Shown piece by piece: positions 1 to 64,000 of a stretch of 64,000 bases of DNA. How positions within the stretch are numbered: the stretch's first letter is position 1; every line of letters starts with the position of its first letter. Position numbers and translations under genes: made by a program. The notes beneath the pieces are model-generated. The model was not told where the DNA came from, did no database searches, and saw nothing but the letters and a program-made list of their open reading frames with translations. Where the stretch lies: NCBI RefSeq assembly GCF_040869035.1, contig NZ_CP162100.1:1302001-1366000 (forward strand), given 5' to 3'. This stretch comes from Vibrio sp. NTOU-M3. Its GTDB lineage: Bacteria > Pseudomonadota > Gammaproteobacteria > Enterobacterales > Vibrionaceae.

Positions 1-1581
1 ATCGTAGTTCGTATGGCAGAGCAGGGCGAAAAGCTAACTCTTCTTGACGGTAACGAAGCTGAGCTAAACGCTGATACTCTAGTAGTAGCAGACCACAACA
101 AAGCACTTGCTATCGCAGGTATCTTTGGTGGTGAAGAGTCTGGTGTAACAACTGAGACTAAAGACGTACTACTTGAGTGTGCATTCTTCGCACCAGACCA
201 CATCCGTGGCCGCGCGCGTAGCTACGGTCTACACACGGATTCTTCAATGCGTTTTGAGCGTGGTGTGGATTTCGCACTACAAACAAGCGCAATGGAGCGT
301 GCAACAGAACTTCTAGTTGAGATCTGTGGCGGTGAAGTAGCCCCTGTTGTTGCAGTAGAGTCAGAAGCTGACCTACCAAAAGCAAACACAGTATCACTAC
401 GTCGCACTAAGCTAGACAGCCTACTAGGCCACCACATTGATGATAGCGATGTGGTGGAGATCCTAGAGCGTCTTGGCCTAACTGTAGAGACGACAGACGC
501 AGGTTGGACAGCGACAGCACCGACATGGCGTTTTGATATCGCAATCGAGCAAGACCTAATTGAAGAAGTAGGTCGTATCTACGGTTACGATAACATCCCT
601 AACCAAAACCCAGCGGCAGCACTTAAGATGCACGACCACGTTGAAGCGAACATTCCGCTAAAACGCGTTCGTAACCTACTTGTTGACCGTGGTTACCAAG
701 AAGCAATCACTTACAGCTTCGTTGAACCAGAGCAGCAAAAGCTTGTTGTTCCAGGTGTTGAGCCGCTAATCCTGCCATTCCCAATCTCTGCGGATATGTC
801 AGCAATGCGTCTAGGCCTAATCCAAGGTCTACTAAACACTGTGGTTCACAACCAGAAACGTCAACAGCCACGCGTTCGTCTATTCGAATACGGTCTGCGT
901 TTCATCCCTTGTGAGTCTGCTGAAAACGGTATGCGCCAAGAGCCTATGCTTGCAGGTGTTATCGCAGGTACTCGCAGTGAAGAGCACTGGGACATCGAAA
1001 CCAACACAGTTGATTTCTTTGACCTTAAAGGTGACCTAGAAGCGGTTCTTGAGCTAACAGCTAACGAAGCGGCTTACTCTTTCGCAGCGCTTTCTGCTGA
1101 AGACAAAGCAGCGAACCCAGCGCTTCATCCAGGTCAATCTGCAGCTATCATCGTTGATGGCAAGCAAGTTGGTGTGATTGGTACCGTTCACCCAGAGCTT
1201 GAGCGTAAGTTTGGTCTAAACGGCCGTACTATCGTATTCGAAGTGGAATGGTCTGCAATCAACACTAAAGTGATTCCAGAAGCCGTACAGCTTTCTAAGT
1301 TCCCATCAAACCGTCGTGACATCGCGGTAGTTGTTGATGAAGCAGTAGCTTCAGGCGACATCGTTGCTGCATGTCTAGAGCAAGGTGGTGAGTTCCTAAA
1401 AGACGCGAAACTGTTCGACGTTTACGTTGGTAAAGGCGTTGAAGAAGGTAAGAAGAGCCTAGCAATCGCACTGACGCTACAGTCAGTAGAGCGTACGCTT
1501 GAAGATGCAGATATCGCTGGCGCGGTTGACGCTATCGTTGCTCACGTATCTGAAAAGTTCGGTGCGTCACTGCGTGACTAA
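1..1581 (+). CDS. pheT: Phenylalanyl-tRNA synthetase beta subunit, 3' part
   Basis: Beta chain of the (alpha-beta)2 enzyme that charges tRNA-Phe in the cytoplasm. The reading frame is open from base 1, ahead of the first ATG at 13, so the gene is cut by the window edge. About 526 codons are visible against a usual total near 795. Visible parts are the B3/B4 editing region ([18 protein letters not shown], about residues 70-87 of the visible part), the B5 and catalytic-like core regions, and the C-terminal ferredoxin-fold anticodon-binding domain ([16 protein letters not shown]). Codon use is that of a highly expressed Vibrio gene. A strong terminator follows. In Vibrio and enterics ihfA usually comes next, but it is not in this window. 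Confidence 0.98.
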
Positions 1582-1605
1582 TCACTTCTGATTAGATTGA
1601 AAACC

Positions 1606-1634
1606 AAAGGCCTCGCAATCGCGAGGCCTTTTTG
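1606..1634 (+). terminator. Intrinsic terminator after pheT
   Basis: A GC-rich perfect stem (AAAGGCCTCGC / GCGAGGCCTTT) with a short loop is followed by a T run, 25 bases after the pheT stop. The remaining sequence to 1874 shows no gene that I can recognise. Confidence 0.93.
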
Positions 1635-1874
1635 TTTAGGGCAAAGAAGGAGTAGGGTGTTAACTCGCAATTGGACATTTCTGAGTTACTGTACTTACTA
1701 ATTTAGCAAAAGCTGGGTTAGCTCAAGTTATGGAGGCAGCCAGTTACTCAAGCAACTTGTGAGGCGTTGAACCCTGTCTACTTCAAGCTGCACATGATGG
1801 CTCGTTATCTATAGCTACTTAATTAAGGTGCACCATGCACCTCAATCTTCTTTTCTTAATGAGTAGTCGATAAA

Positions 1875-3689
1875 TCAAAAATTGAGCTTATTCAGCCAAT
1901 CTTGATGCTTTGTTCGCTCTTCTTGCTGCCATGTCAAATTCCAACTCCAATCATCAGGTCTTGGTGTGCAGTCAGAACATTTATCACAGTATTTTTGCTT
2001 AAAGCCTAAAGCGAACTCTGGCCCATTAGGGTTATCAAACAGCTCAATAAGTCGTCCGCCTGTACCAGTAACGTGCTCATGCTTTAAACAAGTCAACAGA
2101 GGCATTCCAAGAGAGTGCATACGTAATTGTTCGGCTATTAGCCCCCTAGGGCGATAGTCCACAAACAGATGTTCACAGTGATCAATAACATTTGTGGGGT
2201 CATAGTTCGCTAAACCTATAGCTATAAACTTTCCCTCTCTGGTGCTTGTATCATCAGGATCCATCCCTAAGCCTTTTGCTAGATTAGTAAAGAATGCTTT
2301 TTGATCTTCAACACTGGAATCTATGAACGGCGCTGGAGTTTTATGACTTGAGATCTGGCCATCGAGTGAATTCAACATTTCCTCTGCATTTGGACAATGC
2401 CCAAGCACTAGGCTTCTAATATCAGTTTGAATTGATGACTTAAGCTCCGTTTGCAAATTCGCCATAAGGTACAACTGTTTGACTTTAAACAACTCGTTAG
2501 CTTTAGATGCATAAATTAGGACGGTACACAGCATTTGCTCAAACCATCCGTCTAAGAAAGAGATTGCTTCTACAGCCCCTCTCTCCTTATGAACAGCCTT
2601 AAACAAACCAATTGGTAATGCTAAATCACACATCAAATCAGCTAAAATGCTAAATTCACCATTAATAATCAGTCTCTTACAAAGATTGATGATCTTTACT
2701 AACTGCTCGCACACCTCATAGTAATTCTTATGTATCTCTTGGTTCATAAGCAGATATTCTATGCTATCCGCTCTAAAGTGTTGATGAGTCATATGATTCG
2801 CATGTAGCTGCTCTACCATAATATTGAACAGCGAACATCTTGCCTTAGCCATAGCGGTCAATCGATATGGAGATTCTTTTTGCTCTCTCGCAAGCAATAA
2901 AAGCTGCTCACACAACCCAAGCTGGAGTTCAACTTGTTTTCTCTTGATCGGTGTGTATGGTGCCACTTTAAAAGCATAATCAAAGTAAAGTGTCGCGATA
3001 AACCTGTCTTTTAAGGGCACAATCGGCGATTGAAACATTTCGCTGGCTTGTTGAAAAACTTGTGGAAATTGTCCGAGAGAGAGAAGCTGTTCAAGCTTAA
3101 TGTGATATGCAGTAAATAATGCACTCTCTACTTGCTCAATCCGATCATTTAATGCTTCTGGCTTAAGTGTTATACAGTTGCTAACAGCAGCCTTAAGATC
3201 TCTAAGAGATAAATAGTCCCAACAATTATGAACCGCCACAAGTATTTCATCGAATGAAGCTGTGCTCTTTCTTTCAAGCTTATTCGTCGCAGGCAGATGG
3301 ACAGTAAGATTGGCTGTTTCTGAATCTTCAACCTTATTGCGTATTTCAAGATTGTCAGTCACTGATACCCAGTAGATCTCTTCACTTGATACTTCAACAA
3401 CAACCAAGAGCACAGGAATATTGAATTTAAGATAATACTTAAGGCGTTCACGCGAGACTGAGAATGACAGCTTCTGACCATCTTCAATAAATGAACAGTT
3501 CTCTTGCCCCTTGAGCTGGACTTTGAAAACACTCTCTTTACCCAGAGCCTTGCCATCTTGATCTTTGAGTTCAATCTCATAATCAATACCATGATCATTC
3601 TGGTCTTCTTGATCACGAATCATCCAATTATCTGGAATATTGTAACCAAATATACGTCCAGCTCTTGTACCAATCTCACCAGCGTTCAT
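1875..3689 (-). CDS. DUF4365-type nuclease-like protein with helical repeats and Cys-rich tail
   Basis: A 604-residue protein with no signal peptide. Residues 1-150 look like the DUF4365 fold, a PD-(D/E)XK-type nuclease module: an early Glu (GEIGTRAGRIFG), the D-x-G-I-D segment (DHGIDYEIEL, D32/D36), then the V-x-x-Q-x-K strand (FKVQLKG, Q58 and K60). These are the expected catalytic positions. Residues 160-500 are predicted helical and TPR-like. The tail has a Cys/His cluster (LTCLKHEH, then YCDKCSDC) that might bind zinc. It starts at an ATG preceded by GAGGGT. It stands alone between the pheT terminator and gene debris, which suggests recent acquisition. Stand-alone DUF4365 proteins occur in phage-defence contexts. 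Activity and target here are unproven. Confidence 0.7.
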   Translation of the reverse strand: MNAGEIGTRAGRIFGYNIPDNWMIRDQEDQNDHGIDYEIELKDQDGKALGKESVFKVQLKGQENCSFIEDGQKLSFSVSRERLKYYLKFNIPVLLVVVEVSSEEIYWVSVTDNLEIRNKVEDSETANLTVHLPATNKLERKSTASFDEILVAVHNCWDYLSLRDLKAAVSNCITLKPEALNDRIEQVESALFTAYHIKLEQLLSLGQFPQVFQQASEMFQSPIVPLKDRFIATLYFDYAFKVAPYTPIKRKQVELQLGLCEQLLLLAREQKESPYRLTAMAKARCSLFNIMVEQLHANHMTHQHFRADSIEYLLMNQEIHKNYYEVCEQLVKIINLCKRLIINGEFSILADLMCDLALPIGLFKAVHKERGAVEAISFLDGWFEQMLCTVLIYASKANELFKVKQLYLMANLQTELKSSIQTDIRSLVLGHCPNAEEMLNSLDGQISSHKTPAPFIDSSVEDQKAFFTNLAKGLGMDPDDTSTREGKFIAIGLANYDPTNVIDHCEHLFVDYRPRGLIAEQLRMHSLGMPLLTCLKHEHVTGTGGRLIELFDNPNGPEFALGFKQKYCDKCSDCTPRPDDWSWNLTWQQEERTKHQDWLNKLNF

Positions 3690-4084
3690 TCTGTACCCTC
3701 AGTTTTACCATGGGTGAATTTTACACTTAAAATACAACAATCTAAACCTATCCACATGGAATACGGTCTTTGTCTTTCAACACTCGTTGTAAAGCGGGTG
3801 ACAAGTTACTATTGAACTTACAAGACTTCTCATCCTTACCACGGAATGAACTACAAGCAGCATTTTGTCATGTGTGATTTGAGCAAAGCCGATGAGCAAA
3901 TCTAATGACATGACAAGACTCTTCAAACACACTTCGGGGCAGAAATGAGTTGGTATAATCATACAATATAAGAGTTCTTTATCTAAACCACCATTGACCC
4001 GTCTACAGCTTCATACTTTATAGTGACTACATTGATTAAGAAGGGCGTTTTCTGTGTTCCCTCCAAAGTAAGTAGAGAGACACT
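3690..4084. other. Gene-free accessory spacer
   Basis: About 395 bases between the DUF4365 gene and a broken hydrolase gene. It must hold the promoter of the DUF4365 gene near its left end and that of the hydrolase remnant near its right end (GAGAGACACT just ahead of the ATG at 4085). No RNA gene, repeat or integrase signal was seen. Confidence 0.5.
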
Positions 4085-4413
4085 ATGAAACGTTTAATTC
4101 AAAACATCACATTCTTGGTATTCATGGCTCTTGGTAGCATGAGTGCCACAGCTCATGATTCAACAGTTAAGTATGGTATTACGATATCTCACGATGGCGA
4201 GCATATTGCGTATGGCAAAAGCGGGAGTGGGGAGATGGCGCTGATCTTTATTCATGGTTGAAGCTTGGAAAGCAGGCTTTGGCAAAACCAAGTGGGCGAG
4301 TTTCAAAGCAGTACCAAGAGATCACCATGGACTTAGTAGGGCACGGTAACTCATCGTTCAACCGCGAAGAGTACACCATGGTTGCGTTTGCCGAAGACGT
4401 GAAAGATTCGTTA
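4085..4413 (+). pseudogene. Degraded secreted alpha/beta hydrolase
   Basis: The frame from ATG 4085 encodes a signal peptide (MKRLIQNITFLVFMALGSMS...) and the start of an alpha/beta hydrolase fold up to the oxyanion region IFIHG. It then meets TGA at 4259-4261, where the family usually has Trp (HGW). The following SLESRLWQNQVGEF continues in that frame. Near 4300 the homology moves to another frame, which reads QYQEITMDLVGHGNSSFNREEYTMVAFAEDV. After about 4413 the gene is cut by a terminator. It therefore carries a nonsense change, a frameshift and a loss of roughly the last two thirds, including the nucleophile elbow. It is a dead remnant. Confidence 0.82.
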
Positions 4414-4416
4414 CCA

Positions 4417-4441
4417 AAACCACCTATTAAGGTGGTTTTTT
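4417..4441. terminator. Bidirectional hairpin terminator
   Basis: AAACCACC / GGTGGTTT stem with T runs on both strands. It overlaps the stop codon of the AEC transporter on the minus strand and truncates the hydrolase remnant on the plus strand. Confidence 0.85.
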
Positions 4442-5321
4442 ATTGCCCCAAAGACAAAGCGAAACTGAGCAATAAAGGCAGCGTTAGAATTGAGAAGAAA
4501 TTGCCAAACAGAACCATAGAAGCGACGAGGGTGGGTTGAGTATTAAAACGCTCTGCAAATAGGTAGTTCATGACAGCGGGTGGCAACATGGAAAAGAGGA
4601 CCATCATCTGTAAATGCAGGGTTGGAAGGGGTATCAATAGGTAGATAACCGCAAATGCAATACCTCCAGAAACCAGAGATAAGATGGTGCTTATAACGCC
4701 AACTTTTAAACCGCTTAAGCGTAAATTACACATCTGAGCGCCAAGCGAAAGGAGCATGACAGGGATGGCGGCCTGACCAAGCAGTTTTGTGGCTTCATAA
4801 ATGGGAGCCCAAACCGTGACCTCAAATATATTCAGCCCTAAGGCCAAGCTTGCTGCGATAAAAACGGGCATGCGGACAATTTGCTTAATGGGGTTGCCAG
4901 AGCTCAACACCATTAAGCCTATACTGATGTGAAGACAGGCAGAAACGACAAATAACAGCACCGCAGCTGAGGATGCGCTTTGACCAAAGGTATAAGTAAA
5001 TAGTGGAATCGCAAGATTGCCACTATTTCTAAACATGTTTGGTGGCGTCCATGCTTTGAAGTCTATCTTGAATGCTCTACATAGTGGCCACATGATCACT
5101 GCGGGTATGAGTACCGCGATGGTAGCCGCAGCAAGCAAAGGTAATTCTGATTTTCCCAGTGGCATACTAACCAGTGAGGAAAAGACTAATGCTGGGGTAA
5201 AGGTGTCCATATTAATACGATTAATAGGACGAAAATCTGGTTTAAGAAAATGCCCAACCAGAAAGCCAACAAACACAAGTGCAAATAACGGCAGGAGAAT
5301 GCTAATGATTTGTTCAGTCAT
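4440..5321 (-). CDS. AEC-family transporter (auxin efflux carrier-like permease)
   Basis: A 293-residue inner-membrane protein with about ten hydrophobic segments in the five-plus-five layout of the AEC family. It begins MTEQIISILLPLFALVFVGFLVG. The half-way segment PPNMFRNSGNLAIPLFTYTFG holds the family's conserved N-x-G-N-x-x-x-P element. Family members export or exchange organic anions such as malate, but the substrate here cannot be told. It is a single gene, convergent with the hydrolase remnant. Confidence 0.88.
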   Translation of the reverse strand: MTEQIISILLPLFALVFVGFLVGHFLKPDFRPINRINMDTFTPALVFSSLVSMPLGKSELPLLAAATIAVLIPAVIMWPLCRAFKIDFKAWTPPNMFRNSGNLAIPLFTYTFGQSASSAAVLLFVVSACLHISIGLMVLSSGNPIKQIVRMPVFIAASLALGLNIFEVTVWAPIYEATKLLGQAAIPVMLLSLGAQMCNLRLSGLKVGVISTILSLVSGGIAFAVIYLLIPLPTLHLQMMVLFSMLPPAVMNYLFAERFNTQPTLVASMVLFGNFFSILTLPLLLSFALSLGQ

Positions 5322-5409
5322 GGTTATATGCGTGCGTTGTTGAAAGATTGAACAATATCAGCCTTTTAAATCAAAGTCACAGTAAGTGGCTTTGAAACCA
5401 AGCCAAGTG

Positions 5410-5823
5410 CTAACACGAGATCCGTCCCCTTAGATTTTTAGTTTGAGATTTTATGTTTTTGGCTTTGAGGCGTCTTTCTTTAGACGCTTTGGTTGGCCGA
5501 GTCGCCTTTCTCTTTTTCTGCACAACCATTGCAGCTCTGATCAGCTCGGCAAGCCGATTCAAAGCATCTTCTTTGTTTTGCTCTTGAGTCCGAAATTGTT
5601 GCGCTTTTATGGTGATTACACCTTCTTTTGATATACGGCTGTCGTTCAGTGCAAGTACACGTTCTTTGTATATCGCTGGTAGAGTGGAATGTTTGACATC
5701 GAACTGCAAATGGATTGCTGAAGACACTTTATTGACATTTTGACCGCCAGCGCCTTGAGCACGTATCGCAGTAAGCTGGATTTCCCAATGTTGTATTGTC
5801 ACCGTATTGGATATTTTAAGCAT
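5410..5823 (-). CDS. arfB: Alternative ribosome-rescue factor B (peptidyl-tRNA hydrolase)
   Basis: A 137-residue homologue of YaeJ/ArfB, which enters ribosomes stalled without a stop codon and hydrolyses the peptidyl-tRNA. The catalytic GGQ lies in RAQGAGGQNVNKVSSAIHL near residues 26-28. The basic tail that inserts into the empty mRNA channel is intact (KKRKATRPTKASKERRLKAK, then KSQTKNLRGR). Length matches the family (about 140). It is a single-gene unit, and the 280 bases upstream of it (5824-6103) show no further gene. Confidence 0.95.
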   Translation of the reverse strand: MLKISNTVTIQHWEIQLTAIRAQGAGGQNVNKVSSAIHLQFDVKHSTLPAIYKERVLALNDSRISKEGVITIKAQQFRTQEQNKEDALNRLAELIRAAMVVQKKRKATRPTKASKERRLKAKNIKSQTKNLRGRISC

Positions 5824-6103
5824 TCGTCGGTCATGTTCTGTGAGTGTAGGGAGATAGTAATCGAAACGGACAATAAAGACGAATGGAGCTTAAACTAGGT
5901 TTGAGTCTGAAAGGTGTCAGCCTTGGTTAAATCGTGCTCGTATTCGCATATTTATCATTTAGTTTGCCCATTATTATGCTGGTTAATTTTTTAGCGATTT
6001 ATGCTGTGCTATTGTCTGTCTAATATTTGAAACACAGTGTACACGCCTCAGATGGATGTAGAGGTGGCTAGCGCTCGTAGGTGATCGAAATGAAGGAGGG
6101 GTC

Positions 6104-6637
6104 ATGATTCCAACAGGTGTCGTGGGTTCGTCTAGGGAAAAGGTAGTGATCCCAAAACAGGTATCACTGAAGGCTTATGAAGTATTCACACACAGCGAAT
6201 ACTATCCAGAAAAATGGTCACAACAGATTGAAGGTGAAGGAGGTTTTACTGGATTTAACTTTTGGGCCTTTCTACTCGGTTATCGTTGGTGTTTGTTTAG
6301 AAAGCTCACTCGTTTAGGCATTTACTTATTTGTGCTCGAAAACCTTGCGTTTGTTGCTGCACTGCTTGCAAGCACAGAACTTGGTTTAGATCGAGAGTTT
6401 GTGACGATGTCATTAGGCGCTACCGTATTAGGCTTGATGACCTTTACCGGTTTTTATGCAAATTATGCTTATTTTAATTTGGCCAAACGTAAGATCACCA
6501 TTCTTGCGCATTCTATTGTGGCAGAAAATGAATACGGTGAAGTCCTACGTGAGCAAGGTGGAGTAAGCCTGCTCACCATGTTTGTGTTTATAGGCATAGG
6601 TGGTTTGTTGTCTGCACTGCTTAGTGTCATGTGGTAA
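6104..6637 (+). CDS. DUF2628 inner-membrane protein
   Basis: A 177-residue protein with a soluble N-terminus and a membrane part. Residues 30-50 carry the E-x-W-x-Q motif region (EKWSQQIEGEGGFTGFN), followed by NFWAFLLGYRWCLFRKLTR, the usual entry to the DUF2628 fold. Three to four membrane segments follow, up to the C-terminus. The start has a strong AAGGAGG site. Its function is unknown. It is single, with its own terminator just after the stop. Confidence 0.85.
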   Translation: MIPTGVVGSSREKVVIPKQVSLKAYEVFTHSEYYPEKWSQQIEGEGGFTGFNFWAFLLGYRWCLFRKLTRLGIYLFVLENLAFVAALLASTELGLDREFVTMSLGATVLGLMTFTGFYANYAYFNLAKRKITILAHSIVAENEYGEVLREQGGVSLLTMFVFIGIGGLLSALLSVMW

Positions 6638-6638
6638 A

Positions 6639-6669
6639 GAAGCCTGCGTTTGCAGGCTTCAGTTTTCTT
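6639..6669 (+). terminator. Terminator after the DUF2628 gene
   Basis: GAAGCCTGC / GCAGGCTTC stem-loop followed by a T-rich stretch. It overlaps the 3' end of the amidohydrolase remnant on the other strand. Confidence 0.85.
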
Positions 6670-7000
6670 AAGCTTCTTCTACTGTTTTAGTCCTTCCTTT
6701 AAGTAGCGAGTCAACGTCGAACTTATTTCCTTCTAAATAAGCTTTGGGGTTTGTATTTGCGATTTGCCAGAATGCCTTTTCTCCCAGCGTTGCTCTTAAG
6801 TCGATGGAAAGACGCTTTTCAGAATACTTGTGGTTTTCGACCATAAAGAAGTCGGATCCAAACAATATCTTCCGTTTTGCTTCATCGTCTTCCAGTAACA
6901 CTTTAAGTAAAGGTACGTTTTCTTACATATCAAAGATGGTGTAAGAGATCTCCGCATAAAGGTTCGGATAGCTTTTATCTCGAATCATATCGATTGATTG
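6668..7000 (-). pseudogene. C-terminal remnant of a metal-dependent amidohydrolase
   Basis: Reading leftward from about 7000, one frame gives SIDMIRDKSYPNLYAEISYTIFDM, then an in-frame TAA at 6923-6925, then ENVPLLKVLLEDDEAKRKILFGSDFFMVENHKYSEK and on to the stop at 6668. The ILFGSDF motif with following helices is the C-terminal end of an amidohydrolase-2 type TIM barrel, with the last metal-binding Asp. A TAG closes the frame at 7001-7003, so the N-terminal two thirds are gone and what is left has a nonsense codon. The downstream open part (77 codons from 6901) should not be called a gene. Confidence 0.8.
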
Positions 7001-7006
7001 CTAGTT

Positions 7007-7033
7007 AAAAAAAGAGCGCCCATTGGGCGCTCT
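7007..7033 (-). terminator. Terminator downstream of kduI
   Basis: On the minus strand an AGAGCGCC / GGCGCTCT stem ends in a run of seven T. It lies about 95 bases past the kduI stop and closes that single-gene unit. Confidence 0.88.
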
Positions 7034-7126
7034 ATTGCTTCAATATCATTGAAAATCCAGCTATATCCGTCCCTCAATAAGTAACTGCAAGATGCAGGGC
7101 CAATACTTACTTTGGGCTAAGTGGAG

Positions 7127-7963
7127 TTATCTTAGATCTTGAACAGCAATGTGGTCCATGTCGGTGAATTCTTGGTTCTCTCCCACCATACCCCAAATGA
7201 AGGTGTAGGCTTGCGTTCCAACGCCAGAGTGAATTGACCAACTTGGAGAAATAACGGCTTGTTCATTACGTACCACTAAATGACGTGTCTGTTGTGGCTC
7301 TCCCATAAAGTGGAATACCGTACTGTCTTCTTGCATCCCGAAATAGAAATATACTTCCATTCGGCGATCATGTGTGTGACACGGCATGGTATTCCATAAC
7401 GAGCCTGGTTCTAATTTTGTTAAGCCCATCAAAAGTTGGCATGTTGGCAATACGTCAGGAACAATGTATTTGTAGATGGTGCGGTGGTTACTGCTGGCTG
7501 CATCACCGAGTGTCACTGGTGCTGCTTCTTCTAGTGTGATTTTCTTGTTTGGGTAATGCGTATGTGCTGGTGCACTGTTGAAGTAAAACTTAGCGGGTTG
7601 TTTTTCATCAATACTGGAAAAGGAGACATCTTTTGCACCCATACCAATATAGAGCGCCTCTTGTGCATTCACTGAATAAGTTTCACCATCGACAGTGACC
7701 GTGCCGTCACCACCAATGTTGATCAGGCCAAGTTCACGACGCTGTAGGAAGTAGTCAACGCCAATCTTTGCACCTAGATCATGAGCTAGCTCCACCACTT
7801 TACGGGTTGGCTGTATGCCCCCAAATACAATGCGATCAATATGGCTGTACGTCATCGTGAGTTGGTCAGCGACAAAAATATCTTCAACCAAAAACTCCTT
7901 ACGAAGTCCCTCTGTATCTAGTTGTTTTGCGTGTTCACTGTGAATCGCTTGGCGCACTTGCAT
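7127..7963 (-). CDS. kduI: 5-dehydro-4-deoxy-D-glucuronate isomerase
   Basis: Converts 5-keto-4-deoxyuronate (DKI) to 3-deoxy-D-glycero-2,5-hexodiulosonate (DKII) in the cytoplasm. I place the start at the second Met ([21 protein letters not shown]), which gives 278 residues, the length of E. coli KduI. An upstream ATG at 7987 would add eight residues. Zinc ligands are visible in [18 protein letters not shown] (two His and the Glu), with a later His in [18 protein letters not shown]. It is divergent from kdgK, with two KdgR-like boxes between them. It is the second step, after KdgF, in the uronate branch of this locus. Confidence 0.97.
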
Positions 7964-8057
7964 AACTCTTCTCTCTTTTTCTTTCATTCTGCTTTAACTG
8001 CAGCATTTATAAATTGATGCAGTGATACTAGCATCGAATCGTGGCTTTTTACGAATC

Positions 8058-8072
8058 TGAAATGCTGTTTTA
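8058..8072. promoter_or_regulatory. KdgR-like operator, kduI side
   Basis: TGAAATGCTGTTTTA fits T(G/A)AAA-N5-TTT(C/T)A. It lies 95 bases ahead of the kduI start, between kduI and kdgK. Confidence 0.75.
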
Positions 8073-8113
8073 TAATCATGCTCACATAATTAAAATTATC
8101 AAATCAAATAAAA

Positions 8114-8128
8114 TGAAAAAGCGTTTCA
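8114..8128. promoter_or_regulatory. KdgR-like operator, kdgK side
   Basis: TGAAAAAGCGTTTCA is a near-perfect inverted repeat, 68 bases ahead of the kdgK start. It is the best candidate to control the kdgK-eda-sulP-galE-galT operon. Confidence 0.78.
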
Positions 8129-8195
8129 AATATATTGCGTGATTTTTGCTCGTTAAGTATAGTTGCTGAGAACTAACGACATTGGTGTGAAGAAA

Positions 8196-9134
8196 ATGGC
8201 TGGGAAAAGCGTAGCGGTTATCGGCGAATGCATGGTTGAGCTACAAAAAACAAGTGCCGGAATGGCAAGCGCATTTGGTGGTGATACGTTAAATACTGCC
8301 CTCTATCTATCTCGGCTATTTAGGCAGAATGTTCAAGACTATGATGTCAGCTATTTTACTGCTCTGGGTCGAGATACGTTAAGTGAAGAAATGTTGGTCG
8401 AATGGCTTTTTGAAGGAATCAACGTCGATCATGTCTGCCGCTATGAAGACAAACTCCCCGGGCTATACATGATCGAAAACCAGCCTTGTGGTGAGCGAGA
8501 TTTCTATTACTGGCGTGAAGATGCAGCGGTGCGTGAGTGGTTAAGCCGAGAAGATCCTGACCAGTTATTTGAAGCTTTGAAGGCTTACGATGTGATCTAT
8601 CTTAGTGGCATTACATTAGCAATTCAGACACCTGAGCAAAGCCATACTTTGATGAAACTACTCGAACGCCTTAAAGCACAAGGTTGCTTAATCGCCTTTG
8701 ATACCAATTATCGACCAAGTTTGTGGATGACGACGGCACTGGCTCAACAACGTTTTAACCAACTGTATGCGCTTGCCGATATTGCATTGCTCACCTTTGA
8801 CGACGAACAGATGTTATTTGGAGACGCTTCGATTGAAGAGACTCTGGCACGCCTTTCAGAATTCAGCATTGATCAATTAATAGTGAAATGCGGTGCACAA
8901 GGTTGCCTAGTTGTTCATAACGGTGCCCAGCAATGGGTTTCAACCAACGCAGTTGATGATGTGGTTGATACCACAGCAGCAGGCGATTCTTTTAACGCTG
9001 GCTATTTATACCAATGGCTTACGAGTGGTGACAGCATAAAAGCAGCGAGCGCAGGGCATCAGCTTGCAGGTACCGTTATTCAATACAAGGGTGCGATCAT
9101 TGCACCTGATGATATGCCTTTAATTACTATCTAA
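8196..9134 (+). CDS. kdgK: 2-dehydro-3-deoxygluconokinase
   Basis: A PfkB/ribokinase-family kinase that phosphorylates KDG to KDPG. It begins MAGKSVAVIGECMVELQ and has the substrate-lid region FGGDTLNTALYLSRL. The C-terminal signature DTTAAGDSFNAGYL contains the catalytic Asp and the anion hole. The frame is open further upstream to TTG 8163 and GTG 8187. I prefer ATG 8196 because the protein then aligns with the start of E. coli KdgK (about 310 residues), although no start has a strong ribosome site. It is the first gene of a five-gene operon, with eda 17 bases on. Confidence 0.95.
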   Translation: MAGKSVAVIGECMVELQKTSAGMASAFGGDTLNTALYLSRLFRQNVQDYDVSYFTALGRDTLSEEMLVEWLFEGINVDHVCRYEDKLPGLYMIENQPCGERDFYYWREDAAVREWLSREDPDQLFEALKAYDVIYLSGITLAIQTPEQSHTLMKLLERLKAQGCLIAFDTNYRPSLWMTTALAQQRFNQLYALADIALLTFDDEQMLFGDASIEETLARLSEFSIDQLIVKCGAQGCLVVHNGAQQWVSTNAVDDVVDTTAAGDSFNAGYLYQWLTSGDSIKAASAGHQLAGTVIQYKGAIIAPDDMPLITI

Positions 9135-9151
9135 TTTCTAGGAGAAACACC

Positions 9152-9784
9152 ATGGGTGCACAGACCCTTGAACAAAAGCTAAGCGCGTTGAAAGTCGTGC
9201 CTGTTATTGCGATTAAAGACGCACAATCTGCAGTTCCACTTGCGAAAACCTTGGTTGATCACGGCTTGCCTTGCGCTGAAGTGACCTTTCGTACCCCCGC
9301 GGCTCAGGAGTCTATTCGTTTAATGCGCGAAGCGTACCCAGAGATGTTGATTGGTGCCGGAACCGTATTATCAACCGAGCAAGTGGATCAAGCGATAGAA
9401 GCGGGTGTCGATTTTATTGTGAGCCCGGGTTTGAACCCAATTACAGTGAAATATGCGCAGCAACGTGGTGTTGCGATTGTCCCTGGTGTAAATAATCCGA
9501 GCTTGGTTGAACAAGCAATGGCGCTTGGTTTAAAGACACTCAAATTTTTCCCAGCCAGCGCATCGGGTGGCAGTGCTATGTTGAAGGCGCTAAATGCTGT
9601 GTATCCAGTGCAATTTATGCCGACAGGCGGGATTTCTGCCGACAATATCGATGAGTACTTGTCGATACCAAGTGTACTGGCGTGTGGCGGTACGTGGATG
9701 GTGCCAAACTCGTTGATTGACGCAAAAGACTGGGCAGCTATTGGTGCGCTTGTTGATGAAGTCGTCGCGGAACTAGCTGAGTAG
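9152..9784 (+). CDS. eda: KDPG / 4-hydroxy-2-oxoglutarate aldolase
   Basis: Class I aldolase of 210 residues that splits KDPG to pyruvate and glyceraldehyde-3-phosphate, the last step of the uronate branch. The Schiff-base Lys is K131 in TLKFFPASASGG. The Glu of AEVTFRTPAA and the phosphate-binding FMPTGGIS segment are also present. The start has a clear AGGAG. This is probably a locus-dedicated copy, since Vibrio normally also has an eda in its Entner-Doudoroff cluster. Confidence 0.96.
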   Translation: MGAQTLEQKLSALKVVPVIAIKDAQSAVPLAKTLVDHGLPCAEVTFRTPAAQESIRLMREAYPEMLIGAGTVLSTEQVDQAIEAGVDFIVSPGLNPITVKYAQQRGVAIVPGVNNPSLVEQAMALGLKTLKFFPASASGGSAMLKALNAVYPVQFMPTGGISADNIDEYLSIPSVLACGGTWMVPNSLIDAKDWAAIGALVDEVVAELAE

Positions 9785-9798
9785 TAACAAGGATAATC

Positions 9799-11430
9799 AT
9801 GGTAATGCACGCATTTAGACGTATTAAATTAGTGCAGCTTTTTCCTTTTTTAAGTTGGCTACCCAAACTCACGTCGCAAAGTCTTCGCGCCGACTTCTGG
9901 GCCGGTCTCACGGGGGCGATCATTGTGCTGCCACAAGGTGTGGCTTACGCGATGATCGCCGGGCTACCGCCAGAGTACGGCCTGTACACGGCGATTGTTC
10001 CCGCGATTCTTGCGGCGTTGTTTGGGTCATCCAACCATTTGATCTCCGGTCCAACCGCAGCGTTATCCGTTATTGTGTTTACGACCGTGAGCCAGTTTGC
10101 TGAAGTCGGTACACCGCTTTATATACAGCTTTGCTTTACGTTAACTCTGTGTGCGGGATTAGTTCAACTGCTGTTTGGGTTGCTCAGGTTCGGCAGCGTC
10201 GTCAACTTTGTCTCTCACTCCGTGGTTTTGGGTTTTACTGCTGGTGCTGCGGTGGTGATAGCCGTCAGTCAGCTCAAGCATGTCCTTGGTCTTGATTATG
10301 CTTCAGGACAAACTGCGATTGAAAATATTGGCTTATTGGTGATGCACCTAAAACAAACCAATACTGATGAGCTGATAGTGGGCGTGTTTACCATGCTGAT
10401 TTGTGTTTTGGTTAAACAGCTTGCCCCAAGAGCGCCAAATATGTTGCTGGCGATGCTAGCCGCCATGGGGATGGCGTATTTCATGAACGCGCTAGGTTTC
10501 GAGGTAGCGTTAGTGGGGCAAGTGGACAGCAGCTATCTCAAACTCTCTTCACCTTTCCAAGGGATGAGCCATTTTGAACCTATGCTCGGTGGTATTTTTG
10601 CGGTCGCGATGTTGGGTTTGGTGGAAGCCGTGTCGATCAGTCGCTCGGTCGCTCTGAAATCTCGGCAAGCGCTTGATAGCAATCAGGAGTTTATTGGGCA
10701 GGGGATCTCCAATCTCGTTGGCTCGTTTTTCTCGTGTTATGTCTCGTCTGGCTCTTTCACTCGCAGTGGTGTGAACTACAGCAGTGGGGCGAAGACTCCC
10801 CTTGCTGCTGTGTTTGCCGGGCTTATCTTGTTATTAGTGATGGTAAATTTTGTTCAATACGCGGCTTATATTCCGATTTCCGGTATGGGTGGATTATTGC
10901 TCGTTGTTGCTTGGAATCTGATTGATATACCACACATTAAAACGCTGGTAGAGCACGACAAAAAAGAGACATTTGTGCTGGCGGTTACTTGCACTGCCGC
11001 ACTGTTTATGCACCTTGAATGGGCGATCTACATTGGTGTGGCGACTTCGTTATTTTTCTATCTTCGCCGCACGTCTAGGCCTGTTGTTGAAGTGTTGGAT
11101 AAGCAAGAGCTCAATATTGACGCTCAACAGGATCTCACGGTGGTGCGGATTAATGGCTCAATCTTTTTTGGCTGTGTTCAGTATCTGCATCAGGAGCTGC
11201 AAAGTCTCACTGCAGAGAGAGTGGTTATCCTTGGGCGCGGTATTAACTTCATCGATCATGTTGGCGTTCAAATGCTTGATGATTACGTCGCTCGAAGCGG
11301 TAGAAAGGTGTATTTCTGCCGATTTAAAAACTCCGCCAAACAATCACTGCTCAATGGTTCTGTCTACGTTAGGGAAGAAAACTTTTTTGACCGATTAACG
11401 CCATTGTTGCAACTCATTCGTAAGAGGTAA
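9799..11430 (+). CDS. SulP-family anion transporter with STAS domain
   Basis: A 543-residue inner-membrane protein. The N-terminal part up to about residue 420 is the SulP membrane domain (FWAGLTGAIIVLPQGVAYAMIAGLPPEYGLYTAIVPAI is its typical first-helix signature, and SGPTAALS is the third-helix substrate motif). A cytoplasmic STAS domain forms the last 110 residues. SulP proteins move sulfate or other anions, usually inward with H+ or Na+. It lies between eda and galE in an operon whose partner genes include three cytoplasmic sulfatases, so sulfate handling, possibly release of excess sulfate, is a fair inference but unproven. Confidence 0.93.
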   Translation: MVMHAFRRIKLVQLFPFLSWLPKLTSQSLRADFWAGLTGAIIVLPQGVAYAMIAGLPPEYGLYTAIVPAILAALFGSSNHLISGPTAALSVIVFTTVSQFAEVGTPLYIQLCFTLTLCAGLVQLLFGLLRFGSVVNFVSHSVVLGFTAGAAVVIAVSQLKHVLGLDYASGQTAIENIGLLVMHLKQTNTDELIVGVFTMLICVLVKQLAPRAPNMLLAMLAAMGMAYFMNALGFEVALVGQVDSSYLKLSSPFQGMSHFEPMLGGIFAVAMLGLVEAVSISRSVALKSRQALDSNQEFIGQGISNLVGSFFSCYVSSGSFTRSGVNYSSGAKTPLAAVFAGLILLLVMVNFVQYAAYIPISGMGGLLLVVAWNLIDIPHIKTLVEHDKKETFVLAVTCTAALFMHLEWAIYIGVATSLFFYLRRTSRPVVEVLDKQELNIDAQQDLTVVRINGSIFFGCVQYLHQELQSLTAERVVILGRGINFIDHVGVQMLDDYVARSGRKVYFCRFKNSAKQSLLNGSVYVREENFFDRLTPLLQLIRKR

Positions 11431-11434
11431 GTTG

Positions 11435-12451
11435 ATGAATGTACTCGTGACCGGAGGGTGTGGCTATATTGGCAGCCATGCATGTGTCGCTTTGGCTAAA
11501 GCGGGGCACACCCCAATCGTACTGGATAATTTTTGTAATAGCTCGCCAAATGTCGTGGGCAGAATAGAAACTCTGACAGAGCAAAAACTCACCGTCTATC
11601 AAGGCGATATTAGAGATAGTGACATCCTTAAAACGGTTTTTGCTGAGAATGATATTGATGCGGTGATGCACTTTGCAGGGTTAAAAGCCGTTGGAGAATC
11701 TGTCCTCAATCCGTTGGCGTATTACGACAACAATGTTGTTGGCACGTTGAACTTACTTGAAGCTATGCGTGATGCGTATGTTCACAACCTGATTTTTAGC
11801 TCATCAGCAACGGTTTATGGTGATCCGCAACATGTTCCTATTAATGAGCAAGCGCCAACAGGTGGCACAACCAATCCGTATGGCACCAGTAAGTACATGG
11901 TTGAACGCTGTCTGGCCGACTTCTCGACGGCAAACCCGTACTGGAGCATCACCTTATTGCGTTATTTCAACCCGGTAGGCGCGCACCCAAGTGGCCTTAT
12001 TGGTGAAGACCCAAATGGGCTGCCAAATAATCTGATGCCTTTTATTACTCAGGTCGCGATTGGCCGCAGAGATGCGTTATCGGTCTTTGGTGATGATTAC
12101 CCAACGCGTGATGGTACTGGCGTGCGGGATTACATTCATGTTGAAGACTTGGTTGATGGTCACGTCGCTGCGTTGCAAAAGTGCAGCGAAATGGAAGGGT
12201 TGTTTATCTATAACTTGGGGACTGGCAATGGCACGAGCGTCATGGAGATGGTCTCTGCCATGGACAACGTGCTTGGGCGCAATCTCCCTGTGCAAATTGA
12301 GGCAAGACGTCCCGGAGACATTGCGGAATGTTTTGCGAACGCAACAAAAGCTCAGCGTGAGCTTGGGTGGCGTGCTCAATATGATCTGATGGATATGGTC
12401 AGACACAGTTGGAACTGGCAACAGAAAAACCCGAATGGCTACCAATCTTAA
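11435..12451 (+). CDS. galE: UDP-glucose 4-epimerase
   Basis: Extended SDR enzyme that interconverts UDP-Gal and UDP-Glc. The NAD-binding GGCGYIGSHA is at the N-terminus, followed by the catalytic SSSATVYG and the YGTSKYMVE (Y-x3-K). From ATG 11435 it has 338 residues, exactly the length of E. coli GalE, and this ATG has AAGAGGTAAG in front. The TTG three bases earlier is less likely. It starts 4 bases after the SulP stop, so translation is probably coupled. With galT it recycles the UDP-sugar needed to use Gal-1-phosphate. Confidence 0.97.
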   Translation: MNVLVTGGCGYIGSHACVALAKAGHTPIVLDNFCNSSPNVVGRIETLTEQKLTVYQGDIRDSDILKTVFAENDIDAVMHFAGLKAVGESVLNPLAYYDNNVVGTLNLLEAMRDAYVHNLIFSSSATVYGDPQHVPINEQAPTGGTTNPYGTSKYMVERCLADFSTANPYWSITLLRYFNPVGAHPSGLIGEDPNGLPNNLMPFITQVAIGRRDALSVFGDDYPTRDGTGVRDYIHVEDLVDGHVAALQKCSEMEGLFIYNLGTGNGTSVMEMVSAMDNVLGRNLPVQIEARRPGDIAECFANATKAQRELGWRAQYDLMDMVRHSWNWQQKNPNGYQS

Positions 12452-12466
12452 TATCTAAAGGAAACT

Positions 12467-13519
12467 ATGATGCAATCATTTGATGTCTCTGAGCATCCTC
12501 ATCGCCGTTATAACCCGTTAATTGGGGAGTGGGTGCTGGTATCACCTCACCGAGCCAAACGCCCATGGCAAGGGCAGCAAGAGTCGCCAAGTACTGAAGT
12601 ATTGCCTACCTACGATAAAGGGTGTTTTTTGTGTCCGGGAAACAGTCGAATCAGTGGCGATGTCAATCCAAACTACACCGGCACCTTCGTCTTTAAAAAT
12701 GATTTTGCAGCGCTTACGGTCGATACGCCGGAATCCTCTTTAGGTGATGACCCGCTGTTTAAAATGCACAGCGCCCGAGGTGAAAGCCGAGTGATTTGTT
12801 TCTCTCCCGATCACAACCGTACGCTGCCAGAGTTAGAAAGTGAAGAGATAGGTCAAGTCATTCACACTTGGATTGAACAAACCAGAGAATTAGGTGCTGA
12901 TTATCCTTGGGTTCAAGTCTTTGAGAACAAGGGTGAGACGATGGGCTGTTCTCAACCACACCCTCATGGGCAGATTTGGGCCAACAGTTTTCTCCCGACG
13001 CTGGTGGAGAAGAAAGATAACCATCAAAAGGCCTATTTTGAGCAACATGGCACCCCGTTGCTATTGGATTATGTGCAACGTGAGCTCGAAAGTGGGGAAC
13101 GTGTTGTTGTTGAAACTGAGCATTGGGTTGCATTGGTACCATATTGGGCGGCATGGCCATTTGAAACCTTGCTGTTACCCAAAGCAAAGGCAGGTCGACT
13201 AACTGAACTCAGCATAGACCAGCAAACCGACTTGGCGGATGCGATTAAACAACTGACAACGCGATACGACAATTTATTCAACTGCTCATTCCCATACTCA
13301 ATGGGCTGGCATGGCGCGCCGTTTATTCAAGGTGAGCCGAACCAATACTGGCAGGTGCATGCCTGTTTTTATCCACCATTACTTCGTAGTGCTTCGGTTC
13401 GTAAGTTTATGGTGGGTTATGAAATGTTGGCAGAAAGCCAACGCGATCTGACACCGGAACAAGCGGCAGAACGTCTACGCCAAGTGAGTGATACTCATTA
13501 TAAGCGTGTGCAGAGATAG
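12467..13519 (+). CDS. galT: Galactose-1-phosphate uridylyltransferase
   Basis: Transfers UMP from UDP-glucose to galactose-1-phosphate. The active-site HPHPHGQ-type motif reads [14 protein letters not shown]. The zinc-site residues CFLCPGN and SPDHN are kept, and the whole 350-residue chain follows E. coli GalT closely ([28 protein letters not shown]). It is the last gene of the kdgK operon. No galK or galM is near. This fits a source of Gal-1-P that is already phosphorylated, such as the GH112 phosphorylase encoded at 15809. Confidence 0.97.
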
Positions 13520-13573
13520 TCTGAACAAGCTCACAGAATATTAAGCCAAATTTTTTTTGTCTTTGATATTTAG

Positions 13574-13588
13574 TAAAACGGTGTTTCA
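13574..13588. promoter_or_regulatory. KdgR-like operator ahead of kduD
   Basis: TAAAACGGTGTTTCA, 58 bases before the kduD start. It is in the only intergenic gap between galT and kduD. Confidence 0.72.
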
Positions 13589-13646
13589 ATATAATAAAAT
13601 TGCATTTTCTTTTTTGGTAAGTGCAGTAAAGCAAAAGGTAAACTAA

Positions 13647-14408
13647 ATGGTATTAGATGCTTTTAATCTAGAGGGTAAAGTTGCATTGGTAACTGGGTGT
13701 AATACCGGGCTAGGGCAAGGCATGGCAGTCGCACTGGCGCAAGCTGGCTGCGATATTGTTGGCGTGAATTACTCAGATGCGGAAGATACACCACAACAAG
13801 TTGAAGCGGTTGGACGTAAATTCCATGCGATTACCGCCAATCTGAGTGATCAGTCAGTCATTACCTCAGTGGTCGATCAAGCTGTTAGCCTCGCAGGGCG
13901 TGTCGACATATTGGTAAACAACGCAGGTATTATCCGCCGTAATGATGCGATCGATTTCAGTGAGAAAGACTGGGACGACGTAATGGATCTCAATGCCAAA
14001 ACCGTCTTCTTCATGAGCCAAGCTGTTGCTCGTCAATTCCGCTCGCAACAATCGGGTGGCAAAATCATCAATATTGCGTCTATGTTGTCATTCCAAGGTG
14101 GAATTCGTGTGCCTTCTTATACGGCTTCGAAAAGTGCCGTCATGGGTCTGACACGGTTAATGGCTAATGAGTGGGCAGCAGAAGGTATCAACGTCAATGC
14201 AATAGCACCCGGATACATGGCAACGAACAACACACAAGCGCTCCGCGCCGACGAAGAACGCAATCAGGCTATTTTGGAACGCATTCCTGCTAATCGTTGG
14301 GGGCTACCAAGCGACTTAGCTGGACCTGTGGTCTTTTTAGCGTCTCCGGCATCGGATTATGTCAACGGTTATACGGTGGCGGTTGATGGTGGTTGGCTCG
14401 CTCGATAG
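13647..14408 (+). CDS. kduD: 2-dehydro-3-deoxy-D-gluconate 5-dehydrogenase
   Basis: A classical short-chain dehydrogenase of 253 residues that reduces DKII to KDG with NAD(P)H. It has TGCNTGLGQG for the nucleotide, NNAG, the catalytic Ser in NIASMLSFQGG, and SYTASKSAV (Y-x3-K). It matches KduD in length and along its whole chain (MVLDAFNLEGKVALVTG at the start, NGYTVAVDGGWLAR at the end). It has its own KdgR box and terminator, so it is a single-gene unit, third in the uronate branch. Confidence 0.96.
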   Translation: MVLDAFNLEGKVALVTGCNTGLGQGMAVALAQAGCDIVGVNYSDAEDTPQQVEAVGRKFHAITANLSDQSVITSVVDQAVSLAGRVDILVNNAGIIRRNDAIDFSEKDWDDVMDLNAKTVFFMSQAVARQFRSQQSGGKIINIASMLSFQGGIRVPSYTASKSAVMGLTRLMANEWAAEGINVNAIAPGYMATNNTQALRADEERNQAILERIPANRWGLPSDLAGPVVFLASPASDYVNGYTVAVDGGWLAR

Positions 14409-14416
14409 TTGCTATC

Positions 14417-14439
14417 AGGCTGCGTTGCAGCCTTTTTTT
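14417..14439 (+). terminator. Terminator after kduD
   Basis: AGGCTGC / GCAGCCT stem with a TTTTTTT tail directly after the kduD stop. Confidence 0.92.
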
Positions 14440-14456
14440 GAACTTAAATTTAAAAA

Positions 14457-14471
14457 TGAAAAGGTGTTTTA
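14457..14471. promoter_or_regulatory. KdgR-like operator ahead of the GH88 operon
   Basis: TGAAAAGGTGTTTTA, about 106 bases before the GH88 start and just past the kduD terminator. Confidence 0.75.
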
Positions 14472-14576
14472 TAAATTGTGACCGAGCTATGCGTTTATTA
14501 ATAATGATAACGATAGACTATAGGTAATACATAAATCATCCCTTTTCTTTACCCAGTAAAGATGTTGAGAGTTAAT

Positions 14577-15746
14577 ATGAGCGAATCTATAACACTGCGT
14601 CCGTTACCTGCCGTACTCGACGAGCAAAGAGTGCTGAATCACTTATCAACGGTGGTCGAGTCTGTCAAAAGAAACATCCCTAAGATTGGTGAACGTAATC
14701 CGAAAATTGGCACAGAAAACAACCAGTGGCAATACTGTGATCAATTTGATTGGGTGTCTTCATTCTGGACCGGTGAATTGTGGTTATGCTACCAAATGAC
14801 CGCAGAGCAGCAGTTTAAAAACAGCGCTAAGCTGCGCAAGCGTTATTTTGCCGATATGTTGCTAGATCCGTTCTGGCTTGATCATGACCTTGGTTTTCAA
14901 TACAGCTTAAGCTGTGTGGCTGATTATCGTTTGACCGGCGATGAGGAGTCTAAAATGATGGCGATTCGCGCGGCCGATCATCTGATTCATCGTTTTCGCA
15001 AGATCGGTGGTTACATCGTTGCGTGGAATGATACCCATCCATTAGGGCCGGAAATCACACAAGGTAAATCGATTATCGATTCACTGCAAAATACAGCCTT
15101 GTTGTTCTGGGCGTCCGAGGTGACAGGGTCACCTGTATATGCGCAAGCAGCAAGAACCCACAGTGAGACGTTAGCAAAACACATTGTTCGTGAAGACTAT
15201 TCGACTTACCACTCTTTCAACTTTGATCCGGTAACCCAACAGCCAATCAAAGGGGAAACCTTCCAAGGTTATGCAGACGAATCTTGTTGGGCTCGCGGTC
15301 AATCTTGGGCGGTACATGGCTTTGCTCAAACGTATCTATACACAGGGGACGAGCAGTTCCTAACGCTTGCTAAAAAACTGGCTCAATACGCTGTTGAGCA
15401 GATCTCTGATGATGGTGTGCCAGTGTGGGATTATTCGTTACCTGCCAACGAAATCCAATACAAAGACAGTTCAGCAGGCGCGATCACTGCAGCAGGTTTA
15501 TTATTGATTTCTCAGTGTATTACCGATGCAGAAGAAGCTAAGCAATACCGTGATTGGGGCCTATATTTGCTCCAAGGCTTAATCGACACCTGTGATGTAA
15601 CCCATGATGAAAAAGCGCTGGGCTTATTGGCTCATGGTGCATCTTTCGTGAAGGTAGGATTGTGCGACAACATGCTGCCTTATGGTGATTACTACTACCT
15701 TGAAGCACTCATGCGTGCGAATGGTTACCAGAAGTTCTTCTGGTAA
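14577..15746 (+). CDS. GH88 unsaturated glucuronyl hydrolase
   Basis: Hydrates and cleaves the 4,5-unsaturated glucuronate from the non-reducing end of lyase products, releasing amino sugar and an unsaturated monouronate. The (alpha/alpha)6 fold residues are visible: WTGELWLCYQ, the first catalytic Asp D104 in HDLGFQYSLS, and the second, D168, in IIDSLQNTALLFWAS. The pocket segment ESCWARGQSWAVHGFAQTY also matches. No signal peptide, so it acts in the cytoplasm on imported oligosaccharides. I choose ATG 14577 (389 residues) because GAGAG lies at good spacing, rather than ATG 14562. It is the first gene of an operon with GH112, PL8 and kdgF. Confidence 0.94.
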   Translation: MSESITLRPLPAVLDEQRVLNHLSTVVESVKRNIPKIGERNPKIGTENNQWQYCDQFDWVSSFWTGELWLCYQMTAEQQFKNSAKLRKRYFADMLLDPFWLDHDLGFQYSLSCVADYRLTGDEESKMMAIRAADHLIHRFRKIGGYIVAWNDTHPLGPEITQGKSIIDSLQNTALLFWASEVTGSPVYAQAARTHSETLAKHIVREDYSTYHSFNFDPVTQQPIKGETFQGYADESCWARGQSWAVHGFAQTYLYTGDEQFLTLAKKLAQYAVEQISDDGVPVWDYSLPANEIQYKDSSAGAITAAGLLLISQCITDAEEAKQYRDWGLYLLQGLIDTCDVTHDEKALGLLAHGASFVKVGLCDNMLPYGDYYYLEALMRANGYQKFFW

Positions 15747-15764
15747 TTCTAACTCTTATTTCTT

Positions 15765-15782
15765 CGGGGGAGCCTTCCCCCG
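15765..15782 (+). other. Intercistronic hairpin without T tail
   Basis: CGGGGGA / TCCCCCG stem with a 4-base loop between the GH88 and GH112 genes. There is no following T run, so it looks more like an mRNA-stabilising or processing element than a terminator. Confidence 0.6.
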
Positions 15783-15808
15783 ATTGACCCAACATTTTGG
15801 AGCTTATC

Positions 15809-17995
15809 ATGACCAAGGTTGCCTCTCGAAAAGGTCATATGACCCTGCCTGTCGAAGTCGGTCAGGAAGACGTGGTATTGGATCTTTATCAACGCTGGCA
15901 AGCAGACGCCCTGCGAGACAGTGATGGAACCAGCATGCCAGACTCACTCGCTAAACAAGACAGTGATATCTATTCTGTAATGTGTTTAGTTCGTGCTGAT
16001 CAAGATTACGCCAATCAACATCCAGAATACTTGCACCGTAAGTATCTGATGTCTTTCCCTGTTACAGCGATGGATGAAACCGTAACGATCCAGCCGCTGG
16101 ATGGTTACAGTAAAGACAAGTATGAGTTAGACGATGACAGCGATCCTAAGCAGTGGTGGGAAGTGCGTGATCGCACCGCTGGCAAAGTCGTACCGGTTGA
16201 ACACTGGTCCTTTGACGCTGAAAAGCAGCGTGTCGACATCATTCAAGCTACTCCATACCATGAATACACCATCACCTTTATGGCGCGTCAGGTGTGGGAC
16301 AGTGTGTCGATGTACAACGCCTTGACCAATGACTGGGATGGACCACGCATCAAAAGCCTTGACCCATACCATCCGGAATGCCGTCAGCACCTACTTAACC
16401 ATTTCCAACATTGGCTTGAGACGCACCCAGATACTACGGTGGTTCGTTTTACCACCTTCGCTTTCTTGTTCGTGATCGATACGGGTGAGCTGAACCAAGA
16501 TATTTACCGTGACTGGACAGGTTATGGTGAAACCGTAAGTCCACGAGCATTGCAAGATTTTGAAAAACGTTTTGGCTATGCATTGTCACCAGAAGATTTT
16601 GTCGATGCGGGTTATTACAACGGCACCTATAAAGTGCCATCTCAGCAATACCGAGATTGGATGACGTTTGTGCAGGATTTTGTGGTTGAATTTGCTGCTG
16701 AGCTGGTCGCAATGGCGCACAAAGCTGGTAAGCGCACAGCGATGTTCCAAGGCGATCACTGGATTGGTACAGAACCTTTCCTAGCAAGCTACCAGAAGAT
16801 CGGTATCGATATTAATGTGGGTGCGGTGGAAGATGGGGTTGCTCTGCGTCGTTTAACCGATTCGGGTGGCGATCAGATCCGCGAAGCACGTTTTTACCCT
16901 TACTTCTTCCCAGATGTTTTCTGTGAAGGGAATGATCCGGTCGTAGAGTCGATGTCCAACTGGACTAAGATCCGTCGAGCGATGTTGCAAAAACCATTGG
17001 ATCGCATTGGTTATGGTGGCTATCTCTCATTGGCAAACAAGTTCCCTCACTTTATTGACCACGTCACGGATATTTCAAAGCAATTTGGCGAATACCTAGA
17101 CAATACACAGCGGAGTGAGTCTGCAAAAATTACAGGGAAAGTGGCGGTATTAAGTGCATGGGGAGAAGCGCGCAGCTGGTTGCAAAATCAGGCTCGTGAT
17201 CAACGTTTCTATGTGCCACCACGTCCGGATGTGATGGAGCTGGTGGGTAATAACCTGTTGGAGTGTTTGTCTGGATTACCGTTTGAGGTGGAATTCATCA
17301 GCTTTGAAGACATTGCTGAGCACGGTATTGACCCTGAGATCAAGGTCATCATCAACAGTGGTGACGCCAATTCAGCTTGGAGTGGGGGTGAGTGTTGGGA
17401 TAGTACTGACATCATCGTTAAGCTCAGAGAATTTGTGGCTAAAGGTGGCGGCTTATTGGGTGTATCTGACCCATCAGCATTTCAGAAAAATGGCCGCTAT
17501 TTCCAATTGGGTGATGTGTTTGGCTTGGAGAAAGAAACCTCATTGACCATGGGTCGTGTTGCCATGCCATTGCAAATTTCTTCCGAGCATTACCTCAGCC
17601 AGTTCGTTTCTGGGACAGAAGACTTTGGTAACCCAAGTTACGTTTACCCGCAGGCTCAAGATCTAACGGTAATTGCGGCTCAGGGACAGCATCTGGCATT
17701 AACGGCTAGAGACTATGGACAAGGCCGTGCAGTGTACTTAGGCAACTTGCCGTTTAGTATGGAAAATGCCCGTCTTCTACAGCACATCCTATTGTGGCTT
17801 GGTCAGCAGGAGCAACAGACACATTCATGGCTATCTGAAAACCCAGCAGTGGATGTGGCGTTCTATCCTCAAACGCAAAAAGCGACGGCGGTGAACTTTA
17901 GTGAGTTACCGCAAGAGGTGACCATAACCAATACCACAGGGGAGAAAGTAAGCCTATCACTAGCGCCATATCAATGGCTCTGGTTGGATGCTTAA
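15809..17995 (+). CDS. GH112 galactosyl-beta-1,3-N-acetylhexosamine phosphorylase
   Basis: A 728-residue cytoplasmic enzyme of the lacto-N-biose/galacto-N-biose phosphorylase family. It splits Gal-beta-1,3-HexNAc with phosphate to Gal-1-P and free HexNAc. The catalytic acid is D316 in MFQGDHWIGTEPF. TNDWDGPRIKSLDPYHPECR and VVRFTTFAFLFV are typical of the TIM-barrel domain of the LNB/GNB subgroup. The central domain and the C-terminal beta domain follow. ATG 15809 has GGAG at ideal spacing, and the TTG at 15797 is unlikely. A lacto-N-biose phosphorylase of this family is known from V. vulnificus. With galT and galE it forms the Bifidobacterium-like phosphorolytic Gal route. Whether it could take a different beta-1,3-linked disaccharide here is open. 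Confidence 0.93.
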   Translation: MTKVASRKGHMTLPVEVGQEDVVLDLYQRWQADALRDSDGTSMPDSLAKQDSDIYSVMCLVRADQDYANQHPEYLHRKYLMSFPVTAMDETVTIQPLDGYSKDKYELDDDSDPKQWWEVRDRTAGKVVPVEHWSFDAEKQRVDIIQATPYHEYTITFMARQVWDSVSMYNALTNDWDGPRIKSLDPYHPECRQHLLNHFQHWLETHPDTTVVRFTTFAFLFVIDTGELNQDIYRDWTGYGETVSPRALQDFEKRFGYALSPEDFVDAGYYNGTYKVPSQQYRDWMTFVQDFVVEFAAELVAMAHKAGKRTAMFQGDHWIGTEPFLASYQKIGIDINVGAVEDGVALRRLTDSGGDQIREARFYPYFFPDVFCEGNDPVVESMSNWTKIRRAMLQKPLDRIGYGGYLSLANKFPHFIDHVTDISKQFGEYLDNTQRSESAKITGKVAVLSAWGEARSWLQNQARDQRFYVPPRPDVMELVGNNLLECLSGLPFEVEFISFEDIAEHGIDPEIKVIINSGDANSAWSGGECWDSTDIIVKLREFVAKGGGLLGVSDPSAFQKNGRYFQLGDVFGLEKETSLTMGRVAMPLQISSEHYLSQFVSGTEDFGNPSYVYPQAQDLTVIAAQGQHLALTARDYGQGRAVYLGNLPFSMENARLLQHILLWLGQQEQQTHSWLSENPAVDVAFYPQTQKATAVNFSELPQEVTITNTTGEKVSLSLAPYQWLWLDA

Positions 17996-18006
17996 CTTTA
18001 TCTATT

Positions 18007-18030
18007 AAAGGCGCGAAAGCGCCTTTTTTA
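18007..18030 (+). terminator. Hairpin with T tail between GH112 and PL8 genes
   Basis: AAAGGCGC / GCGCCTTT stem plus T run, ending 14 bases before the PL8 ATG and directly touching its AAGGAA ribosome site. It has the form of an intrinsic terminator. No promoter or KdgR box is visible between it and the PL8 gene, so partial read-through is likely. Confidence 0.82.
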
Positions 18031-18043
18031 AGGAACTTATAGA

Positions 18044-20092
18044 ATGATTTCGCAGCACTTGACGCAAATTCAATCTGCTGTTGTCGATGAAGTCTCATTG
18101 CAACAAATCACGTTGATTCCAAGAGATCAATGGCATCAGAATGTCCAGCAATGGCAACGAGAATTTTCTCGTTCTTTCGGCTGGCGTGATATTCCGCTAT
18201 CCGAAGCAGAACAAGATGGACAAGTGATTCACTGCTATTTGCAGCGAGTCCTGACATTGGCGTGTGAATACCACAGCTCACAATCACCATTGGCCGCAGA
18301 ATACGCACTTCAAGCCTTAGACTATTGGTATGAAGTCAATCCACAGAACTGGAACTGGTGGTGGAACCAAATTGGCAGGCAACGTCTGCTTGGCCCAATT
18401 GCATTGATGCTAGCCCCCATTTTACCGGACGATCTCAAAGCTCAAATGAAAGCAGACTTGCCAGATGAGGCGACGATGACGGGGGCAAATAAAGCGGATT
18501 TGGCGCACGGCATGGCCTTTGGTGCGTTGTTGACCGGCAATGAAGCCACCTTTGAAGCGGCAATGAATGCCATTTGTGAAACCATTGAGGTGACAGAAGG
18601 AGAAGGCATTCAGGCTGATTACTCCTATCAGCAACATGGGCCACAGTTACAAAATGGGGGCTATGGCGAGTCATTTATTAATGTTGCTTTGCCTTGGGCG
18701 TATGTGACAAGCAATACCCCGTTTAGTTTTCCACTTAAGCTACAACGATTACTCGGCGAGTATTATTTACGTGGTACGGTGTGGATGACGCGTAATGGCT
18801 ATTGGGATTACAACGTGTGTGGCCGAGCGATTGCAAAGCCAGATCTAGAAAAGCCGTTTGGCCGCCAAATATTATGTGCGCAAGCCAGAATGCTACGCGC
18901 CTTATTTCCCCAGTATTCCTATTTTCTTGAGAGTTATATTGGGCACCTCAACGGAGAAACCTATCCCTTTGCGGGCTTTAAGCACTTTTGGTGTTCTGAT
19001 TACGCTGTTTCAGCCAACAGTAAATATGCGGTAACGGTGAAAGGCAACTCGCAACGTACCAACCCAATCGAAACAGGTAATCAGGAAAACTTACTTGGTT
19101 TTTGGCTTGGCTTTGGCAGCATGAATATTGGTGCCACGGGATTGGAATATCGTGACATTTTCCCATATTGGGATTGGCGTCGCGTGCCTGGAGTCACTAA
19201 TCCTCAAGTCGCGATGCCCGCTCATGAGTGGGGTCGGGTCGAACAACAAACGCATTGGACGGGTGGCGTGTCAAATGGTCGTTGGGGCATTTTTACATTT
19301 GAGCTTGATGTGCAAGAGACCCAAGGGCTGAAATCTTGGTTTTTCTTTGATGACATGGTCATTGCATTGGGTGCAGGGATTTGTTCTAGCCATGAAGAAG
19401 AGATTCGAACCACCATCAACCAATGCCACTTTGAACAAACGTTATGGCGTGATGGTGTATCTGATGCAGGGGCAATTAAAGGCGATGCTCGTGACTGGGT
19501 TCATCATGGAAAAATCGGTTATGTGCTGCACGGCGGCGTAGCGCAACTCAAATGTGAAGAGCGTGGGTCTAACTGGTATCGTATTAATCACCATTTAAGT
19601 GAAGAACCCGTCAGTGGCGAGGTGTTTGAGTTGACCATTTCTCATGGAATAAAACCCAATAACGCCAGTTACCAATACACGATATTGCCGGGAGCGACCG
19701 CCAGCGATACACAAGCGTACGCTAACGCACCTCAAGCAAACATCATTGCTAATCAGCGTGATGTTCAGGCGGTGCAACACCATGAGCGGATCGGGTGCGT
19801 CTTTTATCGTCCGACCTCGCTGGATTTGGGCAATGGTCTTGAAATCACCGTGGACGAACCCTGTGTACTTGCCTGTGAAGCAGAACCTCATGGTTACAGT
19901 GTGTCCGTTGCGACACCGGGCCGCGCAACCGTGGTTGAGATTATCTTCAGTCAAGAAGGGCATCAATACCCACTTACCGTCGAAACGCACGCAGGCAATG
20001 GTCGACTGGGCGAAAGTGGTTTTTACTCTATTTACACCAACAATATCGATCATGGAGAGTTAAGGAGAGAACATGACCTTTGCAATGGATAA
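18044..20092 (+). CDS. Cytoplasmic PL8 chondroitin/hyaluronan lyase
   Basis: A 682-residue polysaccharide lyase of family 8, which eliminates hexosaminyl-beta-1,4-uronate bonds and leaves unsaturated disaccharides. The alpha-toroid is N-terminal (WNWWWNQIGRQRLLGPIALML) and carries the Asn of TGANKADLAHG, catalytic H198 in YSYQQHGPQL and Y207 in GGYGESF. The beta-sandwich domains follow (NPIETGNQENLLGFWLGFGS, SHGIKPNNASYQYTILPG). The N-terminus has no signal peptide, unlike the paralogue at 20707, so it should act on imported oligosaccharides. Its last 20 bases overlap kdgF. Confidence 0.93.
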   Translation: MISQHLTQIQSAVVDEVSLQQITLIPRDQWHQNVQQWQREFSRSFGWRDIPLSEAEQDGQVIHCYLQRVLTLACEYHSSQSPLAAEYALQALDYWYEVNPQNWNWWWNQIGRQRLLGPIALMLAPILPDDLKAQMKADLPDEATMTGANKADLAHGMAFGALLTGNEATFEAAMNAICETIEVTEGEGIQADYSYQQHGPQLQNGGYGESFINVALPWAYVTSNTPFSFPLKLQRLLGEYYLRGTVWMTRNGYWDYNVCGRAIAKPDLEKPFGRQILCAQARMLRALFPQYSYFLESYIGHLNGETYPFAGFKHFWCSDYAVSANSKYAVTVKGNSQRTNPIETGNQENLLGFWLGFGSMNIGATGLEYRDIFPYWDWRRVPGVTNPQVAMPAHEWGRVEQQTHWTGGVSNGRWGIFTFELDVQETQGLKSWFFFDDMVIALGAGICSSHEEEIRTTINQCHFEQTLWRDGVSDAGAIKGDARDWVHHGKIGYVLHGGVAQLKCEERGSNWYRINHHLSEEPVSGEVFELTISHGIKPNNASYQYTILPGATASDTQAYANAPQANIIANQRDVQAVQHHERIGCVFYRPTSLDLGNGLEITVDEPCVLACEAEPHGYSVSVATPGRATVVEIIFSQEGHQYPLTVETHAGNGRLGESGFYSIYTNNIDHGELRREHDLCNG

Positions 20093-20417
20093 CCAACAGA
20101 CATGGGAGCAAGTTGAGCCGGGTATTGAGCGGAGTATGGTGAACTGGAATGATGACATCATGGCGGTCAAAGTTCGTTTTACCAAAGGGGCGGTAGGAGT
20201 GCCTCATAGTCATGTTGCTCATGATCAGCTGAGTTATGTTTTAGCCGGTAGCTTTGAAGTCATCTTAGGCGAAGAAACGCGTACCTTAAGCGTAGGAGAC
20301 TCCTTCCTTGCGCAGAAAAATTGTCAGCATGGCGTTGTTGCGTTAGAAGATGGAGCCATCTTACTGGACGTTTTTACGCCAATGAGAGCCGATTTTGTTT
20401 ATTCGGCGAACAATTAG
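20073..20417 (+). CDS. kdgF: KdgF-type cupin, unsaturated monouronate ring opening
   Basis: A small cupin of 114 residues. It matches KdgF, which converts 4,5-unsaturated monouronates to linear 5-keto-4-deoxyuronate, feeding KduI. Metal-ligand residues are in VPHSHVAHDQLSYVLAGSFEV (two His and Gln in order) and in KNCQHGVVALEDGAILLDVF (His). The start has AAGGAG and lies inside the end of the PL8 gene, a 20-base overlap that implies translational coupling. It is the link between GH88 and KduI. Confidence 0.9.
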   Translation: MTFAMDNQQTWEQVEPGIERSMVNWNDDIMAVKVRFTKGAVGVPHSHVAHDQLSYVLAGSFEVILGEETRTLSVGDSFLAQKNCQHGVVALEDGAILLDVFTPMRADFVYSANN

Positions 20418-20453
20418 GAATATCAAACAGCAAGCTGTGAGGTTTGCCTAAAG

Positions 20454-20494
20454 CTCATGGTGTCGGATGTGTTGCGTATACCTGACACCATGAG
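20454..20494. repeat. 11-bp perfect inverted repeat after kdgF
   Basis: CTCATGGTGTC and its exact complement GACACCATGAG are separated by 19 bases. No T run follows, so it is not a standard terminator. The rest of the gap (20418-20706) holds the KdgR box and the promoter of the secreted PL8 gene. Confidence 0.6.
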
Positions 20495-20608
20495 TGCTTA
20501 TCAGATAGATTTAACTTTTGTATTTGTAGGGTTTTTATAACCATCTAGTTTCTTAGCATAAAGAAAAATATCGCCAAGACTGGGCTTGAAATCATATTTT
20601 TACAAAAC

Positions 20609-20623
20609 TGAAATGCAATTTCA
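20609..20623. promoter_or_regulatory. KdgR-like operator ahead of secreted PL8
   Basis: TGAAATGCAATTTCA has perfect half-site symmetry (TGAAA/TTTCA), 83 bases before the start codon. A weaker look-alike lies at 20586. Confidence 0.76.
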
Positions 20624-20706
20624 TTTTATTGATCGTAGTGTAATGAGTGTGTTTTAAGCAAAACACATCGCTGTACCCCTAAAACACCTTACGAGAGAAA
20701 AATAAG

Positions 20707-23277
20707 ATGAAATTTAAAATCACTCCAAAAAGTTGGGTGCTCCCAGCACTATTAATATGTCAGCCAGCACTGGCCACAGAGCTTACGACATTATCGCAAC
20801 GTGTTGCGCCGGATTTTGCTGAATCCATGTCAAATAAGTTAACCAGCAAAGGTGAAAACATAGACCAACTTGCAGCGCAATATGTGGCTTCACAGCAAGC
20901 CAATGGCAGTTGGGCGGACATTGACTACAGTCTGATCCCAACACAAGAAGCGCCAGTTCGCGCTCACTTAGACCGTATCCATATCCTTTCTTCCGCTGCA
21001 TTTCTTAATAACGATGTGAATGCTGCTCAAGCCGCTATTTCAGCCCTTTATTATTGGTACTCTGCGGATCGAACCAATAAAAACTGGTGGTGGAATGAAA
21101 TAGGCAAGCAGCTACGCTTAGGTCCCTCTGCGTTAATGTTGGGTGATCAACTGCCAACGGATTTGAACCGATTGATTGCGGCAGACATGCCATCAGAGCC
21201 TTATAAAACGGGTGCGAACAGAACGGACTTATCAAAAGGCGTCATATTTGGTGGTTTATTGAATCAGGATGCTTTGCAAGTCGAAAGAGGTTTGAATGGC
21301 ATTGAAGAAACCATCGTGGTGACTGAAGACGAAGGTGTTCAGTCGGATTACTCTTTCCAGCAGCATGGCCCGCAATTGTATATTGGTGGCTATGGTGAAG
21401 TGTTCTTTGGCGCAGCCTCCTATTGGGCGTACCAAGTGCGTGATCTACAGTGGAAGTTTGCCGCGGACAAGATCGATGTACTGGTGAACTACTTTCTTGA
21501 AGGTGTTCGCTGGGCCAATAGCCATGGCACCCTTGATTACAACAGTCGAGGTCGTGGTATCAGTCGAGTCAGCACCATAGACCCGACTACCTTAATCAAG
21601 CAAAGTGATTACATTGCGGCACTAAAACCGACTCGCCAATCAGAAGCGCTCGCCTTTAAACAACACTTGCAAGGTATGAATTCAGGCCTTCAAGGTTACA
21701 AACAATTTTGGCGCTCTGACTATGCAGCGAAGGTGGGCGCAGACCACTTTATCGGCATTAAAATGAACTCCAACCGTATTGAGCCAACCGAAGCGGGGAA
21801 TGGTGAAAACTTGCTGGGCAACTGGCTTGGTTTTGGTAGCACTTTCATTATGCAACGTGGAGATGAATACCATAACCTCTTCCCAGTTTGGAACTGGGGT
21901 TTAGTACCGGGTGTCACGTCTCCTCAGTTTGCTACCAAGCCAGCGGATTGGGGTCGCATTGAAATGCAAACCTCGTTTGTTGGTGGCGTTTCGGACGGGC
22001 AGTATGGTGTTTCAGTGATGGACATGGACGCCTATTCGACTCAAGCGAAAAAGGCATGGTTTAGCTTTAAAGATGAATTGGTTGCCCTTGGGGCAGGGAT
22101 TAAATCTACCCGCTCGGAGTATGTGAACACGACCGTTAACCAAACGCGTTTAAATGGCCCGGTTACTGTGGATGGGCAAGTGTATCAAAAAGGCAACCGT
22201 CAACTGGTGGGGTCATCATGGGTACATCATGACGGTGTCGGTTATGTATTCCCTACATCTTGGTATGGTCATATGGAAAATGACACCAAGCAAGGTAATT
22301 GGCGTAGCATTAACAAGGGGCAGCCAGATGAGGTAGTCTCAGATGATGTGTTTATGTTGCGAATAGGGCACAGCTGGCAACCGACTAACGCATCCTATCA
22401 GTACATTGTGTTACCGGAAAAAAGTGCCAGTGATACTCAAGCTTACGCGGCTAACCGACCAGTGACAGTCTTAAGTAATACCAGTTTGTTACAAGCGGTC
22501 ACGCATACATCGCTTAACATCACGGGCATTGTATTCCACAAAGCAGGAAGCCTTGTGCTGAGTAGTGGTAAAGAAATTACTGTGGATAAACCAAGTGTCG
22601 TTCTTGTTAATGAATCCAAACCTGAGCCAGAAATTACTCTTTCGACACCGGGGTTAGGAACCTTGGTTAAGGTGACGTTAACCGATAACGGTCAAACTCA
22701 AACTACAACGGTAGCAACATCTGCTGAAAAACGCTGGTTAGGTAAAAGTGTGCCTGTGGATTTCTCATCACCAGCTTTACCTTCGCAGAAGCAAACCATC
22801 ACAACCAAGTTTGATGCGTTTGTTCGCGACGGAAAGTACGTCGGGCAAAGTTATGGCAATAATAGCTATTTGGTCGTGAAAAAAGACGGTGTGGGTTACA
22901 GCCGCAAAACAGTGTTGCAGTTTGATCTTGCTGGATTAGATGTGACCAGTACATCCAAAGCGACATTGCGCTTGCATGTGCGCAACGTGAACACGGACCC
23001 AAGTCGTGATATTACTGTCTCTCGTCTGTCGAATACTGATTGGCAGGAGAGTAATATTTCTTGGAACACCTTACCTGCTGTAAATAAAACGGGCGCAACT
23101 GTGACAGTTACACCGAACCAAATAGGCTCATGGTTAGAAGTCGATGTGAGCGAGCTCATTACCACAGGTAGTCTTGGCTTAGTGTTAGAAAATAAAGGTT
23201 CAGCAAGCAGTAAATCTGATGTGAGTTTCTCGAGTCGCGAAAGTGGCAATGGACCTCAGCTTATCATCACACCATAA
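20707..23277 (+). CDS. Secreted PL8 lyase with C-terminal DNRLRE domain
   Basis: An 856-residue extracellular lyase that starts breakdown of chondroitin sulfate or hyaluronan. Residues 1-23 are a signal peptide (LLICQPALATE at the cut). The PL8 catalytic domain follows: Asn in TGANRTDLSKG, H220 in YSFQQHGPQLYIGG, Y229 in GGYGEVF, then NRIEPTEAGNGENLLGNWLGFGS. Two beta-sandwich domains run to about residue 690. From about 700 to 856 there is a DNRLRE-type beta domain (KTVLQFDLAGLD, TLRLHVRNV, ISWNTLPAV, PQLIITP), known from many marine polysaccharide enzymes and likely a binding or anchoring module. The cytoplasmic PL8 lacks it. It is a single-gene unit with its own KdgR box. Confidence 0.95.
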   Translation: MKFKITPKSWVLPALLICQPALATELTTLSQRVAPDFAESMSNKLTSKGENIDQLAAQYVASQQANGSWADIDYSLIPTQEAPVRAHLDRIHILSSAAFLNNDVNAAQAAISALYYWYSADRTNKNWWWNEIGKQLRLGPSALMLGDQLPTDLNRLIAADMPSEPYKTGANRTDLSKGVIFGGLLNQDALQVERGLNGIEETIVVTEDEGVQSDYSFQQHGPQLYIGGYGEVFFGAASYWAYQVRDLQWKFAADKIDVLVNYFLEGVRWANSHGTLDYNSRGRGISRVSTIDPTTLIKQSDYIAALKPTRQSEALAFKQHLQGMNSGLQGYKQFWRSDYAAKVGADHFIGIKMNSNRIEPTEAGNGENLLGNWLGFGSTFIMQRGDEYHNLFPVWNWGLVPGVTSPQFATKPADWGRIEMQTSFVGGVSDGQYGVSVMDMDAYSTQAKKAWFSFKDELVALGAGIKSTRSEYVNTTVNQTRLNGPVTVDGQVYQKGNRQLVGSSWVHHDGVGYVFPTSWYGHMENDTKQGNWRSINKGQPDEVVSDDVFMLRIGHSWQPTNASYQYIVLPEKSASDTQAYAANRPVTVLSNTSLLQAVTHTSLNITGIVFHKAGSLVLSSGKEITVDKPSVVLVNESKPEPEITLSTPGLGTLVKVTLTDNGQTQTTTVATSAEKRWLGKSVPVDFSSPALPSQKQTITTKFDAFVRDGKYVGQSYGNNSYLVVKKDGVGYSRKTVLQFDLAGLDVTSTSKATLRLHVRNVNTDPSRDITVSRLSNTDWQESNISWNTLPAVNKTGATVTVTPNQIGSWLEVDVSELITTGSLGLVLENKGSASSKSDVSFSSRESGNGPQLIITP

Positions 23278-23282
23278 AAATA

Positions 23283-23310
23283 AAGCCCAGCAGAAATGCT
23301 GGGCCTTTTT
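23283..23310. terminator. Shared terminator, secreted PL8 / sulfatase
   Basis: AAAGCCCAGCA / TGCTGGGCCTTTTT stem-loop in the 46-base gap between two convergent genes. Confidence 0.9.
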
Positions 23311-23323
23311 GTATTCAGGTGTT

Positions 23324-24790
23324 TTAACGTGTTTGCTTGCTGGTAATGACATCTTGCAGTTTTTCATGCAGTTCAACCACTTTCTCTGGCATCTCTTTGG
23401 CTAAGTTAACCACTTGGCCCACGTCATCGTGCAGATCAAACAACTGAGGTTTTGGTATGTTGCCTTTTTCGTTGCCCGTATATTGGCAGACAAAGTCATC
23501 ATCATGCGGTGGAATGTAAGCAAAACGCTGATCGCGAAAAACCTTTTTGTATTGCATGCCTTCCAACACCATGCTATCGCGGCCATGGGCATCTTTTCCT
23601 GTGAGCGCATCGAGCAATGGCAGGCTGTCTGGCGCTTCATCTTCACCAAGTGAATAACCGGTAAGCTGAGCAAAACAGTGGTACAAATCGACATGGTTAA
23701 ACAGAGCGTTGCTTTCTCCTGAGCCAGCACCATTTGGCCAGCGAACAATAAATGGAACTCGCGTGCCTCCTTCAAATAAGCTGTATTTACCGCCGCGGAG
23801 TGGCCCCGCCATTTGATGTTCACCATTCTGCTCTACAGCCAGATCCTTGTAGCCATCATTCAGTACAGGGCCATTATCACTTGAGAAAATAACGATGGTA
23901 TCGTCTGAAAGGTTAAGCTCATCAAGCTTGTCGAGTACTTGGCCAATGCACCAATCCATTTCCACAATCACATCACCACGAACACCATGCGGGGTAACGC
24001 CACGAAAACGTGGGTTAGGGATGCGCGGAACATGAGGTTGATGCAAAGCGTAATAGAGGAAGAATGGCTTGTCTTGGTTTTGTTCGATGAAATCGATGGC
24101 TTTGTTGGAAAAGACTTCGCCCATGGTCTCATCATCCCAAATGGCAGCTTGCCCACCACGCATATGGCCAATGCGGCTAACGCCATTGATAATGGTGCCA
24201 TCGTGACCGTGATCGTACATGACATCAAGCAACTCAGGATTGTGCCTACCGGTAGGGACGCCCTCAAAAGCTTGGTCCCAATCATAGGTGACGTCAATTG
24301 GGTCATTCGGGTCTAAGTTTTCCACATGACGATTGTCGATATACACGCACGGGACGCGATCGTTTGTCGCCGCCATGATAAAGGAATCATCAAAACCAAC
24401 ATCGTTCGGCGTACCATGAATTTCTTGGTTGAAATCCAAATCGCCGTTGCCCAATCCCAAATGCCATTTGCCGACAATCGCTGTGCGGTAGCCAACTTTT
24501 TGGAACATTTTAGGCATGGTTTCATCATGGATACCGATGATCTGTGGCGCATCTCCGGGTAATACAGCTGCATCTGGGTTCCGCCATGGATAAGACCCCG
24601 TCAATAAACTATAGCGAGAAGGGGTGCAGGTTGCTGCGGTGGCATAACCTTGGTGGAATTTGATGCCTTCCTCCGCCAGCTTGTCTAGATTTGGTGTTGG
24701 GATGTCATTGGCGCCATAACAACTTAAATCGCCAAAGCCCAAGTCATCGGCGTACATAATAATGACATTGGGGTGTTTATTCTCACTCAT
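23324..24790 (-). CDS. Cytoplasmic Cys-type sulfatase, GALNS/arylsulfatase-like
   Basis: A 488-residue family S1 sulfatase. Metal Asp pair in IIMYADDLGFGD, signature CTPSRYSLLTG with C55 as the formylglycine precursor, GKWHLG, and the second metal site FSSDNGP. The overall look is N-acetylgalactosamine-6-sulfatase/arylsulfatase A, so release of a GalNAc sulfate from chondroitin oligosaccharides is plausible, but position specificity cannot be read. No signal peptide. It follows the sulfatase at 24794 by 3 bases, with an AAGGA site overlapping that gene's stop region, so the two are co-transcribed. Confidence 0.9.
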   Translation of the reverse strand: MSENKHPNVIIMYADDLGFGDLSCYGANDIPTPNLDKLAEEGIKFHQGYATAATCTPSRYSLLTGSYPWRNPDAAVLPGDAPQIIGIHDETMPKMFQKVGYRTAIVGKWHLGLGNGDLDFNQEIHGTPNDVGFDDSFIMAATNDRVPCVYIDNRHVENLDPNDPIDVTYDWDQAFEGVPTGRHNPELLDVMYDHGHDGTIINGVSRIGHMRGGQAAIWDDETMGEVFSNKAIDFIEQNQDKPFFLYYALHQPHVPRIPNPRFRGVTPHGVRGDVIVEMDWCIGQVLDKLDELNLSDDTIVIFSSDNGPVLNDGYKDLAVEQNGEHQMAGPLRGGKYSLFEGGTRVPFIVRWPNGAGSGESNALFNHVDLYHCFAQLTGYSLGEDEAPDSLPLLDALTGKDAHGRDSMVLEGMQYKKVFRDQRFAYIPPHDDDFVCQYTGNEKGNIPKPQLFDLHDDVGQVVNLAKEMPEKVVELHEKLQDVITSKQTR

Positions 24791-24793
24791 TGA

Positions 24794-26278
24794 TTATCCT
24801 TTATTGCTAAACAGGTCATAGGGGAGTAGGTGCCCAAGCACTTGTTGGCTCGCCCATGGGTCTTCAGTTCGAACTAATTCTTCTGCCAAGGCTCTGAGCA
24901 AACGACGCACCGCAGGTGAGTCCGGCTGAAAAGGCAGATTATTCATTTGGTAGGGATCTTGCTGATCATCAAATAATAAGCTTCGGCTTAAATGGTAGTT
25001 ACCATCAATTTCGAGAGCCAAAGTATGGCTGGCCGTTTTTATGCCACGGCTAATTGGGAAGTAGTTAATTACCCTGCCATCTTGGTCGGTGGGACCATCC
25101 ACATTGCGTAGATACAAGGCGCAGTTAGGAAAACTAGTGAAATTCACCGGATCTAACAATGCGCTGGACAAATCTCTGCCATCGATATCATCAGGCCATG
25201 TCCCTTGTAATCCCATTGTTGCTAACAGGGTTGGCATAATGTCTGCGCTGCTAAGAAAAGCAGGATGATGTTTGCTTTCTTTTTGTTGTGCCGTTTTAAG
25301 CAAAAATGGGACGGAAAAGGCTTCGTTATAAATGCAGTTTTTGGCATCTTCCAAAGCGTGACTGCATAAGGTTTCACCATGATCACTAGTAAACACAATG
25401 ACAGTGTTATCCCATTCTCCGATTTCTTTTAATGCATCAACAATGCGGCCGAATTCTTTATCGACCCCCGTGACATTTGCAAAGTAGTAGGCGGCACTGT
25501 TTGCTTTGTCCATGCGCGCATCGGCATTGTCTCGCACCAATAGCTGCTCGGCATCACGGTGTTGGTAGTGTTGCCAGTCTTCCTCTCGGCAATCTTGCAA
25601 GCTGGAATATGGGCTGTGCGGCGGGTTCATGGAAACAAATAGGGCAAAAGGTTTGTTGCTGTCGCGCTGATTTTGCTGATTCTGGAGGTAACTGATCGCT
25701 TTATCCGCTTCATGCTCCGCCGACCATTTTCTTGGTTCGTAACGGTTTCCTAAAGTGTCGTAGTAATGAGGGTTACAATGTTGGTCAAATGTACCGTAGC
25801 CATACCAATAGTGAATACCGTGCCTTCTTTGTGGCTCGGTGTAGGAGTCCCATGCCGGACGGTTTGGGTCGACATAACGCCCAGGATTGATTGGATCATT
25901 AGCCGTGGGCAAATCTAAATGCCATTTACCGATATAACCGACATCATACCCAGCTTGGGCCAGTGCATCGGTAAAGCAGAATGCCGTTTGTGGCAACTCA
26001 GATTGAACCCGTTGGGAGTTACAGTTTAAAGGAACGCCACTTTTAGCTGGGAATTGTCCGGTCATTAAACTTCCACGATGGGGACTGCACACAGGGCAGT
26101 TACTAACGGCATTTGGTAGTAAGGTGGCATGTTGAGCAAAAGCATCAAGATTTGGCGTGATAACAGGGTCACCTTTGCCCGCTAATAAGGTTTGGTGCTG
26201 TGCCTGTTGCCAGATCCCCAAAGACATTAAGCGAAATTGATCCGGAAATACGTACAACAAGTTGGGTTTCTTTTTCAT
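24794..26278 (-). CDS. Cytoplasmic Cys-type sulfatase (second)
   Basis: A 494-residue S1 sulfatase of a different subgroup. The opening is PNLLYVFPDQFRLMSLG, where the usual second Asp is changed as in the PDQ-type sulfatases. The signature is CSPHRGSLMTGQ with C64 for formylglycine, GKWHLDLP, and FTSDHGETL for the C-terminal metal site. No signal peptide, so it is cytoplasmic. It is the first gene of a two-gene minus-strand operon under the box at 26323. The exact sulfate ester it acts on is not predictable from the sequence. Confidence 0.9.
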   Translation of the reverse strand: MKKKPNLLYVFPDQFRLMSLGIWQQAQHQTLLAGKGDPVITPNLDAFAQHATLLPNAVSNCPVCSPHRGSLMTGQFPAKSGVPLNCNSQRVQSELPQTAFCFTDALAQAGYDVGYIGKWHLDLPTANDPINPGRYVDPNRPAWDSYTEPQRRHGIHYWYGYGTFDQHCNPHYYDTLGNRYEPRKWSAEHEADKAISYLQNQQNQRDSNKPFALFVSMNPPHSPYSSLQDCREEDWQHYQHRDAEQLLVRDNADARMDKANSAAYYFANVTGVDKEFGRIVDALKEIGEWDNTVIVFTSDHGETLCSHALEDAKNCIYNEAFSVPFLLKTAQQKESKHHPAFLSSADIMPTLLATMGLQGTWPDDIDGRDLSSALLDPVNFTSFPNCALYLRNVDGPTDQDGRVINYFPISRGIKTASHTLALEIDGNYHLSRSLLFDDQQDPYQMNNLPFQPDSPAVRRLLRALAEELVRTEDPWASQQVLGHLLPYDLFSNKG

Positions 26279-26322
26279 TCAACGGAGCGCTCGTAATACA
26301 AATAATTTGAATGCCATTATAT

Positions 26323-26337
26323 TGAAATGGCATTTCA
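26323..26337. promoter_or_regulatory. KdgR-like operator, sulfatase side
   Basis: TGAAATGGCATTTCA is a fully symmetric site, 45 bases ahead of the minus-strand sulfatase start, in the divergent gap with the maturase gene. Confidence 0.78.
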
Positions 26338-26370
26338 AAAATGTGCTTTGTGTCAAGGTGTTTGAAAAAA

Positions 26371-26385
26371 TGAAAAGCTGTTTTA
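26371..26385. promoter_or_regulatory. KdgR-like operator, maturase side
   Basis: TGAAAAGCTGTTTTA, 49 bases ahead of the plus-strand sulfatase-maturase gene. Confidence 0.75.
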
Positions 26386-26433
26386 TTTAAATTGTATAAA
26401 ATTGAAATCGAACTATTAAGCCGGAACTAAGCG

Positions 26434-27645
26434 ATGCAATCACTGATCATTCCAACCGCAAAGGTCAAAGCGAAAAGGCCTTTTCATATACTTGCTAAGC
26501 CTGTGGGGCCTTTGTGTAATCTCGATTGTGAATACTGCTTTTATCTGGATAAATCGGAGTATTACCCAGAAACAAAGCGGTTTGATATGTCGTTGGAAAC
26601 TCTAGAAGCTCACGTAAAAAACTACATTGAGAGTCAGCCGGCAGGATGTCGAGAAGTGACCTTTGGCTGGCAAGGGGGAGAACCGACTATGCGTGGTATT
26701 GATTTTTATCGTCACGCGGTTGCGTTGCAGAATAAGTACCGACGTTCAGGCATGGCGATAGTCAATACAATCCAAACCAACGGCGTGCTATTAAATGAAG
26801 AGTGGGCACAGTTTCTCAAGCAACATCGGTTTTTGGTGGGCATCAGTATTGATGGTGATGAAGAGCTGCATGATCATTACCGTAAGACACGTCGAGGGCT
26901 CGGCTCCTATCAACAGGTCATTCGAGGTTTACGTGTATTGCAAAAATACCAAGTAGAAACCAACATTCTGACGGTTATCCAAAACCATAATGGTGATTTT
27001 GGTAAGCGGGTATATCAGCATTTGAAAGCGCTAGGTGCGCAGTTTATTCAGTTTATCCCGATTGTTGAACCCGTTAAGGGAGAAGGGGTATCGAGCCGAA
27101 GTGTTTCACCTAAGCAGTTTGGCCAATTTATGATCGATGTGTTTGATGAGTGGCGCAAACACGATATTGGTCAGGTTTTTGTCAGTCATTTTGACAACGC
27201 GTTGGGTATGCATCTTGGCATGCCATCGTCGATTTGCGTTCATGCGCCCCAGTGCGGTGATAACTTAGTGATGGAACACAATGGTGATGTATACAGCTGC
27301 GATCACTTTGTTTATCCGGAGTTTAAAGTCGGCAATCTTACCCAGCAAGAGTATCCAGACTTAATTGAAACAAAGGTTCAGCAGCAATTTTCGAACCGCA
27401 AGCCTATTGGAACCCAGCACCACTGTTTAGGGTGCAGCCAACGCTCACTGTGTCATGGTGCTTGTCCGGCGCAGCGGATCGATTCAAATGGTGAGCTTTC
27501 TTTAACGGCTAAACATTATTTGTGTGAAGGATATTATGAGTTCTTTGCTTACTTGCGCCCATACCTCGATGCCATGGGCCACTGCATCCGGCGTAATATT
27601 TCACCGGCTTTCTACCCTAAGTTTTTAAACAGGCGCTCTGATTAA
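26434..27645 (+). CDS. Anaerobic-type sulfatase-maturating enzyme, radical SAM
   Basis: A 403-residue radical SAM enzyme that oxidises the Cys or Ser of the sulfatase signature to formylglycine in the cytoplasm. The SAM cluster is CNLDCEYCFYL (C28, C32, C35), preceded by FHILAKPVGPL as in anSME proteins. The SPASM region near the C-terminus carries the auxiliary-cluster cysteines (CVHAPQCGDN, YSCDHFVYPE, HHCLGCSQRSLCHGACP). All three sulfatases of the locus have Cys signatures and no leader, so they are its expected substrates. It is divergently transcribed from the sulfatase pair. Confidence 0.95.
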   Translation: MQSLIIPTAKVKAKRPFHILAKPVGPLCNLDCEYCFYLDKSEYYPETKRFDMSLETLEAHVKNYIESQPAGCREVTFGWQGGEPTMRGIDFYRHAVALQNKYRRSGMAIVNTIQTNGVLLNEEWAQFLKQHRFLVGISIDGDEELHDHYRKTRRGLGSYQQVIRGLRVLQKYQVETNILTVIQNHNGDFGKRVYQHLKALGAQFIQFIPIVEPVKGEGVSSRSVSPKQFGQFMIDVFDEWRKHDIGQVFVSHFDNALGMHLGMPSSICVHAPQCGDNLVMEHNGDVYSCDHFVYPEFKVGNLTQQEYPDLIETKVQQQFSNRKPIGTQHHCLGCSQRSLCHGACPAQRIDSNGELSLTAKHYLCEGYYEFFAYLRPYLDAMGHCIRRNISPAFYPKFLNRRSD

Positions 27646-27657
27646 GAGCGCCTGTTA
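27628..27657. terminator. Hairpin spanning the maturase stop codon
   Basis: ACAGGCGCTCT / AGAGCGCCTGT stem whose loop-side arm includes the stop codon at 27643-27645. It lies in the 18-base convergent gap with the third sulfatase. T runs are weak. Confidence 0.7.
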
Positions 27658-27663
27658 ATAGGG

Positions 27664-29115
27664 TTAAATCACCGCCATCATACGATAGAACCAAGTGCAT
27701 AGTGGATCATGATATTGGCGCATTTCTTGATACATCTCAGCTAATAGCGTTTGCTTAACGTCGAGGTAATCAGGGTGGTCGATCAGGTTCTCCATTTCTT
27801 CAGGATCATGCGTGAGGTGATAAAGTTCGCTCTTTCCACTGGCGTTGAACACCAATTTGTATTCTTGATTGCGCCACATTCGCTGAGGGTATGGCGTAAA
27901 ATGCCCGTTTTGTTGGGCAAGAATTCCTTTTCTTGGTTGGTACACTTGGTCTCTTAACAGCGGCAATAGTGAGTGGCCGTCAAAAGATTCGGGTGTTTTT
28001 CCTGATGCCAAGTGCGCATAGGTTGCCGTGACGTCGTGTAGATAGACGAGCTCATTGTTTGTTGAGTTAGGAGAAGGGCTTTTGGGGTCTTTAATGATTA
28101 GCGGAATGCGGTAGGTTTGATCGAACATAAACTCACCTTTTTCAATCATACGGTGTGCGCCCATGGCGTCACCGTGATCAGCTGAGACCACCATAAACAT
28201 TTCGTCATAAAGGTTTTGTTGCTCTAGAAAATCGATCAATTTGCCTATCGCATCGTCAATTAGACTGATGTAACCCCAGTATTTACAGATGATTTGCTTC
28301 CATTCTTGTTCATCCAATGTCCACACGCCCCACATTTTTGCGATATTGGTGTAATGCTCGGGCTTGCCTTTCAATGGCGCATAAAAGCTTTTATCCAACG
28401 TGACCTGCTCAGGTTGATACATGGAAAAGTACGGCTCAGGGATCACACAAGGTGTGTGTGGGCCCCAAAAATTGAGCCATAACGTAAAGGGACGTTGCTG
28501 AGTAAGACACTGTTTGATGTGGCTGATCGCTTCATCAACTAAAAAGTAGGGGATAGACGCTTCAACAGGCGCACTGAGTCGCGCGTAAAACTCTTGAATT
28601 TGTAGATTAGGATTGTTGCCGAACGTGCACTCGGTTACGTGTGGGATTTCAAATCCCTTCTCATTAAGCCACTCCAAGTAACGATTGCCATTTTGGGGAA
28701 CACTATCAAAGGCAAGGTTTTGATAAACGCCGCTACCGGGGTAGGCATAACCATCGAAGTTGTGACCTACAAACCCATACTCACTGGGCAATTTTTTATG
28801 TCCAATGTGCCACTTTCCAATATAGAGATGCTGATGGTCCTCGAACTCTGAAATCAAATTTGCATCTTCGACGGGGACATCACATTTCTCACCTTCTTTG
28901 TCTGAGTTACACATGACGCCGTGATGCGATGGCATTTTTCCAGTAAAAAGCGACGTTCTTGATGGTGTACAGACTGACGATGCACAAAATGCTTGATTGA
29001 AGCGCATGCCATCAGCGGCGATCTTATCCATATTGGGTGTGTTGACAATGTCGTGTCCATAACATCCAAGCATATCTGCACGCGTTTGATCCATCAGAAG
29101 TAAAGCCAGATTCAT
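27664..29115 (-). CDS. Cytoplasmic Cys-type sulfatase (third)
   Basis: A 483-residue S1 sulfatase. It starts MNLALLLMDQTRADMLGCYG, where an Asp-Gln pair replaces Asp-Asp. The formylglycine signature is CTPSRTSLFTG with C49, then GKWHIG and VSADHGDAMG. The Asp-Gln and SADHGD motifs recall iduronate/choline-sulfatase-like subgroups. No signal peptide. It is a single-gene unit, divergent from the DUF2264 operon, with the box at 29133 just upstream. It is distinct in sequence from the other two, so the three probably remove different sulfate groups. Confidence 0.9.
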   Translation of the reverse strand: MNLALLLMDQTRADMLGCYGHDIVNTPNMDKIAADGMRFNQAFCASSVCTPSRTSLFTGKMPSHHGVMCNSDKEGEKCDVPVEDANLISEFEDHQHLYIGKWHIGHKKLPSEYGFVGHNFDGYAYPGSGVYQNLAFDSVPQNGNRYLEWLNEKGFEIPHVTECTFGNNPNLQIQEFYARLSAPVEASIPYFLVDEAISHIKQCLTQQRPFTLWLNFWGPHTPCVIPEPYFSMYQPEQVTLDKSFYAPLKGKPEHYTNIAKMWGVWTLDEQEWKQIICKYWGYISLIDDAIGKLIDFLEQQNLYDEMFMVVSADHGDAMGAHRMIEKGEFMFDQTYRIPLIIKDPKSPSPNSTNNELVYLHDVTATYAHLASGKTPESFDGHSLLPLLRDQVYQPRKGILAQQNGHFTPYPQRMWRNQEYKLVFNASGKSELYHLTHDPEEMENLIDHPDYLDVKQTLLAEMYQEMRQYHDPLCTWFYRMMAVI

Positions 29116-29132
29116 ACCTTATCCTATAAAAA

Positions 29133-29147
29133 TGAAATTGCGTTTTA
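29133..29147. promoter_or_regulatory. KdgR-like operator, third sulfatase
   Basis: TGAAATTGCGTTTTA, 18 bases ahead of the sulfatase start codon, close enough to overlap its transcription start or ribosome site. Confidence 0.75.
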
Positions 29148-29205
29148 ATTATATTGTTTCTTTCTGTCTGAAATTGTGAGCTGGGTGCTTGTTGAATTAA
29201 AAAAA

Positions 29206-29220
29206 TGAAACGTAGTTTTG
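29206..29220. promoter_or_regulatory. Weak KdgR-like half-matching site
   Basis: TGAAACGTAGTTTTG keeps both arms except the last base. It lies between two better sites and may be an accessory operator. Confidence 0.45.
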
Positions 29221-29238
29221 ATCTTCTTATCATAAATC

Positions 29239-29253
29239 TAAAAAAGCGTTTCA
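29239..29253. promoter_or_regulatory. KdgR-like operator ahead of DUF2264 operon
   Basis: TAAAAAAGCGTTTCA, 64 bases before the GTG start of the DUF2264 gene. Confidence 0.72.
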
Positions 29254-29316
29254 ATAATTGATTCTTATGAGTTCTAATTCACTCATTGATGAATTTGTTG
29301 TTAAGAGAGCGGGCTT

Positions 29317-31035
29317 GTGGCACTGAGTTTGAAACAGCTAACAAGTAATGAGTATGGATTTGCAGATCGGCCAAACACATTGGCAATGCTGGAGCGCATA
29401 GCGGAGCTTCAGATCCCGCTATTGATGTCGGCAACTCAAGATACCCCGCGCTTTAATAGTGCCGCGCATTATCCGCAGCCTGTTGCGAAGATTGAACATG
29501 TATGCCGTTTATTGTGGGGATTAGCCCCTGCTGGTGACATCGCGGTGCAGCAACAAATTCGTGAAATGATTGTTCAGGGATGTGATCCTGAAAGCGAACA
29601 CTATTGGCAAATGCCAACCCACTACGATCAAAGAGTGGTGGAAATGGCGTCTATCGCAACAGCGATAATTGATGCCCAAGTGTACTATTGGGACCCGTTA
29701 ACTGATAGTGAAAAACACGCATTAGCACGCTGGTTATTGACGGTAAAAGATCTAGAGCTACCACCGAATAATTGGCGTTGGTTTCGTATTCTTATTCTGA
29801 CGGCATTAGAACTGGTTGGTGCAAAGACAGAGCAACAAGTGCTGCAACGTGATCTCGCGTTTGTTGACGAGCTTTATCTTGCCGATGGTTGGTACCAAGA
29901 TGGGCGTGGCGGTGTTATCGATTACTACAACCCGTTTGCTTTTCAACTTTACGGCCTGATGTATGCGCGTTGGAGAAAAGGCGAGGGAGAACTTTGCCAG
30001 CGCTTAGTAAATCGTGCAGTTGAGTTTTCCCGTAGCTACCAATACTGGTTTGCCGAAGATGGTAAGCCGCTTTGCTACGGTCGCTCACTAAATTATCGCT
30101 TTGCTGGTGCCGCATTCTGGGTTGAGCTTGCTCGCTGCGGCCATCGTGATGTAGATATCGCACTTGCACGAACTTGTTGGCAGCAAACCATGCAGTGGTG
30201 GGCTAAGCAACCCATTTGGGACAGCAATGCGCAATTACTGCCGGGTTACGCTTATCCCAATTTGCTTACGAGTGAATTCTATACCAGTTACGCATCACCA
30301 ATGTTGGCGTTGAAAGCGTTCAATGCATTAGCTCTAAGTGAAGATCATCCATTCTGGCAAGCTCAATTGAAGCCATTATCGGACAGCATGACTCCAATGG
30401 CGATTGGCCAACATCACCAATTGGTTCGACGCGGTGGCAGTTATTTGATCACCAATGGTGCTAGCGCGAATGAATTACGAAATTGTGAAGACAAGTACGG
30501 CAAATTTGCTTACAGCTCAGATCATGGGCTTTGTGTAGAAAGCTGTCGCTGGATTGACCAAGGTTGGGCAGGAGACAACATTTTTGCCTTCCGCCATCCA
30601 GAAACTCAACAATGGTTTAGCCGTACCAAGAATACCGATAGCTACACTTTTGACGGTGCCCTGGTTTCCATTTGGCAGCCTTTTAATGGTTGCGAAGTGA
30701 AAACAACCCAAAGATTCACCAAGGACACGGAAGTCCGACTTCATCAAATAAAAGCTGATCAAGCATTGGATTTTGTGATGACGGGCTATGCAGTGAATTG
30801 TTGGAATGCTTGGTTTAGCCACCAACAACCAAGGGCTGCGAGAGTGGAGTCTGACGAATTATTTAGTGAACTGATAATGCTAGAAGGAAAAGCGGATACG
30901 TGCGTTTTTCCTTGTGCACCGAACACCAATTTAATGCATCCCCATGCAAGTGTTCCCGCTGTAACTGGGCGCGTTGTCGCCGGTGAAACGGTATTGCTGG
31001 TGGAAGTGCATGCTGGAAAACTTCCGGCTAATTAA
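29317..31035 (+). CDS. DUF2264-family protein of unknown function
   Basis: A 572-residue leaderless protein, probably cytoplasmic, with the features of DUF2264: LPPNNWRWFRILILTALE, DGWYQDGRGGVIDYYNPFAFQLYGLMYA near residues 190-215, and GKPLCYGRSLNYRFAGAAFW near 250. The N-terminal 350 residues are rich in paired helices and aromatic residues, as in (alpha/alpha) toroid enzymes. The C-terminal part (SYLITNGASANELRNCEDKYGKFAYSSDHG...) looks like beta-sandwich. That architecture resembles lyases and GH88-type hydrolases, but no known catalytic set was recognised. Start is GTG with AAGAGAG upstream, and in-frame ATG options were not found. It heads the importer operon (binding protein 45 bases on). 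A role in processing an imported GAG fragment is inferred only. Confidence 0.85.
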   Translation: MALSLKQLTSNEYGFADRPNTLAMLERIAELQIPLLMSATQDTPRFNSAAHYPQPVAKIEHVCRLLWGLAPAGDIAVQQQIREMIVQGCDPESEHYWQMPTHYDQRVVEMASIATAIIDAQVYYWDPLTDSEKHALARWLLTVKDLELPPNNWRWFRILILTALELVGAKTEQQVLQRDLAFVDELYLADGWYQDGRGGVIDYYNPFAFQLYGLMYARWRKGEGELCQRLVNRAVEFSRSYQYWFAEDGKPLCYGRSLNYRFAGAAFWVELARCGHRDVDIALARTCWQQTMQWWAKQPIWDSNAQLLPGYAYPNLLTSEFYTSYASPMLALKAFNALALSEDHPFWQAQLKPLSDSMTPMAIGQHHQLVRRGGSYLITNGASANELRNCEDKYGKFAYSSDHGLCVESCRWIDQGWAGDNIFAFRHPETQQWFSRTKNTDSYTFDGALVSIWQPFNGCEVKTTQRFTKDTEVRLHQIKADQALDFVMTGYAVNCWNAWFSHQQPRAARVESDELFSELIMLEGKADTCVFPCAPNTNLMHPHASVPAVTGRVVAGETVLLVEVHAGKLPAN

Positions 31036-31080
31036 CCAAATTTAACCCTAAATCTCATGAATCACATCAGGGAGTGACTG

Positions 31081-33000
31081 ATGAACAATAACAAAAACTT
31101 ACCTCTACTAGGCAAGGTAGCGCTTGCGGTGGCCGCATCGGTATCTTTTTCCGCATGGGCAAATACGTACAGTGAAGCGCCTGCTTTGAAACAGCAAGTA
31201 GAAGCAGGACAGTTGCCTCCTGTGGCTGAGCGTTTGCCTGAAAACCCGCTAGTTGTTGAGCCATTTGAGTCTGTTGGCCAATATGGTGGTACGCTGAATC
31301 TTGTGGGTAAAGTGGTCGATAATGGTCACCGCATCCGTACGATCGCGTATGACAACCTATTCAATTTTGATGTTCACTACTCTAAGGTTGTACCGAACTT
31401 AGCCACTGGCTTTACGGCAAATGCTGAAAATACGGAATTCACCATTAACTTACGTAAAGGCGTTAAATGGTCTGACGGTGCACCGTTTACGGCAGAAGAT
31501 ATTGCTTATTACATCAATGACGTGATTGGCGACCCGGGCCATGCCGGTAACCGCCCGTTAGCACTGCCAACGCACGAAGCGGCGAAAGCGGAAGTGATTG
31601 ATAAGCATACAGTAAAAATTACGCTGGCGAAGCCAAATGGCTTGTTTATTCGCAGCTTAGCAACGGTGGATAGTGAAAGCTTTACCGCATTTCCGAAACA
31701 CTACTGTTCTCAATTCCTTCCGAAATACAATCCGAAAGCAGAAGAAAACGCGAAAGCAGCAGGCTTTGACTCTTGGCGTCAGTATTCTTCAACACGTTGT
31801 GAAGCGCATTACTTTATCGAGCACTACAACAATGTTGACCGCCCAGTATTGACGGCATGGAAAGTGAAAACACCACCAGGACCAAATGCCAGCTTTGCTG
31901 AGTTTGAGCGTAACCCGTATTACTGGCAAGTGGATACAAAAGGAAATCAGCTTCCTTACTTAGATAGCGTTCGCTGGCGTTACAGTGAAGACCAAGAAGA
32001 GATGGTTCTGCGTGCGGCGAATGGTGAGGCTGATTACCAGCACCGTCACATTGGTAAACCAAACTACCGTTCACTATTGATCGAAAACGAGAAGAAGAGC
32101 GGTTACACCTACGAGTTTCGTCCTAATACACGCAGTACCGAGCTGGCTATTGCACTGAACCAGACAGCAAAAGACCCGCTAAAACGTGAACTGTTTAGTA
32201 ATAAAGACTTCCGTATTGCACTGTCTCATGCGATTGACCGTGAAGAAATCAGCGAAACGGTTTTCTCCGGTGCGGTAGGGCCTTATCAAGCTGCGCCATT
32301 AGAGATTTCGCCATTCTATGATGAAGAAATGGCCACACAGTACACGGAATTTGATCAAGACAAAGCAAACAAGTTGTTAGACTCACTTGGTTTAACTAAG
32401 CGTGACAAAGAAGGTTACCGACTACTGAAGAATGGTGAGCGTCTGCGTATTGAAGCAATGTCGAAAGTTAATGACAAAGGCGTATTAGCTGATTCGCTTG
32501 AGTTGGTGAAAAACCAATGGAAAGACGTGGGTATCTTCCTTGATATCCGTGTGTTGGAAATCAACCATGTTATCAACCTTCGCCTAACCAATGACTTCGA
32601 CATGATCCCAATTGTTGGTGATGGTGGTGCGGGTATTATTGATGAAGCGCGTCACTATATGCCGTTTAGTCCTGAATCAACATGGGGTCTAGGTTATTAC
32701 CTTTGGGCGAACGAACCGGATAATGAGTTTGCCGTTGAACCACCAGCGCATGTGAAGAAACAGCTGGATCTTTGGAAGAAAGTGGAACAGACCTCTTCGC
32801 AAGAAATGCAGTTTAAGTACATGGAAGAAATCATCGATATTGCACAAGAGAATTTCTATGTGATTGGTACGGTAGAAGCGTTACCAGTGGGTGTTGTGGT
32901 CAACAATAAACTACGTAATATACCTGAAAACATGCCACAGTCATGGACATTCCCAACGCCTGGACCAATGCGAATGAGCCAGATTTGGAAGCAACAGTAA
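31081..33000 (+). CDS. Periplasmic oligosaccharide-binding protein, SBP family 5
   Basis: A 639-residue ABC substrate-binding protein of the peptide/oligosaccharide class (family 5). Signal peptide residues 1-27 (VALAVAASVSFSAWA). Family signature region LRKGVKWSDGAPFTAEDIAYYINDV near residue 125-145, and RIALSHAIDREEI near 375. At 639 residues it is longer than DppA (about 530), as in the sugar-using members such as the Vibrio chitobiose binding protein. It sits directly behind the DUF2264 gene and ahead of the permeases, so it is expected to deliver unsaturated GAG oligosaccharides. Confidence 0.92.
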   Translation: MNNNKNLPLLGKVALAVAASVSFSAWANTYSEAPALKQQVEAGQLPPVAERLPENPLVVEPFESVGQYGGTLNLVGKVVDNGHRIRTIAYDNLFNFDVHYSKVVPNLATGFTANAENTEFTINLRKGVKWSDGAPFTAEDIAYYINDVIGDPGHAGNRPLALPTHEAAKAEVIDKHTVKITLAKPNGLFIRSLATVDSESFTAFPKHYCSQFLPKYNPKAEENAKAAGFDSWRQYSSTRCEAHYFIEHYNNVDRPVLTAWKVKTPPGPNASFAEFERNPYYWQVDTKGNQLPYLDSVRWRYSEDQEEMVLRAANGEADYQHRHIGKPNYRSLLIENEKKSGYTYEFRPNTRSTELAIALNQTAKDPLKRELFSNKDFRIALSHAIDREEISETVFSGAVGPYQAAPLEISPFYDEEMATQYTEFDQDKANKLLDSLGLTKRDKEGYRLLKNGERLRIEAMSKVNDKGVLADSLELVKNQWKDVGIFLDIRVLEINHVINLRLTNDFDMIPIVGDGGAGIIDEARHYMPFSPESTWGLGYYLWANEPDNEFAVEPPAHVKKQLDLWKKVEQTSSQEMQFKYMEEIIDIAQENFYVIGTVEALPVGVVVNNKLRNIPENMPQSWTFPTPGPMRMSQIWKQQ

Positions 33001-33018
33001 ACCTTTAACCTCTAATTC

Positions 33019-33048
33019 AAGCCCCGCCACTTTGGCGGGGCTTTTTTT
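33019..33048 (+). terminator. Terminator after the binding-protein gene
   Basis: AAGCCCCGCCA / TGGCGGGGCTTTTTTT stem-loop, strong. It separates the abundant binding protein from the permease operon. Confidence 0.93.
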
Positions 33049-33373
33049 ATGCCAGCTGATAGGTGACTGCTTTAAAACTATCTCTGGTAACAAGAACTTT
33101 TAATATCATCAATAAATGAATGAAACCCGATGTGTTTTCAAGATGAATAGTTTGGTCTTGATCACGCTTCAGCGCATTTATGCCGATCGTGTCATCATAA
33201 AAATGAAAAAGCGTTTTAAAAATAAACTCGCATGCGTTCTAATAAAAATGAATAGAGTAACTGAGTATTAAATCTGTTTCATTGGTGTCCCATCAAGAGC
33301 AGAAAACCACATTCAGTAACTCAAATTTTAAAGAGCGATTATTCCTAAGCAGGATTGGAATTAAGGAACAAAA
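33049..33373. other. Promoter region of the permease operon
   Basis: No gene seen. It holds one KdgR-like box (33204) and an AT-rich stretch, and ends with TAAGGAACA ahead of the permease ATG. Confidence 0.55.
33204..33218. promoter_or_regulatory. KdgR-like operator ahead of permease operon
   Basis: TGAAAAAGCGTTTTA, differing in one base from the kdgK site. It is 156 bases before the first permease start. Confidence 0.75.
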
Positions 33374-34381
33374 ATGAGCAGTTTTTTTCTGTTTATAGGT
33401 AAGCGGTTGTTGTCCATGTTGGTGACAGTTTTCGCCGTATCTATTGTGATTTTTGCGGTCATCGATTTGCCTCCGGGCGATTTCGCGTCTTCAAAAATTG
33501 CAGAATTACAATCAATGGGCCAAACCGTTGACCCACAGATGATTTTTACCTTGCGTGAGATGTATGGTTTGGATAAACCACTTCTAGAGCGCTACTTTGA
33601 CTGGATGCTAGGCTTGATGACTGGCGATCTGGGCATCTCTTTAACCAACAACCAACCCGTATGGGACACCATTGAGCCACGTATTTGGCCAACGGTCGCG
33701 TTAGCGGGTGCGGTGTTCTTATTCCAGTTCCTCGTGGCAATTCCAATTGGTATGTACTCGGCACTACGTCAATATTCGTGGGGTGATTACATCGCAACCA
33801 TCTTTGGTTTCATTGGCATGGCAACCCCTAACTTCGTTATTGCAATCCTAGCGCTACTTATCGGTTACTACAGTTTTGACACTATGGTGTCCGGCCTTTA
33901 TTCCGAAGAGTTTCTGGACCAGCCAATGTCATGGGCAAAGTTCATGGATGCTGCTTCTCGTAGTTGGATTTACATTTTGGTTGTGGGCACGGCTGGTATG
34001 GCAGGGATCATTCGTATTATGCGTGCCAACTTGCTTGATGAGCTTAAAAAGCCGTATGTGAAAACAGCTCGAGCAAAAGGGCAGACTGAAGCTAAGTTGA
34101 TCATGAAGTATCCGGTTCGAATCGCTATCTTGCCGATTGTTTCAACCATCGGTTGGATGCTCCCAGCACTGCTTGGTGCAGATATTATCGTGAGTCAGGT
34201 TATGAACATTCCAACACTTGGGCCACTGATGCTGTCTGCTTTGCGAGCTCAAGATATGTATGTCGCAGGCGATGTTCTGCTGATTATGTCGATTCTTACC
34301 ATTATCGGTACCTTGATTTCAGACCTGCTGCTCTACTGGGTTGACCCACGAGTTCGAGTAGGCGTAGCGAAGGAGTTTTAA
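33374..34381 (+). CDS. ABC importer permease, DppB/OppB type
   Basis: Inner-membrane permease of 335 residues with six hydrophobic segments. The start FIGKRLLSMLVTVFAVSIVIFAVIDLPPGD is the family's opening. The cytoplasmic coupling loop is RIMRANLLDELKKPYVKTARAKG (the EAA-type motif), followed by PALLGADIIVSQVMNIPTLG. First gene of the three-gene permease-ATPase operon, with 3 bases to the next gene. Substrate by context is a uronate-containing oligosaccharide. Confidence 0.94.
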   Translation: MSSFFLFIGKRLLSMLVTVFAVSIVIFAVIDLPPGDFASSKIAELQSMGQTVDPQMIFTLREMYGLDKPLLERYFDWMLGLMTGDLGISLTNNQPVWDTIEPRIWPTVALAGAVFLFQFLVAIPIGMYSALRQYSWGDYIATIFGFIGMATPNFVIAILALLIGYYSFDTMVSGLYSEEFLDQPMSWAKFMDAASRSWIYILVVGTAGMAGIIRIMRANLLDELKKPYVKTARAKGQTEAKLIMKYPVRIAILPIVSTIGWMLPALLGADIIVSQVMNIPTLGPLMLSALRAQDMYVAGDVLLIMSILTIIGTLISDLLLYWVDPRVRVGVAKEF

Positions 34382-34384
34382 GTC

Positions 34385-35545
34385 ATGACCGCTTCAACAT
34401 TAAATGTATTTGATCGGCTGTTTAGTCGTAAGAAAAAGCAACTGGATCTAACAACGGCAACCCAGTGGCAATTAATTGGCCTCAAGCTACGTCAGCATAA
34501 ACTTGCTTGGTACAGCATGTGGTTCTTAGTATGGATTTACTTCATTGCCATTTTCGCTGAGTTTTTTGCACCATTCGATCCAAGTGATAACTGGCGTCGT
34601 TATACCTATGCTCCACCGCAAGCGGTGAGTTTATTTGAATCCACCGAAGAGGGTTGGCGCTGGGCTCCACATCTTGATTTTTACAAGAGTAAAACGGATC
34701 CACGCACGTTAAAGCGTCACTATACGCTTGATGAAAGCAAGAAAGTTTACTTCTCATTTTTTGGTAAGACAGAAACGTACGAGTTACTTGGTTTTATCCC
34801 AATGAATCGTAAATTTATTACGCCAGATAACCCGAAACAGCCATTCTTTGTTCTTGGTTCGGATCGAATGGGTCGTGACATGTTATCTCGTCTTATTTAC
34901 GGCGCACGTATCTCACTGTCTGTGGGTCTTATGGGGGTATTTACCACCTTTGTGTTAGGGATTGTGATTGGTGGTATTTCTGGTTACTTCGGTGGCGCTG
35001 TTGATAACTTCATTCAGCGTAGTATCGAGTTCATGAAGTCTATCCCGACATTGCCATTGTGGATGGCGCTCTCGGCATCACTGCCTGCGGAGTGGAGTTC
35101 TCTAACAAAATATTTCCTGATCACTATTATTCTTGGCCTTGTTTCATGGCCGGACATGGCAAGGGTAGTGCGAAGCCGCTTTATGTCATTGCGCAGCGAA
35201 GAATATGTGGCTGCAGCATGGCTTGATGGCAATAGTCCGTTTGAAATTATCCGTCGTTACATGGTGCCTAACTTCCTGAGCCACATTATTGCGGTTGTAA
35301 CGCTTGCGATTCCAGCCATGATTCTGGGCGAAACGGCACTGAGTTTCTTAGGCTTGGGCTTGCAAGCGCCAATGGTAAGTTGGGGTGTCTTACTGCAAGA
35401 AGCACAGAACATTCGAGCTTTGGCTGAAGCTTCTTGGTTACTTATCCCAGCCGTGGCTGTCGTTGTAGTGATTCTGGCAATGAACTTTGTTGGCGACGGT
35501 CTGCGAGATGCTTGTGACCCATACCATGATCAGGGAGCAAAATAA
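34385..35545 (+). CDS. ABC importer permease, DppC/OppC type
   Basis: Second permease, 386 residues. The usual DppC start (WQLIGLKLRQHKLAWYSMWFLVWIYFIAIFAEFFAPFDP) is followed by a long periplasmic segment of about 100 residues before the second membrane helix, longer than in peptide systems of about 300 residues. The coupling motif is RFMSLRSEEYVAAAWLDGNSP. The stop overlaps the ATPase ATG by one base (TAATG), which implies coupled translation. Confidence 0.94.
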   Translation: MTASTLNVFDRLFSRKKKQLDLTTATQWQLIGLKLRQHKLAWYSMWFLVWIYFIAIFAEFFAPFDPSDNWRRYTYAPPQAVSLFESTEEGWRWAPHLDFYKSKTDPRTLKRHYTLDESKKVYFSFFGKTETYELLGFIPMNRKFITPDNPKQPFFVLGSDRMGRDMLSRLIYGARISLSVGLMGVFTTFVLGIVIGGISGYFGGAVDNFIQRSIEFMKSIPTLPLWMALSASLPAEWSSLTKYFLITIILGLVSWPDMARVVRSRFMSLRSEEYVAAAWLDGNSPFEIIRRYMVPNFLSHIIAVVTLAIPAMILGETALSFLGLGLQAPMVSWGVLLQEAQNIRALAEASWLLIPAVAVVVVILAMNFVGDGLRDACDPYHDQGAK

Positions 35546-37245
35546 TGAACAATAAAATTCTACAAGTTAAAGACCTGAATGTGAGCTTCCCGACCAGTAC
35601 GGAGCATTTCCACGCGGTAAAAGGGGTGAGTTTTGATCTTTTCCGTGGTGAAACCCTCTCTGTCATTGGTGAGTCAGGGTCAGGTAAGTCGGTAACGTCT
35701 TCAGCGATCATGCAGCTTCTTGAGAAACCGGGCCGCATTGATTCAGGCGAGATCCTATATCAAGATGAAACAGGACAAATTGTCGATATTGCGCAAATTG
35801 ACCCGCGTAGTCAGGAAATGCGTTCAATCCGTTGCTTTAACATTTCACTGGTTTCTCAGGAGCCAATGGCGGCTTTGAGCCCAGTGCATACGGTTGGAGA
35901 CCAAATTAAAGAAGTACTGTGTTTGGTGGATCCTGACATCACTAAGGATGGCGCTCATCAGCGTGCTGTGGAGTTATTGCATCAGGTACAGATGCCAGAG
36001 CCAGAAAGTTTAATCAATAAATATTCGTTTGAACTTTCGGGAGGCCAGCGTCAACGAGTTGTGATTGCCATGGCGATCGCTTCCAATCCCGATATTCTAA
36101 TTGCTGACGAGCCAACAACAGCACTCGATGTGACAACTCAAGCTGAGATTTTAGATCTGTTTGCTGCGTTGCAACGTCAATGCGGAATGGCGATTCTGTT
36201 TATTACCCATGACTTAGGTGTGGTTGCACAAATCTCTGATCGCGTTGCTGTGATGGAGAAGGGCGTGCTGGTGGAATGTGGCGATGTACGTCAGATATTT
36301 GAAGCACCTAAACATCCATACACACGTAAGCTTATGGAAGCGACGCGTGCGTTAGAAAAACCATCAAAAGTGAAAGTGCCATTTGAGTTGGAAAAACAAG
36401 GTGCAGTGCGTCCAATTCTTAACTTACAAGGCGTTACTAAGGTTTTTGAAAAACCGGCAAAAATGTTCCAGAAAAAGCAGTTTATGACGGCTGTAGATAA
36501 CGCCAATCTTGTGCTGTACCCAGGGGAATCTTTGGGTATTGTGGGCGAGTCGGGTTCAGGTAAAAGTACACTGGGTCGTGCGATTCTAGGTATGTCTCCT
36601 GCGTCAGAAGGCTCGATCCAATATATGGACAAGCAATCTGGTATTGAGTTGGAGCTTTCTGATTACAAACGTCAAAAACGCGATCCGCTGTTTGCTGATT
36701 TACGTTTGATATTTCAAGACCCGTGGTCATCACTCAACCCACGAATGACGGTGTTTGATATTATCGAAGAGCCACTCACCAAACTTCGTACTGAAATGAG
36801 TGCCAAAGAGCGCGAAGATCGCGTGCGTAATATCATGAAGTGGGTTGGATTGCCGCCTGAGTTTTCAAGTCGTTATCCTCACGCCTTCTCGGGAGGACAA
36901 CGCCAGCGTATCGTTATTGCACGTGCTTTGGTCACCATTCCTAAGGTAGTGATTGCGGACGAAGCGACAGCAGCGCTGGATGTATCGTTACGCTCTCAGG
37001 TGTTGGATTTGTTGATTGAGTTCCAAAACACTTATGGAACATCCTTTATTTTGATCACACATGACATTGCAACTGTGAAGTACTTCTGTGACCGAGTGTT
37101 AGTGCTTCAGCATGGTCATATTGTTGAACAAGGTGATGTGGAACAGGTTATCTATCAGCCTCAGCAAGAGTACACCAAAGAGTTGATCTCAGCCGTACCG
37201 GTAGCGGAATTGCCCCCGGAGGACGCAATAAAAAAGATTGCATAG
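35545..37245 (+). CDS. Fused double ATPase of the ABC importer
   Basis: A 566-residue protein containing two ABC domains, equivalent to DppD and DppF joined. First domain: Walker A GESGSGKS at 42-49, signature LSGGQRQRVVIAM, Walker B ILIADEPTTALD. Second domain: Walker A GESGSGKS at 334-341, signature FSGGQRQRIVIAR, Walker B VVIADEATAALD (Ala in place of the usual Pro). Both keep the D-loop and the switch His (LFITHDLGV, ILITHDIAT), so both look active. Last gene of its operon, with its own terminator. Confidence 0.95.
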   Translation: MNNKILQVKDLNVSFPTSTEHFHAVKGVSFDLFRGETLSVIGESGSGKSVTSSAIMQLLEKPGRIDSGEILYQDETGQIVDIAQIDPRSQEMRSIRCFNISLVSQEPMAALSPVHTVGDQIKEVLCLVDPDITKDGAHQRAVELLHQVQMPEPESLINKYSFELSGGQRQRVVIAMAIASNPDILIADEPTTALDVTTQAEILDLFAALQRQCGMAILFITHDLGVVAQISDRVAVMEKGVLVECGDVRQIFEAPKHPYTRKLMEATRALEKPSKVKVPFELEKQGAVRPILNLQGVTKVFEKPAKMFQKKQFMTAVDNANLVLYPGESLGIVGESGSGKSTLGRAILGMSPASEGSIQYMDKQSGIELELSDYKRQKRDPLFADLRLIFQDPWSSLNPRMTVFDIIEEPLTKLRTEMSAKEREDRVRNIMKWVGLPPEFSSRYPHAFSGGQRQRIVIARALVTIPKVVIADEATAALDVSLRSQVLDLLIEFQNTYGTSFILITHDIATVKYFCDRVLVLQHGHIVEQGDVEQVIYQPQQEYTKELISAVPVAELPPEDAIKKIA

Positions 37246-37274
37246 CGCCATAATATTTGGGGCGAATGACAACA

Positions 37275-37303
37275 CAAGCCTCCTATTTAATAGGAGGCTT
37301 ATT
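37275..37303 (+). terminator. Terminator after the ATPase gene
   Basis: AAGCCTCCTA / TAGGAGGCTT stem followed by ATTTTATT. Confidence 0.88.
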
Positions 37304-37770
37304 TTATTCAATAAAAATGTGACGATGTATTTGAGAATAAATCTCATATATTTCCGGTAATTATCATTTCTAGTTCTTTAGTTTTAGTATTTGTTAATGC
37401 TTGCAAATTAAACAGAATAGCGTCTAAAGTATTCTTATTTTTAATCGAAAATTAATAGCGTATTAAGTATCTTACAATCGAATGGCGTGCTGATTGTGAA
37501 AGTCAAACAGTAAATTCCTTTTCTCTCAAAGTTTTAAATATTCAACTGGTTGTAATCACACCACTCACTATTTATGAGATGGCGAACGAAAAAAATGAAT
37601 ATTACCTCTTTTTTTTTGTAGAACATTATTTTAAATTGTATGAAATATATGCTGACAGAAATTTCGGGCACGGTTTGGAATAATAAGCGCATAATATTTT
37701 TTTATGTGCTTTAGTCGAGTCAAACACAACAACACCAAACCGTGCTGCAATATGATATAGGTAAATAATA
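37304..37770. other. Long AT-rich upstream region of kdgR
   Basis: About 470 bases with no convincing gene or RNA. AT-rich, with a run of T near 37610. I searched it by eye for the 15-bp KdgR-like element and found none, so there is no sign of KdgR autoregulation. It is likely to hold the kdgR promoter and a long leader. Confidence 0.5.
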
Positions 37771-38556
37771 ATGACTAACGGGAAACAACCTGAATCCGTC
37801 TCTTCTGTACTTAAAACATTTGGAATCTTACAAGCCCTTAGTACTCAAAAAGACATTGGTATTAGTGAACTGGCTCAGCGCCTGATGATGTCAAAGAGTA
37901 CGGTTTATCGCTTTTTGCAGACCATGAAAACTCTAGGCTACGTTGCTCAGGAAGGGGAAAGTGAAAACTACTCCTTAACACTGAAGCTATTTGAACTAGG
38001 TTCTACTGCCTTAGAGTACGTTGATTTGGTTGACCTTGCTGACATCGAAATGCGCCGTATTTCTGATCTAACAATGGAAGCATTGCACTTAGGCGCGCTG
38101 GATGGCGACCACATCATTTATATCCACAAAATTGACTCCAAGTACAACTTACGCATGCAGTCGCGTGTAGGCCGTCGTAACCCGCTTTATTCAACTGCGA
38201 TTGGTAAAGTGTTGCTGGCTGAGCGTGAAGAAGAGGAAGTAAAACGTATTCTTGAAGATGTGGAGTTTACTAAATCAACAGAGCGTACGCATGAGACGGT
38301 AGCGTCACTTATCGATGAGTTAGTCACTGTTCGTGAAGCGGGCTATGGTGAAGATAACGAAGAGCAAGAAGTTGGTCTGAGATGCTTAGCAGTACCGGTT
38401 TATGATCGCTTTAATAACGTGGTGGCGGGTATGAGTGTGTCTCTGCCGACCATTCGCTTTACAGAAGAGAAGAAAACAGAGTACATTGCGGAACTGCACG
38501 CGGCGGCGGCAAGAATCTCAGCCAAGCTGGGTTGCAAGGCATACCCACACGGTTAA
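37771..38556 (+). CDS. kdgR: KdgR-type IclR-family repressor
   Basis: A 261-residue regulator that closely follows E. coli and Dickeya KdgR. The N-terminal winged helix-turn-helix is SSVLKTFGILQALSTQKDIG with the recognition-helix stretch MMSKSTVYRFLQTMKTLGYV. The IclR effector domain carries HLGALDGDHIIYIHKIDS, GRRNPLYSTAIGKVLLA and GYGEDNEEQEVGLRCLAVPV. KdgR is released from DNA by KDG, an intermediate of the pathway encoded here. The multiple operator-like boxes in the locus fit its known site. It sits between the importer operon and the porin gene. Confidence 0.94.
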   Translation: MTNGKQPESVSSVLKTFGILQALSTQKDIGISELAQRLMMSKSTVYRFLQTMKTLGYVAQEGESENYSLTLKLFELGSTALEYVDLVDLADIEMRRISDLTMEALHLGALDGDHIIYIHKIDSKYNLRMQSRVGRRNPLYSTAIGKVLLAEREEEEVKRILEDVEFTKSTERTHETVASLIDELVTVREAGYGEDNEEQEVGLRCLAVPVYDRFNNVVAGMSVSLPTIRFTEEKKTEYIAELHAAAARISAKLGCKAYPHG

Positions 38557-38579
38557 TGATTCACGATCGAATGAACATA

Positions 38580-38608
38580 AAAACCTGCTGATATCAGCAG
38601 GTTTTTTT
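38580..38608 (+). terminator. Terminator after kdgR
   Basis: AAACCTGCTGAT / ATCAGCAGGTTTTTTT stem-loop, 23 bases past the stop. Confidence 0.93.
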
Positions 38609-38667
38609 ATGACTGCGCATCATGGATAGTAGATATTGAGCAGTATTCACTTTATCTCTAACTGATA

Positions 38668-38700
38668 CAAAAAAGCCCGGCTGATGAAGCCGGGCAAAAA
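38668..38700 (-). terminator. Terminator after the porin gene
   Basis: GCCCGGCTTCATCAGCCGGGC stem-loop on the minus strand with a TTTTTT tail. Confidence 0.9.
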
Positions 38701-38723
38701 TGACAGTATCTAAGATGGCAAGA

Positions 38724-40142
38724 TTATTTTAGCTTAACACTGTATGAAATAAGCAGTTTCAGGTCGTTACGGTCGGCTTTATGAACAATGTCATCACCAC
38801 GGAACTTACCGCGATAGGCGCGAATGTTTAGACCTTCTAGAGAACCGTCAAGGAATTTGTAGCCAACGTTCCAGTCAAAAGAACGCATGGTACCGTTGTA
38901 CTCCTTTTCAGTTTTGCTTGAGCGTACGTTAGTACCGTAGTTACCACCAATACCAGCCGTTAGCTCAGGTAGATCCCAATCAGCAAAGTTATAGTTCAAC
39001 GCAAGTTTAACCGCGCGTGTACCATCAGTGTTGTAATCATCTAGCTGAGATGTTGTTTGCTGGAAGTTACGGTTGTCGGAGTTTGCCCATGGCGTTAAGC
39101 GGAAGTTGTAGTTGAGCTCTTGGCCGTCAGTATCCGTGCTGCTTACGCCTGCAATCCATGTAAAGCCGCCATGTTTCACTTTTGCACCTAGCGCTAAGTA
39201 GCTTTGCGCTTTTGCATCTGTAACGTCGGTAAGAGCGGTTTCTTCAGCCACTGAGCCGTGGTAGAAGGCAGAAAGATCAAGCTTTGCTGCGCCTAGATCA
39301 AAGTTGTACTTACCAAGCGCTTGCCAGTTTTGGCGGTAGTCTTTACCAATGCCGTAACCTAGGTCCACTTGACCGTTATCAAACTTGTAGATTGCACCCA
39401 CAGTTTGGATATGATCGATGATCGTGTTTGTTGTATCAACGCCTGACTTTTGGTTTTGGTGCCATTTTGTTGTCATTGGTAGGAATTCTTTGCGCCAGTC
39501 ATTTTTAAACTGATCTGCAATCGCATAACCGACAACTAGGTCACCAAAGTGAGCTTTTGCTTCAAGGCCACGATACGCATGTGGGTTTAGACCCCAGCTA
39601 GAGCGAATGGTACCAATGTTAATGCGCGTGTAACCACCGCGAAGTGCCAGGCCGATGTCGTCATCACCGAATTTCGCTTTTAGAGCAGCAACAGAAAGGG
39701 CTGCGTAAGATTTCTCACACCCTTTGCCATCGTAAGCTGGGTTGTTTTCACATGAGTGGTCGTAGTACAGGATTTCAGACATACCAGTGGTATTACCCAG
39801 CTGAATATTAGTATTTGCCCAAATATCTAAACCAACGGTGTCTTTGAAGTAGCCTGATTTATAATCCCATGCGAGTTGTAGCGTTTGGTTTTCAATGTTT
39901 GGTTCCCAAACACCGTCAGCGTTTTTCTGTTCACGATCTCGAATGTATAAGAAAGAGTGTAGGTTGGATGTTGAACTGTCATAAAACGCTTGCTTTGCTT
40001 CAGTTGCAAGATCAACTGCGGCCGCACTTTCATTTAATACATCATTAGGATCGGCATTGTTTGCCATCACAGAGCCTGATGCTAACGCAGCCAATACAGA
40101 AGCGCTAATCAGGGACAGATTGGTTCTATGTTTCATATCCAT
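38724..40142 (-). CDS. Outer-membrane porin, OprD/chitoporin-like
   Basis: Precursor of about 472 residues. Signal peptide MKHRTNLSLISASVLAALASGSVMANN, then a beta-barrel with many alternating strands and a C-terminal strand ending SYSVKLK. The region EAKQAFYDSSTSNLHSFLYIRDRE and the barrel FGDLVVGYAIADQFKNDW are of the OprD/chitoporin kind that passes oligosaccharides. Three Met codons lie close together; I choose ATG 40142 because TGGAA is well placed. A KdgR-like box stands upstream, so it is the probable outer-membrane entry for lyase products. No TonB receptor is present in the locus. Confidence 0.85.
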   Translation of the reverse strand: MDMKHRTNLSLISASVLAALASGSVMANNADPNDVLNESAAAVDLATEAKQAFYDSSTSNLHSFLYIRDREQKNADGVWEPNIENQTLQLAWDYKSGYFKDTVGLDIWANTNIQLGNTTGMSEILYYDHSCENNPAYDGKGCEKSYAALSVAALKAKFGDDDIGLALRGGYTRINIGTIRSSWGLNPHAYRGLEAKAHFGDLVVGYAIADQFKNDWRKEFLPMTTKWHQNQKSGVDTTNTIIDHIQTVGAIYKFDNGQVDLGYGIGKDYRQNWQALGKYNFDLGAAKLDLSAFYHGSVAEETALTDVTDAKAQSYLALGAKVKHGGFTWIAGVSSTDTDGQELNYNFRLTPWANSDNRNFQQTTSQLDDYNTDGTRAVKLALNYNFADWDLPELTAGIGGNYGTNVRSSKTEKEYNGTMRSFDWNVGYKFLDGSLEGLNIRAYRGKFRGDDIVHKADRNDLKLLISYSVKLK

Positions 40143-40217
40143 GCATTCCATTTATTGTTAGTAAGGGTGTAATTGATTTGCCGTTCTAATAATATGGATT
40201 TATTTTATAATTTAAAT

Positions 40218-40232
40218 AGAAACGACGTTTTA
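40218..40232. promoter_or_regulatory. KdgR-like operator ahead of the porin
   Basis: AGAAACGACGTTTTA, one mismatch in the first base, 76 bases ahead of the porin start. The 240-base gap holds no gene. Confidence 0.65.
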
Positions 40233-40336
40233 AAAATACAAAACCAGATCTTCATCATAATTAAAAAGATATTGTGATTTGTGTTTATGCAGATGGTTTT
40301 ATAGCTGGTTTCACGATTGGTTTAGAAGGGAAGAAT

Positions 40337-40372
40337 AAAAAAGCGCCTTGATTTCTAAGGCGCTTTTTATTG
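40337..40372 (-). terminator. Terminator after the MATE gene
   Basis: On the minus strand, an AAAAAGCGCCTTAG / CAAGGCGCTTTTTT hairpin, ten bases past the MATE stop. Confidence 0.9.
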
Positions 40373-40381
40373 TTTGAATGA

Positions 40382-41746
40382 TTAAGCTTCGGAGTGTTGA
40401 AGTAAAGGTGAGCTGGGAGCTCTTAGACGTTGCACTAACATAATGAGTAAGAGGATACCTGTTGCTGCCAAACCAACACCAATGCCACCCCAAATACCTG
40501 CTAGCTCATGACGCTCCATGAACCACCACGCTGCGGGGAGGCCAAAACCCCAATAACCAATGGCAGTGATCACGGTTGGGCCAATCACAATCTTCATACC
40601 ACGCAGCAGATTAATCGCGAGTAGCTGCCAAGCATCGACGATAAAAGATAATGCGACCACCCATAACACAGATTCAAGTAATACAGAGGTACTTGCATCT
40701 AAGCCAAAAAATAGTGCGATGTACTCTGGCCACAACATAAAAGCGCCAGCAAGTACGATACTAATACCGCTAACTAGCGTAAAACTGCGCATCGCCGTTC
40801 GTTTGATCCCTGCCATATCATTGGCCCCAAAATCTTGCCCGACTAATATTGCTGCTGCCTGAGAGAAGCCAAAGTTAATGTTCCAGGTAAAGCTAAGGCA
40901 TTGTAAGAGTATTTGGTGTAGAGCTAATGCGGTGATGCTGATGGCTCCAGCCATCAAAGTTCCACCATAAATCAGTCCGTGTTCCAACAATGCAGCCAAT
41001 GCAATGGGAAAGCCCATTGCAAGTAATGGGTTCATGAGTGACAACGAGTACTCATCAAGCTGTAACCATGGTGCAAACTTTTGATATTCAGGACGGCGGA
41101 AGATCCATATACCATAACCGATTGTCACCAGTAGCGTAGCCAGAGCAGTGCCAGCCCCAAGGCCTGTTAACCCAAATCCCATGTTGAAGGCTAAAACGTA
41201 GCTTAAAGGTACGTTAAGAAAGATGGTTATCGCAGACATGATCATGATTGATCTTACATCGCCCAACACGCTGGTTAATCCGCGCAAGACCAACATGAGC
41301 AGAGCAGGGAGCATGGTCCATTTCAACGCATCGACATATTGCATGGCAAGTGTGATGACTTCGTCAGGCTGATGGGCCAGTTTGAGTAACTGAGGTGCAA
41401 ATTCAAACCCGAATGTGAGAACCACTGTCAGCGCTACAGAAAGTAATATGGCTCCTTTTACTGCCAACCGTATTTGCTGGTTGCCGTATTCAGGACGTGA
41501 CAACCGTTGCCCGTAAGCAATCGCAATTAAGTTTGCAACACAACCAACAGTGCTTCCTGCGATGATGAAGACAAAAGAGTAAATCGAGGCGCCTAAACCA
41601 CCAGCAGCAAGATCTGCGACACTAAGGCGAGACATCATCCACACATCGGTGAGAACAAGTGCCATAGCGATTAACTGTGACATGATCAGTGGAAATGCCA
41701 GTGATAAGATTTTCTTCATAGCAGCCTCATAAGAATTATTCGGCAA
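40382..41746 (-). CDS. MATE-family multidrug/Na+ antiporter
   Basis: Inner-membrane exporter of 454 residues with twelve hydrophobic segments in two related halves (LAFPLIMSQLIAMALVLTDVWMMSRLSVADLAAGGLGASI; MGFPIALAALLEHGLIYGGTLMAGAIS). This is the NorM-type layout. It is divergent from a LysR gene 74 bases away, which may control it. No KdgR box is visible, so it marks the right edge of the catabolic locus. Confidence 0.93.
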   Translation of the reverse strand: MPNNSYEAAMKKILSLAFPLIMSQLIAMALVLTDVWMMSRLSVADLAAGGLGASIYSFVFIIAGSTVGCVANLIAIAYGQRLSRPEYGNQQIRLAVKGAILLSVALTVVLTFGFEFAPQLLKLAHQPDEVITLAMQYVDALKWTMLPALLMLVLRGLTSVLGDVRSIMIMSAITIFLNVPLSYVLAFNMGFGLTGLGAGTALATLLVTIGYGIWIFRRPEYQKFAPWLQLDEYSLSLMNPLLAMGFPIALAALLEHGLIYGGTLMAGAISITALALHQILLQCLSFTWNINFGFSQAAAILVGQDFGANDMAGIKRTAMRSFTLVSGISIVLAGAFMLWPEYIALFFGLDASTSVLLESVLWVVALSFIVDAWQLLAINLLRGMKIVIGPTVITAIGYWGFGLPAAWWFMERHELAGIWGGIGVGLAATGILLLIMLVQRLRAPSSPLLQHSEA

Positions 41747-41820
41747 CGTTAAGGGGTATTGCTCTGGTGTTCAATTGACTTTTATGCCAATCTGGCATTC
41801 CTTAAACTCATGTGAATTAA

Positions 41821-42774
41821 ATGATGGCACCTTACTCAAATCTTCCTTACTCTCACAATGCGTTGAAAGTGTTTGAAGCAGTTGCACGCAAGATGAGCTT
41901 TACCTTCGCCGCTGATGAACTCAATGTTACGCAAAGTGCCGTTAGCCGTCAGGTAAAGCAGTTGGAGGATGAGCTCAAGACATCTCTAGTGGTACGAAAA
42001 CATCGGGCTATTGAGCTGACAGAGGAAGGATTAGCTCTTTTCCATGCGCTACAAAAAAATTATCAGTCACTCGATGCTCTCATTGAATCTTGGCGTGGTC
42101 CTAAGAGCAAAAGAATAGTGATTAAGGCTGCGTTGAGTTATGCCACTCGAGCGTTATTACCCAAAGTTCATTTGTTGAATGAACGTTACCCAGACTATGA
42201 AATTGCCATTGTGCCTACGTTTGATGAAGAAGAAAGTGTCAACAGCCCCGATTACGATTTGCTGATTTTTACCACTCGGTTAAAGGAACGCTATAAAAAC
42301 AAGCCTGACATTACCTTTATGCGTGAAGAGTACATGGCACCCGTTGGGGCAGAGAAGCTCTTAGGGAATGATACTTCATTAGAGGCCATTCTGAATAAAC
42401 CCAGAGTTCATTCTTCGCTTGATCACCATGATTGGAATGTATGGCTTAAAACCGCAAAACATTCTTCTACTAAAGCAAACCGAAATACCAGTTTTTACAG
42501 CTTAGAATTAGCCCTGAGTGCGTGTTTGTCAGGGCAAGGAGTGACTGTGACGGACTTATTATTGATCTTACCCGAGCTGAAGCGAGAGTATTTACAATGC
42601 CCAAAAGCGGTAGAAATACAACACAGTGACTGGCGTTACTACTGTCATGCACGTACTCAAAGTGATGTCATCGAAGATATTCGATTGTGGTTGGAAGAGC
42701 AGACAAAACAAGAGTTAGCGGTATTGAAGCAACTCGCCAATCAAAATGGTTGGCGAGGCGTAATAGATGTTTAA
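41821..42774 (+). CDS. LysR-family regulator, GcvA-like
   Basis: A 317-residue transcription factor. Winged HTH at residues 10-70 (ALKVFEAVARKMSFTFAADELNVTQSAVSRQVKQLEDEL), followed by a substrate-binding domain with a GcvA-like opening (KRIVIKAALSYATRALLPKVHLLNERYPDYEI). Two ATG codons are in tandem at the start. It is divergent from the MATE pump and therefore a candidate regulator of it. The effector is unknown. Confidence 0.93.
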   Translation: MMAPYSNLPYSHNALKVFEAVARKMSFTFAADELNVTQSAVSRQVKQLEDELKTSLVVRKHRAIELTEEGLALFHALQKNYQSLDALIESWRGPKSKRIVIKAALSYATRALLPKVHLLNERYPDYEIAIVPTFDEEESVNSPDYDLLIFTTRLKERYKNKPDITFMREEYMAPVGAEKLLGNDTSLEAILNKPRVHSSLDHHDWNVWLKTAKHSSTKANRNTSFYSLELALSACLSGQGVTVTDLLLILPELKREYLQCPKAVEIQHSDWRYYCHARTQSDVIEDIRLWLEEQTKQELAVLKQLANQNGWRGVIDV

Positions 42775-42805
42775 CTAAGCCAATTATTGCTTCATTTTTT
42801 AACGA

Positions 42806-44179
42806 TTATGGTGCAGCACGCAATACAAAACGCTGGCGGTATTGTGTCTTACTCGCCGAGGTTTGTAGGTAGCTGTGGTGAAGCATTAAAATCGATTGAA
42901 CAATCCGGCTGCCAATGCCCAGTGACCCACTTGGAGCATCCTGCCAAACTGGGTTGGTCAGTTCGAATTCGATGTTGTCTTTGTCTTTCAAACTGACCCT
43001 TAACGTAACAATCGACTCCGTTGGGCTATGCCGCAGTGCGTTTTCAAGTAAGTTGTGTAGTGCACGTTCAAGCAACATGCGATCGCCTATGGTGATCAAC
43101 CCAGTATCTATTTTTGTATCTAGTGTGAGGTTTCTGCGGCGAAACTGGCCTTCAAACGTTTCTTGAACATCGTGCAATACATGGCAAAGATCAACTCTTT
43201 CATAACGATATGACAGAGATTTTGTTGGTCGTTTTGCCGATTGGAGCAGCTGATTTAAATGTGCAGAGAGCTTTTCACTGTTTCTGTAAGCCACTTCGAT
43301 CAGCGGATCGGGCGTATCTTGCTGTAGCCGCCACGTTTCAAGGTAACCAAGAATACTAGAAAGCGGTGTTTTTAGATCATGGCTCAGTTGCAACAAGGAT
43401 TCTGTTTGTTGATTGCTTTGGTATTCTGCCTGCAGAAACTGTTGTTGGATGTGTTTTGCCATCAGGTGATATTGATGAGCGATGGGTACCAGCTCCGGTA
43501 CCTGCCGTGTGAAATCGGGTGATAGGCGAAAGTCTTGATCCGCTTGCTGCTGCAATTTACGTGTTACGCGTTCTATTGGACGTAATAAGTTACGTTGTAC
43601 TAACCAATAAACCGTGCCCGCAAAGCCAATGATTGAGACCAAAAACAGTATGATGAGTGCAACATACGGCGTATCAACTTCCGCTTGTAAAATGGCGTTG
43701 TGCTTGCTGCTGCCAATGACAACATACAAATAACCAATCACAGAACCGAACTCTTCGATAGCAGCGACGGAAAAGACTTTTTGTTCACCGGGATTGCGGG
43801 GGTCGTCTCCCAGTATCGGGAAAGGGTCATCTAATAGGAAACGTCGAATAGGAATCAGATCTACGCTTGGACTCAGGACGGCATCTTCAGGGGCAGCGTG
43901 AGTGGTGATTTTACCTTGAGCATCCAAAAAATAGATCTCAAAGTCTGGGCCAATCAACATCAGAGTGTGGAAGATAGACTTTAAGGCGTCAGGGTTGTAG
44001 TTAGTGCCAATCATTAACGTATTATCGTCACGCATATGAATGGCAAGTTCTTTGTGTAGGCTCTGCTGAGCGCGCTGCTCAATGGTTTCTTTTTGCCAGT
44101 TATAAGTCATGGCGATCAACACCGATGATAGGCAAAACCATAAGCAGGTAAAAACAAATAAACGTGTCTTAAAACTCAT
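42806..44179 (-). CDS. Sensor histidine kinase
   Basis: An inner-membrane two-component sensor. I start it at ATG 44179 (MSFKTRLFVFTCLWFCLSS, about 457 residues), four bases after the regulator's stop; the open frame runs further up inside the regulator gene. Two membrane helices (near 5-25 and 160-185) flank a periplasmic sensor. HAMP follows, then the phospho-acceptor H267 in LLQLSHDLKTPLSSILGYLE. The ATPase domain has ENALRHS and GSLGIGSRIVQSI. Its G-boxes are short compared with textbook kinases. Confidence 0.9.
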   Translation of the reverse strand: MSFKTRLFVFTCLWFCLSSVLIAMTYNWQKETIEQRAQQSLHKELAIHMRDDNTLMIGTNYNPDALKSIFHTLMLIGPDFEIYFLDAQGKITTHAAPEDAVLSPSVDLIPIRRFLLDDPFPILGDDPRNPGEQKVFSVAAIEEFGSVIGYLYVVIGSSKHNAILQAEVDTPYVALIILFLVSIIGFAGTVYWLVQRNLLRPIERVTRKLQQQADQDFRLSPDFTRQVPELVPIAHQYHLMAKHIQQQFLQAEYQSNQQTESLLQLSHDLKTPLSSILGYLETWRLQQDTPDPLIEVAYRNSEKLSAHLNQLLQSAKRPTKSLSYRYERVDLCHVLHDVQETFEGQFRRRNLTLDTKIDTGLITIGDRMLLERALHNLLENALRHSPTESIVTLRVSLKDKDNIEFELTNPVWQDAPSGSLGIGSRIVQSILMLHHSYLQTSASKTQYRQRFVLRAAP

Positions 44180-44183
44180 CTTT

Positions 44184-44909
44184 TTATGCTGGCTGGAACT
44201 TGTAGCCAACGCCCCATACGGTTTGAATATAATGATGCTCAATCGTTGAGCTTTTTAGCTTGTTTCTCAGCCGATTCACTGTGCTACACACAGTATGGTG
44301 ATAGCCTGAGTGGTCTGTTTGCCAAACATGGCTTAATAGTTCATCTTTGCTATAAACTCGACCGGGCCGTTTCGCCATGAAATGGAGCAAGGCAAATTCG
44401 TTGGCGGTAAGGTGAACGGATTGGTTGTCTAACGCTACATGATGATGTGTTGGGTCAATACTGAGTGTTCCAAACAACAGTTGCGAGTCGGAAGTTGGCT
44501 TGGTTTTAGCCAGATCACGACTTTGGATGCGCCTTAACACGTTACGCACTCGGGCCTGAAATTCTAAAACGCTAAAGGGTTTGGTGATGTAATCATCCAC
44601 GCCAGCCTCCAGTCCATCCACTTTATCGATTTCACTGTCTCGTGCTGTCAGCATTAAAACCGGTGTCCAGTCATTCCTATCTCTTAAGTAATGGCAGATG
44701 TCGATACCGTCGCCATCTGGTAAGCCTCTATCAAGCACAAGTAAATCGAACTTTTCCTGTTCGTAACTGGCAATTGCATGCTTGAGGTGTTCTTTACGCG
44801 TCACCGTGTGACCCTGAAACTTTAAATGCAACTGCATCAATTCGGCTAAATCGTCGTCATCTTCAACTAACAATATGTGGGCGGCAGTCAATGCGTTGGT
44901 TTGCTGCAT
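44184..44909 (-). CDS. OmpR-family response regulator
   Basis: A 241-residue DNA-binding regulator. The receiver domain has the acidic pair VEDDDD, phospho-acceptor D60 in LLVLDRGLPDGDG, and conserved Lys in YITKPFSV. The C-terminal winged helix ends in the usual HTVCSTVNRLRNKLK...VWGVGYKF. First gene of the two-component operon. Spondin_N genes lie 176 bases downstream in transcription on the same strand side, but upstream of this gene's start in order, so a regulatory link is only a guess. Confidence 0.94.
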   Translation of the reverse strand: MQQTNALTAAHILLVEDDDDLAELMQLHLKFQGHTVTRKEHLKHAIASYEQEKFDLLVLDRGLPDGDGIDICHYLRDRNDWTPVLMLTARDSEIDKVDGLEAGVDDYITKPFSVLEFQARVRNVLRRIQSRDLAKTKPTSDSQLLFGTLSIDPTHHHVALDNQSVHLTANEFALLHFMAKRPGRVYSKDELLSHVWQTDHSGYHHTVCSTVNRLRNKLKSSTIEHHYIQTVWGVGYKFQPA

Positions 44910-45085
44910 GAATCTATTCCTTTTGAGGATGCATCAACCAATCGACCGGACATAAAGCCAGTTTCTTTCACTCCTCTTTGAGAATAGAGAAGCAAGGGTA
45001 TTAAGAAAAAAGTAGATCACCAACCTCAATATCACGGACAGATAAAGAGCGAGAGGGCCTGGCCAGTGATCTACAAACTTAAAGC

Positions 45086-45769
45086 TTAATTGTTACGCGT
45101 TATTGTGATGACAGCGCCTGGGTTAAGAAAACGGTGGTTTGCAGAAAGAGCAGAACCAATTAATCCGTCATCCTGACTCACGACGCCGGGATGGAAAGTG
45201 ACGGCATCGTCATCATTACGTGCAGCGTTAAAACCTTCACCTCCGCCAGCTGGACCGGGGATGGTTGCCGCAGACTCGTCGTTACCTTCTGTACCTGCAT
45301 CCCAAACGTTCATGGTCATTTGGTAGCTTTCTCCAACTGAAAGACTTTTGATATCAAAAGCATTTTTAGCAACAAAAGCATCATTCGTATTGACCAGCAT
45401 AGATGCAACAGACAAGTAGCCCCCACGATGTGGATTAACCTTGATGGTCACAGAGTCTGTACCACCGGGGATAATCACGCCATTACCAGAGGCGCTACGA
45501 TGAACGTTTCGGCTACTCGAAGAAAGCGCCAGAAGCTCTGCATTGCTACCACCTTCGGCAAGGTATTCCAATTCGGTGGAAGCACTTTCTCCGACGGTAA
45601 AGAGTGAAAACTGGTTGTTATGAGATAGCACAGCCAAAGGAGAAAGAGGCTGATTGGCCATAACATTCTTCACAGTGACAGTGTAATTTTGACTTTTGTT
45701 ATTACTTGTATCCGGGCAGCCTGCGAGCAAGCCAACAGCACCGGCAATGAAAAGGAGTTTGCCTTTCAT
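45086..45769 (-). CDS. Spondin_N-domain lipoprotein
   Basis: A 227-residue exported protein. Lipobox LLAGC with C18. The single domain begins QNYTVTVKNVMANQPLSPLAVLSHN and ends AVITITRN. The acidic motif NDAFVA plus WDAGTEGNDE is the likely metal-binding pattern of Spondin_N. It is the second of two paralogues 9 bases apart and clearly arose by duplication. Function in bacteria is unknown; surface adhesion or matrix association is conceivable. Confidence 0.85.
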   Translation of the reverse strand: MKGKLLFIAGAVGLLAGCPDTSNNKSQNYTVTVKNVMANQPLSPLAVLSHNNQFSLFTVGESASTELEYLAEGGSNAELLALSSSSRNVHRSASGNGVIIPGGTDSVTIKVNPHRGGYLSVASMLVNTNDAFVAKNAFDIKSLSVGESYQMTMNVWDAGTEGNDESAATIPGPAGGGEGFNAARNDDDAVTFHPGVVSQDDGLIGSALSANHRFLNPGAVITITRNN

Positions 45770-45778
45770 AGTGCCTCC

Positions 45779-46459
45779 TTAATTGACGACAATAGTCACA
45801 GTAGCGACAGGGTTTAACCAGCGATGAGCACTATTATCAAGATCGCTAAGTCCACCATTTGCATCTGCATCCCCTAAGTTTCCTGGGTGAATATGAACGG
45901 TGTTATTTGTGATTGAGGTTTCAACCCCTGAGCCACCTGAACCGAAGGTGATAAATGGTGGATTTGGCATACTTGACGCAAGTTCGTCATTCGCTTCTGT
46001 GCCTGCATCGTAACTGTTGAGTGTGAGTGTATATGTGCCCGGTGCTGAAGGGATTTTCCAGCTATCTAAGCCCACGAAACCATCGTTGGTTGGCAACAAC
46101 ATGGCAGAAAGAGAAAGGTATTGGTGACTTCCTGTATCAATTGAAAACTGCGTTTGAGCTGCTGGATTCAAAATACCACTAGCTGGGTTTTCTACGAGAG
46201 TTGCCCCCGCATTGCCTAACAATGTTGCAAGCCCAGAAATATCACCGCCTTCTGCCATTGCCTGCAATTCTGGTGTTGCTGCTACTCCGGTGCGGAACAT
46301 TTGAGTACCAGAGTCATGAGCTGCGGCAATGATCGGCGTAAAGTAGATCCCTTTGGTGGCGTTGGTTAAAGTGATATCTAACTGAGCAGCAAAAGTAGGT
46401 GAGCAAACAGTAGCGAGAGCTGCAGTTATCAATCCGAGTTGAGTCTTTTTCTTGATCAT
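45779..46459 (-). CDS. Spondin_N-domain secreted protein
   Basis: A 226-residue paralogue with an ordinary signal peptide (MIKKKTQLGLITAALATVCSPTFAAQ) in place of a lipobox. Same layout: LDITLTNATKGIYFTPIIAAAHDSG at the start, NDGFVGLDSWKI and YDAGTEANDE in the middle, WLNPVATVTIVVN at the end. The first gene of the pair. One copy lipid-anchored and one free suggests division of labour. Confidence 0.86.
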   Translation of the reverse strand: MIKKKTQLGLITAALATVCSPTFAAQLDITLTNATKGIYFTPIIAAAHDSGTQMFRTGVAATPELQAMAEGGDISGLATLLGNAGATLVENPASGILNPAAQTQFSIDTGSHQYLSLSAMLLPTNDGFVGLDSWKIPSAPGTYTLTLNSYDAGTEANDELASSMPNPPFITFGSGGSGVETSITNNTVHIHPGNLGDADANGGLSDLDNSAHRWLNPVATVTIVVN

Positions 46460-46775
46460 GATGTCTTCCTTTATCTTCAGGCTTGTTGTTCTGACGGGTT
46501 AATCATGACAAGCAGAAATGACAGCCATCTCATGAAAATCTCATAAATTTCTCACAAATTTTCCATTATTCATTTCCTTGTGATTCACTGTGATATTGCG
46601 CATTTTGTTATTTATATTTCTGTATTTTTTATAAATTATAGTGTGATCTATGGTTAGTTAATTGTTTTTCAAGGGATATACACTGCATGACTAAATAGAT
46701 AAAAAGAAAGACTGAGTAAGCAAATACACCAACTTTCCCGAATAGCTATGCAAACCACCTTATGGAGATCAACGA
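46460..46775. other. Divergent promoter region
   Basis: 316 AT-rich bases between the spondin_N gene pair and the dipeptidase. No gene, RNA or repeat seen. TATGGAGATC before ATG 46776 is the dipeptidase ribosome site. Confidence 0.5.
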
Positions 46776-48248
46776 ATGAAAACATGGTCCGTGACAATTG
46801 TTTCAGCGGCTGTCGCTGCACTGATTAGTGGTAGCGCTGTTGCGTGTACCGGCATTATTGTTGGTAAAGGAGCGACCGCTGATGGCAGTATCATGATTGC
46901 TCGTAATGAGGACTTTGGAATCAACAACTGGAATAAGTACTTAGCTTTCAGGCCTGCACAAAAAAATGAGCCGGGCAATTGGACGCTGGGTAATGGGTTG
47001 GTGGTGCCAATGCCTGCCGAATTTTATGCTTACTCAGCAATCCCTGATTGGGACGCGAATACGGTAGATAGTGCAGGTAAGTATTATGAAGAGCGTGGGA
47101 TTAACGAGTTTAATGTCGCAATCTCAGCGACGACCAGCGCGGAAGTGAATGATAAAGCCCAAAAGGCAGATCCTTTGGTCAAAAAAGGTGTGATCGAAGC
47201 GGTCATTCCTTCACTTATTTTGCCACAAGTCAAAACGGCGAAGCAGGGGGTAGAGTTGCTTGGTCGTTACATTGAAGAATTTGGTGCAGGAGAGGGAAAC
47301 AGCTTATACATTGCTGATCCTAACGAAGCATGGTTGATGGAAATAGGTTCTGGGCATCATTGGATTGCGGTAAAAGTACCTGATGATAGCTATGCAATGA
47401 TTGCCAATGGTCTTCGTGTTCATGGCGTTGATCTTGGTAGTGCGGATGTGCTGCATTCACCGAAAATCGTGGACTTTGTTAAGCAGAATAAACTGTTAGA
47501 TGCTGTAGACCCTGCTTCATTCAATTTTGCAAAAGCATTCGGTGTTGTTGGAGATGTCTACAATATTGATCGTGAATGGTTAGGACAAAAGATGCTTTCG
47601 GCTAGCCACAAGCAAGCATCCCGCCAAGAGCAGTATCCACTGTTCTTAAAACCGGATGAGAAAGTGACCGTCAATGATGTCGCAGAACTACTTAGTGCAA
47701 CATACAAAGGAACGGAGCTCGAAAAAGAGGGCCAACGCCCAATTCGTGTCGAACGTCAATTGGAATCGCATATTATCCAACTGCGACCAGAAATGCCGCG
47801 TGAACTGCAAGGGTTGATCTGGCAAAGTTTTGGCGTGCTTCCTGAATCGGTGCTCATTCCACTGTATAACTCGTTAGATACTTATCCTACCGCCTATACG
47901 GTTGGCTCCGATACTTACACGGACGACTCTGCTTATTGGCAATTCCGCAGCCTAACGTCATTAGCGGCAGCAGATCCCGATAAGTATCTACCAATGTTAA
48001 AAGCAACGTGGGATAAAGAGGAAAGCAAGTTGTACCAGCAAGTGAGTAACTTAGATATGACACTAAAATCGTTGTATCAAAAAGACAAGCAAGCTGCGCT
48101 TGAGATGGCGGCAGATTATTCCTACGGTCAGCTTCAACGTACCTTAACCATGGCAACAGAGATCCGCTATAAAATGATGACAGACTTAACTAAGAGTACG
48201 GAGAAAAAGTACTCAAAAGAAGAGTTTGAAAAAATTATGAACCTATAG
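46776..48248 (+). CDS. C69-family dipeptidase
   Basis: An exported N-terminal-nucleophile peptidase of 490 residues (PepD-like). The signal peptide ends AVA before C24, which would be the new N-terminal nucleophile (CTGIIVGKGATADGSIMIARNEDFG). Other family residues are GEGNSLYIADPNEAWLMEIGSGHHWIAVKVPDDSYAMIANGLR. The last 60 residues are a helical extension. It is a single-gene unit with a strong terminator. Confidence 0.93.
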   Translation: MKTWSVTIVSAAVAALISGSAVACTGIIVGKGATADGSIMIARNEDFGINNWNKYLAFRPAQKNEPGNWTLGNGLVVPMPAEFYAYSAIPDWDANTVDSAGKYYEERGINEFNVAISATTSAEVNDKAQKADPLVKKGVIEAVIPSLILPQVKTAKQGVELLGRYIEEFGAGEGNSLYIADPNEAWLMEIGSGHHWIAVKVPDDSYAMIANGLRVHGVDLGSADVLHSPKIVDFVKQNKLLDAVDPASFNFAKAFGVVGDVYNIDREWLGQKMLSASHKQASRQEQYPLFLKPDEKVTVNDVAELLSATYKGTELEKEGQRPIRVERQLESHIIQLRPEMPRELQGLIWQSFGVLPESVLIPLYNSLDTYPTAYTVGSDTYTDDSAYWQFRSLTSLAAADPDKYLPMLKATWDKEESKLYQQVSNLDMTLKSLYQKDKQAALEMAADYSYGQLQRTLTMATEIRYKMMTDLTKSTEKKYSKEEFEKIMNL

Positions 48249-48278
48249 GTTTACATAATCATCACTAACGTGACTTAT

Positions 48279-48306
48279 AAAAGAGTGCTGCGGCACTCTT
48301 TTTTGT
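48279..48306 (+). terminator. Terminator after the C69 dipeptidase
   Basis: AAAAGAGTGC / GCACTCTTTTTT stem-loop. Confidence 0.92.
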
Positions 48307-48346
48307 ACGAGTATGTTGTTGTGGGAAAGGTGGTGTGTGCGACGTA

Positions 48347-50092
48347 TTACACGATATTAATGCTGTTTCGGGTTTCCTTCGCTTGGTAAAGTGCCTGATC
48401 CGCTTGGATATAGGCGGTTTCTGAGTCGATATCTTCCAATGCATTAACAACCTTAATACCAATTGATAAGGTGACATATTCAGAAATAGTAGAACCCTGA
48501 TGGTTTTCTTTTAGTTGAGCGACAGATTCCATAATTCGTTCTGCAATTACTTCAACTTGGGTTTTTCCTGTATAGGGCAATATCACAGCAAATTCTTCAC
48601 CACCGATTCGCGCCACAAAATCCCCTTTTCGAGTGCAATGAGTGGTGAGAATATCTGCAATTTTCACGATAACTCGATCTCCAGCAGGATGGCCATAGAG
48701 GTCGTTATATTGCTTAAAGAAATCAATATCCAAGATCATCAATGCGATTGGTTGTGTTTTATTTTTACATTCATTGATGGATTGATTTAATGTGCTAGTA
48801 AATAGGTTTCGATTGTTGAGCTTGGTTAACGGATCGGTCTTAGCCATGGTTTGCACTTGTTTTACGTATCCTTGAAGCAACACCAATGCTTCTTCCATGT
48901 CACCCAGCTCATCTCGATATTGTCGCTCAACATGAAGGCTGGTATTTCCGTAAGAGAGCTCGATGATATTGGTTCGAATATTGGTGACGCGTGCAACAAC
49001 ATGTCTTTGAATAAAGAAATAGGCAATTGAGAGGCTGAGAATGATGCCGAAAATAGCGATACCCCAGAGCACTCGCTTTTTGTGCTCAAGTTTACGTTCT
49101 GCAACTTCAGCTTCCTTAGCAAGTACGTCTTGCAAATAAACGCGAATTTGTTCTCCAGTGATCAGAAGATCATCCGCGGTTGTTGCTTGCTGAGAAATGA
49201 GCGTTTCTATAACTTTCTCAGTTCGAATGTATGCTAACTGATTGTTGAAAACGGAGATAGCGCCAGAATAAAGTGCTTTTGCATCAGACAACCATTCCCT
49301 CGAAGTTTTCCGAATCTCTTTATTTTCTAATTGAGATACATGCTCTTCAATGCTGTTGCTCAACTGGAAGACTTCACGCTTAAGTCTGTTCAGTTCTTTC
49401 ACGTTTTCTGATGTTGAGGCTTGCACCATTAACTCTGATAAAAGAAAGGCTCTTGTGTATACATTGAGGAATGTCTTAACACTTTCGATGGTACTCTCTG
49501 CCTCAATATGGCGATGAGAGTGCGTGGTTGCGAATGCGTGCCCGTCTAAAGAGATGCTTTTTTCGAGATCTTGATTGAGCTCCAAAAGCTTGGGTAGAAG
49601 TTTACTTTTTGTTGTCTCAAGAAGCGCCAGTACTCTTGGTATCACCCTTTGCTTATGACTGTTTATTTGTGCTCGAGCGATGAACAGTTGGGCAAGGTGA
49701 TCGGTATGGATAATGTATTGGCGAATACGGTCATTCACACTTTCAAGCTCATCTCGACGTTGTGCTAAAAGAGGAGAGGCGAGCAGTTGAGTGTTCAGTT
49801 CACGAATTTGCTGCCAAGAATATTTAAGACGCTGAATATGAACCGGGGTATTGATACTTCTCTGCTCAGACTTTAGGGCAAAAAGCTCTGATTTAAGGTT
49901 GGCGCTGCTGGATTGAAGTCGGCTAACCTGTTCTTTCAGTGGTACAAACTGAATCGCAGCGCGTTGATACGAATCGCTCAATTGTTGTGCGGTGTTGTTA
50001 GCAACCATAACGGTCAGTAATGTCAATATACCTATAACGCTAATGGACAGGTACAGTTGCTTTTTGATTGAGCGATATTCGTAGTCCTTCAC
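48347..50092 (-). CDS. Membrane diguanylate cyclase with large periplasmic sensor
   Basis: A 581-residue protein. One membrane helix near 13-32, a periplasmic helical domain of about 310 residues, a second helix near 345-370, a short HAMP-like linker, then a GGDEF domain from about 415. The active site is intact, GGEEF at 497-501, with DPLTKLNNRNLF before it and DIDFFKQYND for metal. There is no EAL domain. Its ATG overlaps the stop of the binding protein by four bases, so the two are made together. The layout resembles NspS with MbaA in V. cholerae, in which a binding protein signals to a c-di-GMP enzyme. Confidence 0.92.
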   Translation of the reverse strand: MKDYEYRSIKKQLYLSISVIGILTLLTVMVANNTAQQLSDSYQRAAIQFVPLKEQVSRLQSSSANLKSELFALKSEQRSINTPVHIQRLKYSWQQIRELNTQLLASPLLAQRRDELESVNDRIRQYIIHTDHLAQLFIARAQINSHKQRVIPRVLALLETTKSKLLPKLLELNQDLEKSISLDGHAFATTHSHRHIEAESTIESVKTFLNVYTRAFLLSELMVQASTSENVKELNRLKREVFQLSNSIEEHVSQLENKEIRKTSREWLSDAKALYSGAISVFNNQLAYIRTEKVIETLISQQATTADDLLITGEQIRVYLQDVLAKEAEVAERKLEHKKRVLWGIAIFGIILSLSIAYFFIQRHVVARVTNIRTNIIELSYGNTSLHVERQYRDELGDMEEALVLLQGYVKQVQTMAKTDPLTKLNNRNLFTSTLNQSINECKNKTQPIALMILDIDFFKQYNDLYGHPAGDRVIVKIADILTTHCTRKGDFVARIGGEEFAVILPYTGKTQVEVIAERIMESVAQLKENHQGSTISEYVTLSIGIKVVNALEDIDSETAYIQADQALYQAKETRNSINIV

Positions 50093-51522
50093 TCCGCCAA
50101 CATTGCCTCTTCGCCGTACAGGTTCTGTAATGTTGTGATCTGAGTTGTCAATGCTTGGAGTGTAGCATCAATATTATTGCCACTTGCTATGCTATAAGCG
50201 GCTTCCATTAGCTTAGGGTAGATAGAACCCATAGCGGTACTGGTAAAGTGCCCATATCGGTTTATTTGATCTTTCCAGCTCTGATCAGACAACTCACTGG
50301 ACGCGAGAGCCTGCCATTGAGGTGAGTTTTTATCTAAACTATCCATGAGATAACGGACAACGTCCAATCGGCAAGGGTTACCACCGCCTTTTGCATAAGC
50401 TAACTGGCTTTCGAAGCTACTGACATAACGCAGCAGCCAGTAGGCTGCTTCTGGGTTTTTACTGTCGTAACTTACGGCAAAAGAATAAGCACCATGATAT
50501 GGCTTGCCCCCCGCAACTGTAGAAATACCCAATTCTGCCTCAGGTAAATTTTGATTAACTTTTCCTGAAATCGCCCAAATATTATTGTAAGCGAATGGAC
50601 TCATCGCCACTTTACCTTGGTTTAAAGCTTGTGCTGCTTCAAAAAAAGCGAAATTTTCATCGGCAGGGATCGCGTATTGCATTAGGTCAACGTAGTAGCT
50701 TGCGGCTGCTTTGGCTTGCTCGGATTGTGAACGGGCATGGAAACCTTGAATATCGTTTCCCTTATATTCAGGAACAAACCACTTTCCGCCCATGCCCCAT
50801 AAAATTGACGACAACTCATCATTGATATGAGGCTTATTCCCAGACATTAACGCTACGCCATAGAAATCATGCTGCAATGTTTTTCCTGCAAGTTGAGTAC
50901 CTTTAGGGCGGGTAAAAAACTCAGCGGTATCTCTTAATTGTTGAAAGGTTTGCGGTGGGATCAGTTCGTAGCCATATTTCTTCTTAAAGTCTGCTTTCTC
51001 TTGTGGGTGTTCAAATAGGTCACGACGAAAATGGTTACCCATAACATAAGAATTATAAGGCAAGCTGTGAATTTCATTCTTATAAGACAGAATACTTTGT
51101 AATGCTGGGTAGTAATTGTTTGTCAGGGTTGAAAGGTATTTTTCGGCCTGTGAGTCATAGTTTTGCACAAGCTCACGAATAGGTACGGTATAACCGTTGG
51201 ATGCCCACTCTTTTGCCCAGCCAGCTTCGATAGTGACAACGTCAAATAAGCCTTGCCCATTTTGCATTGAGCTGGTTTGTAATTGATACATTTCCCCTAA
51301 TGATACTGAGCGGACGTCAACGGGTACCCCTGTCGCTTTCGTAAAATCAGCGACGATATTGTCATTGAGATAATCGGTCCAAAACCCTTTTTCTGCGACT
51401 AAAGTTATTGGTGTTTTATTACTGATGCTTGGTAACGGTACTGTTGGTTTTAAATCAACCAAAGTTTGACCAATAACGGAAAAAGAGAGTAAAGGTAAAG
51501 TCCATGTAAAACGCTTTGGCAT
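50089..51522 (-). CDS. Periplasmic binding protein partnered with the cyclase
   Basis: A 477-residue SBP family 1 protein with an N-terminal signal peptide (MPKRFTWTLPLLSFSVIGQ). Typical features are PITLVAEKGFWTDYLNDNIVADFTKATGV and FDVVTIEAGWAKEWASNGY. Sugar or polyol binding is likely by family, but the ligand is not readable. No permease or ATPase gene is adjacent; the only co-transcribed gene is the diguanylate cyclase. The likely role is sensing rather than import. Confidence 0.9.
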   Translation of the reverse strand: MPKRFTWTLPLLSFSVIGQTLVDLKPTVPLPSISNKTPITLVAEKGFWTDYLNDNIVADFTKATGVPVDVRSVSLGEMYQLQTSSMQNGQGLFDVVTIEAGWAKEWASNGYTVPIRELVQNYDSQAEKYLSTLTNNYYPALQSILSYKNEIHSLPYNSYVMGNHFRRDLFEHPQEKADFKKKYGYELIPPQTFQQLRDTAEFFTRPKGTQLAGKTLQHDFYGVALMSGNKPHINDELSSILWGMGGKWFVPEYKGNDIQGFHARSQSEQAKAAASYYVDLMQYAIPADENFAFFEAAQALNQGKVAMSPFAYNNIWAISGKVNQNLPEAELGISTVAGGKPYHGAYSFAVSYDSKNPEAAYWLLRYVSSFESQLAYAKGGGNPCRLDVVRYLMDSLDKNSPQWQALASSELSDQSWKDQINRYGHFTSTAMGSIYPKLMEAAYSIASGNNIDATLQALTTQITTLQNLYGEEAMLAE

Positions 51523-51823
51523 AATTTATAAACTCCCTTTATAAATGCTTATAGTTTATTAAATGCTGTAATGTATTCTAAGTGGCTGAATATCGCAATG
51601 TTTGTTGTGTTAAATATAGCGTCTTATCCGTAAAATTTCTGTGGTAATTTATGGCTTTTTTAACCTTTTGGTTAAACTAAAGTTTATTTTTCTTATTTCT
51701 TATGTAGAGAATAGATCTCTTTGTGAGTGGTTGAGTAACTTGAGGTAATTAATAATCTTGCACGTATAAATAAAAGGAATGATTTGAGGGCGGGGTATTT
51801 GATGAGATCCTATTGAGTTTTAA
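51523..51823. other. Intergenic region upstream of the binding protein
   Basis: 300 AT-rich bases containing the promoter of the binding-protein/cyclase operon. No gene or RNA recognised. Confidence 0.5.
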
Positions 51824-51856
51824 AGAAAAGCAGAAGGAAACCTTCTGCTTTTCTCG
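51824..51856 (-). terminator. Terminator after the M32 carboxypeptidase
   Basis: GAAAAGCAGAAGG / CCTTCTGCTTTTC stem-loop with T run on the minus strand. Confidence 0.92.
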
Positions 51857-51857
51857 T

Positions 51858-53339
51858 TTATAAATAGCGATTTCTCAGATGGTTTCGAAAATGCTGTGCA
51901 TTCAATGTTTCACCTGTTGCCTGTTCCACCAGCTCATCAGTGGTGAATACACTGCCTTTGCTCCATATATTATCGGATAACCAAGTAAATATAGGGGTTA
52001 AATCACCAGAGTGAATCGCACCATCTACATCAACCGTTTGCTTCATCGCGCCCATAAATTGAGCCGCGTACATTGCGCCTAACGTGTAGCTTGGGAAGTA
52101 ACCAAATGCGCCATCCGTCCAGTGAATATCCTGCATACAACCATTCTTGAAATTACCTTGAGTCGATAAGCCAAGGTATTGCTGCATTTTTGTATCCCAT
52201 AGCTCAGGGACATCGGTGTGCTTGATTTTTCCATTAATCAAATCACGCTCTATCTCGTAGCGTAAAATAACGTGAGCAGGATAGGTGAGTTCATCGGCAT
52301 CAACGCGAATGAAGTCTTTTTGGACACGTGTGTAGAGCTTCTGAAAGTTATCTTGGGAGAACAGCTTTGGTTCATGACCAACAAAATGTTGCCCTGCCAA
52401 ACGAGATAAATGTGTAATAAAAGCATCACTACGACCAACTTGCATTTCAAAGAACAATGATTGTGATTCATGAATACCCATTGAGCGCGCTTCTCCGGCA
52501 GGTGTGCCTGCAAGAGATTTAGGTAAGCCTTGTTCATAACGAGCATGGCCCGTTTCATGGACAATCCCCATCAATGATTGAACAAACTCATTTTCGTCGT
52601 AGCGGGTTGTAATACGCACATCCGTTGGAACTCCACCACAGAAAGGGTGAACACTTTCGTCTAAACGGCCGTGGTTGAAGTCAAACTGGAGTAGTTTCAT
52701 TACGTCCAGACCTAGGTTTTTTTGTTCTTGTGTGGCAAATAACCCAGAAGGTGCAAGATAAGTTTCAGATTTCTGCTTTTCGAGGACAGTATCGATGAGA
52801 TCCGGTAGCCAGCTTTTTACATCATCAAACAACAAATCTAAGGACGTTGAGTTTGTGCCTGGCTCATAGATGTCGAGCATTGCATCGTAGGGTGTCAAAC
52901 CCGTTGCATCTGCTCGGATTTGAGCTTCTTCTTGGGAGAGCTTAACCACTTCAGCCCAGTTCTTTTCGAAACCCTGCCAATCATTTTCAGCACGTTGAGT
53001 ACGCCAAGCGTGTTCACATTTAGAGCCTGCTAATGATTTTGCTTGTACGAGCTCTTCAGGTAATACGTTAGCTTGCTGCCACTGACGTTTTAGTTCACGC
53101 AGTGATGCTTTATCTTGAGTGGATAACGACTCACTTTCTGCTTGTTCAAACCAATCAGCAAGTTGAGGTTGTGTTAATAGGTTATGAATGTGAACAGAAA
53201 GCTCAGCCATAGCCTCTGATCGCGCTTGGTTACCACCAGCAGGCATTACCGCCGCCTGATCCCAGCCACAAATGGCAGCAAGGTGATTGAAGTGAGAAAT
53301 TTTTTGAGAATGTTGTACTAGTTTTTTGAATGCACTCAT
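51858..53339 (-). CDS. M32-family metallocarboxypeptidase (Taq type)
   Basis: A 493-residue cytoplasmic zinc carboxypeptidase, mainly helical. The zinc motif HETGH starts at H261 (MGIVHETGHARYEQGLP), and family segments DVRITTRYDENEF and GMHESQSLFFEMQVGRS surround it. The length is standard. It is a single gene. Members remove C-terminal residues broadly from peptides. Confidence 0.94.
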   Translation of the reverse strand: MSAFKKLVQHSQKISHFNHLAAICGWDQAAVMPAGGNQARSEAMAELSVHIHNLLTQPQLADWFEQAESESLSTQDKASLRELKRQWQQANVLPEELVQAKSLAGSKCEHAWRTQRAENDWQGFEKNWAEVVKLSQEEAQIRADATGLTPYDAMLDIYEPGTNSTSLDLLFDDVKSWLPDLIDTVLEKQKSETYLAPSGLFATQEQKNLGLDVMKLLQFDFNHGRLDESVHPFCGGVPTDVRITTRYDENEFVQSLMGIVHETGHARYEQGLPKSLAGTPAGEARSMGIHESQSLFFEMQVGRSDAFITHLSRLAGQHFVGHEPKLFSQDNFQKLYTRVQKDFIRVDADELTYPAHVILRYEIERDLINGKIKHTDVPELWDTKMQQYLGLSTQGNFKNGCMQDIHWTDGAFGYFPSYTLGAMYAAQFMGAMKQTVDVDGAIHSGDLTPIFTWLSDNIWSKGSVFTTDELVEQATGETLNAQHFRNHLRNRYL

Positions 53340-53485
53340 GGGGTTGCCATCCGTGACGTCGAGAAAAGAGTAGAAAGTCTATCAATTAAGTGTTCTGTGC
53401 CCAAGTCATGAGAATGATTTTTGTTGGCATTTTTTTGATATGACGTTACTTTGGCTTTGTCATTGATGTTTTACACAGGGAATGT

Positions 53486-54115
53486 ATGTTCATTGCAAAC
53501 TTTGAGGCCTTTCTTATTGCGATTACCATTCTAACGCTTACTCCGGGCTTAGATACGGCGCTGGTGATACGAAATACTTCACGAGGGGGCATTGCGGATG
53601 GCTGGGTAACCAGTTTGGGTATTTGCTGCGGTTTGTTTGTTCATGCTACGTTTTCTGCAATTGGTATTTCAGCAATATTGGCGCAATCGGCGGAATTATT
53701 CTCGTTAGTAAAAATGGTTGGGGCAGGGTATTTGATCTGGCTTGGTTTAGTGAGTTTAAAAGTTGTCTTCCAACAACATCACTCTCATGCTGTCGATCGT
53801 GAGGAGAGTTTGTCACTCAATAAACGGCGGGCATTTCGTGAAGGGTTCTTATCTAATGTCCTTAACCCCAAAACAGCAGTGTTTTACTTAGCTTTTCTTC
53901 CACAATTTATCGACTCTCAAAATTCTCCAATTAGTCAGTCGTTTTTAATGGCAGGCATTCACTTTGTGATCGCAATGGTGTGGCAATGTGGGCTTTCTGG
54001 TGCAATAAACTATACAAAAACACTTTTAAACAATACAAATTTCATCAAATGGATGGAAGGGACGACCGGAATCGTACTGGTGTTGCTAGGAGTTAAGCTT
54101 CTTACAGAAAAATAA
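53486..54115 (+). CDS. LysE/RhtB-family amino-acid exporter
   Basis: A 209-residue inner-membrane protein with about six hydrophobic segments. The family opening is FLIAITILTLTPGLDTALVIRNTSRGG. The loop FREGFLSNVLNPKTAVFYLAFLPQFI is the conserved NPK-type motif. A homoserine/threonine or similar amino acid is the likely substrate. Single gene. Confidence 0.93.
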   Translation: MFIANFEAFLIAITILTLTPGLDTALVIRNTSRGGIADGWVTSLGICCGLFVHATFSAIGISAILAQSAELFSLVKMVGAGYLIWLGLVSLKVVFQQHHSHAVDREESLSLNKRRAFREGFLSNVLNPKTAVFYLAFLPQFIDSQNSPISQSFLMAGIHFVIAMVWQCGLSGAINYTKTLLNNTNFIKWMEGTTGIVLVLLGVKLLTEK

Positions 54116-54367
54116 ATCGCCTTAACATGTAAGAAAATGTTTTTTGATTTGTATGTATAGTGTGCTAATTAAAACTTTGGTTTAATGTTTTGATTGGTAC
54201 TTATAAATTGGTTTTTTGCTAATCAATGTTTACTTTTAGAAAGTATTAATTAAATTAATAACAGTATAAATTAAACCTGTTTTCCTATTATTAATTCAGT
54301 GAGTAAACTTATGAAGTCATATTTATTTTTATGATTTTAATACGCTGTAATTGCTTAGGAAATAACA

Positions 54368-55261
54368 ATGTCTAAATTAGCAAATAATATAATAATCTCT
54401 TTTTTATGGCTGCTACCTGCTACCGTTTTTGCTCAAGATCTTATTAGTCAACGTCAGGGTGACTCACTCGTTGCTGCTTTAAGTAAAGATTATTATGAAA
54501 CCAACCAACATTGCGGCGGGCGAGGAAGGCCAGCATTTTTATGTTCAGGGATCACTTTTCGAGGTGGTGTACCGGGGGATTATTATATATGGAACCCAAG
54601 TCCAAACTCAGAAAGAAGCGGGGGTGTTTCCTTTTCTTATTTGAGAACGGATTCTAAATACCGTCGACTCGCTTATAATTATAAAAGTGGTTATACCGTA
54701 TACCAAGTATTTGGTGGGCCAAGAGACAAGGTTGATCTCGACTATCTATGTTTCTATCCGGTTGATGCAGCAACCAACCAACGTGAAGATTCGGGGTGTG
54801 GGAAAAACAGGCCATATCCGGAAACGAGCCTATCTTGTGATGAGCAGGGCGTATTTACCGCTGAGCAGTGGTATGCCCAAACCTATAATTTACAAGGGGT
54901 GAATAAAAGACAAACTCAATGTGGTTTCAACGTAAAAGAGGGAGTTCGAAATACGGCATCCAATTTTTATGAAGGTATCAGAGCAATGCACTTACTAGGG
55001 AATGAGAGCTTTGCACTTCAAAATGAAATCCGAATCAAAACATGGCCGCAAGGCATTGGTAGCAGCCTTCCTATTCAGAGTTTCTTTTATACACGCCGTT
55101 CTGGAGATGCAGGGCGTCTAGAAGCTCAGTCATATCAAAAGGATTTTTATGAGGTCACTGGTATTGCTATTCCTGTTATTAAAATTAGCTTGCCTCAAAC
55201 AATCGACCAAGACGCTAAATTTGAATTCAGCATGAATGATCAAGCGATCAATAATCTATAA
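54368..55261 (+). CDS. Halovibrin-like secreted protein
   Basis: A 297-residue protein with signal peptide MSKLANNIIISFLWLLPATVFAQ. The segments CGGRGRPAFLCSGITFRG, SGGVSFSYLRTDSKYRRLAYNYKSGY and DYLCFYPVDAATNQR match my memory of the family annotated as halovibrin HvnA/HvnC. Six to seven Cys suggest disulphides. Halovibrins of V. fischeri were described as secreted NAD-acting enzymes, but I see no clear catalytic motif, so activity is not claimed. Flanks on both sides are very AT-rich (54116-54367, 55262-55470), compatible with transfer. Confidence 0.55.
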   Translation: MSKLANNIIISFLWLLPATVFAQDLISQRQGDSLVAALSKDYYETNQHCGGRGRPAFLCSGITFRGGVPGDYYIWNPSPNSERSGGVSFSYLRTDSKYRRLAYNYKSGYTVYQVFGGPRDKVDLDYLCFYPVDAATNQREDSGCGKNRPYPETSLSCDEQGVFTAEQWYAQTYNLQGVNKRQTQCGFNVKEGVRNTASNFYEGIRAMHLLGNESFALQNEIRIKTWPQGIGSSLPIQSFFYTRRSGDAGRLEAQSYQKDFYEVTGIAIPVIKISLPQTIDQDAKFEFSMNDQAINNL

Positions 55262-55472
55262 GCTCTTTTGAGAAAAAATATACATTCTTTAGTACGAAAT
55301 AAGAACATTTTAATTCTCTAAATTAGTTTTATTAAATTTTTCATGTAATTTAAATTCTATATGGTGGCTCAAGTAATCAACCAGTTATCAATGACGCTAA
55401 AGAGGCCGATTGTATACTGGTGAGGGAAGGAACAAGTATTTCCAAAGCTCAATTTTATTTGATACCAATAAA

Positions 55473-55506
55473 GATAAAGCCAGAGTATGACTCTGGCTTT
55501 ATTTCT
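55473..55506. terminator. Bidirectional terminator
   Basis: AAAGCCAGAGT / ACTCTGGCTTT stem with A and T runs on either side. It serves the symporter on the minus strand and may end plus-strand reads. Confidence 0.88.
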
Positions 55507-55521
55507 TTTCTGGCTCTTGCT

Positions 55522-56895
55522 TTACGCTTTTACTGTCTTCATATTTTTAGCTAATGACGCAGGTGAGAAAAAGCGTCTAGTTTCTTCTACGACAACGTGA
55601 CGCAATGCAATTAGACCAATCAGGTTTGGAATCGCCATTAACCCATTGACGATATCAGCAATTATCCAAATCATATCTAAGTGGAGGAATGCACCTGACG
55701 CAACTAGGCAAAGGAAAATAACTTTGTAGGGTAGGACTGCTTTTGTTCCCAGTAAGAACACGACACAGCGTTCGCCATAGTAGTTCCAGCCTAAAATCGT
55801 CGTGAAAGCAAAGAACATTAAACCGATAGAAACCAGCATAGGCCCGAAGGTTTGTGAGTTTAACCCAGTGGCAAAAGCATGAGTTGTCATTGCTGCGCCA
55901 GCGAAATCACTTTGCCATGCACCAGTCAGGATTAACGCTAAACCAGTCATTGTGCATATGATAATGGTATCGAAAAAGGTACCTGTCATCGAAATCAGCC
56001 CTTGCTTTACACAAGAGTCAGTTTTTGCTGCCGCTGCCGCCATAGGGGCACTGCCCAGTCCGGATTCATTAGAGAACACGCCACGAGCAATGCCTGATTG
56101 GATAGCAAGCATAATACTGGCGCCCAAGAAACCACCAGTTGCTGCGGTTGATGTAAAAGCAGAAACCAATACCAGTTCAATTGCACTCAACAGTTGGTCG
56201 GCATTCATGATGATAACGCTCATACACGCAACGACGTAGATCACAGCCATTACTGGAACAACTTTGCCTGCTACCTTAGCGATTGATTGAATACCACCAA
56301 GTGTTACAAATGCAACTAATATGGTTAAGACCACAGCCGAGATTTCGCGAGAAACGCCAAATGAGATCTCTGAGGCATCTAAAATAGCATTCACTTGAGG
56401 GAATGTTCCGATACCGAAGCAGGCTACACCAAGCGCAAATACTGCAAACATAACGGCCAAAGCTTTAGATCCTACACCGTATTGAAGGTAGTACATCGGC
56501 CCGCCAACCATTTGTCCTTTATCATCTACTTTTCGATATTTTACGGCTAATAGGCATTCAGCGTATTTCGTTGCCATACCAAAAAGGGCAGCAAGCCACA
56601 TCCAGAATAAGGCACCTGGTCCTCCAAGTTTGATGGCTGTAGCAACACCAACAATGTTTCCGGTTCCGATGGTGGCAGAAAGCGCGGTACAAAGTGCAGC
56701 AAAACTAGAAACGTCACCCTGTTTTTGGGTGTCATCTTTGCTGAATACCATTTTCAATGCTGTTGGAAGGTGACGAAATTGAAGTAATCCAAGTCGAAAC
56801 GTGAAATAAACACCAGTACCCACAAGCAGAATAAGCAGTGGCGGGCCCCAGACAAAATTGTCGATAGTTTTTAAAATTGATTGAAGGTTATCCAT
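55522..56895 (-). CDS. AGCS-family Na+/alanine (glycine) symporter
   Basis: A 457-residue inner-membrane carrier. The motif GPGALFWMWLAALFGMATKYAECLLAVKYR is the family signature, as is FSNESGLGSAPMAAAAAKT. About eleven membrane segments. A tandem glycine riboswitch lies in the leader, so the transported amino acid is glycine or alanine and expression follows glycine level. Single-gene unit. Confidence 0.95.
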   Translation of the reverse strand: MDNLQSILKTIDNFVWGPPLLILLVGTGVYFTFRLGLLQFRHLPTALKMVFSKDDTQKQGDVSSFAALCTALSATIGTGNIVGVATAIKLGGPGALFWMWLAALFGMATKYAECLLAVKYRKVDDKGQMVGGPMYYLQYGVGSKALAVMFAVFALGVACFGIGTFPQVNAILDASEISFGVSREISAVVLTILVAFVTLGGIQSIAKVAGKVVPVMAVIYVVACMSVIIMNADQLLSAIELVLVSAFTSTAATGGFLGASIMLAIQSGIARGVFSNESGLGSAPMAAAAAKTDSCVKQGLISMTGTFFDTIIICTMTGLALILTGAWQSDFAGAAMTTHAFATGLNSQTFGPMLVSIGLMFFAFTTILGWNYYGERCVVFLLGTKAVLPYKVIFLCLVASGAFLHLDMIWIIADIVNGLMAIPNLIGLIALRHVVVEETRRFFSPASLAKNMKTVKA

Positions 56896-57000
56896 GATTT
56901 CCCCTTAAGTAATAACGCTTTTTAAGGAGAAGAGGGAAAGGGTGCGGATCAACGATCGCACAAAGCCAAGGTGATGAGACCAAATAGCTGGGTTAGTACT

Positions 57001-57228
57001 TTCCACTCCTCTGTCCTTTTGCCTGAGAGTTTCACTCTGCTTGCGCAAAGCTTGCTCCTTCGGCGACCGATTTAACGATTCTCTCCAGAGGTTCCTCCAA
57101 CTACAGTCCTCGCTTTTCCCTTTTGGGTCTGGATAACCAGAATAAAGCACCTGAAAGATTTACTTCTTCGGCGGGTTAATCTGACCAATTGTTAATAATT
57201 GGTTAATAACCACTCTCCTGCAGTCTTC
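57001..57228 (-). promoter_or_regulatory. Tandem glycine riboswitch
   Basis: On the minus strand the leader shows two aptamer cores. The first has GGAGAGTGG and CCGCCGAAGAAGTAAATC followed by TTTCAGGTGC. The second has GGAGAGAATC, CGCCGAAGGAGCAAGC, then CTCTCAGGCAAAAGGACAGAG. The GGAGAG / CCGAAG..GCAA / CAGGCAAAAGGACAG order is diagnostic. The layout equals the known V. cholerae leader of the same symporter. About 100 bases follow to the ATG, holding the expression platform. Confidence 0.92.
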
Positions 57229-57456
57229 ATCGGAACAATTATCTAAAATTGATAATTTGCAGCGGCGATACTAACGAAATCGAATAACCTTGTCATCAGT
57301 AAAAGTCGCGTTTGCTCAATAAATCAACACAGACTCATTAAAACAACTTACTTCTGACCAAGGCTTTCAATTTAATGGTATAACTATAAAGAGGAACTTC
57401 GATGGCTTAAGCTATTATTTGTGCTTAAGTTTATGGAGAAAGACAAAGGAGTGGGT

Positions 57457-57615
57457 ATGACCAGGTTAATCGCCATTGCTGTATTAATTGCGCTTGCGTT
57501 TGTGCTTATACGGTATCGCACCAGTGAAAAGCTACAAAAATGGGTGGTGATTACTCTATTATCTGGTTTTCTTGTGTACACCGTATCCCTAATGGTAACG
57601 GAATTAGTACGCTGA
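57457..57615 (+). CDS. Small two-helix membrane protein
   Basis: A 52-residue protein, MTRLIAIAVLIALAFVLIRY at the start, then a basic turn (RTSEKLQK) and a second hydrophobic segment. The start at ATG 57457 has AAGGAG at good spacing; an upstream GTG at 57421 in frame has none. It lies 22 bases before the coiled-coil gene and is probably co-transcribed. Function unknown. Confidence 0.7.
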   Translation: MTRLIAIAVLIALAFVLIRYRTSEKLQKWVVITLLSGFLVYTVSLMVTELVR

Positions 57616-57637
57616 CTGAAAATGTTGGGAGTGTTAG

Positions 57638-58366
57638 GTGAATAAGCAAACCGATATGGAAGATGATGTTGTCGTTATCGAGCAGCGTGATAAAAAAACA
57701 TACCTTTATATTGCGATAGCGGGTGCTTTAGGGTTAGCGCTTGGTGGTTTGGTTGGTTCTTCTGTCACTGCTTCTCAATGGCAAAAGACTTATCAAGGTT
57801 TAGAGTCCCAATATCAGGAGCTGCTGGAAAACAAGCAAATCTTGGTGCAACAAGTAGAAGAAAAAGCGGCGAAAGTCGATAGTGAAATTGAACGAAAGTT
57901 TCAAGAAGCGATTGAAACGGCTAACGAGAAGCACCAAAACGAACTGTCTAAGCTCCAGCAACAGGTCGAAGAGCTAGAAAAGGTAAATTTATCTTTAGAA
58001 GCAAGCCTTGAAGAACAGAAAAAGCAATTAGCAAGCGCCACAACGACTAATAGTAAGCTGAACAGGCAAGCAGATATGCAAGCGACGATGTTTGAGCGTT
58101 CCCGAGAGTTGTTTCAAAAAGAGCTTAAGGTTAAACAAGAACTGGAATCATTGCAGAAAGAGCAAGAATCACTTCTACCTAAAATTAAAGCGTTGAAAAA
58201 AGAGTGTGATGTTTACCTAGAGGGAACCTCTTGGGATGCAAAATCAGATTCATGTGACAAACTTGATGAAACAAACTCTAGATTGAGCCAAGTTGAGCAG
58301 ATGATTCGAGTTCATCAAATGGACTTAGAACAGATAAAGGCTCTTTCTGAACAGCTAGGGTTATAG
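57638..58366 (+). CDS. Membrane-anchored coiled-coil protein
   Basis: A 242-residue protein. GTG start with GGGAG. A single membrane helix at about 26-45 (IAIAGALGLALGGLVGSSV) is followed by a long Glu/Gln/Lys-rich coiled coil from 50 to 230. Two Cys (ECDVYLEG, SDSCDK) break it near residue 190. Function unknown; a periplasmic or cytoplasmic spacer/scaffold is possible. Confidence 0.8.
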   Translation: MNKQTDMEDDVVVIEQRDKKTYLYIAIAGALGLALGGLVGSSVTASQWQKTYQGLESQYQELLENKQILVQQVEEKAAKVDSEIERKFQEAIETANEKHQNELSKLQQQVEELEKVNLSLEASLEEQKKQLASATTTNSKLNRQADMQATMFERSRELFQKELKVKQELESLQKEQESLLPKIKALKKECDVYLEGTSWDAKSDSCDKLDETNSRLSQVEQMIRVHQMDLEQIKALSEQLGL

Positions 58367-58385
58367 CGTTAAATATTATTCAGTA

Positions 58386-58417
58386 TAAAAAGCCTCACGA
58401 TAGTGAGGCTTTTTTAA
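58386..58417 (+). terminator. Terminator after the coiled-coil gene
   Basis: AAAAAGCCTCAC / GTGAGGCTTTTTT stem-loop. Confidence 0.92.
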
Positions 58418-58521
58418 TGTGCATTAACTCTCATAAATAGGCTTATACTTATTAATTTATAAAAACATTTTATCTATAACTTATACTTGTTCTGAATGAT
58501 AGGTTTGTTAATATCTATTTA

Positions 58522-60324
58522 ATGGTATGTCGTATTGTTGGGGTGTGCATGAGGAAAAAGACAGGTGGAGATAACGTTCTATCAAGTGTACGCTCTTTGC
58601 TTTATTTAGGCTTTCTAATTGCAGTCTTACTGATTACTTACACTCTAATTACAGAACACGTACTTGTTCGCTGGATCTACATTTTATTCCCCATCAGTAT
58701 GCTTGTGGCTCTTTTTACTAAACAGCATAAGTTGAAAGCTTTTTCAGCATGCTTTTCAATGGTTGTTATCTTAGTTGGCGGCTACATTGAGCCGTTAGAG
58801 CTGGATGCAATAGAAGAGAGTTTTATTTTTCTTCCTCTGTGCTACATCATCATCTTTCCCGGATCGTTTTGGCCAATTATGTCTTGCTTTTTACTCGTGG
58901 CTAGCTATTGGTATGAACTACCTAGTGAAGATTTTGGTGAGTTTATTGAAGACGCTATTGAGATTGTTGCAATCACGGTGTTCGCAACCACAATGAGTTT
59001 TTTTCAACAAAAATCCTATCGCCAAGCAAAACTTTATAGAAAATCAGCGTTTACTGATCACCTAACCCAAATCCCCAATCGAAAGGCCTTTTATTCTGAT
59101 TTAGAAGAGATAGATACTGACGGCGATAATGATTATTCGGTGATCCAAATTGGCTTAAATGAGTTCAAGAATGTGAATGATAGCTTAGGGTACAGCAACG
59201 GAGATTCATTACTTATATTGTTCACAAGAAAATTGCAGAGCCTGCTTGATGGACGAGGAAAACTATACCGACTTGCGGGAGATGAATTTATCATTCTTCT
59301 AGAATCTTCTCATGACATCAGGGTTAAAACTGATCGTATCTTAGCATCTATACGAGAGCAGTATGATGGCATGTTTGATGTTGAAAATACCTCTCATACC
59401 TTAACATTTAGTAGTGGCATTGCGGTGTTGAGTGATGCTTCAGGAAACAAAGGGCTATGGGGAAAAAATGCTGATATTGCCCTATACAAGGCAAAAACGT
59501 TTGGCTCAAATACGGTGCAATGGTATGACGATGAACTGCTCAACGAAACTATACGTCAGCATCAGATAGAAATAGAGTTGAAAGACGCGATCAATAGCAA
59601 TCAGTTTGTATTAGCGTACCAGCCCAAGGTTTGTGTAATTCAGAACAAGATCTTAGGTGCGGAAGCTTTGATTCGCTGGACTCATCCATTTTTGGGAGTG
59701 ATCAGTCCGATGGAGTTTATTGCGATTGCAGAAAAAACAGCGCAGATTATTCCGATTGGTCGTTGGGTGATTAAGACGGCGTGTCAGCAGGCTCATCAGT
59801 GGCATAAAGAAGGTCACGATGTATGTATTTCTGTAAATGTTTCAACTGTTCAGTTTCTTCATGATGATATATACCAATATGTCAAAACGGTTATTTCTGA
59901 GATCCAATTACCTCCTCACTTGTTGCAGATTGAGATTACAGAATCCACTTTAATGCAGAGGAAGACACTAGTCGCTGAGACATGTCAGAAGTTGCGAGAA
60001 CTGGGTGTTACTATAGCCATTGATGATTTTGGTGTTGCCTATTCATCACTAAACTATTTAAAGCGATTACCCATTGATGTACTAAAAATTGATAAGTCTT
60101 TTATTGATGATTGCGTTATAAAGAAAACCGATCGAATGTTAGTGAGAACGATCATTCAAATGGGGCGGAATTTAGAGAAACAAGTTGTCGCTGAAGGGGT
60201 GGAAACGCACGAGCAGCTGGAAATTCTAAGGTTAGAAGGATGTAATGAATTCCAAGGATATCTGTTTTCCAAACCAGTTTCTGCCAAGGAGTTTGCTGGT
60301 TTTTTAAGTAAGCTCAAGCAGTAA
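58522..60324 (+). CDS. Membrane GGDEF-EAL c-di-GMP protein
   Basis: A 600-residue protein. Four to five membrane helices in residues 20-150, then a GGDEF domain whose signature is AGDEF (252-256), the first Gly replaced by Ala. An EAL domain follows, with intact GAEALIRW (E381) and the catalytic loops IEITESTLM, IDDFGVAYSSLNYLKRLPIDVLKIDKSF and VAEGVET. Thus a phosphodiesterase is the likely activity, with the GGDEF domain perhaps a GTP-sensing one. The frame's first ATG at 58522 is used; an ATG nine codons later (MRKKTGGDN) is an alternative. Not linked to the cyclase at 48347. Confidence 0.92.
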   Translation: MVCRIVGVCMRKKTGGDNVLSSVRSLLYLGFLIAVLLITYTLITEHVLVRWIYILFPISMLVALFTKQHKLKAFSACFSMVVILVGGYIEPLELDAIEESFIFLPLCYIIIFPGSFWPIMSCFLLVASYWYELPSEDFGEFIEDAIEIVAITVFATTMSFFQQKSYRQAKLYRKSAFTDHLTQIPNRKAFYSDLEEIDTDGDNDYSVIQIGLNEFKNVNDSLGYSNGDSLLILFTRKLQSLLDGRGKLYRLAGDEFIILLESSHDIRVKTDRILASIREQYDGMFDVENTSHTLTFSSGIAVLSDASGNKGLWGKNADIALYKAKTFGSNTVQWYDDELLNETIRQHQIEIELKDAINSNQFVLAYQPKVCVIQNKILGAEALIRWTHPFLGVISPMEFIAIAEKTAQIIPIGRWVIKTACQQAHQWHKEGHDVCISVNVSTVQFLHDDIYQYVKTVISEIQLPPHLLQIEITESTLMQRKTLVAETCQKLRELGVTIAIDDFGVAYSSLNYLKRLPIDVLKIDKSFIDDCVIKKTDRMLVRTIIQMGRNLEKQVVAEGVETHEQLEILRLEGCNEFQGYLFSKPVSAKEFAGFLSKLKQ

Positions 60325-60327
60325 ATA

Positions 60328-60840
60328 TTAAGCATCAGAGACTTCATTCATTTTACTTTTACTCAGTCTATAGATGGTGCTGAGGTTAACAGCGATCATC
60401 GTTACTTCAAGCAGCACGCCTCCGATAGAACCTAAAACGAGGTTGTTTGCTAACCAAAAGCAAGCGCCAATAAGAAATGCAATGCGCATTTTTATTCCAT
60501 CAAGCCGAAACAGGGCGTAAGTACCGATGCTTGTTCCTATAATCGCTAACATATCTGTCCATCTTGTTGCCATATAGAGCCCCATCGTTACGCCAAATAC
60601 TATGAATAATCCCGCGATATACAGTGAGTTAGTTTTTATAGAAGTGAATGTTCTTAGACCAGACAGAAAAGAGCTCAATGCTGCAACCGGAGCACCTAGC
60701 AGTATATAATGCACCATATGGTTGATGTTGAGTGTTAGCATCATAATCTTTAATGTACGATCCGTTTTTTGATAAAACGTACAAACGCCCAAAATGAAGC
60801 TTAGCAGGCCAACCAACTGTGCAAGATCTAGTGAAATCAT
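60328..60840 (-). CDS. YgjV-like inner-membrane protein
   Basis: A 170-residue membrane protein with about five helices. LVGLLSFILGVCTFYQKTDRTLKIMM and HYILLGAPVAALSSFLSGLRTFTS are the features of the YgjV family. Function unknown. Its promoter shares the gap with the RRF_GI-like gene. Confidence 0.85.
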   Translation of the reverse strand: MISLDLAQLVGLLSFILGVCTFYQKTDRTLKIMMLTLNINHMVHYILLGAPVAALSSFLSGLRTFTSIKTNSLYIAGLFIVFGVTMGLYMATRWTDMLAIIGTSIGTYALFRLDGIKMRIAFLIGACFWLANNLVLGSIGGVLLEVTMIAVNLSTIYRLSKSKMNEVSDA

Positions 60841-60895
60841 AATAATTATTGATTTTTAAGAAGAGCAAGCATCATATATCATTTAATTTTAAAAT

Positions 60896-60910
60896 TGAAA
60901 TATCGTTTTA
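60896..60910. promoter_or_regulatory. KdgR-like sequence outside the catabolic locus
   Basis: TGAAATATCGTTTTA fits the element of the locus, and matches the classic KdgR box better than several sites inside it. It lies 8 bases ahead of the GTG start of the next gene and 56 bases ahead of the divergent YgjV-like gene. Chance occurrence in AT-rich DNA is possible. Confidence 0.45.
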
Positions 60911-60918
60911 ATTATAGG

Positions 60919-61359
60919 GTGAATGAATGTTTCCAAAGAGAGCTTCCTTTGAGTGATAAGCAGAGTAGATTTTCAACATCATCCTTGACTATATCGTTAC
61001 CTTCGCTCGTTCATCGAATTGGAGGGGCGCATGTGAAAGTAGTAAAGGTATTGGCCTCAGAAAGTGGTTGTGAGCTGAAACGCATCCGCCGCTCAAGAAA
61101 CTGGCAAGTGACAGGAAACATTGAATTGATTCAGGAATGGGTTAGTAAGGTGAAAGCTGAGCACCTTGATACATGCCAATTTTTAATCACTAAGGTGGAT
61201 GATGCTTTACGTCAAGCAAAAGCGAATGATGAACCCATAGAAGAACAGTTGATTGCCCTGATACAAACAACACCGAATATGACGCTCTTCGAATTAATGG
61301 ATCAGACAAGTTGCACGCTTGCCCAAGCGAGAAAAGCTCGATTTATTGCAGAATGTTAG
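60919..61359 (+). CDS. RRF_GI-like Vibrio protein
   Basis: About 146 residues from GTG 60919 (a TTG at 60895 is another option and would put the box inside the gene). The stretch LPSLVHRIGGAHVKVVKVLASESGCELKRIRRSRNWQVTG and the end MTLFELMDQTSCTLAQARKARF match my memory of a Vibrio family annotated as ribosome-recycling-factor-like (RRF_GI). It is not the essential RRF. True function is unknown. Confidence 0.6.
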   Translation: MNECFQRELPLSDKQSRFSTSSLTISLPSLVHRIGGAHVKVVKVLASESGCELKRIRRSRNWQVTGNIELIQEWVSKVKAEHLDTCQFLITKVDDALRQAKANDEPIEEQLIALIQTTPNMTLFELMDQTSCTLAQARKARFIAEC

Positions 61360-61539
61360 CAAAATAAAAATGGGATGAGATCTCTTAAATTGCTCAACAT
61401 AATGGATTAGCTTTGATATTGGACTTCAATATTGGGAATGAAGATTCAAGGTGTAATTTAAAGTGTTTTTCACGTTGTACTATGGCTGCAATTTGCTAGA
61501 GTGCAGTACTTAAACATTATACAAACTCAACTATAAAAA

Positions 61540-62496
61540 ATGCCTTTCTTTTTTCGCACGCTAACCAAAGCTATTTTGCTGTTTCCTATTGTTACGATAA
61601 TATCTTCATGTTCTCAGTTTGAAGATGAACTCACGAAGTATCCCTACATTTCTGCCAATTATATTACTCAAGAAAATATGGGAGAGTTAAGTGGTATCGC
61701 ACTATCGAAGCGTAATCCGGGTGTCATTTGGGTTGGTAATGACAATGGCAACACCGCTGAGTTGTTTGCTATCAATGCAAAAGGTGAGCGCATAGTCACA
61801 CTTGAACAGATAAATGGTGCTCATGATGATTGGGAAGACCTAGCGATTTTTGAGCACGATGGTAAATCATACATCATGATTGCAGATGTGGGCGATAACG
61901 GTAGTCAACGACCCCTAAGCTTTTTTAGTATTATTGAAGAACCCGATTTATCTGAAGTTGAGTTAGGAGGGCGAATCACAGTCAAACCTGCTTGGGTGTC
62001 CTCGTTCTCTTTTGAAGATAGGCCTCGTGATTGTGAAGCGGTTGCTATCGATAGCGTAAATAACAAAATCTTATTATTGAGTAAGCGAACAGAGTCTCAA
62101 ATACTTTACGAACTGCCGTTAACGTTTGAACGTAGTTGGCGGATGGTGGCTAAACGTCTTGGTGAAATCACGCCACTTCCAGAGCCAGAAAAGCAATCTT
62201 ATCGTTTGATTGATTTGGCGAACTATACCAATAAACCGACCAGTATGGATATTTCTGAAGATGGGCTTTCTGCTGTGGTTCTAACCTATGGTGATGCGTT
62301 TATTTTTAAAAAAGATACGCCAGAACAAGACTGGTTAAGTACGCTGAACTCACAGCCTGAACGCATTCCGTTACCCGTGCTTAAACAAGGAGAGGCGATA
62401 GCCTTTGGTGAAAAAGCTGAGCATGTATTCATAACAAGTGAAAAGCTGCCGGCTCCCTTACTTAATGTTAATTTAAGGCAAATGAGAGAGGAATAA
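61540..62496 (+). CDS. Putative lipoprotein with beta-propeller-like repeats
   Basis: A 318-residue exported protein with lipobox IISSC (C24). It carries repeated beta motifs: MGELSGIALSKRNPGVIWVGNDNGN, DDWEDLAIFEHDGKSYIMIADVGDNG, RDCEAVAIDSVNNKILLLSKR, PTSMDISEDGLSAVVLTYGD. These recall esterase-like or SdiA-regulated propellers. The acidic DDWEDLA and ADVGDN sites may bind metal. Function unknown. Confidence 0.7.
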   Translation: MPFFFRTLTKAILLFPIVTIISSCSQFEDELTKYPYISANYITQENMGELSGIALSKRNPGVIWVGNDNGNTAELFAINAKGERIVTLEQINGAHDDWEDLAIFEHDGKSYIMIADVGDNGSQRPLSFFSIIEEPDLSEVELGGRITVKPAWVSSFSFEDRPRDCEAVAIDSVNNKILLLSKRTESQILYELPLTFERSWRMVAKRLGEITPLPEPEKQSYRLIDLANYTNKPTSMDISEDGLSAVVLTYGDAFIFKKDTPEQDWLSTLNSQPERIPLPVLKQGEAIAFGEKAEHVFITSEKLPAPLLNVNLRQMREE

Positions 62497-62520
62497 CCCA
62501 TCAACTCTTAGCCAAAGTGA

Positions 62521-62546
62521 TTAAGCCACCTTATAGAGGTGGCTTT
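62521..62546. terminator. Bidirectional terminator
   Basis: AAGCCACCT / AGGTGGCTTTT hairpin between two convergent genes. Confidence 0.87.
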
Positions 62547-62549
62547 TGC

Positions 62550-63704
62550 TTAACTAAGGACTTGATTGAGTGCGGTTACCAAGCGTTTTACTGCTTGTTT
62601 TAGCTGTTGTGGTGAGGCATTGGTGAAGTTAAGCCTAAGTGCTGATGAGGCATCGTTTTCTTTAGGATAAAAAACAGGGCTTGGCACGACTGCGATGCCA
62701 TTTTCAAGCATGGTTTGAGCGAGGGAAAATGTGTCACACGGTGGTAATGACAGCCAAACAAACATCCCACCATTGATGGGTTGCAGATGACAACCGTCTG
62801 GTAATTTTTCACGGAGTTCTGAATACAATACCTGATAACGCGTTTTATAGAGCGTGCAGATATCTTGCATATGTTGATGGAAGCTTTCGTGAGTTAAGAG
62901 CCCTAAAAGTAACGCCTGCATTGGAATACTTGAGTGTAAATCAGCCCCTTGTTTTATTTTAATTAAAGGAGCTAAGTAATCTTTCTTACCTGATACCGTA
63001 CCAATGCGGAGTCCGGGCGAGGCTATTTTGGAAAATGAACGCAGCACAATAGAGTGTTGAGGACAAAAATCTGAGACTAATGGCAATGCGTCGCCCACAA
63101 AGCGTAACTCACGGTAGGGGGCATCTTCAATCAGCGCAACATTATATTGTTGGCAGAGCGAGGCAACTTGTTGACGAGTCTCAAGAGACCAGCAAACACC
63201 GGTTGGATTGTGAAAATCTGGCACCGCATAGAACATCTTTGGAGTATGTTGCTCGAAACATGCCTGTAATTGTTCGATATTTGGGCCTGCTTCTGTTTGT
63301 TCTACAGTGAGAATGTCAGCCTGAACTAAACCAAACACCTGCATTGCACCAAGATAACTCGGTGCTTCCATTACAACCTTATCGCCTGGGTTTATGTAAG
63401 CACGGGCGATAAGATCGAGTCCTTGCTGTGAGCCAGTAGTGACCATGACGTCATGATCTTGGGTTAACTGAAAGCGCAGGCGCAAGTGCTGTAGTAACGG
63501 TGCGTAACCTTGTGTTCCCCCATATTGGAAAACTTCAGGTAATTCAGAAAGCGACGCTAAAGTTGGCTTCATTAACTCAATAGGAAATGTTTGCGCATCA
63601 GGTAACCCACCAGCAAGAGAGATAACATTTGGATCACTTGCAGCAGCAAGAATTTCTCGAATGTATGAAGATTTAATTTGTTGTAATGATTTGGCTATTT
63701 CCAT
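62550..63704 (-). CDS. PLP-dependent aminotransferase (fold type I)
   Basis: A 384-residue class I/II aminotransferase of the 2-aminoadipate/MocR-catalytic subgroup without the GntR domain. Opening ISLAGGLPDAQTFP, the phosphate-loop GGTQGYAPL and TTGSQQGLDL, PDFHNPTGVCWS, and the Schiff-base K225 in LRSFSKIASPGLRIG. It probably transaminates an aliphatic or aromatic amino acid. It is divergent from the AraC regulator, which may control it. Confidence 0.92.
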   Translation of the reverse strand: MEIAKSLQQIKSSYIREILAAASDPNVISLAGGLPDAQTFPIELMKPTLASLSELPEVFQYGGTQGYAPLLQHLRLRFQLTQDHDVMVTTGSQQGLDLIARAYINPGDKVVMEAPSYLGAMQVFGLVQADILTVEQTEAGPNIEQLQACFEQHTPKMFYAVPDFHNPTGVCWSLETRQQVASLCQQYNVALIEDAPYRELRFVGDALPLVSDFCPQHSIVLRSFSKIASPGLRIGTVSGKKDYLAPLIKIKQGADLHSSIPMQALLLGLLTHESFHQHMQDICTLYKTRYQVLYSELREKLPDGCHLQPINGGMFVWLSLPPCDTFSLAQTMLENGIAVVPSPVFYPKENDASSALRLNFTNASPQQLKQAVKRLVTALNQVLS

Positions 63705-63840
63705 GTTGTGCTCAGGCGTGATTGATTGGGTAGGAGATTCTTCTGAAACTGCCTTTTTGTCGCTTTATAGTACAAAGGGTTGTCAAAAATTGTTTGTCCA
63801 TTTATGCTTTTAAATATGTCCGTTTATGTGATTGAAGTGG

Positions 63841-64000
63841 ATGAGTCAACAGCATATATCTAGAATTAATGATGTTCTTTATCGAATTCACCAAGACATC
63901 AGTCAAGAGTTGTCAGCCAGTGAGTTGGCAAGCGTTGCTGCATACTCTGAGCAGCATTTCCATCGAGTGTTCAAGAAAGTAGTCGGTGAATCCATTCACC
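63841..64000 (+). CDS. AraC-family regulator, 5' end
   Basis: 53 codons from ATG 63841 to the window edge. The visible part already contains the first helix-turn-helix of AraC proteins (LSASELASVAAYSEQHFHRVFKKVVGES). Since the HTH lies at the very N-terminus, the effector domain must follow, as in AraC regulators with a C-terminal GyrI-like domain. Partial. Confidence 0.85.
   Translation, partial: MSQQHISRINDVLYRIHQDISQELSASELASVAAYSEQHFHRVFKKVVGESIH

Follow-up and report, generated by a model that had tools for sequence, protein, structure and literature searches.

The GAG-catabolic locus of Vibrio sp. NTOU-M3 raises the question of which step is carried out by the DUF2264 protein encoded at the head of its importer operon. 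The locus lies in the window, by which we mean the whole stretch of 64,000 nucleotides that was analysed. An earlier note on this DNA had read the protein as a candidate for a new kind of GAG-catabolic enzyme that may act on an unusual substrate. The first half of that reading stands, in that the protein is very likely GAG-catabolic, lacks a leader and shares the regulatory signals common to the locus, while neither a new kind of enzyme nor an exotic substrate is needed to account for it.

Gene neighbourhood and regulatory signals

The DUF2264 (formerly GH154) gene (29317..31035, + strand) encodes a protein of 572 aa, a predicted beta-D-glucuronate dehydratase. It begins with a GTG codon, for which a reading of the sequence places AAGAGAG ending 7 bases to the 5′ side, and in a 39-row alignment the column of the start shows at least 90% conservation. 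Pfam assigns residues 21-353 to PF10022 (DUF2264; E 4.9e-88, 296 bits against a curated cut-off of 25) and residues 366-562 to PF20938 (DUF2264_C; E 3.2e-16). At E up to 1 these were the only Pfam matches, with no Lyase_8, PF07470 or lyase domain found, and an NCBIfam search with the same protein gave no match. The genome (2 contigs, 4.86 Mb) holds this one DUF2264 match. The absence of a leader, as claimed earlier, agrees with our reading of the N-terminus by eye, where no signal-peptide-like features are seen, and the protein is presumably cytosolic.

The gene does head the operon of an ABC importer, and the spacing of 45 bases to the binding-protein gene given in the earlier note was confirmed. 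The solute-binding protein gene (SBP_bac_5, family 5; 31081..33000, +) is followed by two permeases (33374-34381 and 34385-35545, +), a fused double ATPase (35545-37245, +) and an IclR-family regulator, possibly KdgR (37771..38556, +). On the 5′ side, the downstream uronate steps are represented by KduI (- strand), a PfkB-family kinase (probable KdgK) and KDPG aldolase, together spanning 7127..9784, and by a short-chain dehydrogenase that is probably KduD (13647..14408, +). The DUF2264 gene lies 13.6 kb beyond the end of the gene for the GH88 unsaturated glucuronyl hydrolase (14562..15746, +), the predicted user of the dehydratase product. Among the solved unsaturated glucuronyl hydrolases that this GH88 matches is one named unsaturated chondroitin disaccharide hydrolase. 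Two PL8 lyases come next, one in which no leader is seen (18044..20092, +) and one with a leader-like N-terminus and a CBM96 (20707..23277, +). They are followed by a sulfatase with S1_15 sulfatases and, in third place, a GalNAc-6-O-sulfatase (6s20) among its strongest solved matches (23324..24790, -), and by a second that among solved structures best matches an endo-4-O-sulfatase (6s21; 24794..26278, -). A radical SAM/SPASM protein, probably an anaerobic sulfatase-maturating enzyme (26434..27645, +), precedes a third sulfatase with an exo-2S-iota-carrageenan sulfatase as its best solved match (27664..29115, -), and an OprD-type porin is also found among the neighbours. Genome G000 contains six Lyase_8 matches, two of them reported in one open frame of 2407 aa (contig 2, 1190481-1194917), a possible double-PL8 protein.

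Between GH88 and the leaderless PL8, about 50 bases 3′ of the GH88 gene, lies a leaderless GH112 lacto-N-biose phosphorylase (15797-17995) that has no obvious place in the breakdown of the chondroitin main chain, and the DUF2264 protein is therefore not the only member of the locus without an assigned step, as had been supposed. Genes recognised by eye as galE- and galT-like are present at 11432-13519. It had also been held that all uronate steps were already filled, which proved wrong. The genome has a single GH88 (the sole PF07470 match in its 2 contigs and 4.86 Mb) and gave no GH2_C match over the same sequence. Because GH88 takes unsaturated ends and no GH2_C was matched, the step at saturated ends was open, and the DUF2264 protein most likely serves this saturated non-reducing end. 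A GH79C search of the genome found no match, but the controls were without a match too; four GH20 matches were found.

The regulatory signature was sought with a KdgR-type palindrome whose consensus we take to be AATGAAACNNNGTTTCATT. Seven sites with three mismatches or fewer occur in the window against 0.54 expected, a number reached in none of 100 shuffles. By position, each lies roughly 30 to 170 bases 5′ of a catabolic gene, namely the PfkB kinase, probable KduD, GH88, the secreted PL8, the radical SAM maturase and, twice, the DUF2264 gene. The two sites of the latter (29131..29149 and 29204..29222) carry three mismatches each, and the first could also serve the divergent sulfatase. The earlier placement of the gene under a KdgR box is thus borne out at the level of a sequence signature. 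In Vibrio albus (L030), an IclR gene follows DUF2264, and importer genes were not detected in the fetched DNA.

In a comparison with 15 Vibrionaceae loci (L003-L017), few genes of the locus diverge as fast as the DUF2264 gene, whose median identity is 54% and whose identity is the single lowest in 9 of the 15. Its homologue in Vibrio natriegens is 62-63% identical. The other genes have medians of 66-88% (2 to 15 loci each), except for the leaderless PL8 at 41% (4 loci, some being paralogue matches).

Family membership and the active site

In a search of solved-structure sequences at E up to 10, the DUF2264 protein matched three, 9o4u (single-sequence E 1.8e-17), 9nwf (1.3e-16) and 8oi4, deposited as "Beta-D-glucuronic acid dehydratase", "Glucuronate dehydratase" and "Beta-galactosidase", respectively. 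A profile from a 113-row alignment (112 of the 120 homologues listed, of 634 found; P0001, P0008, P0025, P0040, P0043, P0044, P0106 and P0115 were kept out as near-copies, fragments or by choice) matched the same three at E 1.2e-44, 5.6e-43 and 1.2e-47, with one further match at E 0.26, which is chance level.

The family has recently been given a reaction. BcGDH, the DUF2264 (formerly GH154) protein of Bacteroides caccae PUL25 (PDB 9nwf and, by name, 9o4u), acts on chondrosine, whose saturated terminal GlcA it turns into a 4,5-unsaturated residue; this residue is then removed by GH88, an enzyme acting on unsaturated ends (PMC12269599, 2025). The activity was followed by A232, LC-MS and a GH88 follow-up, and the enzyme is judged not to be a glycoside hydrolase, after inconsistent aryl-glycosidase activity in early preparations (PMC12269599). 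Ten residues were each changed to Ala and no mutant had measurable activity, a loss that may overstate the role of each residue because chondrosine is a poor substrate (PMC12269599). The mechanism proposed has one Tyr as the acid and another as the likelier base, with an Arg helping, and its likeness to the mechanism of the alginate lyase Alg17C is pointed out (PMC12269599).

All ten of these residues (E74, R78, N176, N177, W178, F181, Y229, R285, Y289 and Y354) are identical in the Vibrio protein, where they correspond to E60, R64, N151, N152, W153, F156, Y204, R256, Y260 and Y322, with E60 and R64 placed through the profile alignment to the solved homologues. Eight of the ten columns are invariant over the 113 rows, W153 is kept in 112 and N151 in 72. 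The protein is thus most likely, from its sequence, a further member of the reassigned DUF2264/GH154 dehydratase family, and the idea of a new enzyme kind gives way, as the structure of a family member has been solved, a reaction has been assigned to the family and the active site matches throughout.

Besides family and active site, the two proteins share a setting in a chondroitin locus with GH88, but they differ in several respects. BcGDH is a single-domain protein of about 400 aa, whereas the Vibrio protein carries DUF2264_C; Tyr175, which sits in a mobile loop of BcGDH and contacts the second sugar, is replaced by Pro150; and the Bacteroides PUL, with PL35 and GH109, contrasts with a Vibrio locus built on an ABC importer, PL8 and KdgR-like boxes (PMC12269599). 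A second domain is described, from a predicted structure, for BT_3677 of Bacteroides thetaiotaomicron, the founding GH154, which we set beside the Vibrio protein by description; it dehydrates methyl-GlcA and is described as having no chondrosine activity (PMC12269599).

Two further systems resemble the locus as a whole. Haloarchaeal loci combine GH154, GH88, a sulfatase, a lyase and an ABC importer in one GAG locus, but lie on archaeal plasmids, cite the dehydratase role from the Bacteroides work and have no Vibrio counterpart in the text covered (PMC13260240). The hyaluronate locus of Vibrio alginolyticus LWW-9 shares the PL8 pair, GH88 and the uronate steps, but has a PTS importer instead of an ABC importer, and "DUF" is absent from the main text of its description (PMC8222515). 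Among literature on GH154 with Vibrio, no title names a Vibrio enzyme.

Association with GH88 within and beyond the Vibrionaceae

In a sample of 296 Vibrionaceae genomes drawn from the larger group, DUF2264 is found in 76 and GH88 in 93, with 73 carrying both. GH88 is present in 73 of the 76 genomes with DUF2264 as against 20 of the 220 without, counts that ignore kinship among interrelated genomes, and since the genomes are related, the Fisher p of 1.6e-46 overstates the case. Three genomes carry DUF2264 without GH88; GH88 does not need DUF2264, given that 20 genomes carry it alone. PL8 occurs in 62 of the 76 DUF2264 genomes and also in 14 genomes without DUF2264.

Pairing with GH88 or GH105 in the genome is usual for the DUF2264 dehydratases without strictly defining them. 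The two genes also tend to lie near each other. For the long-form DUF2264 genes (565-625 aa), GH88 is within 50 kb in 31 of 33 and within 10 kb in 15; one of the two exceptions comes from a genome that is 74% complete, in which no GH88 was found, and the other has its GH88 on another contig. For the short form, GH88 lies within 50 kb for 34 of 47 rows, two of the rows being one gene split over two frames, while a single DUF2264 gene of 660 aa has no GH88 within 50 kb. Some adjacent GH88 matches fall below the Pfam cut-off, and three of them (L083, L085 and L086) were confirmed by a profile of GH88 homologues (120 listed, of 2928 found). The Vibrionaceae proteins fall into two main forms. One is about 573-616 aa long and has weakly scoring GH88s (about 390-413 aa) nearby; the other, of about 480-553 aa, occurs near high-scoring PF07470 members of about 350-415 aa that are possibly GH105-like. 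These two forms may serve different polysaccharides.

A scan of genome contigs with the DUF2264 protein as a single sequence found no match. Scanning with the alignment gave at least 588 relatives; the best 80, representing 79 distinct loci, were used, and the neighbourhood counts therefore reflect the closest members of the DUF2264 family. Fifty-seven of the 79 loci lie outside the Vibrionaceae, in Rhizobiales, Bacilli, Clostridia, a haloarchaeon and others. Among these 57, GH88 is present in the fetched DNA at 37 and within 3 kb at 31, and in 27 of the latter it abuts DUF2264 or is at most 114 bases away, one of the 27 (L051) being a frame of only 110 aa. The GH88 profile had no match in the fetched DNA at the other 20 loci, several of them on short contigs. 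At the Vibrionaceae loci the count is 6 of 22, as GH88 there is often situated outside the 10-kb flank. When 41 of these genomes were searched in full, 40 gave a GH88 match and one did not.

At three loci, from Rhizobiales (L022), a haloarchaeon (L077) and Clostridium (L040), ten frames apiece, the GH88 among them, were compared with Pfam at E up to 1e-8. In all three, GH88 and DUF2264 have ABC sugar importer genes next to them, and no lyase family was matched in the frames scanned at this threshold. At L022, three of the ten frames had no family match, one being the GH88 (recognised by the custom profile only) and one a frame of 688 aa; at L077 two frames had none, and L040 also carries a GH2. 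These importer units without a lyase match suggest a possible lyase-free use, and judging from the three loci the DUF2264/GH88 pair may substitute for a beta-glucuronidase even where no lyase is at hand.

Proposed function and competing readings

We propose with good confidence that the protein is a cytosolic beta-D-glucuronate dehydratase that acts on the saturated GlcA ends of imported chondroitin or hyaluronan and feeds GH88. The adjacent ABC importer would bring in chondroitin (or hyaluronan) di- and oligosaccharides, and those with a saturated GlcA at the non-reducing end, whether an original chain end or a product of the hydrolytic hyaluronidases of other organisms, would be bound by the DUF2264 protein. 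By extrapolation from the B. caccae homologue, Y204 would be the likely base that takes the C5 proton, helped by R256, and the 4-hydroxyl would be lost with Y260 as the acid. The resulting 4,5-unsaturated uronate would then be released by the GH88 of the locus and finished by KduI, KduD, KdgK and the aldolase, so that the DUF2264 and GH88 pair would replace a beta-glucuronidase. Two PL8 lyases, sulfatases, the maturase and the porin in the neighbourhood indicate chondroitin sulfate, and the natural substrate is therefore most likely a chondroitin or hyaluronan oligosaccharide, imported and ending in saturated GlcA. The identity of the leaving sugar is less certain, because DUF2264_C is present here and the two-domain BT_3677 acts on 1-O-methyl-GlcA and not on chondrosine.

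We consider it unlikely that the same dehydratase chemistry is directed at another natural substrate, be it a glucuronide other than a GAG, an IdoA epimer or the terminal GlcA-beta-1,3-Gal found in the linkage region. The aglycone preferences of BT_3677 and BcGDH do differ (PMC12269599), the extra domain and Pro150 set the Vibrio protein apart from BcGDH, a GH112 phosphorylase sits in the same locus, and the three related units have no lyase match among their scanned neighbours; however, most enzyme neighbours (the PL8 pair and the GalNAc-6-O- and endo-4-O-sulfatase-like sulfatases) fit main-chain chondroitin, and the GH88 of the locus is similar to a solved chondroitin disaccharide hydrolase. 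A more specific version, which we regard as a long shot, has the two-domain protein working at the linkage region, where it would dehydrate the GlcA of the terminal GlcA-beta-1,3-Gal that trimming leaves behind. GH88 would remove the product, and GH112 would then recover the newly accessible beta-1,3-linked galactose in the form of Gal-1-phosphate, to be used by the galE/galT-like genes; if true, bacteria would have a full pathway for the proteoglycan linker. The earlier note had looked to a non-canonical linkage, the dermatan epimer or the linker for the substrate, and recognition of the dehydratase family led us to abandon an exotic substrate as the favoured reading. None of these is needed, because the family has an assigned reaction, the dehydration of saturated GlcA, and the active site matches; they may be extra or alternative substrates.

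Hydrolysis of terminal GlcA by a true beta-glucuronidase, as in the original GH154 reading, is improbable. The family was first assigned as a beta-glucuronidase/galactosidase, and early BcGDH preparations had the inconsistent activity already mentioned (PMC12269599); 8oi4 still bears its beta-galactosidase name, and GH2_C is without a match in the genome. Against these points, the BcGDH report attributes no glycoside hydrolase activity to the enzyme, finds its active-site architecture not typical of a glycoside hydrolase and describes both BcGDH and BT_3677 as dehydratases (PMC12269599), and the link to GH88 is expected for a dehydratase and not needed for a glucuronidase. The likeness of the two-tyrosine mechanism to that of Alg17C could be taken to favour an exo-acting polysaccharide lyase or some other helical-toroid carbohydrate enzyme, but the solved homologue loses the 4-hydroxyl of the terminal residue and leaves the glycosidic bond in place (PMC12269599), and the Vibrio protein has no Pfam lyase domain, which makes this reading very improbable indeed.

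The dehydratase that feeds GH88 is thus the reading we prefer, and the DUF2264 protein very probably belongs to GAG catabolism, where it fills a missing step. A step is thereby proposed for a gene that sources in several vibrios call just a "DUF2264 domain-containing protein". The dehydratase and GH88 cycle, which was described in 2025 from a Bacteroides PUL and has been invoked for loci of haloarchaea, would extend to an ABC-importer pathway of the Vibrionaceae, and the GH88-DUF2264-importer units found elsewhere would represent a beta-glucuronidase substitute that may run without a lyase.
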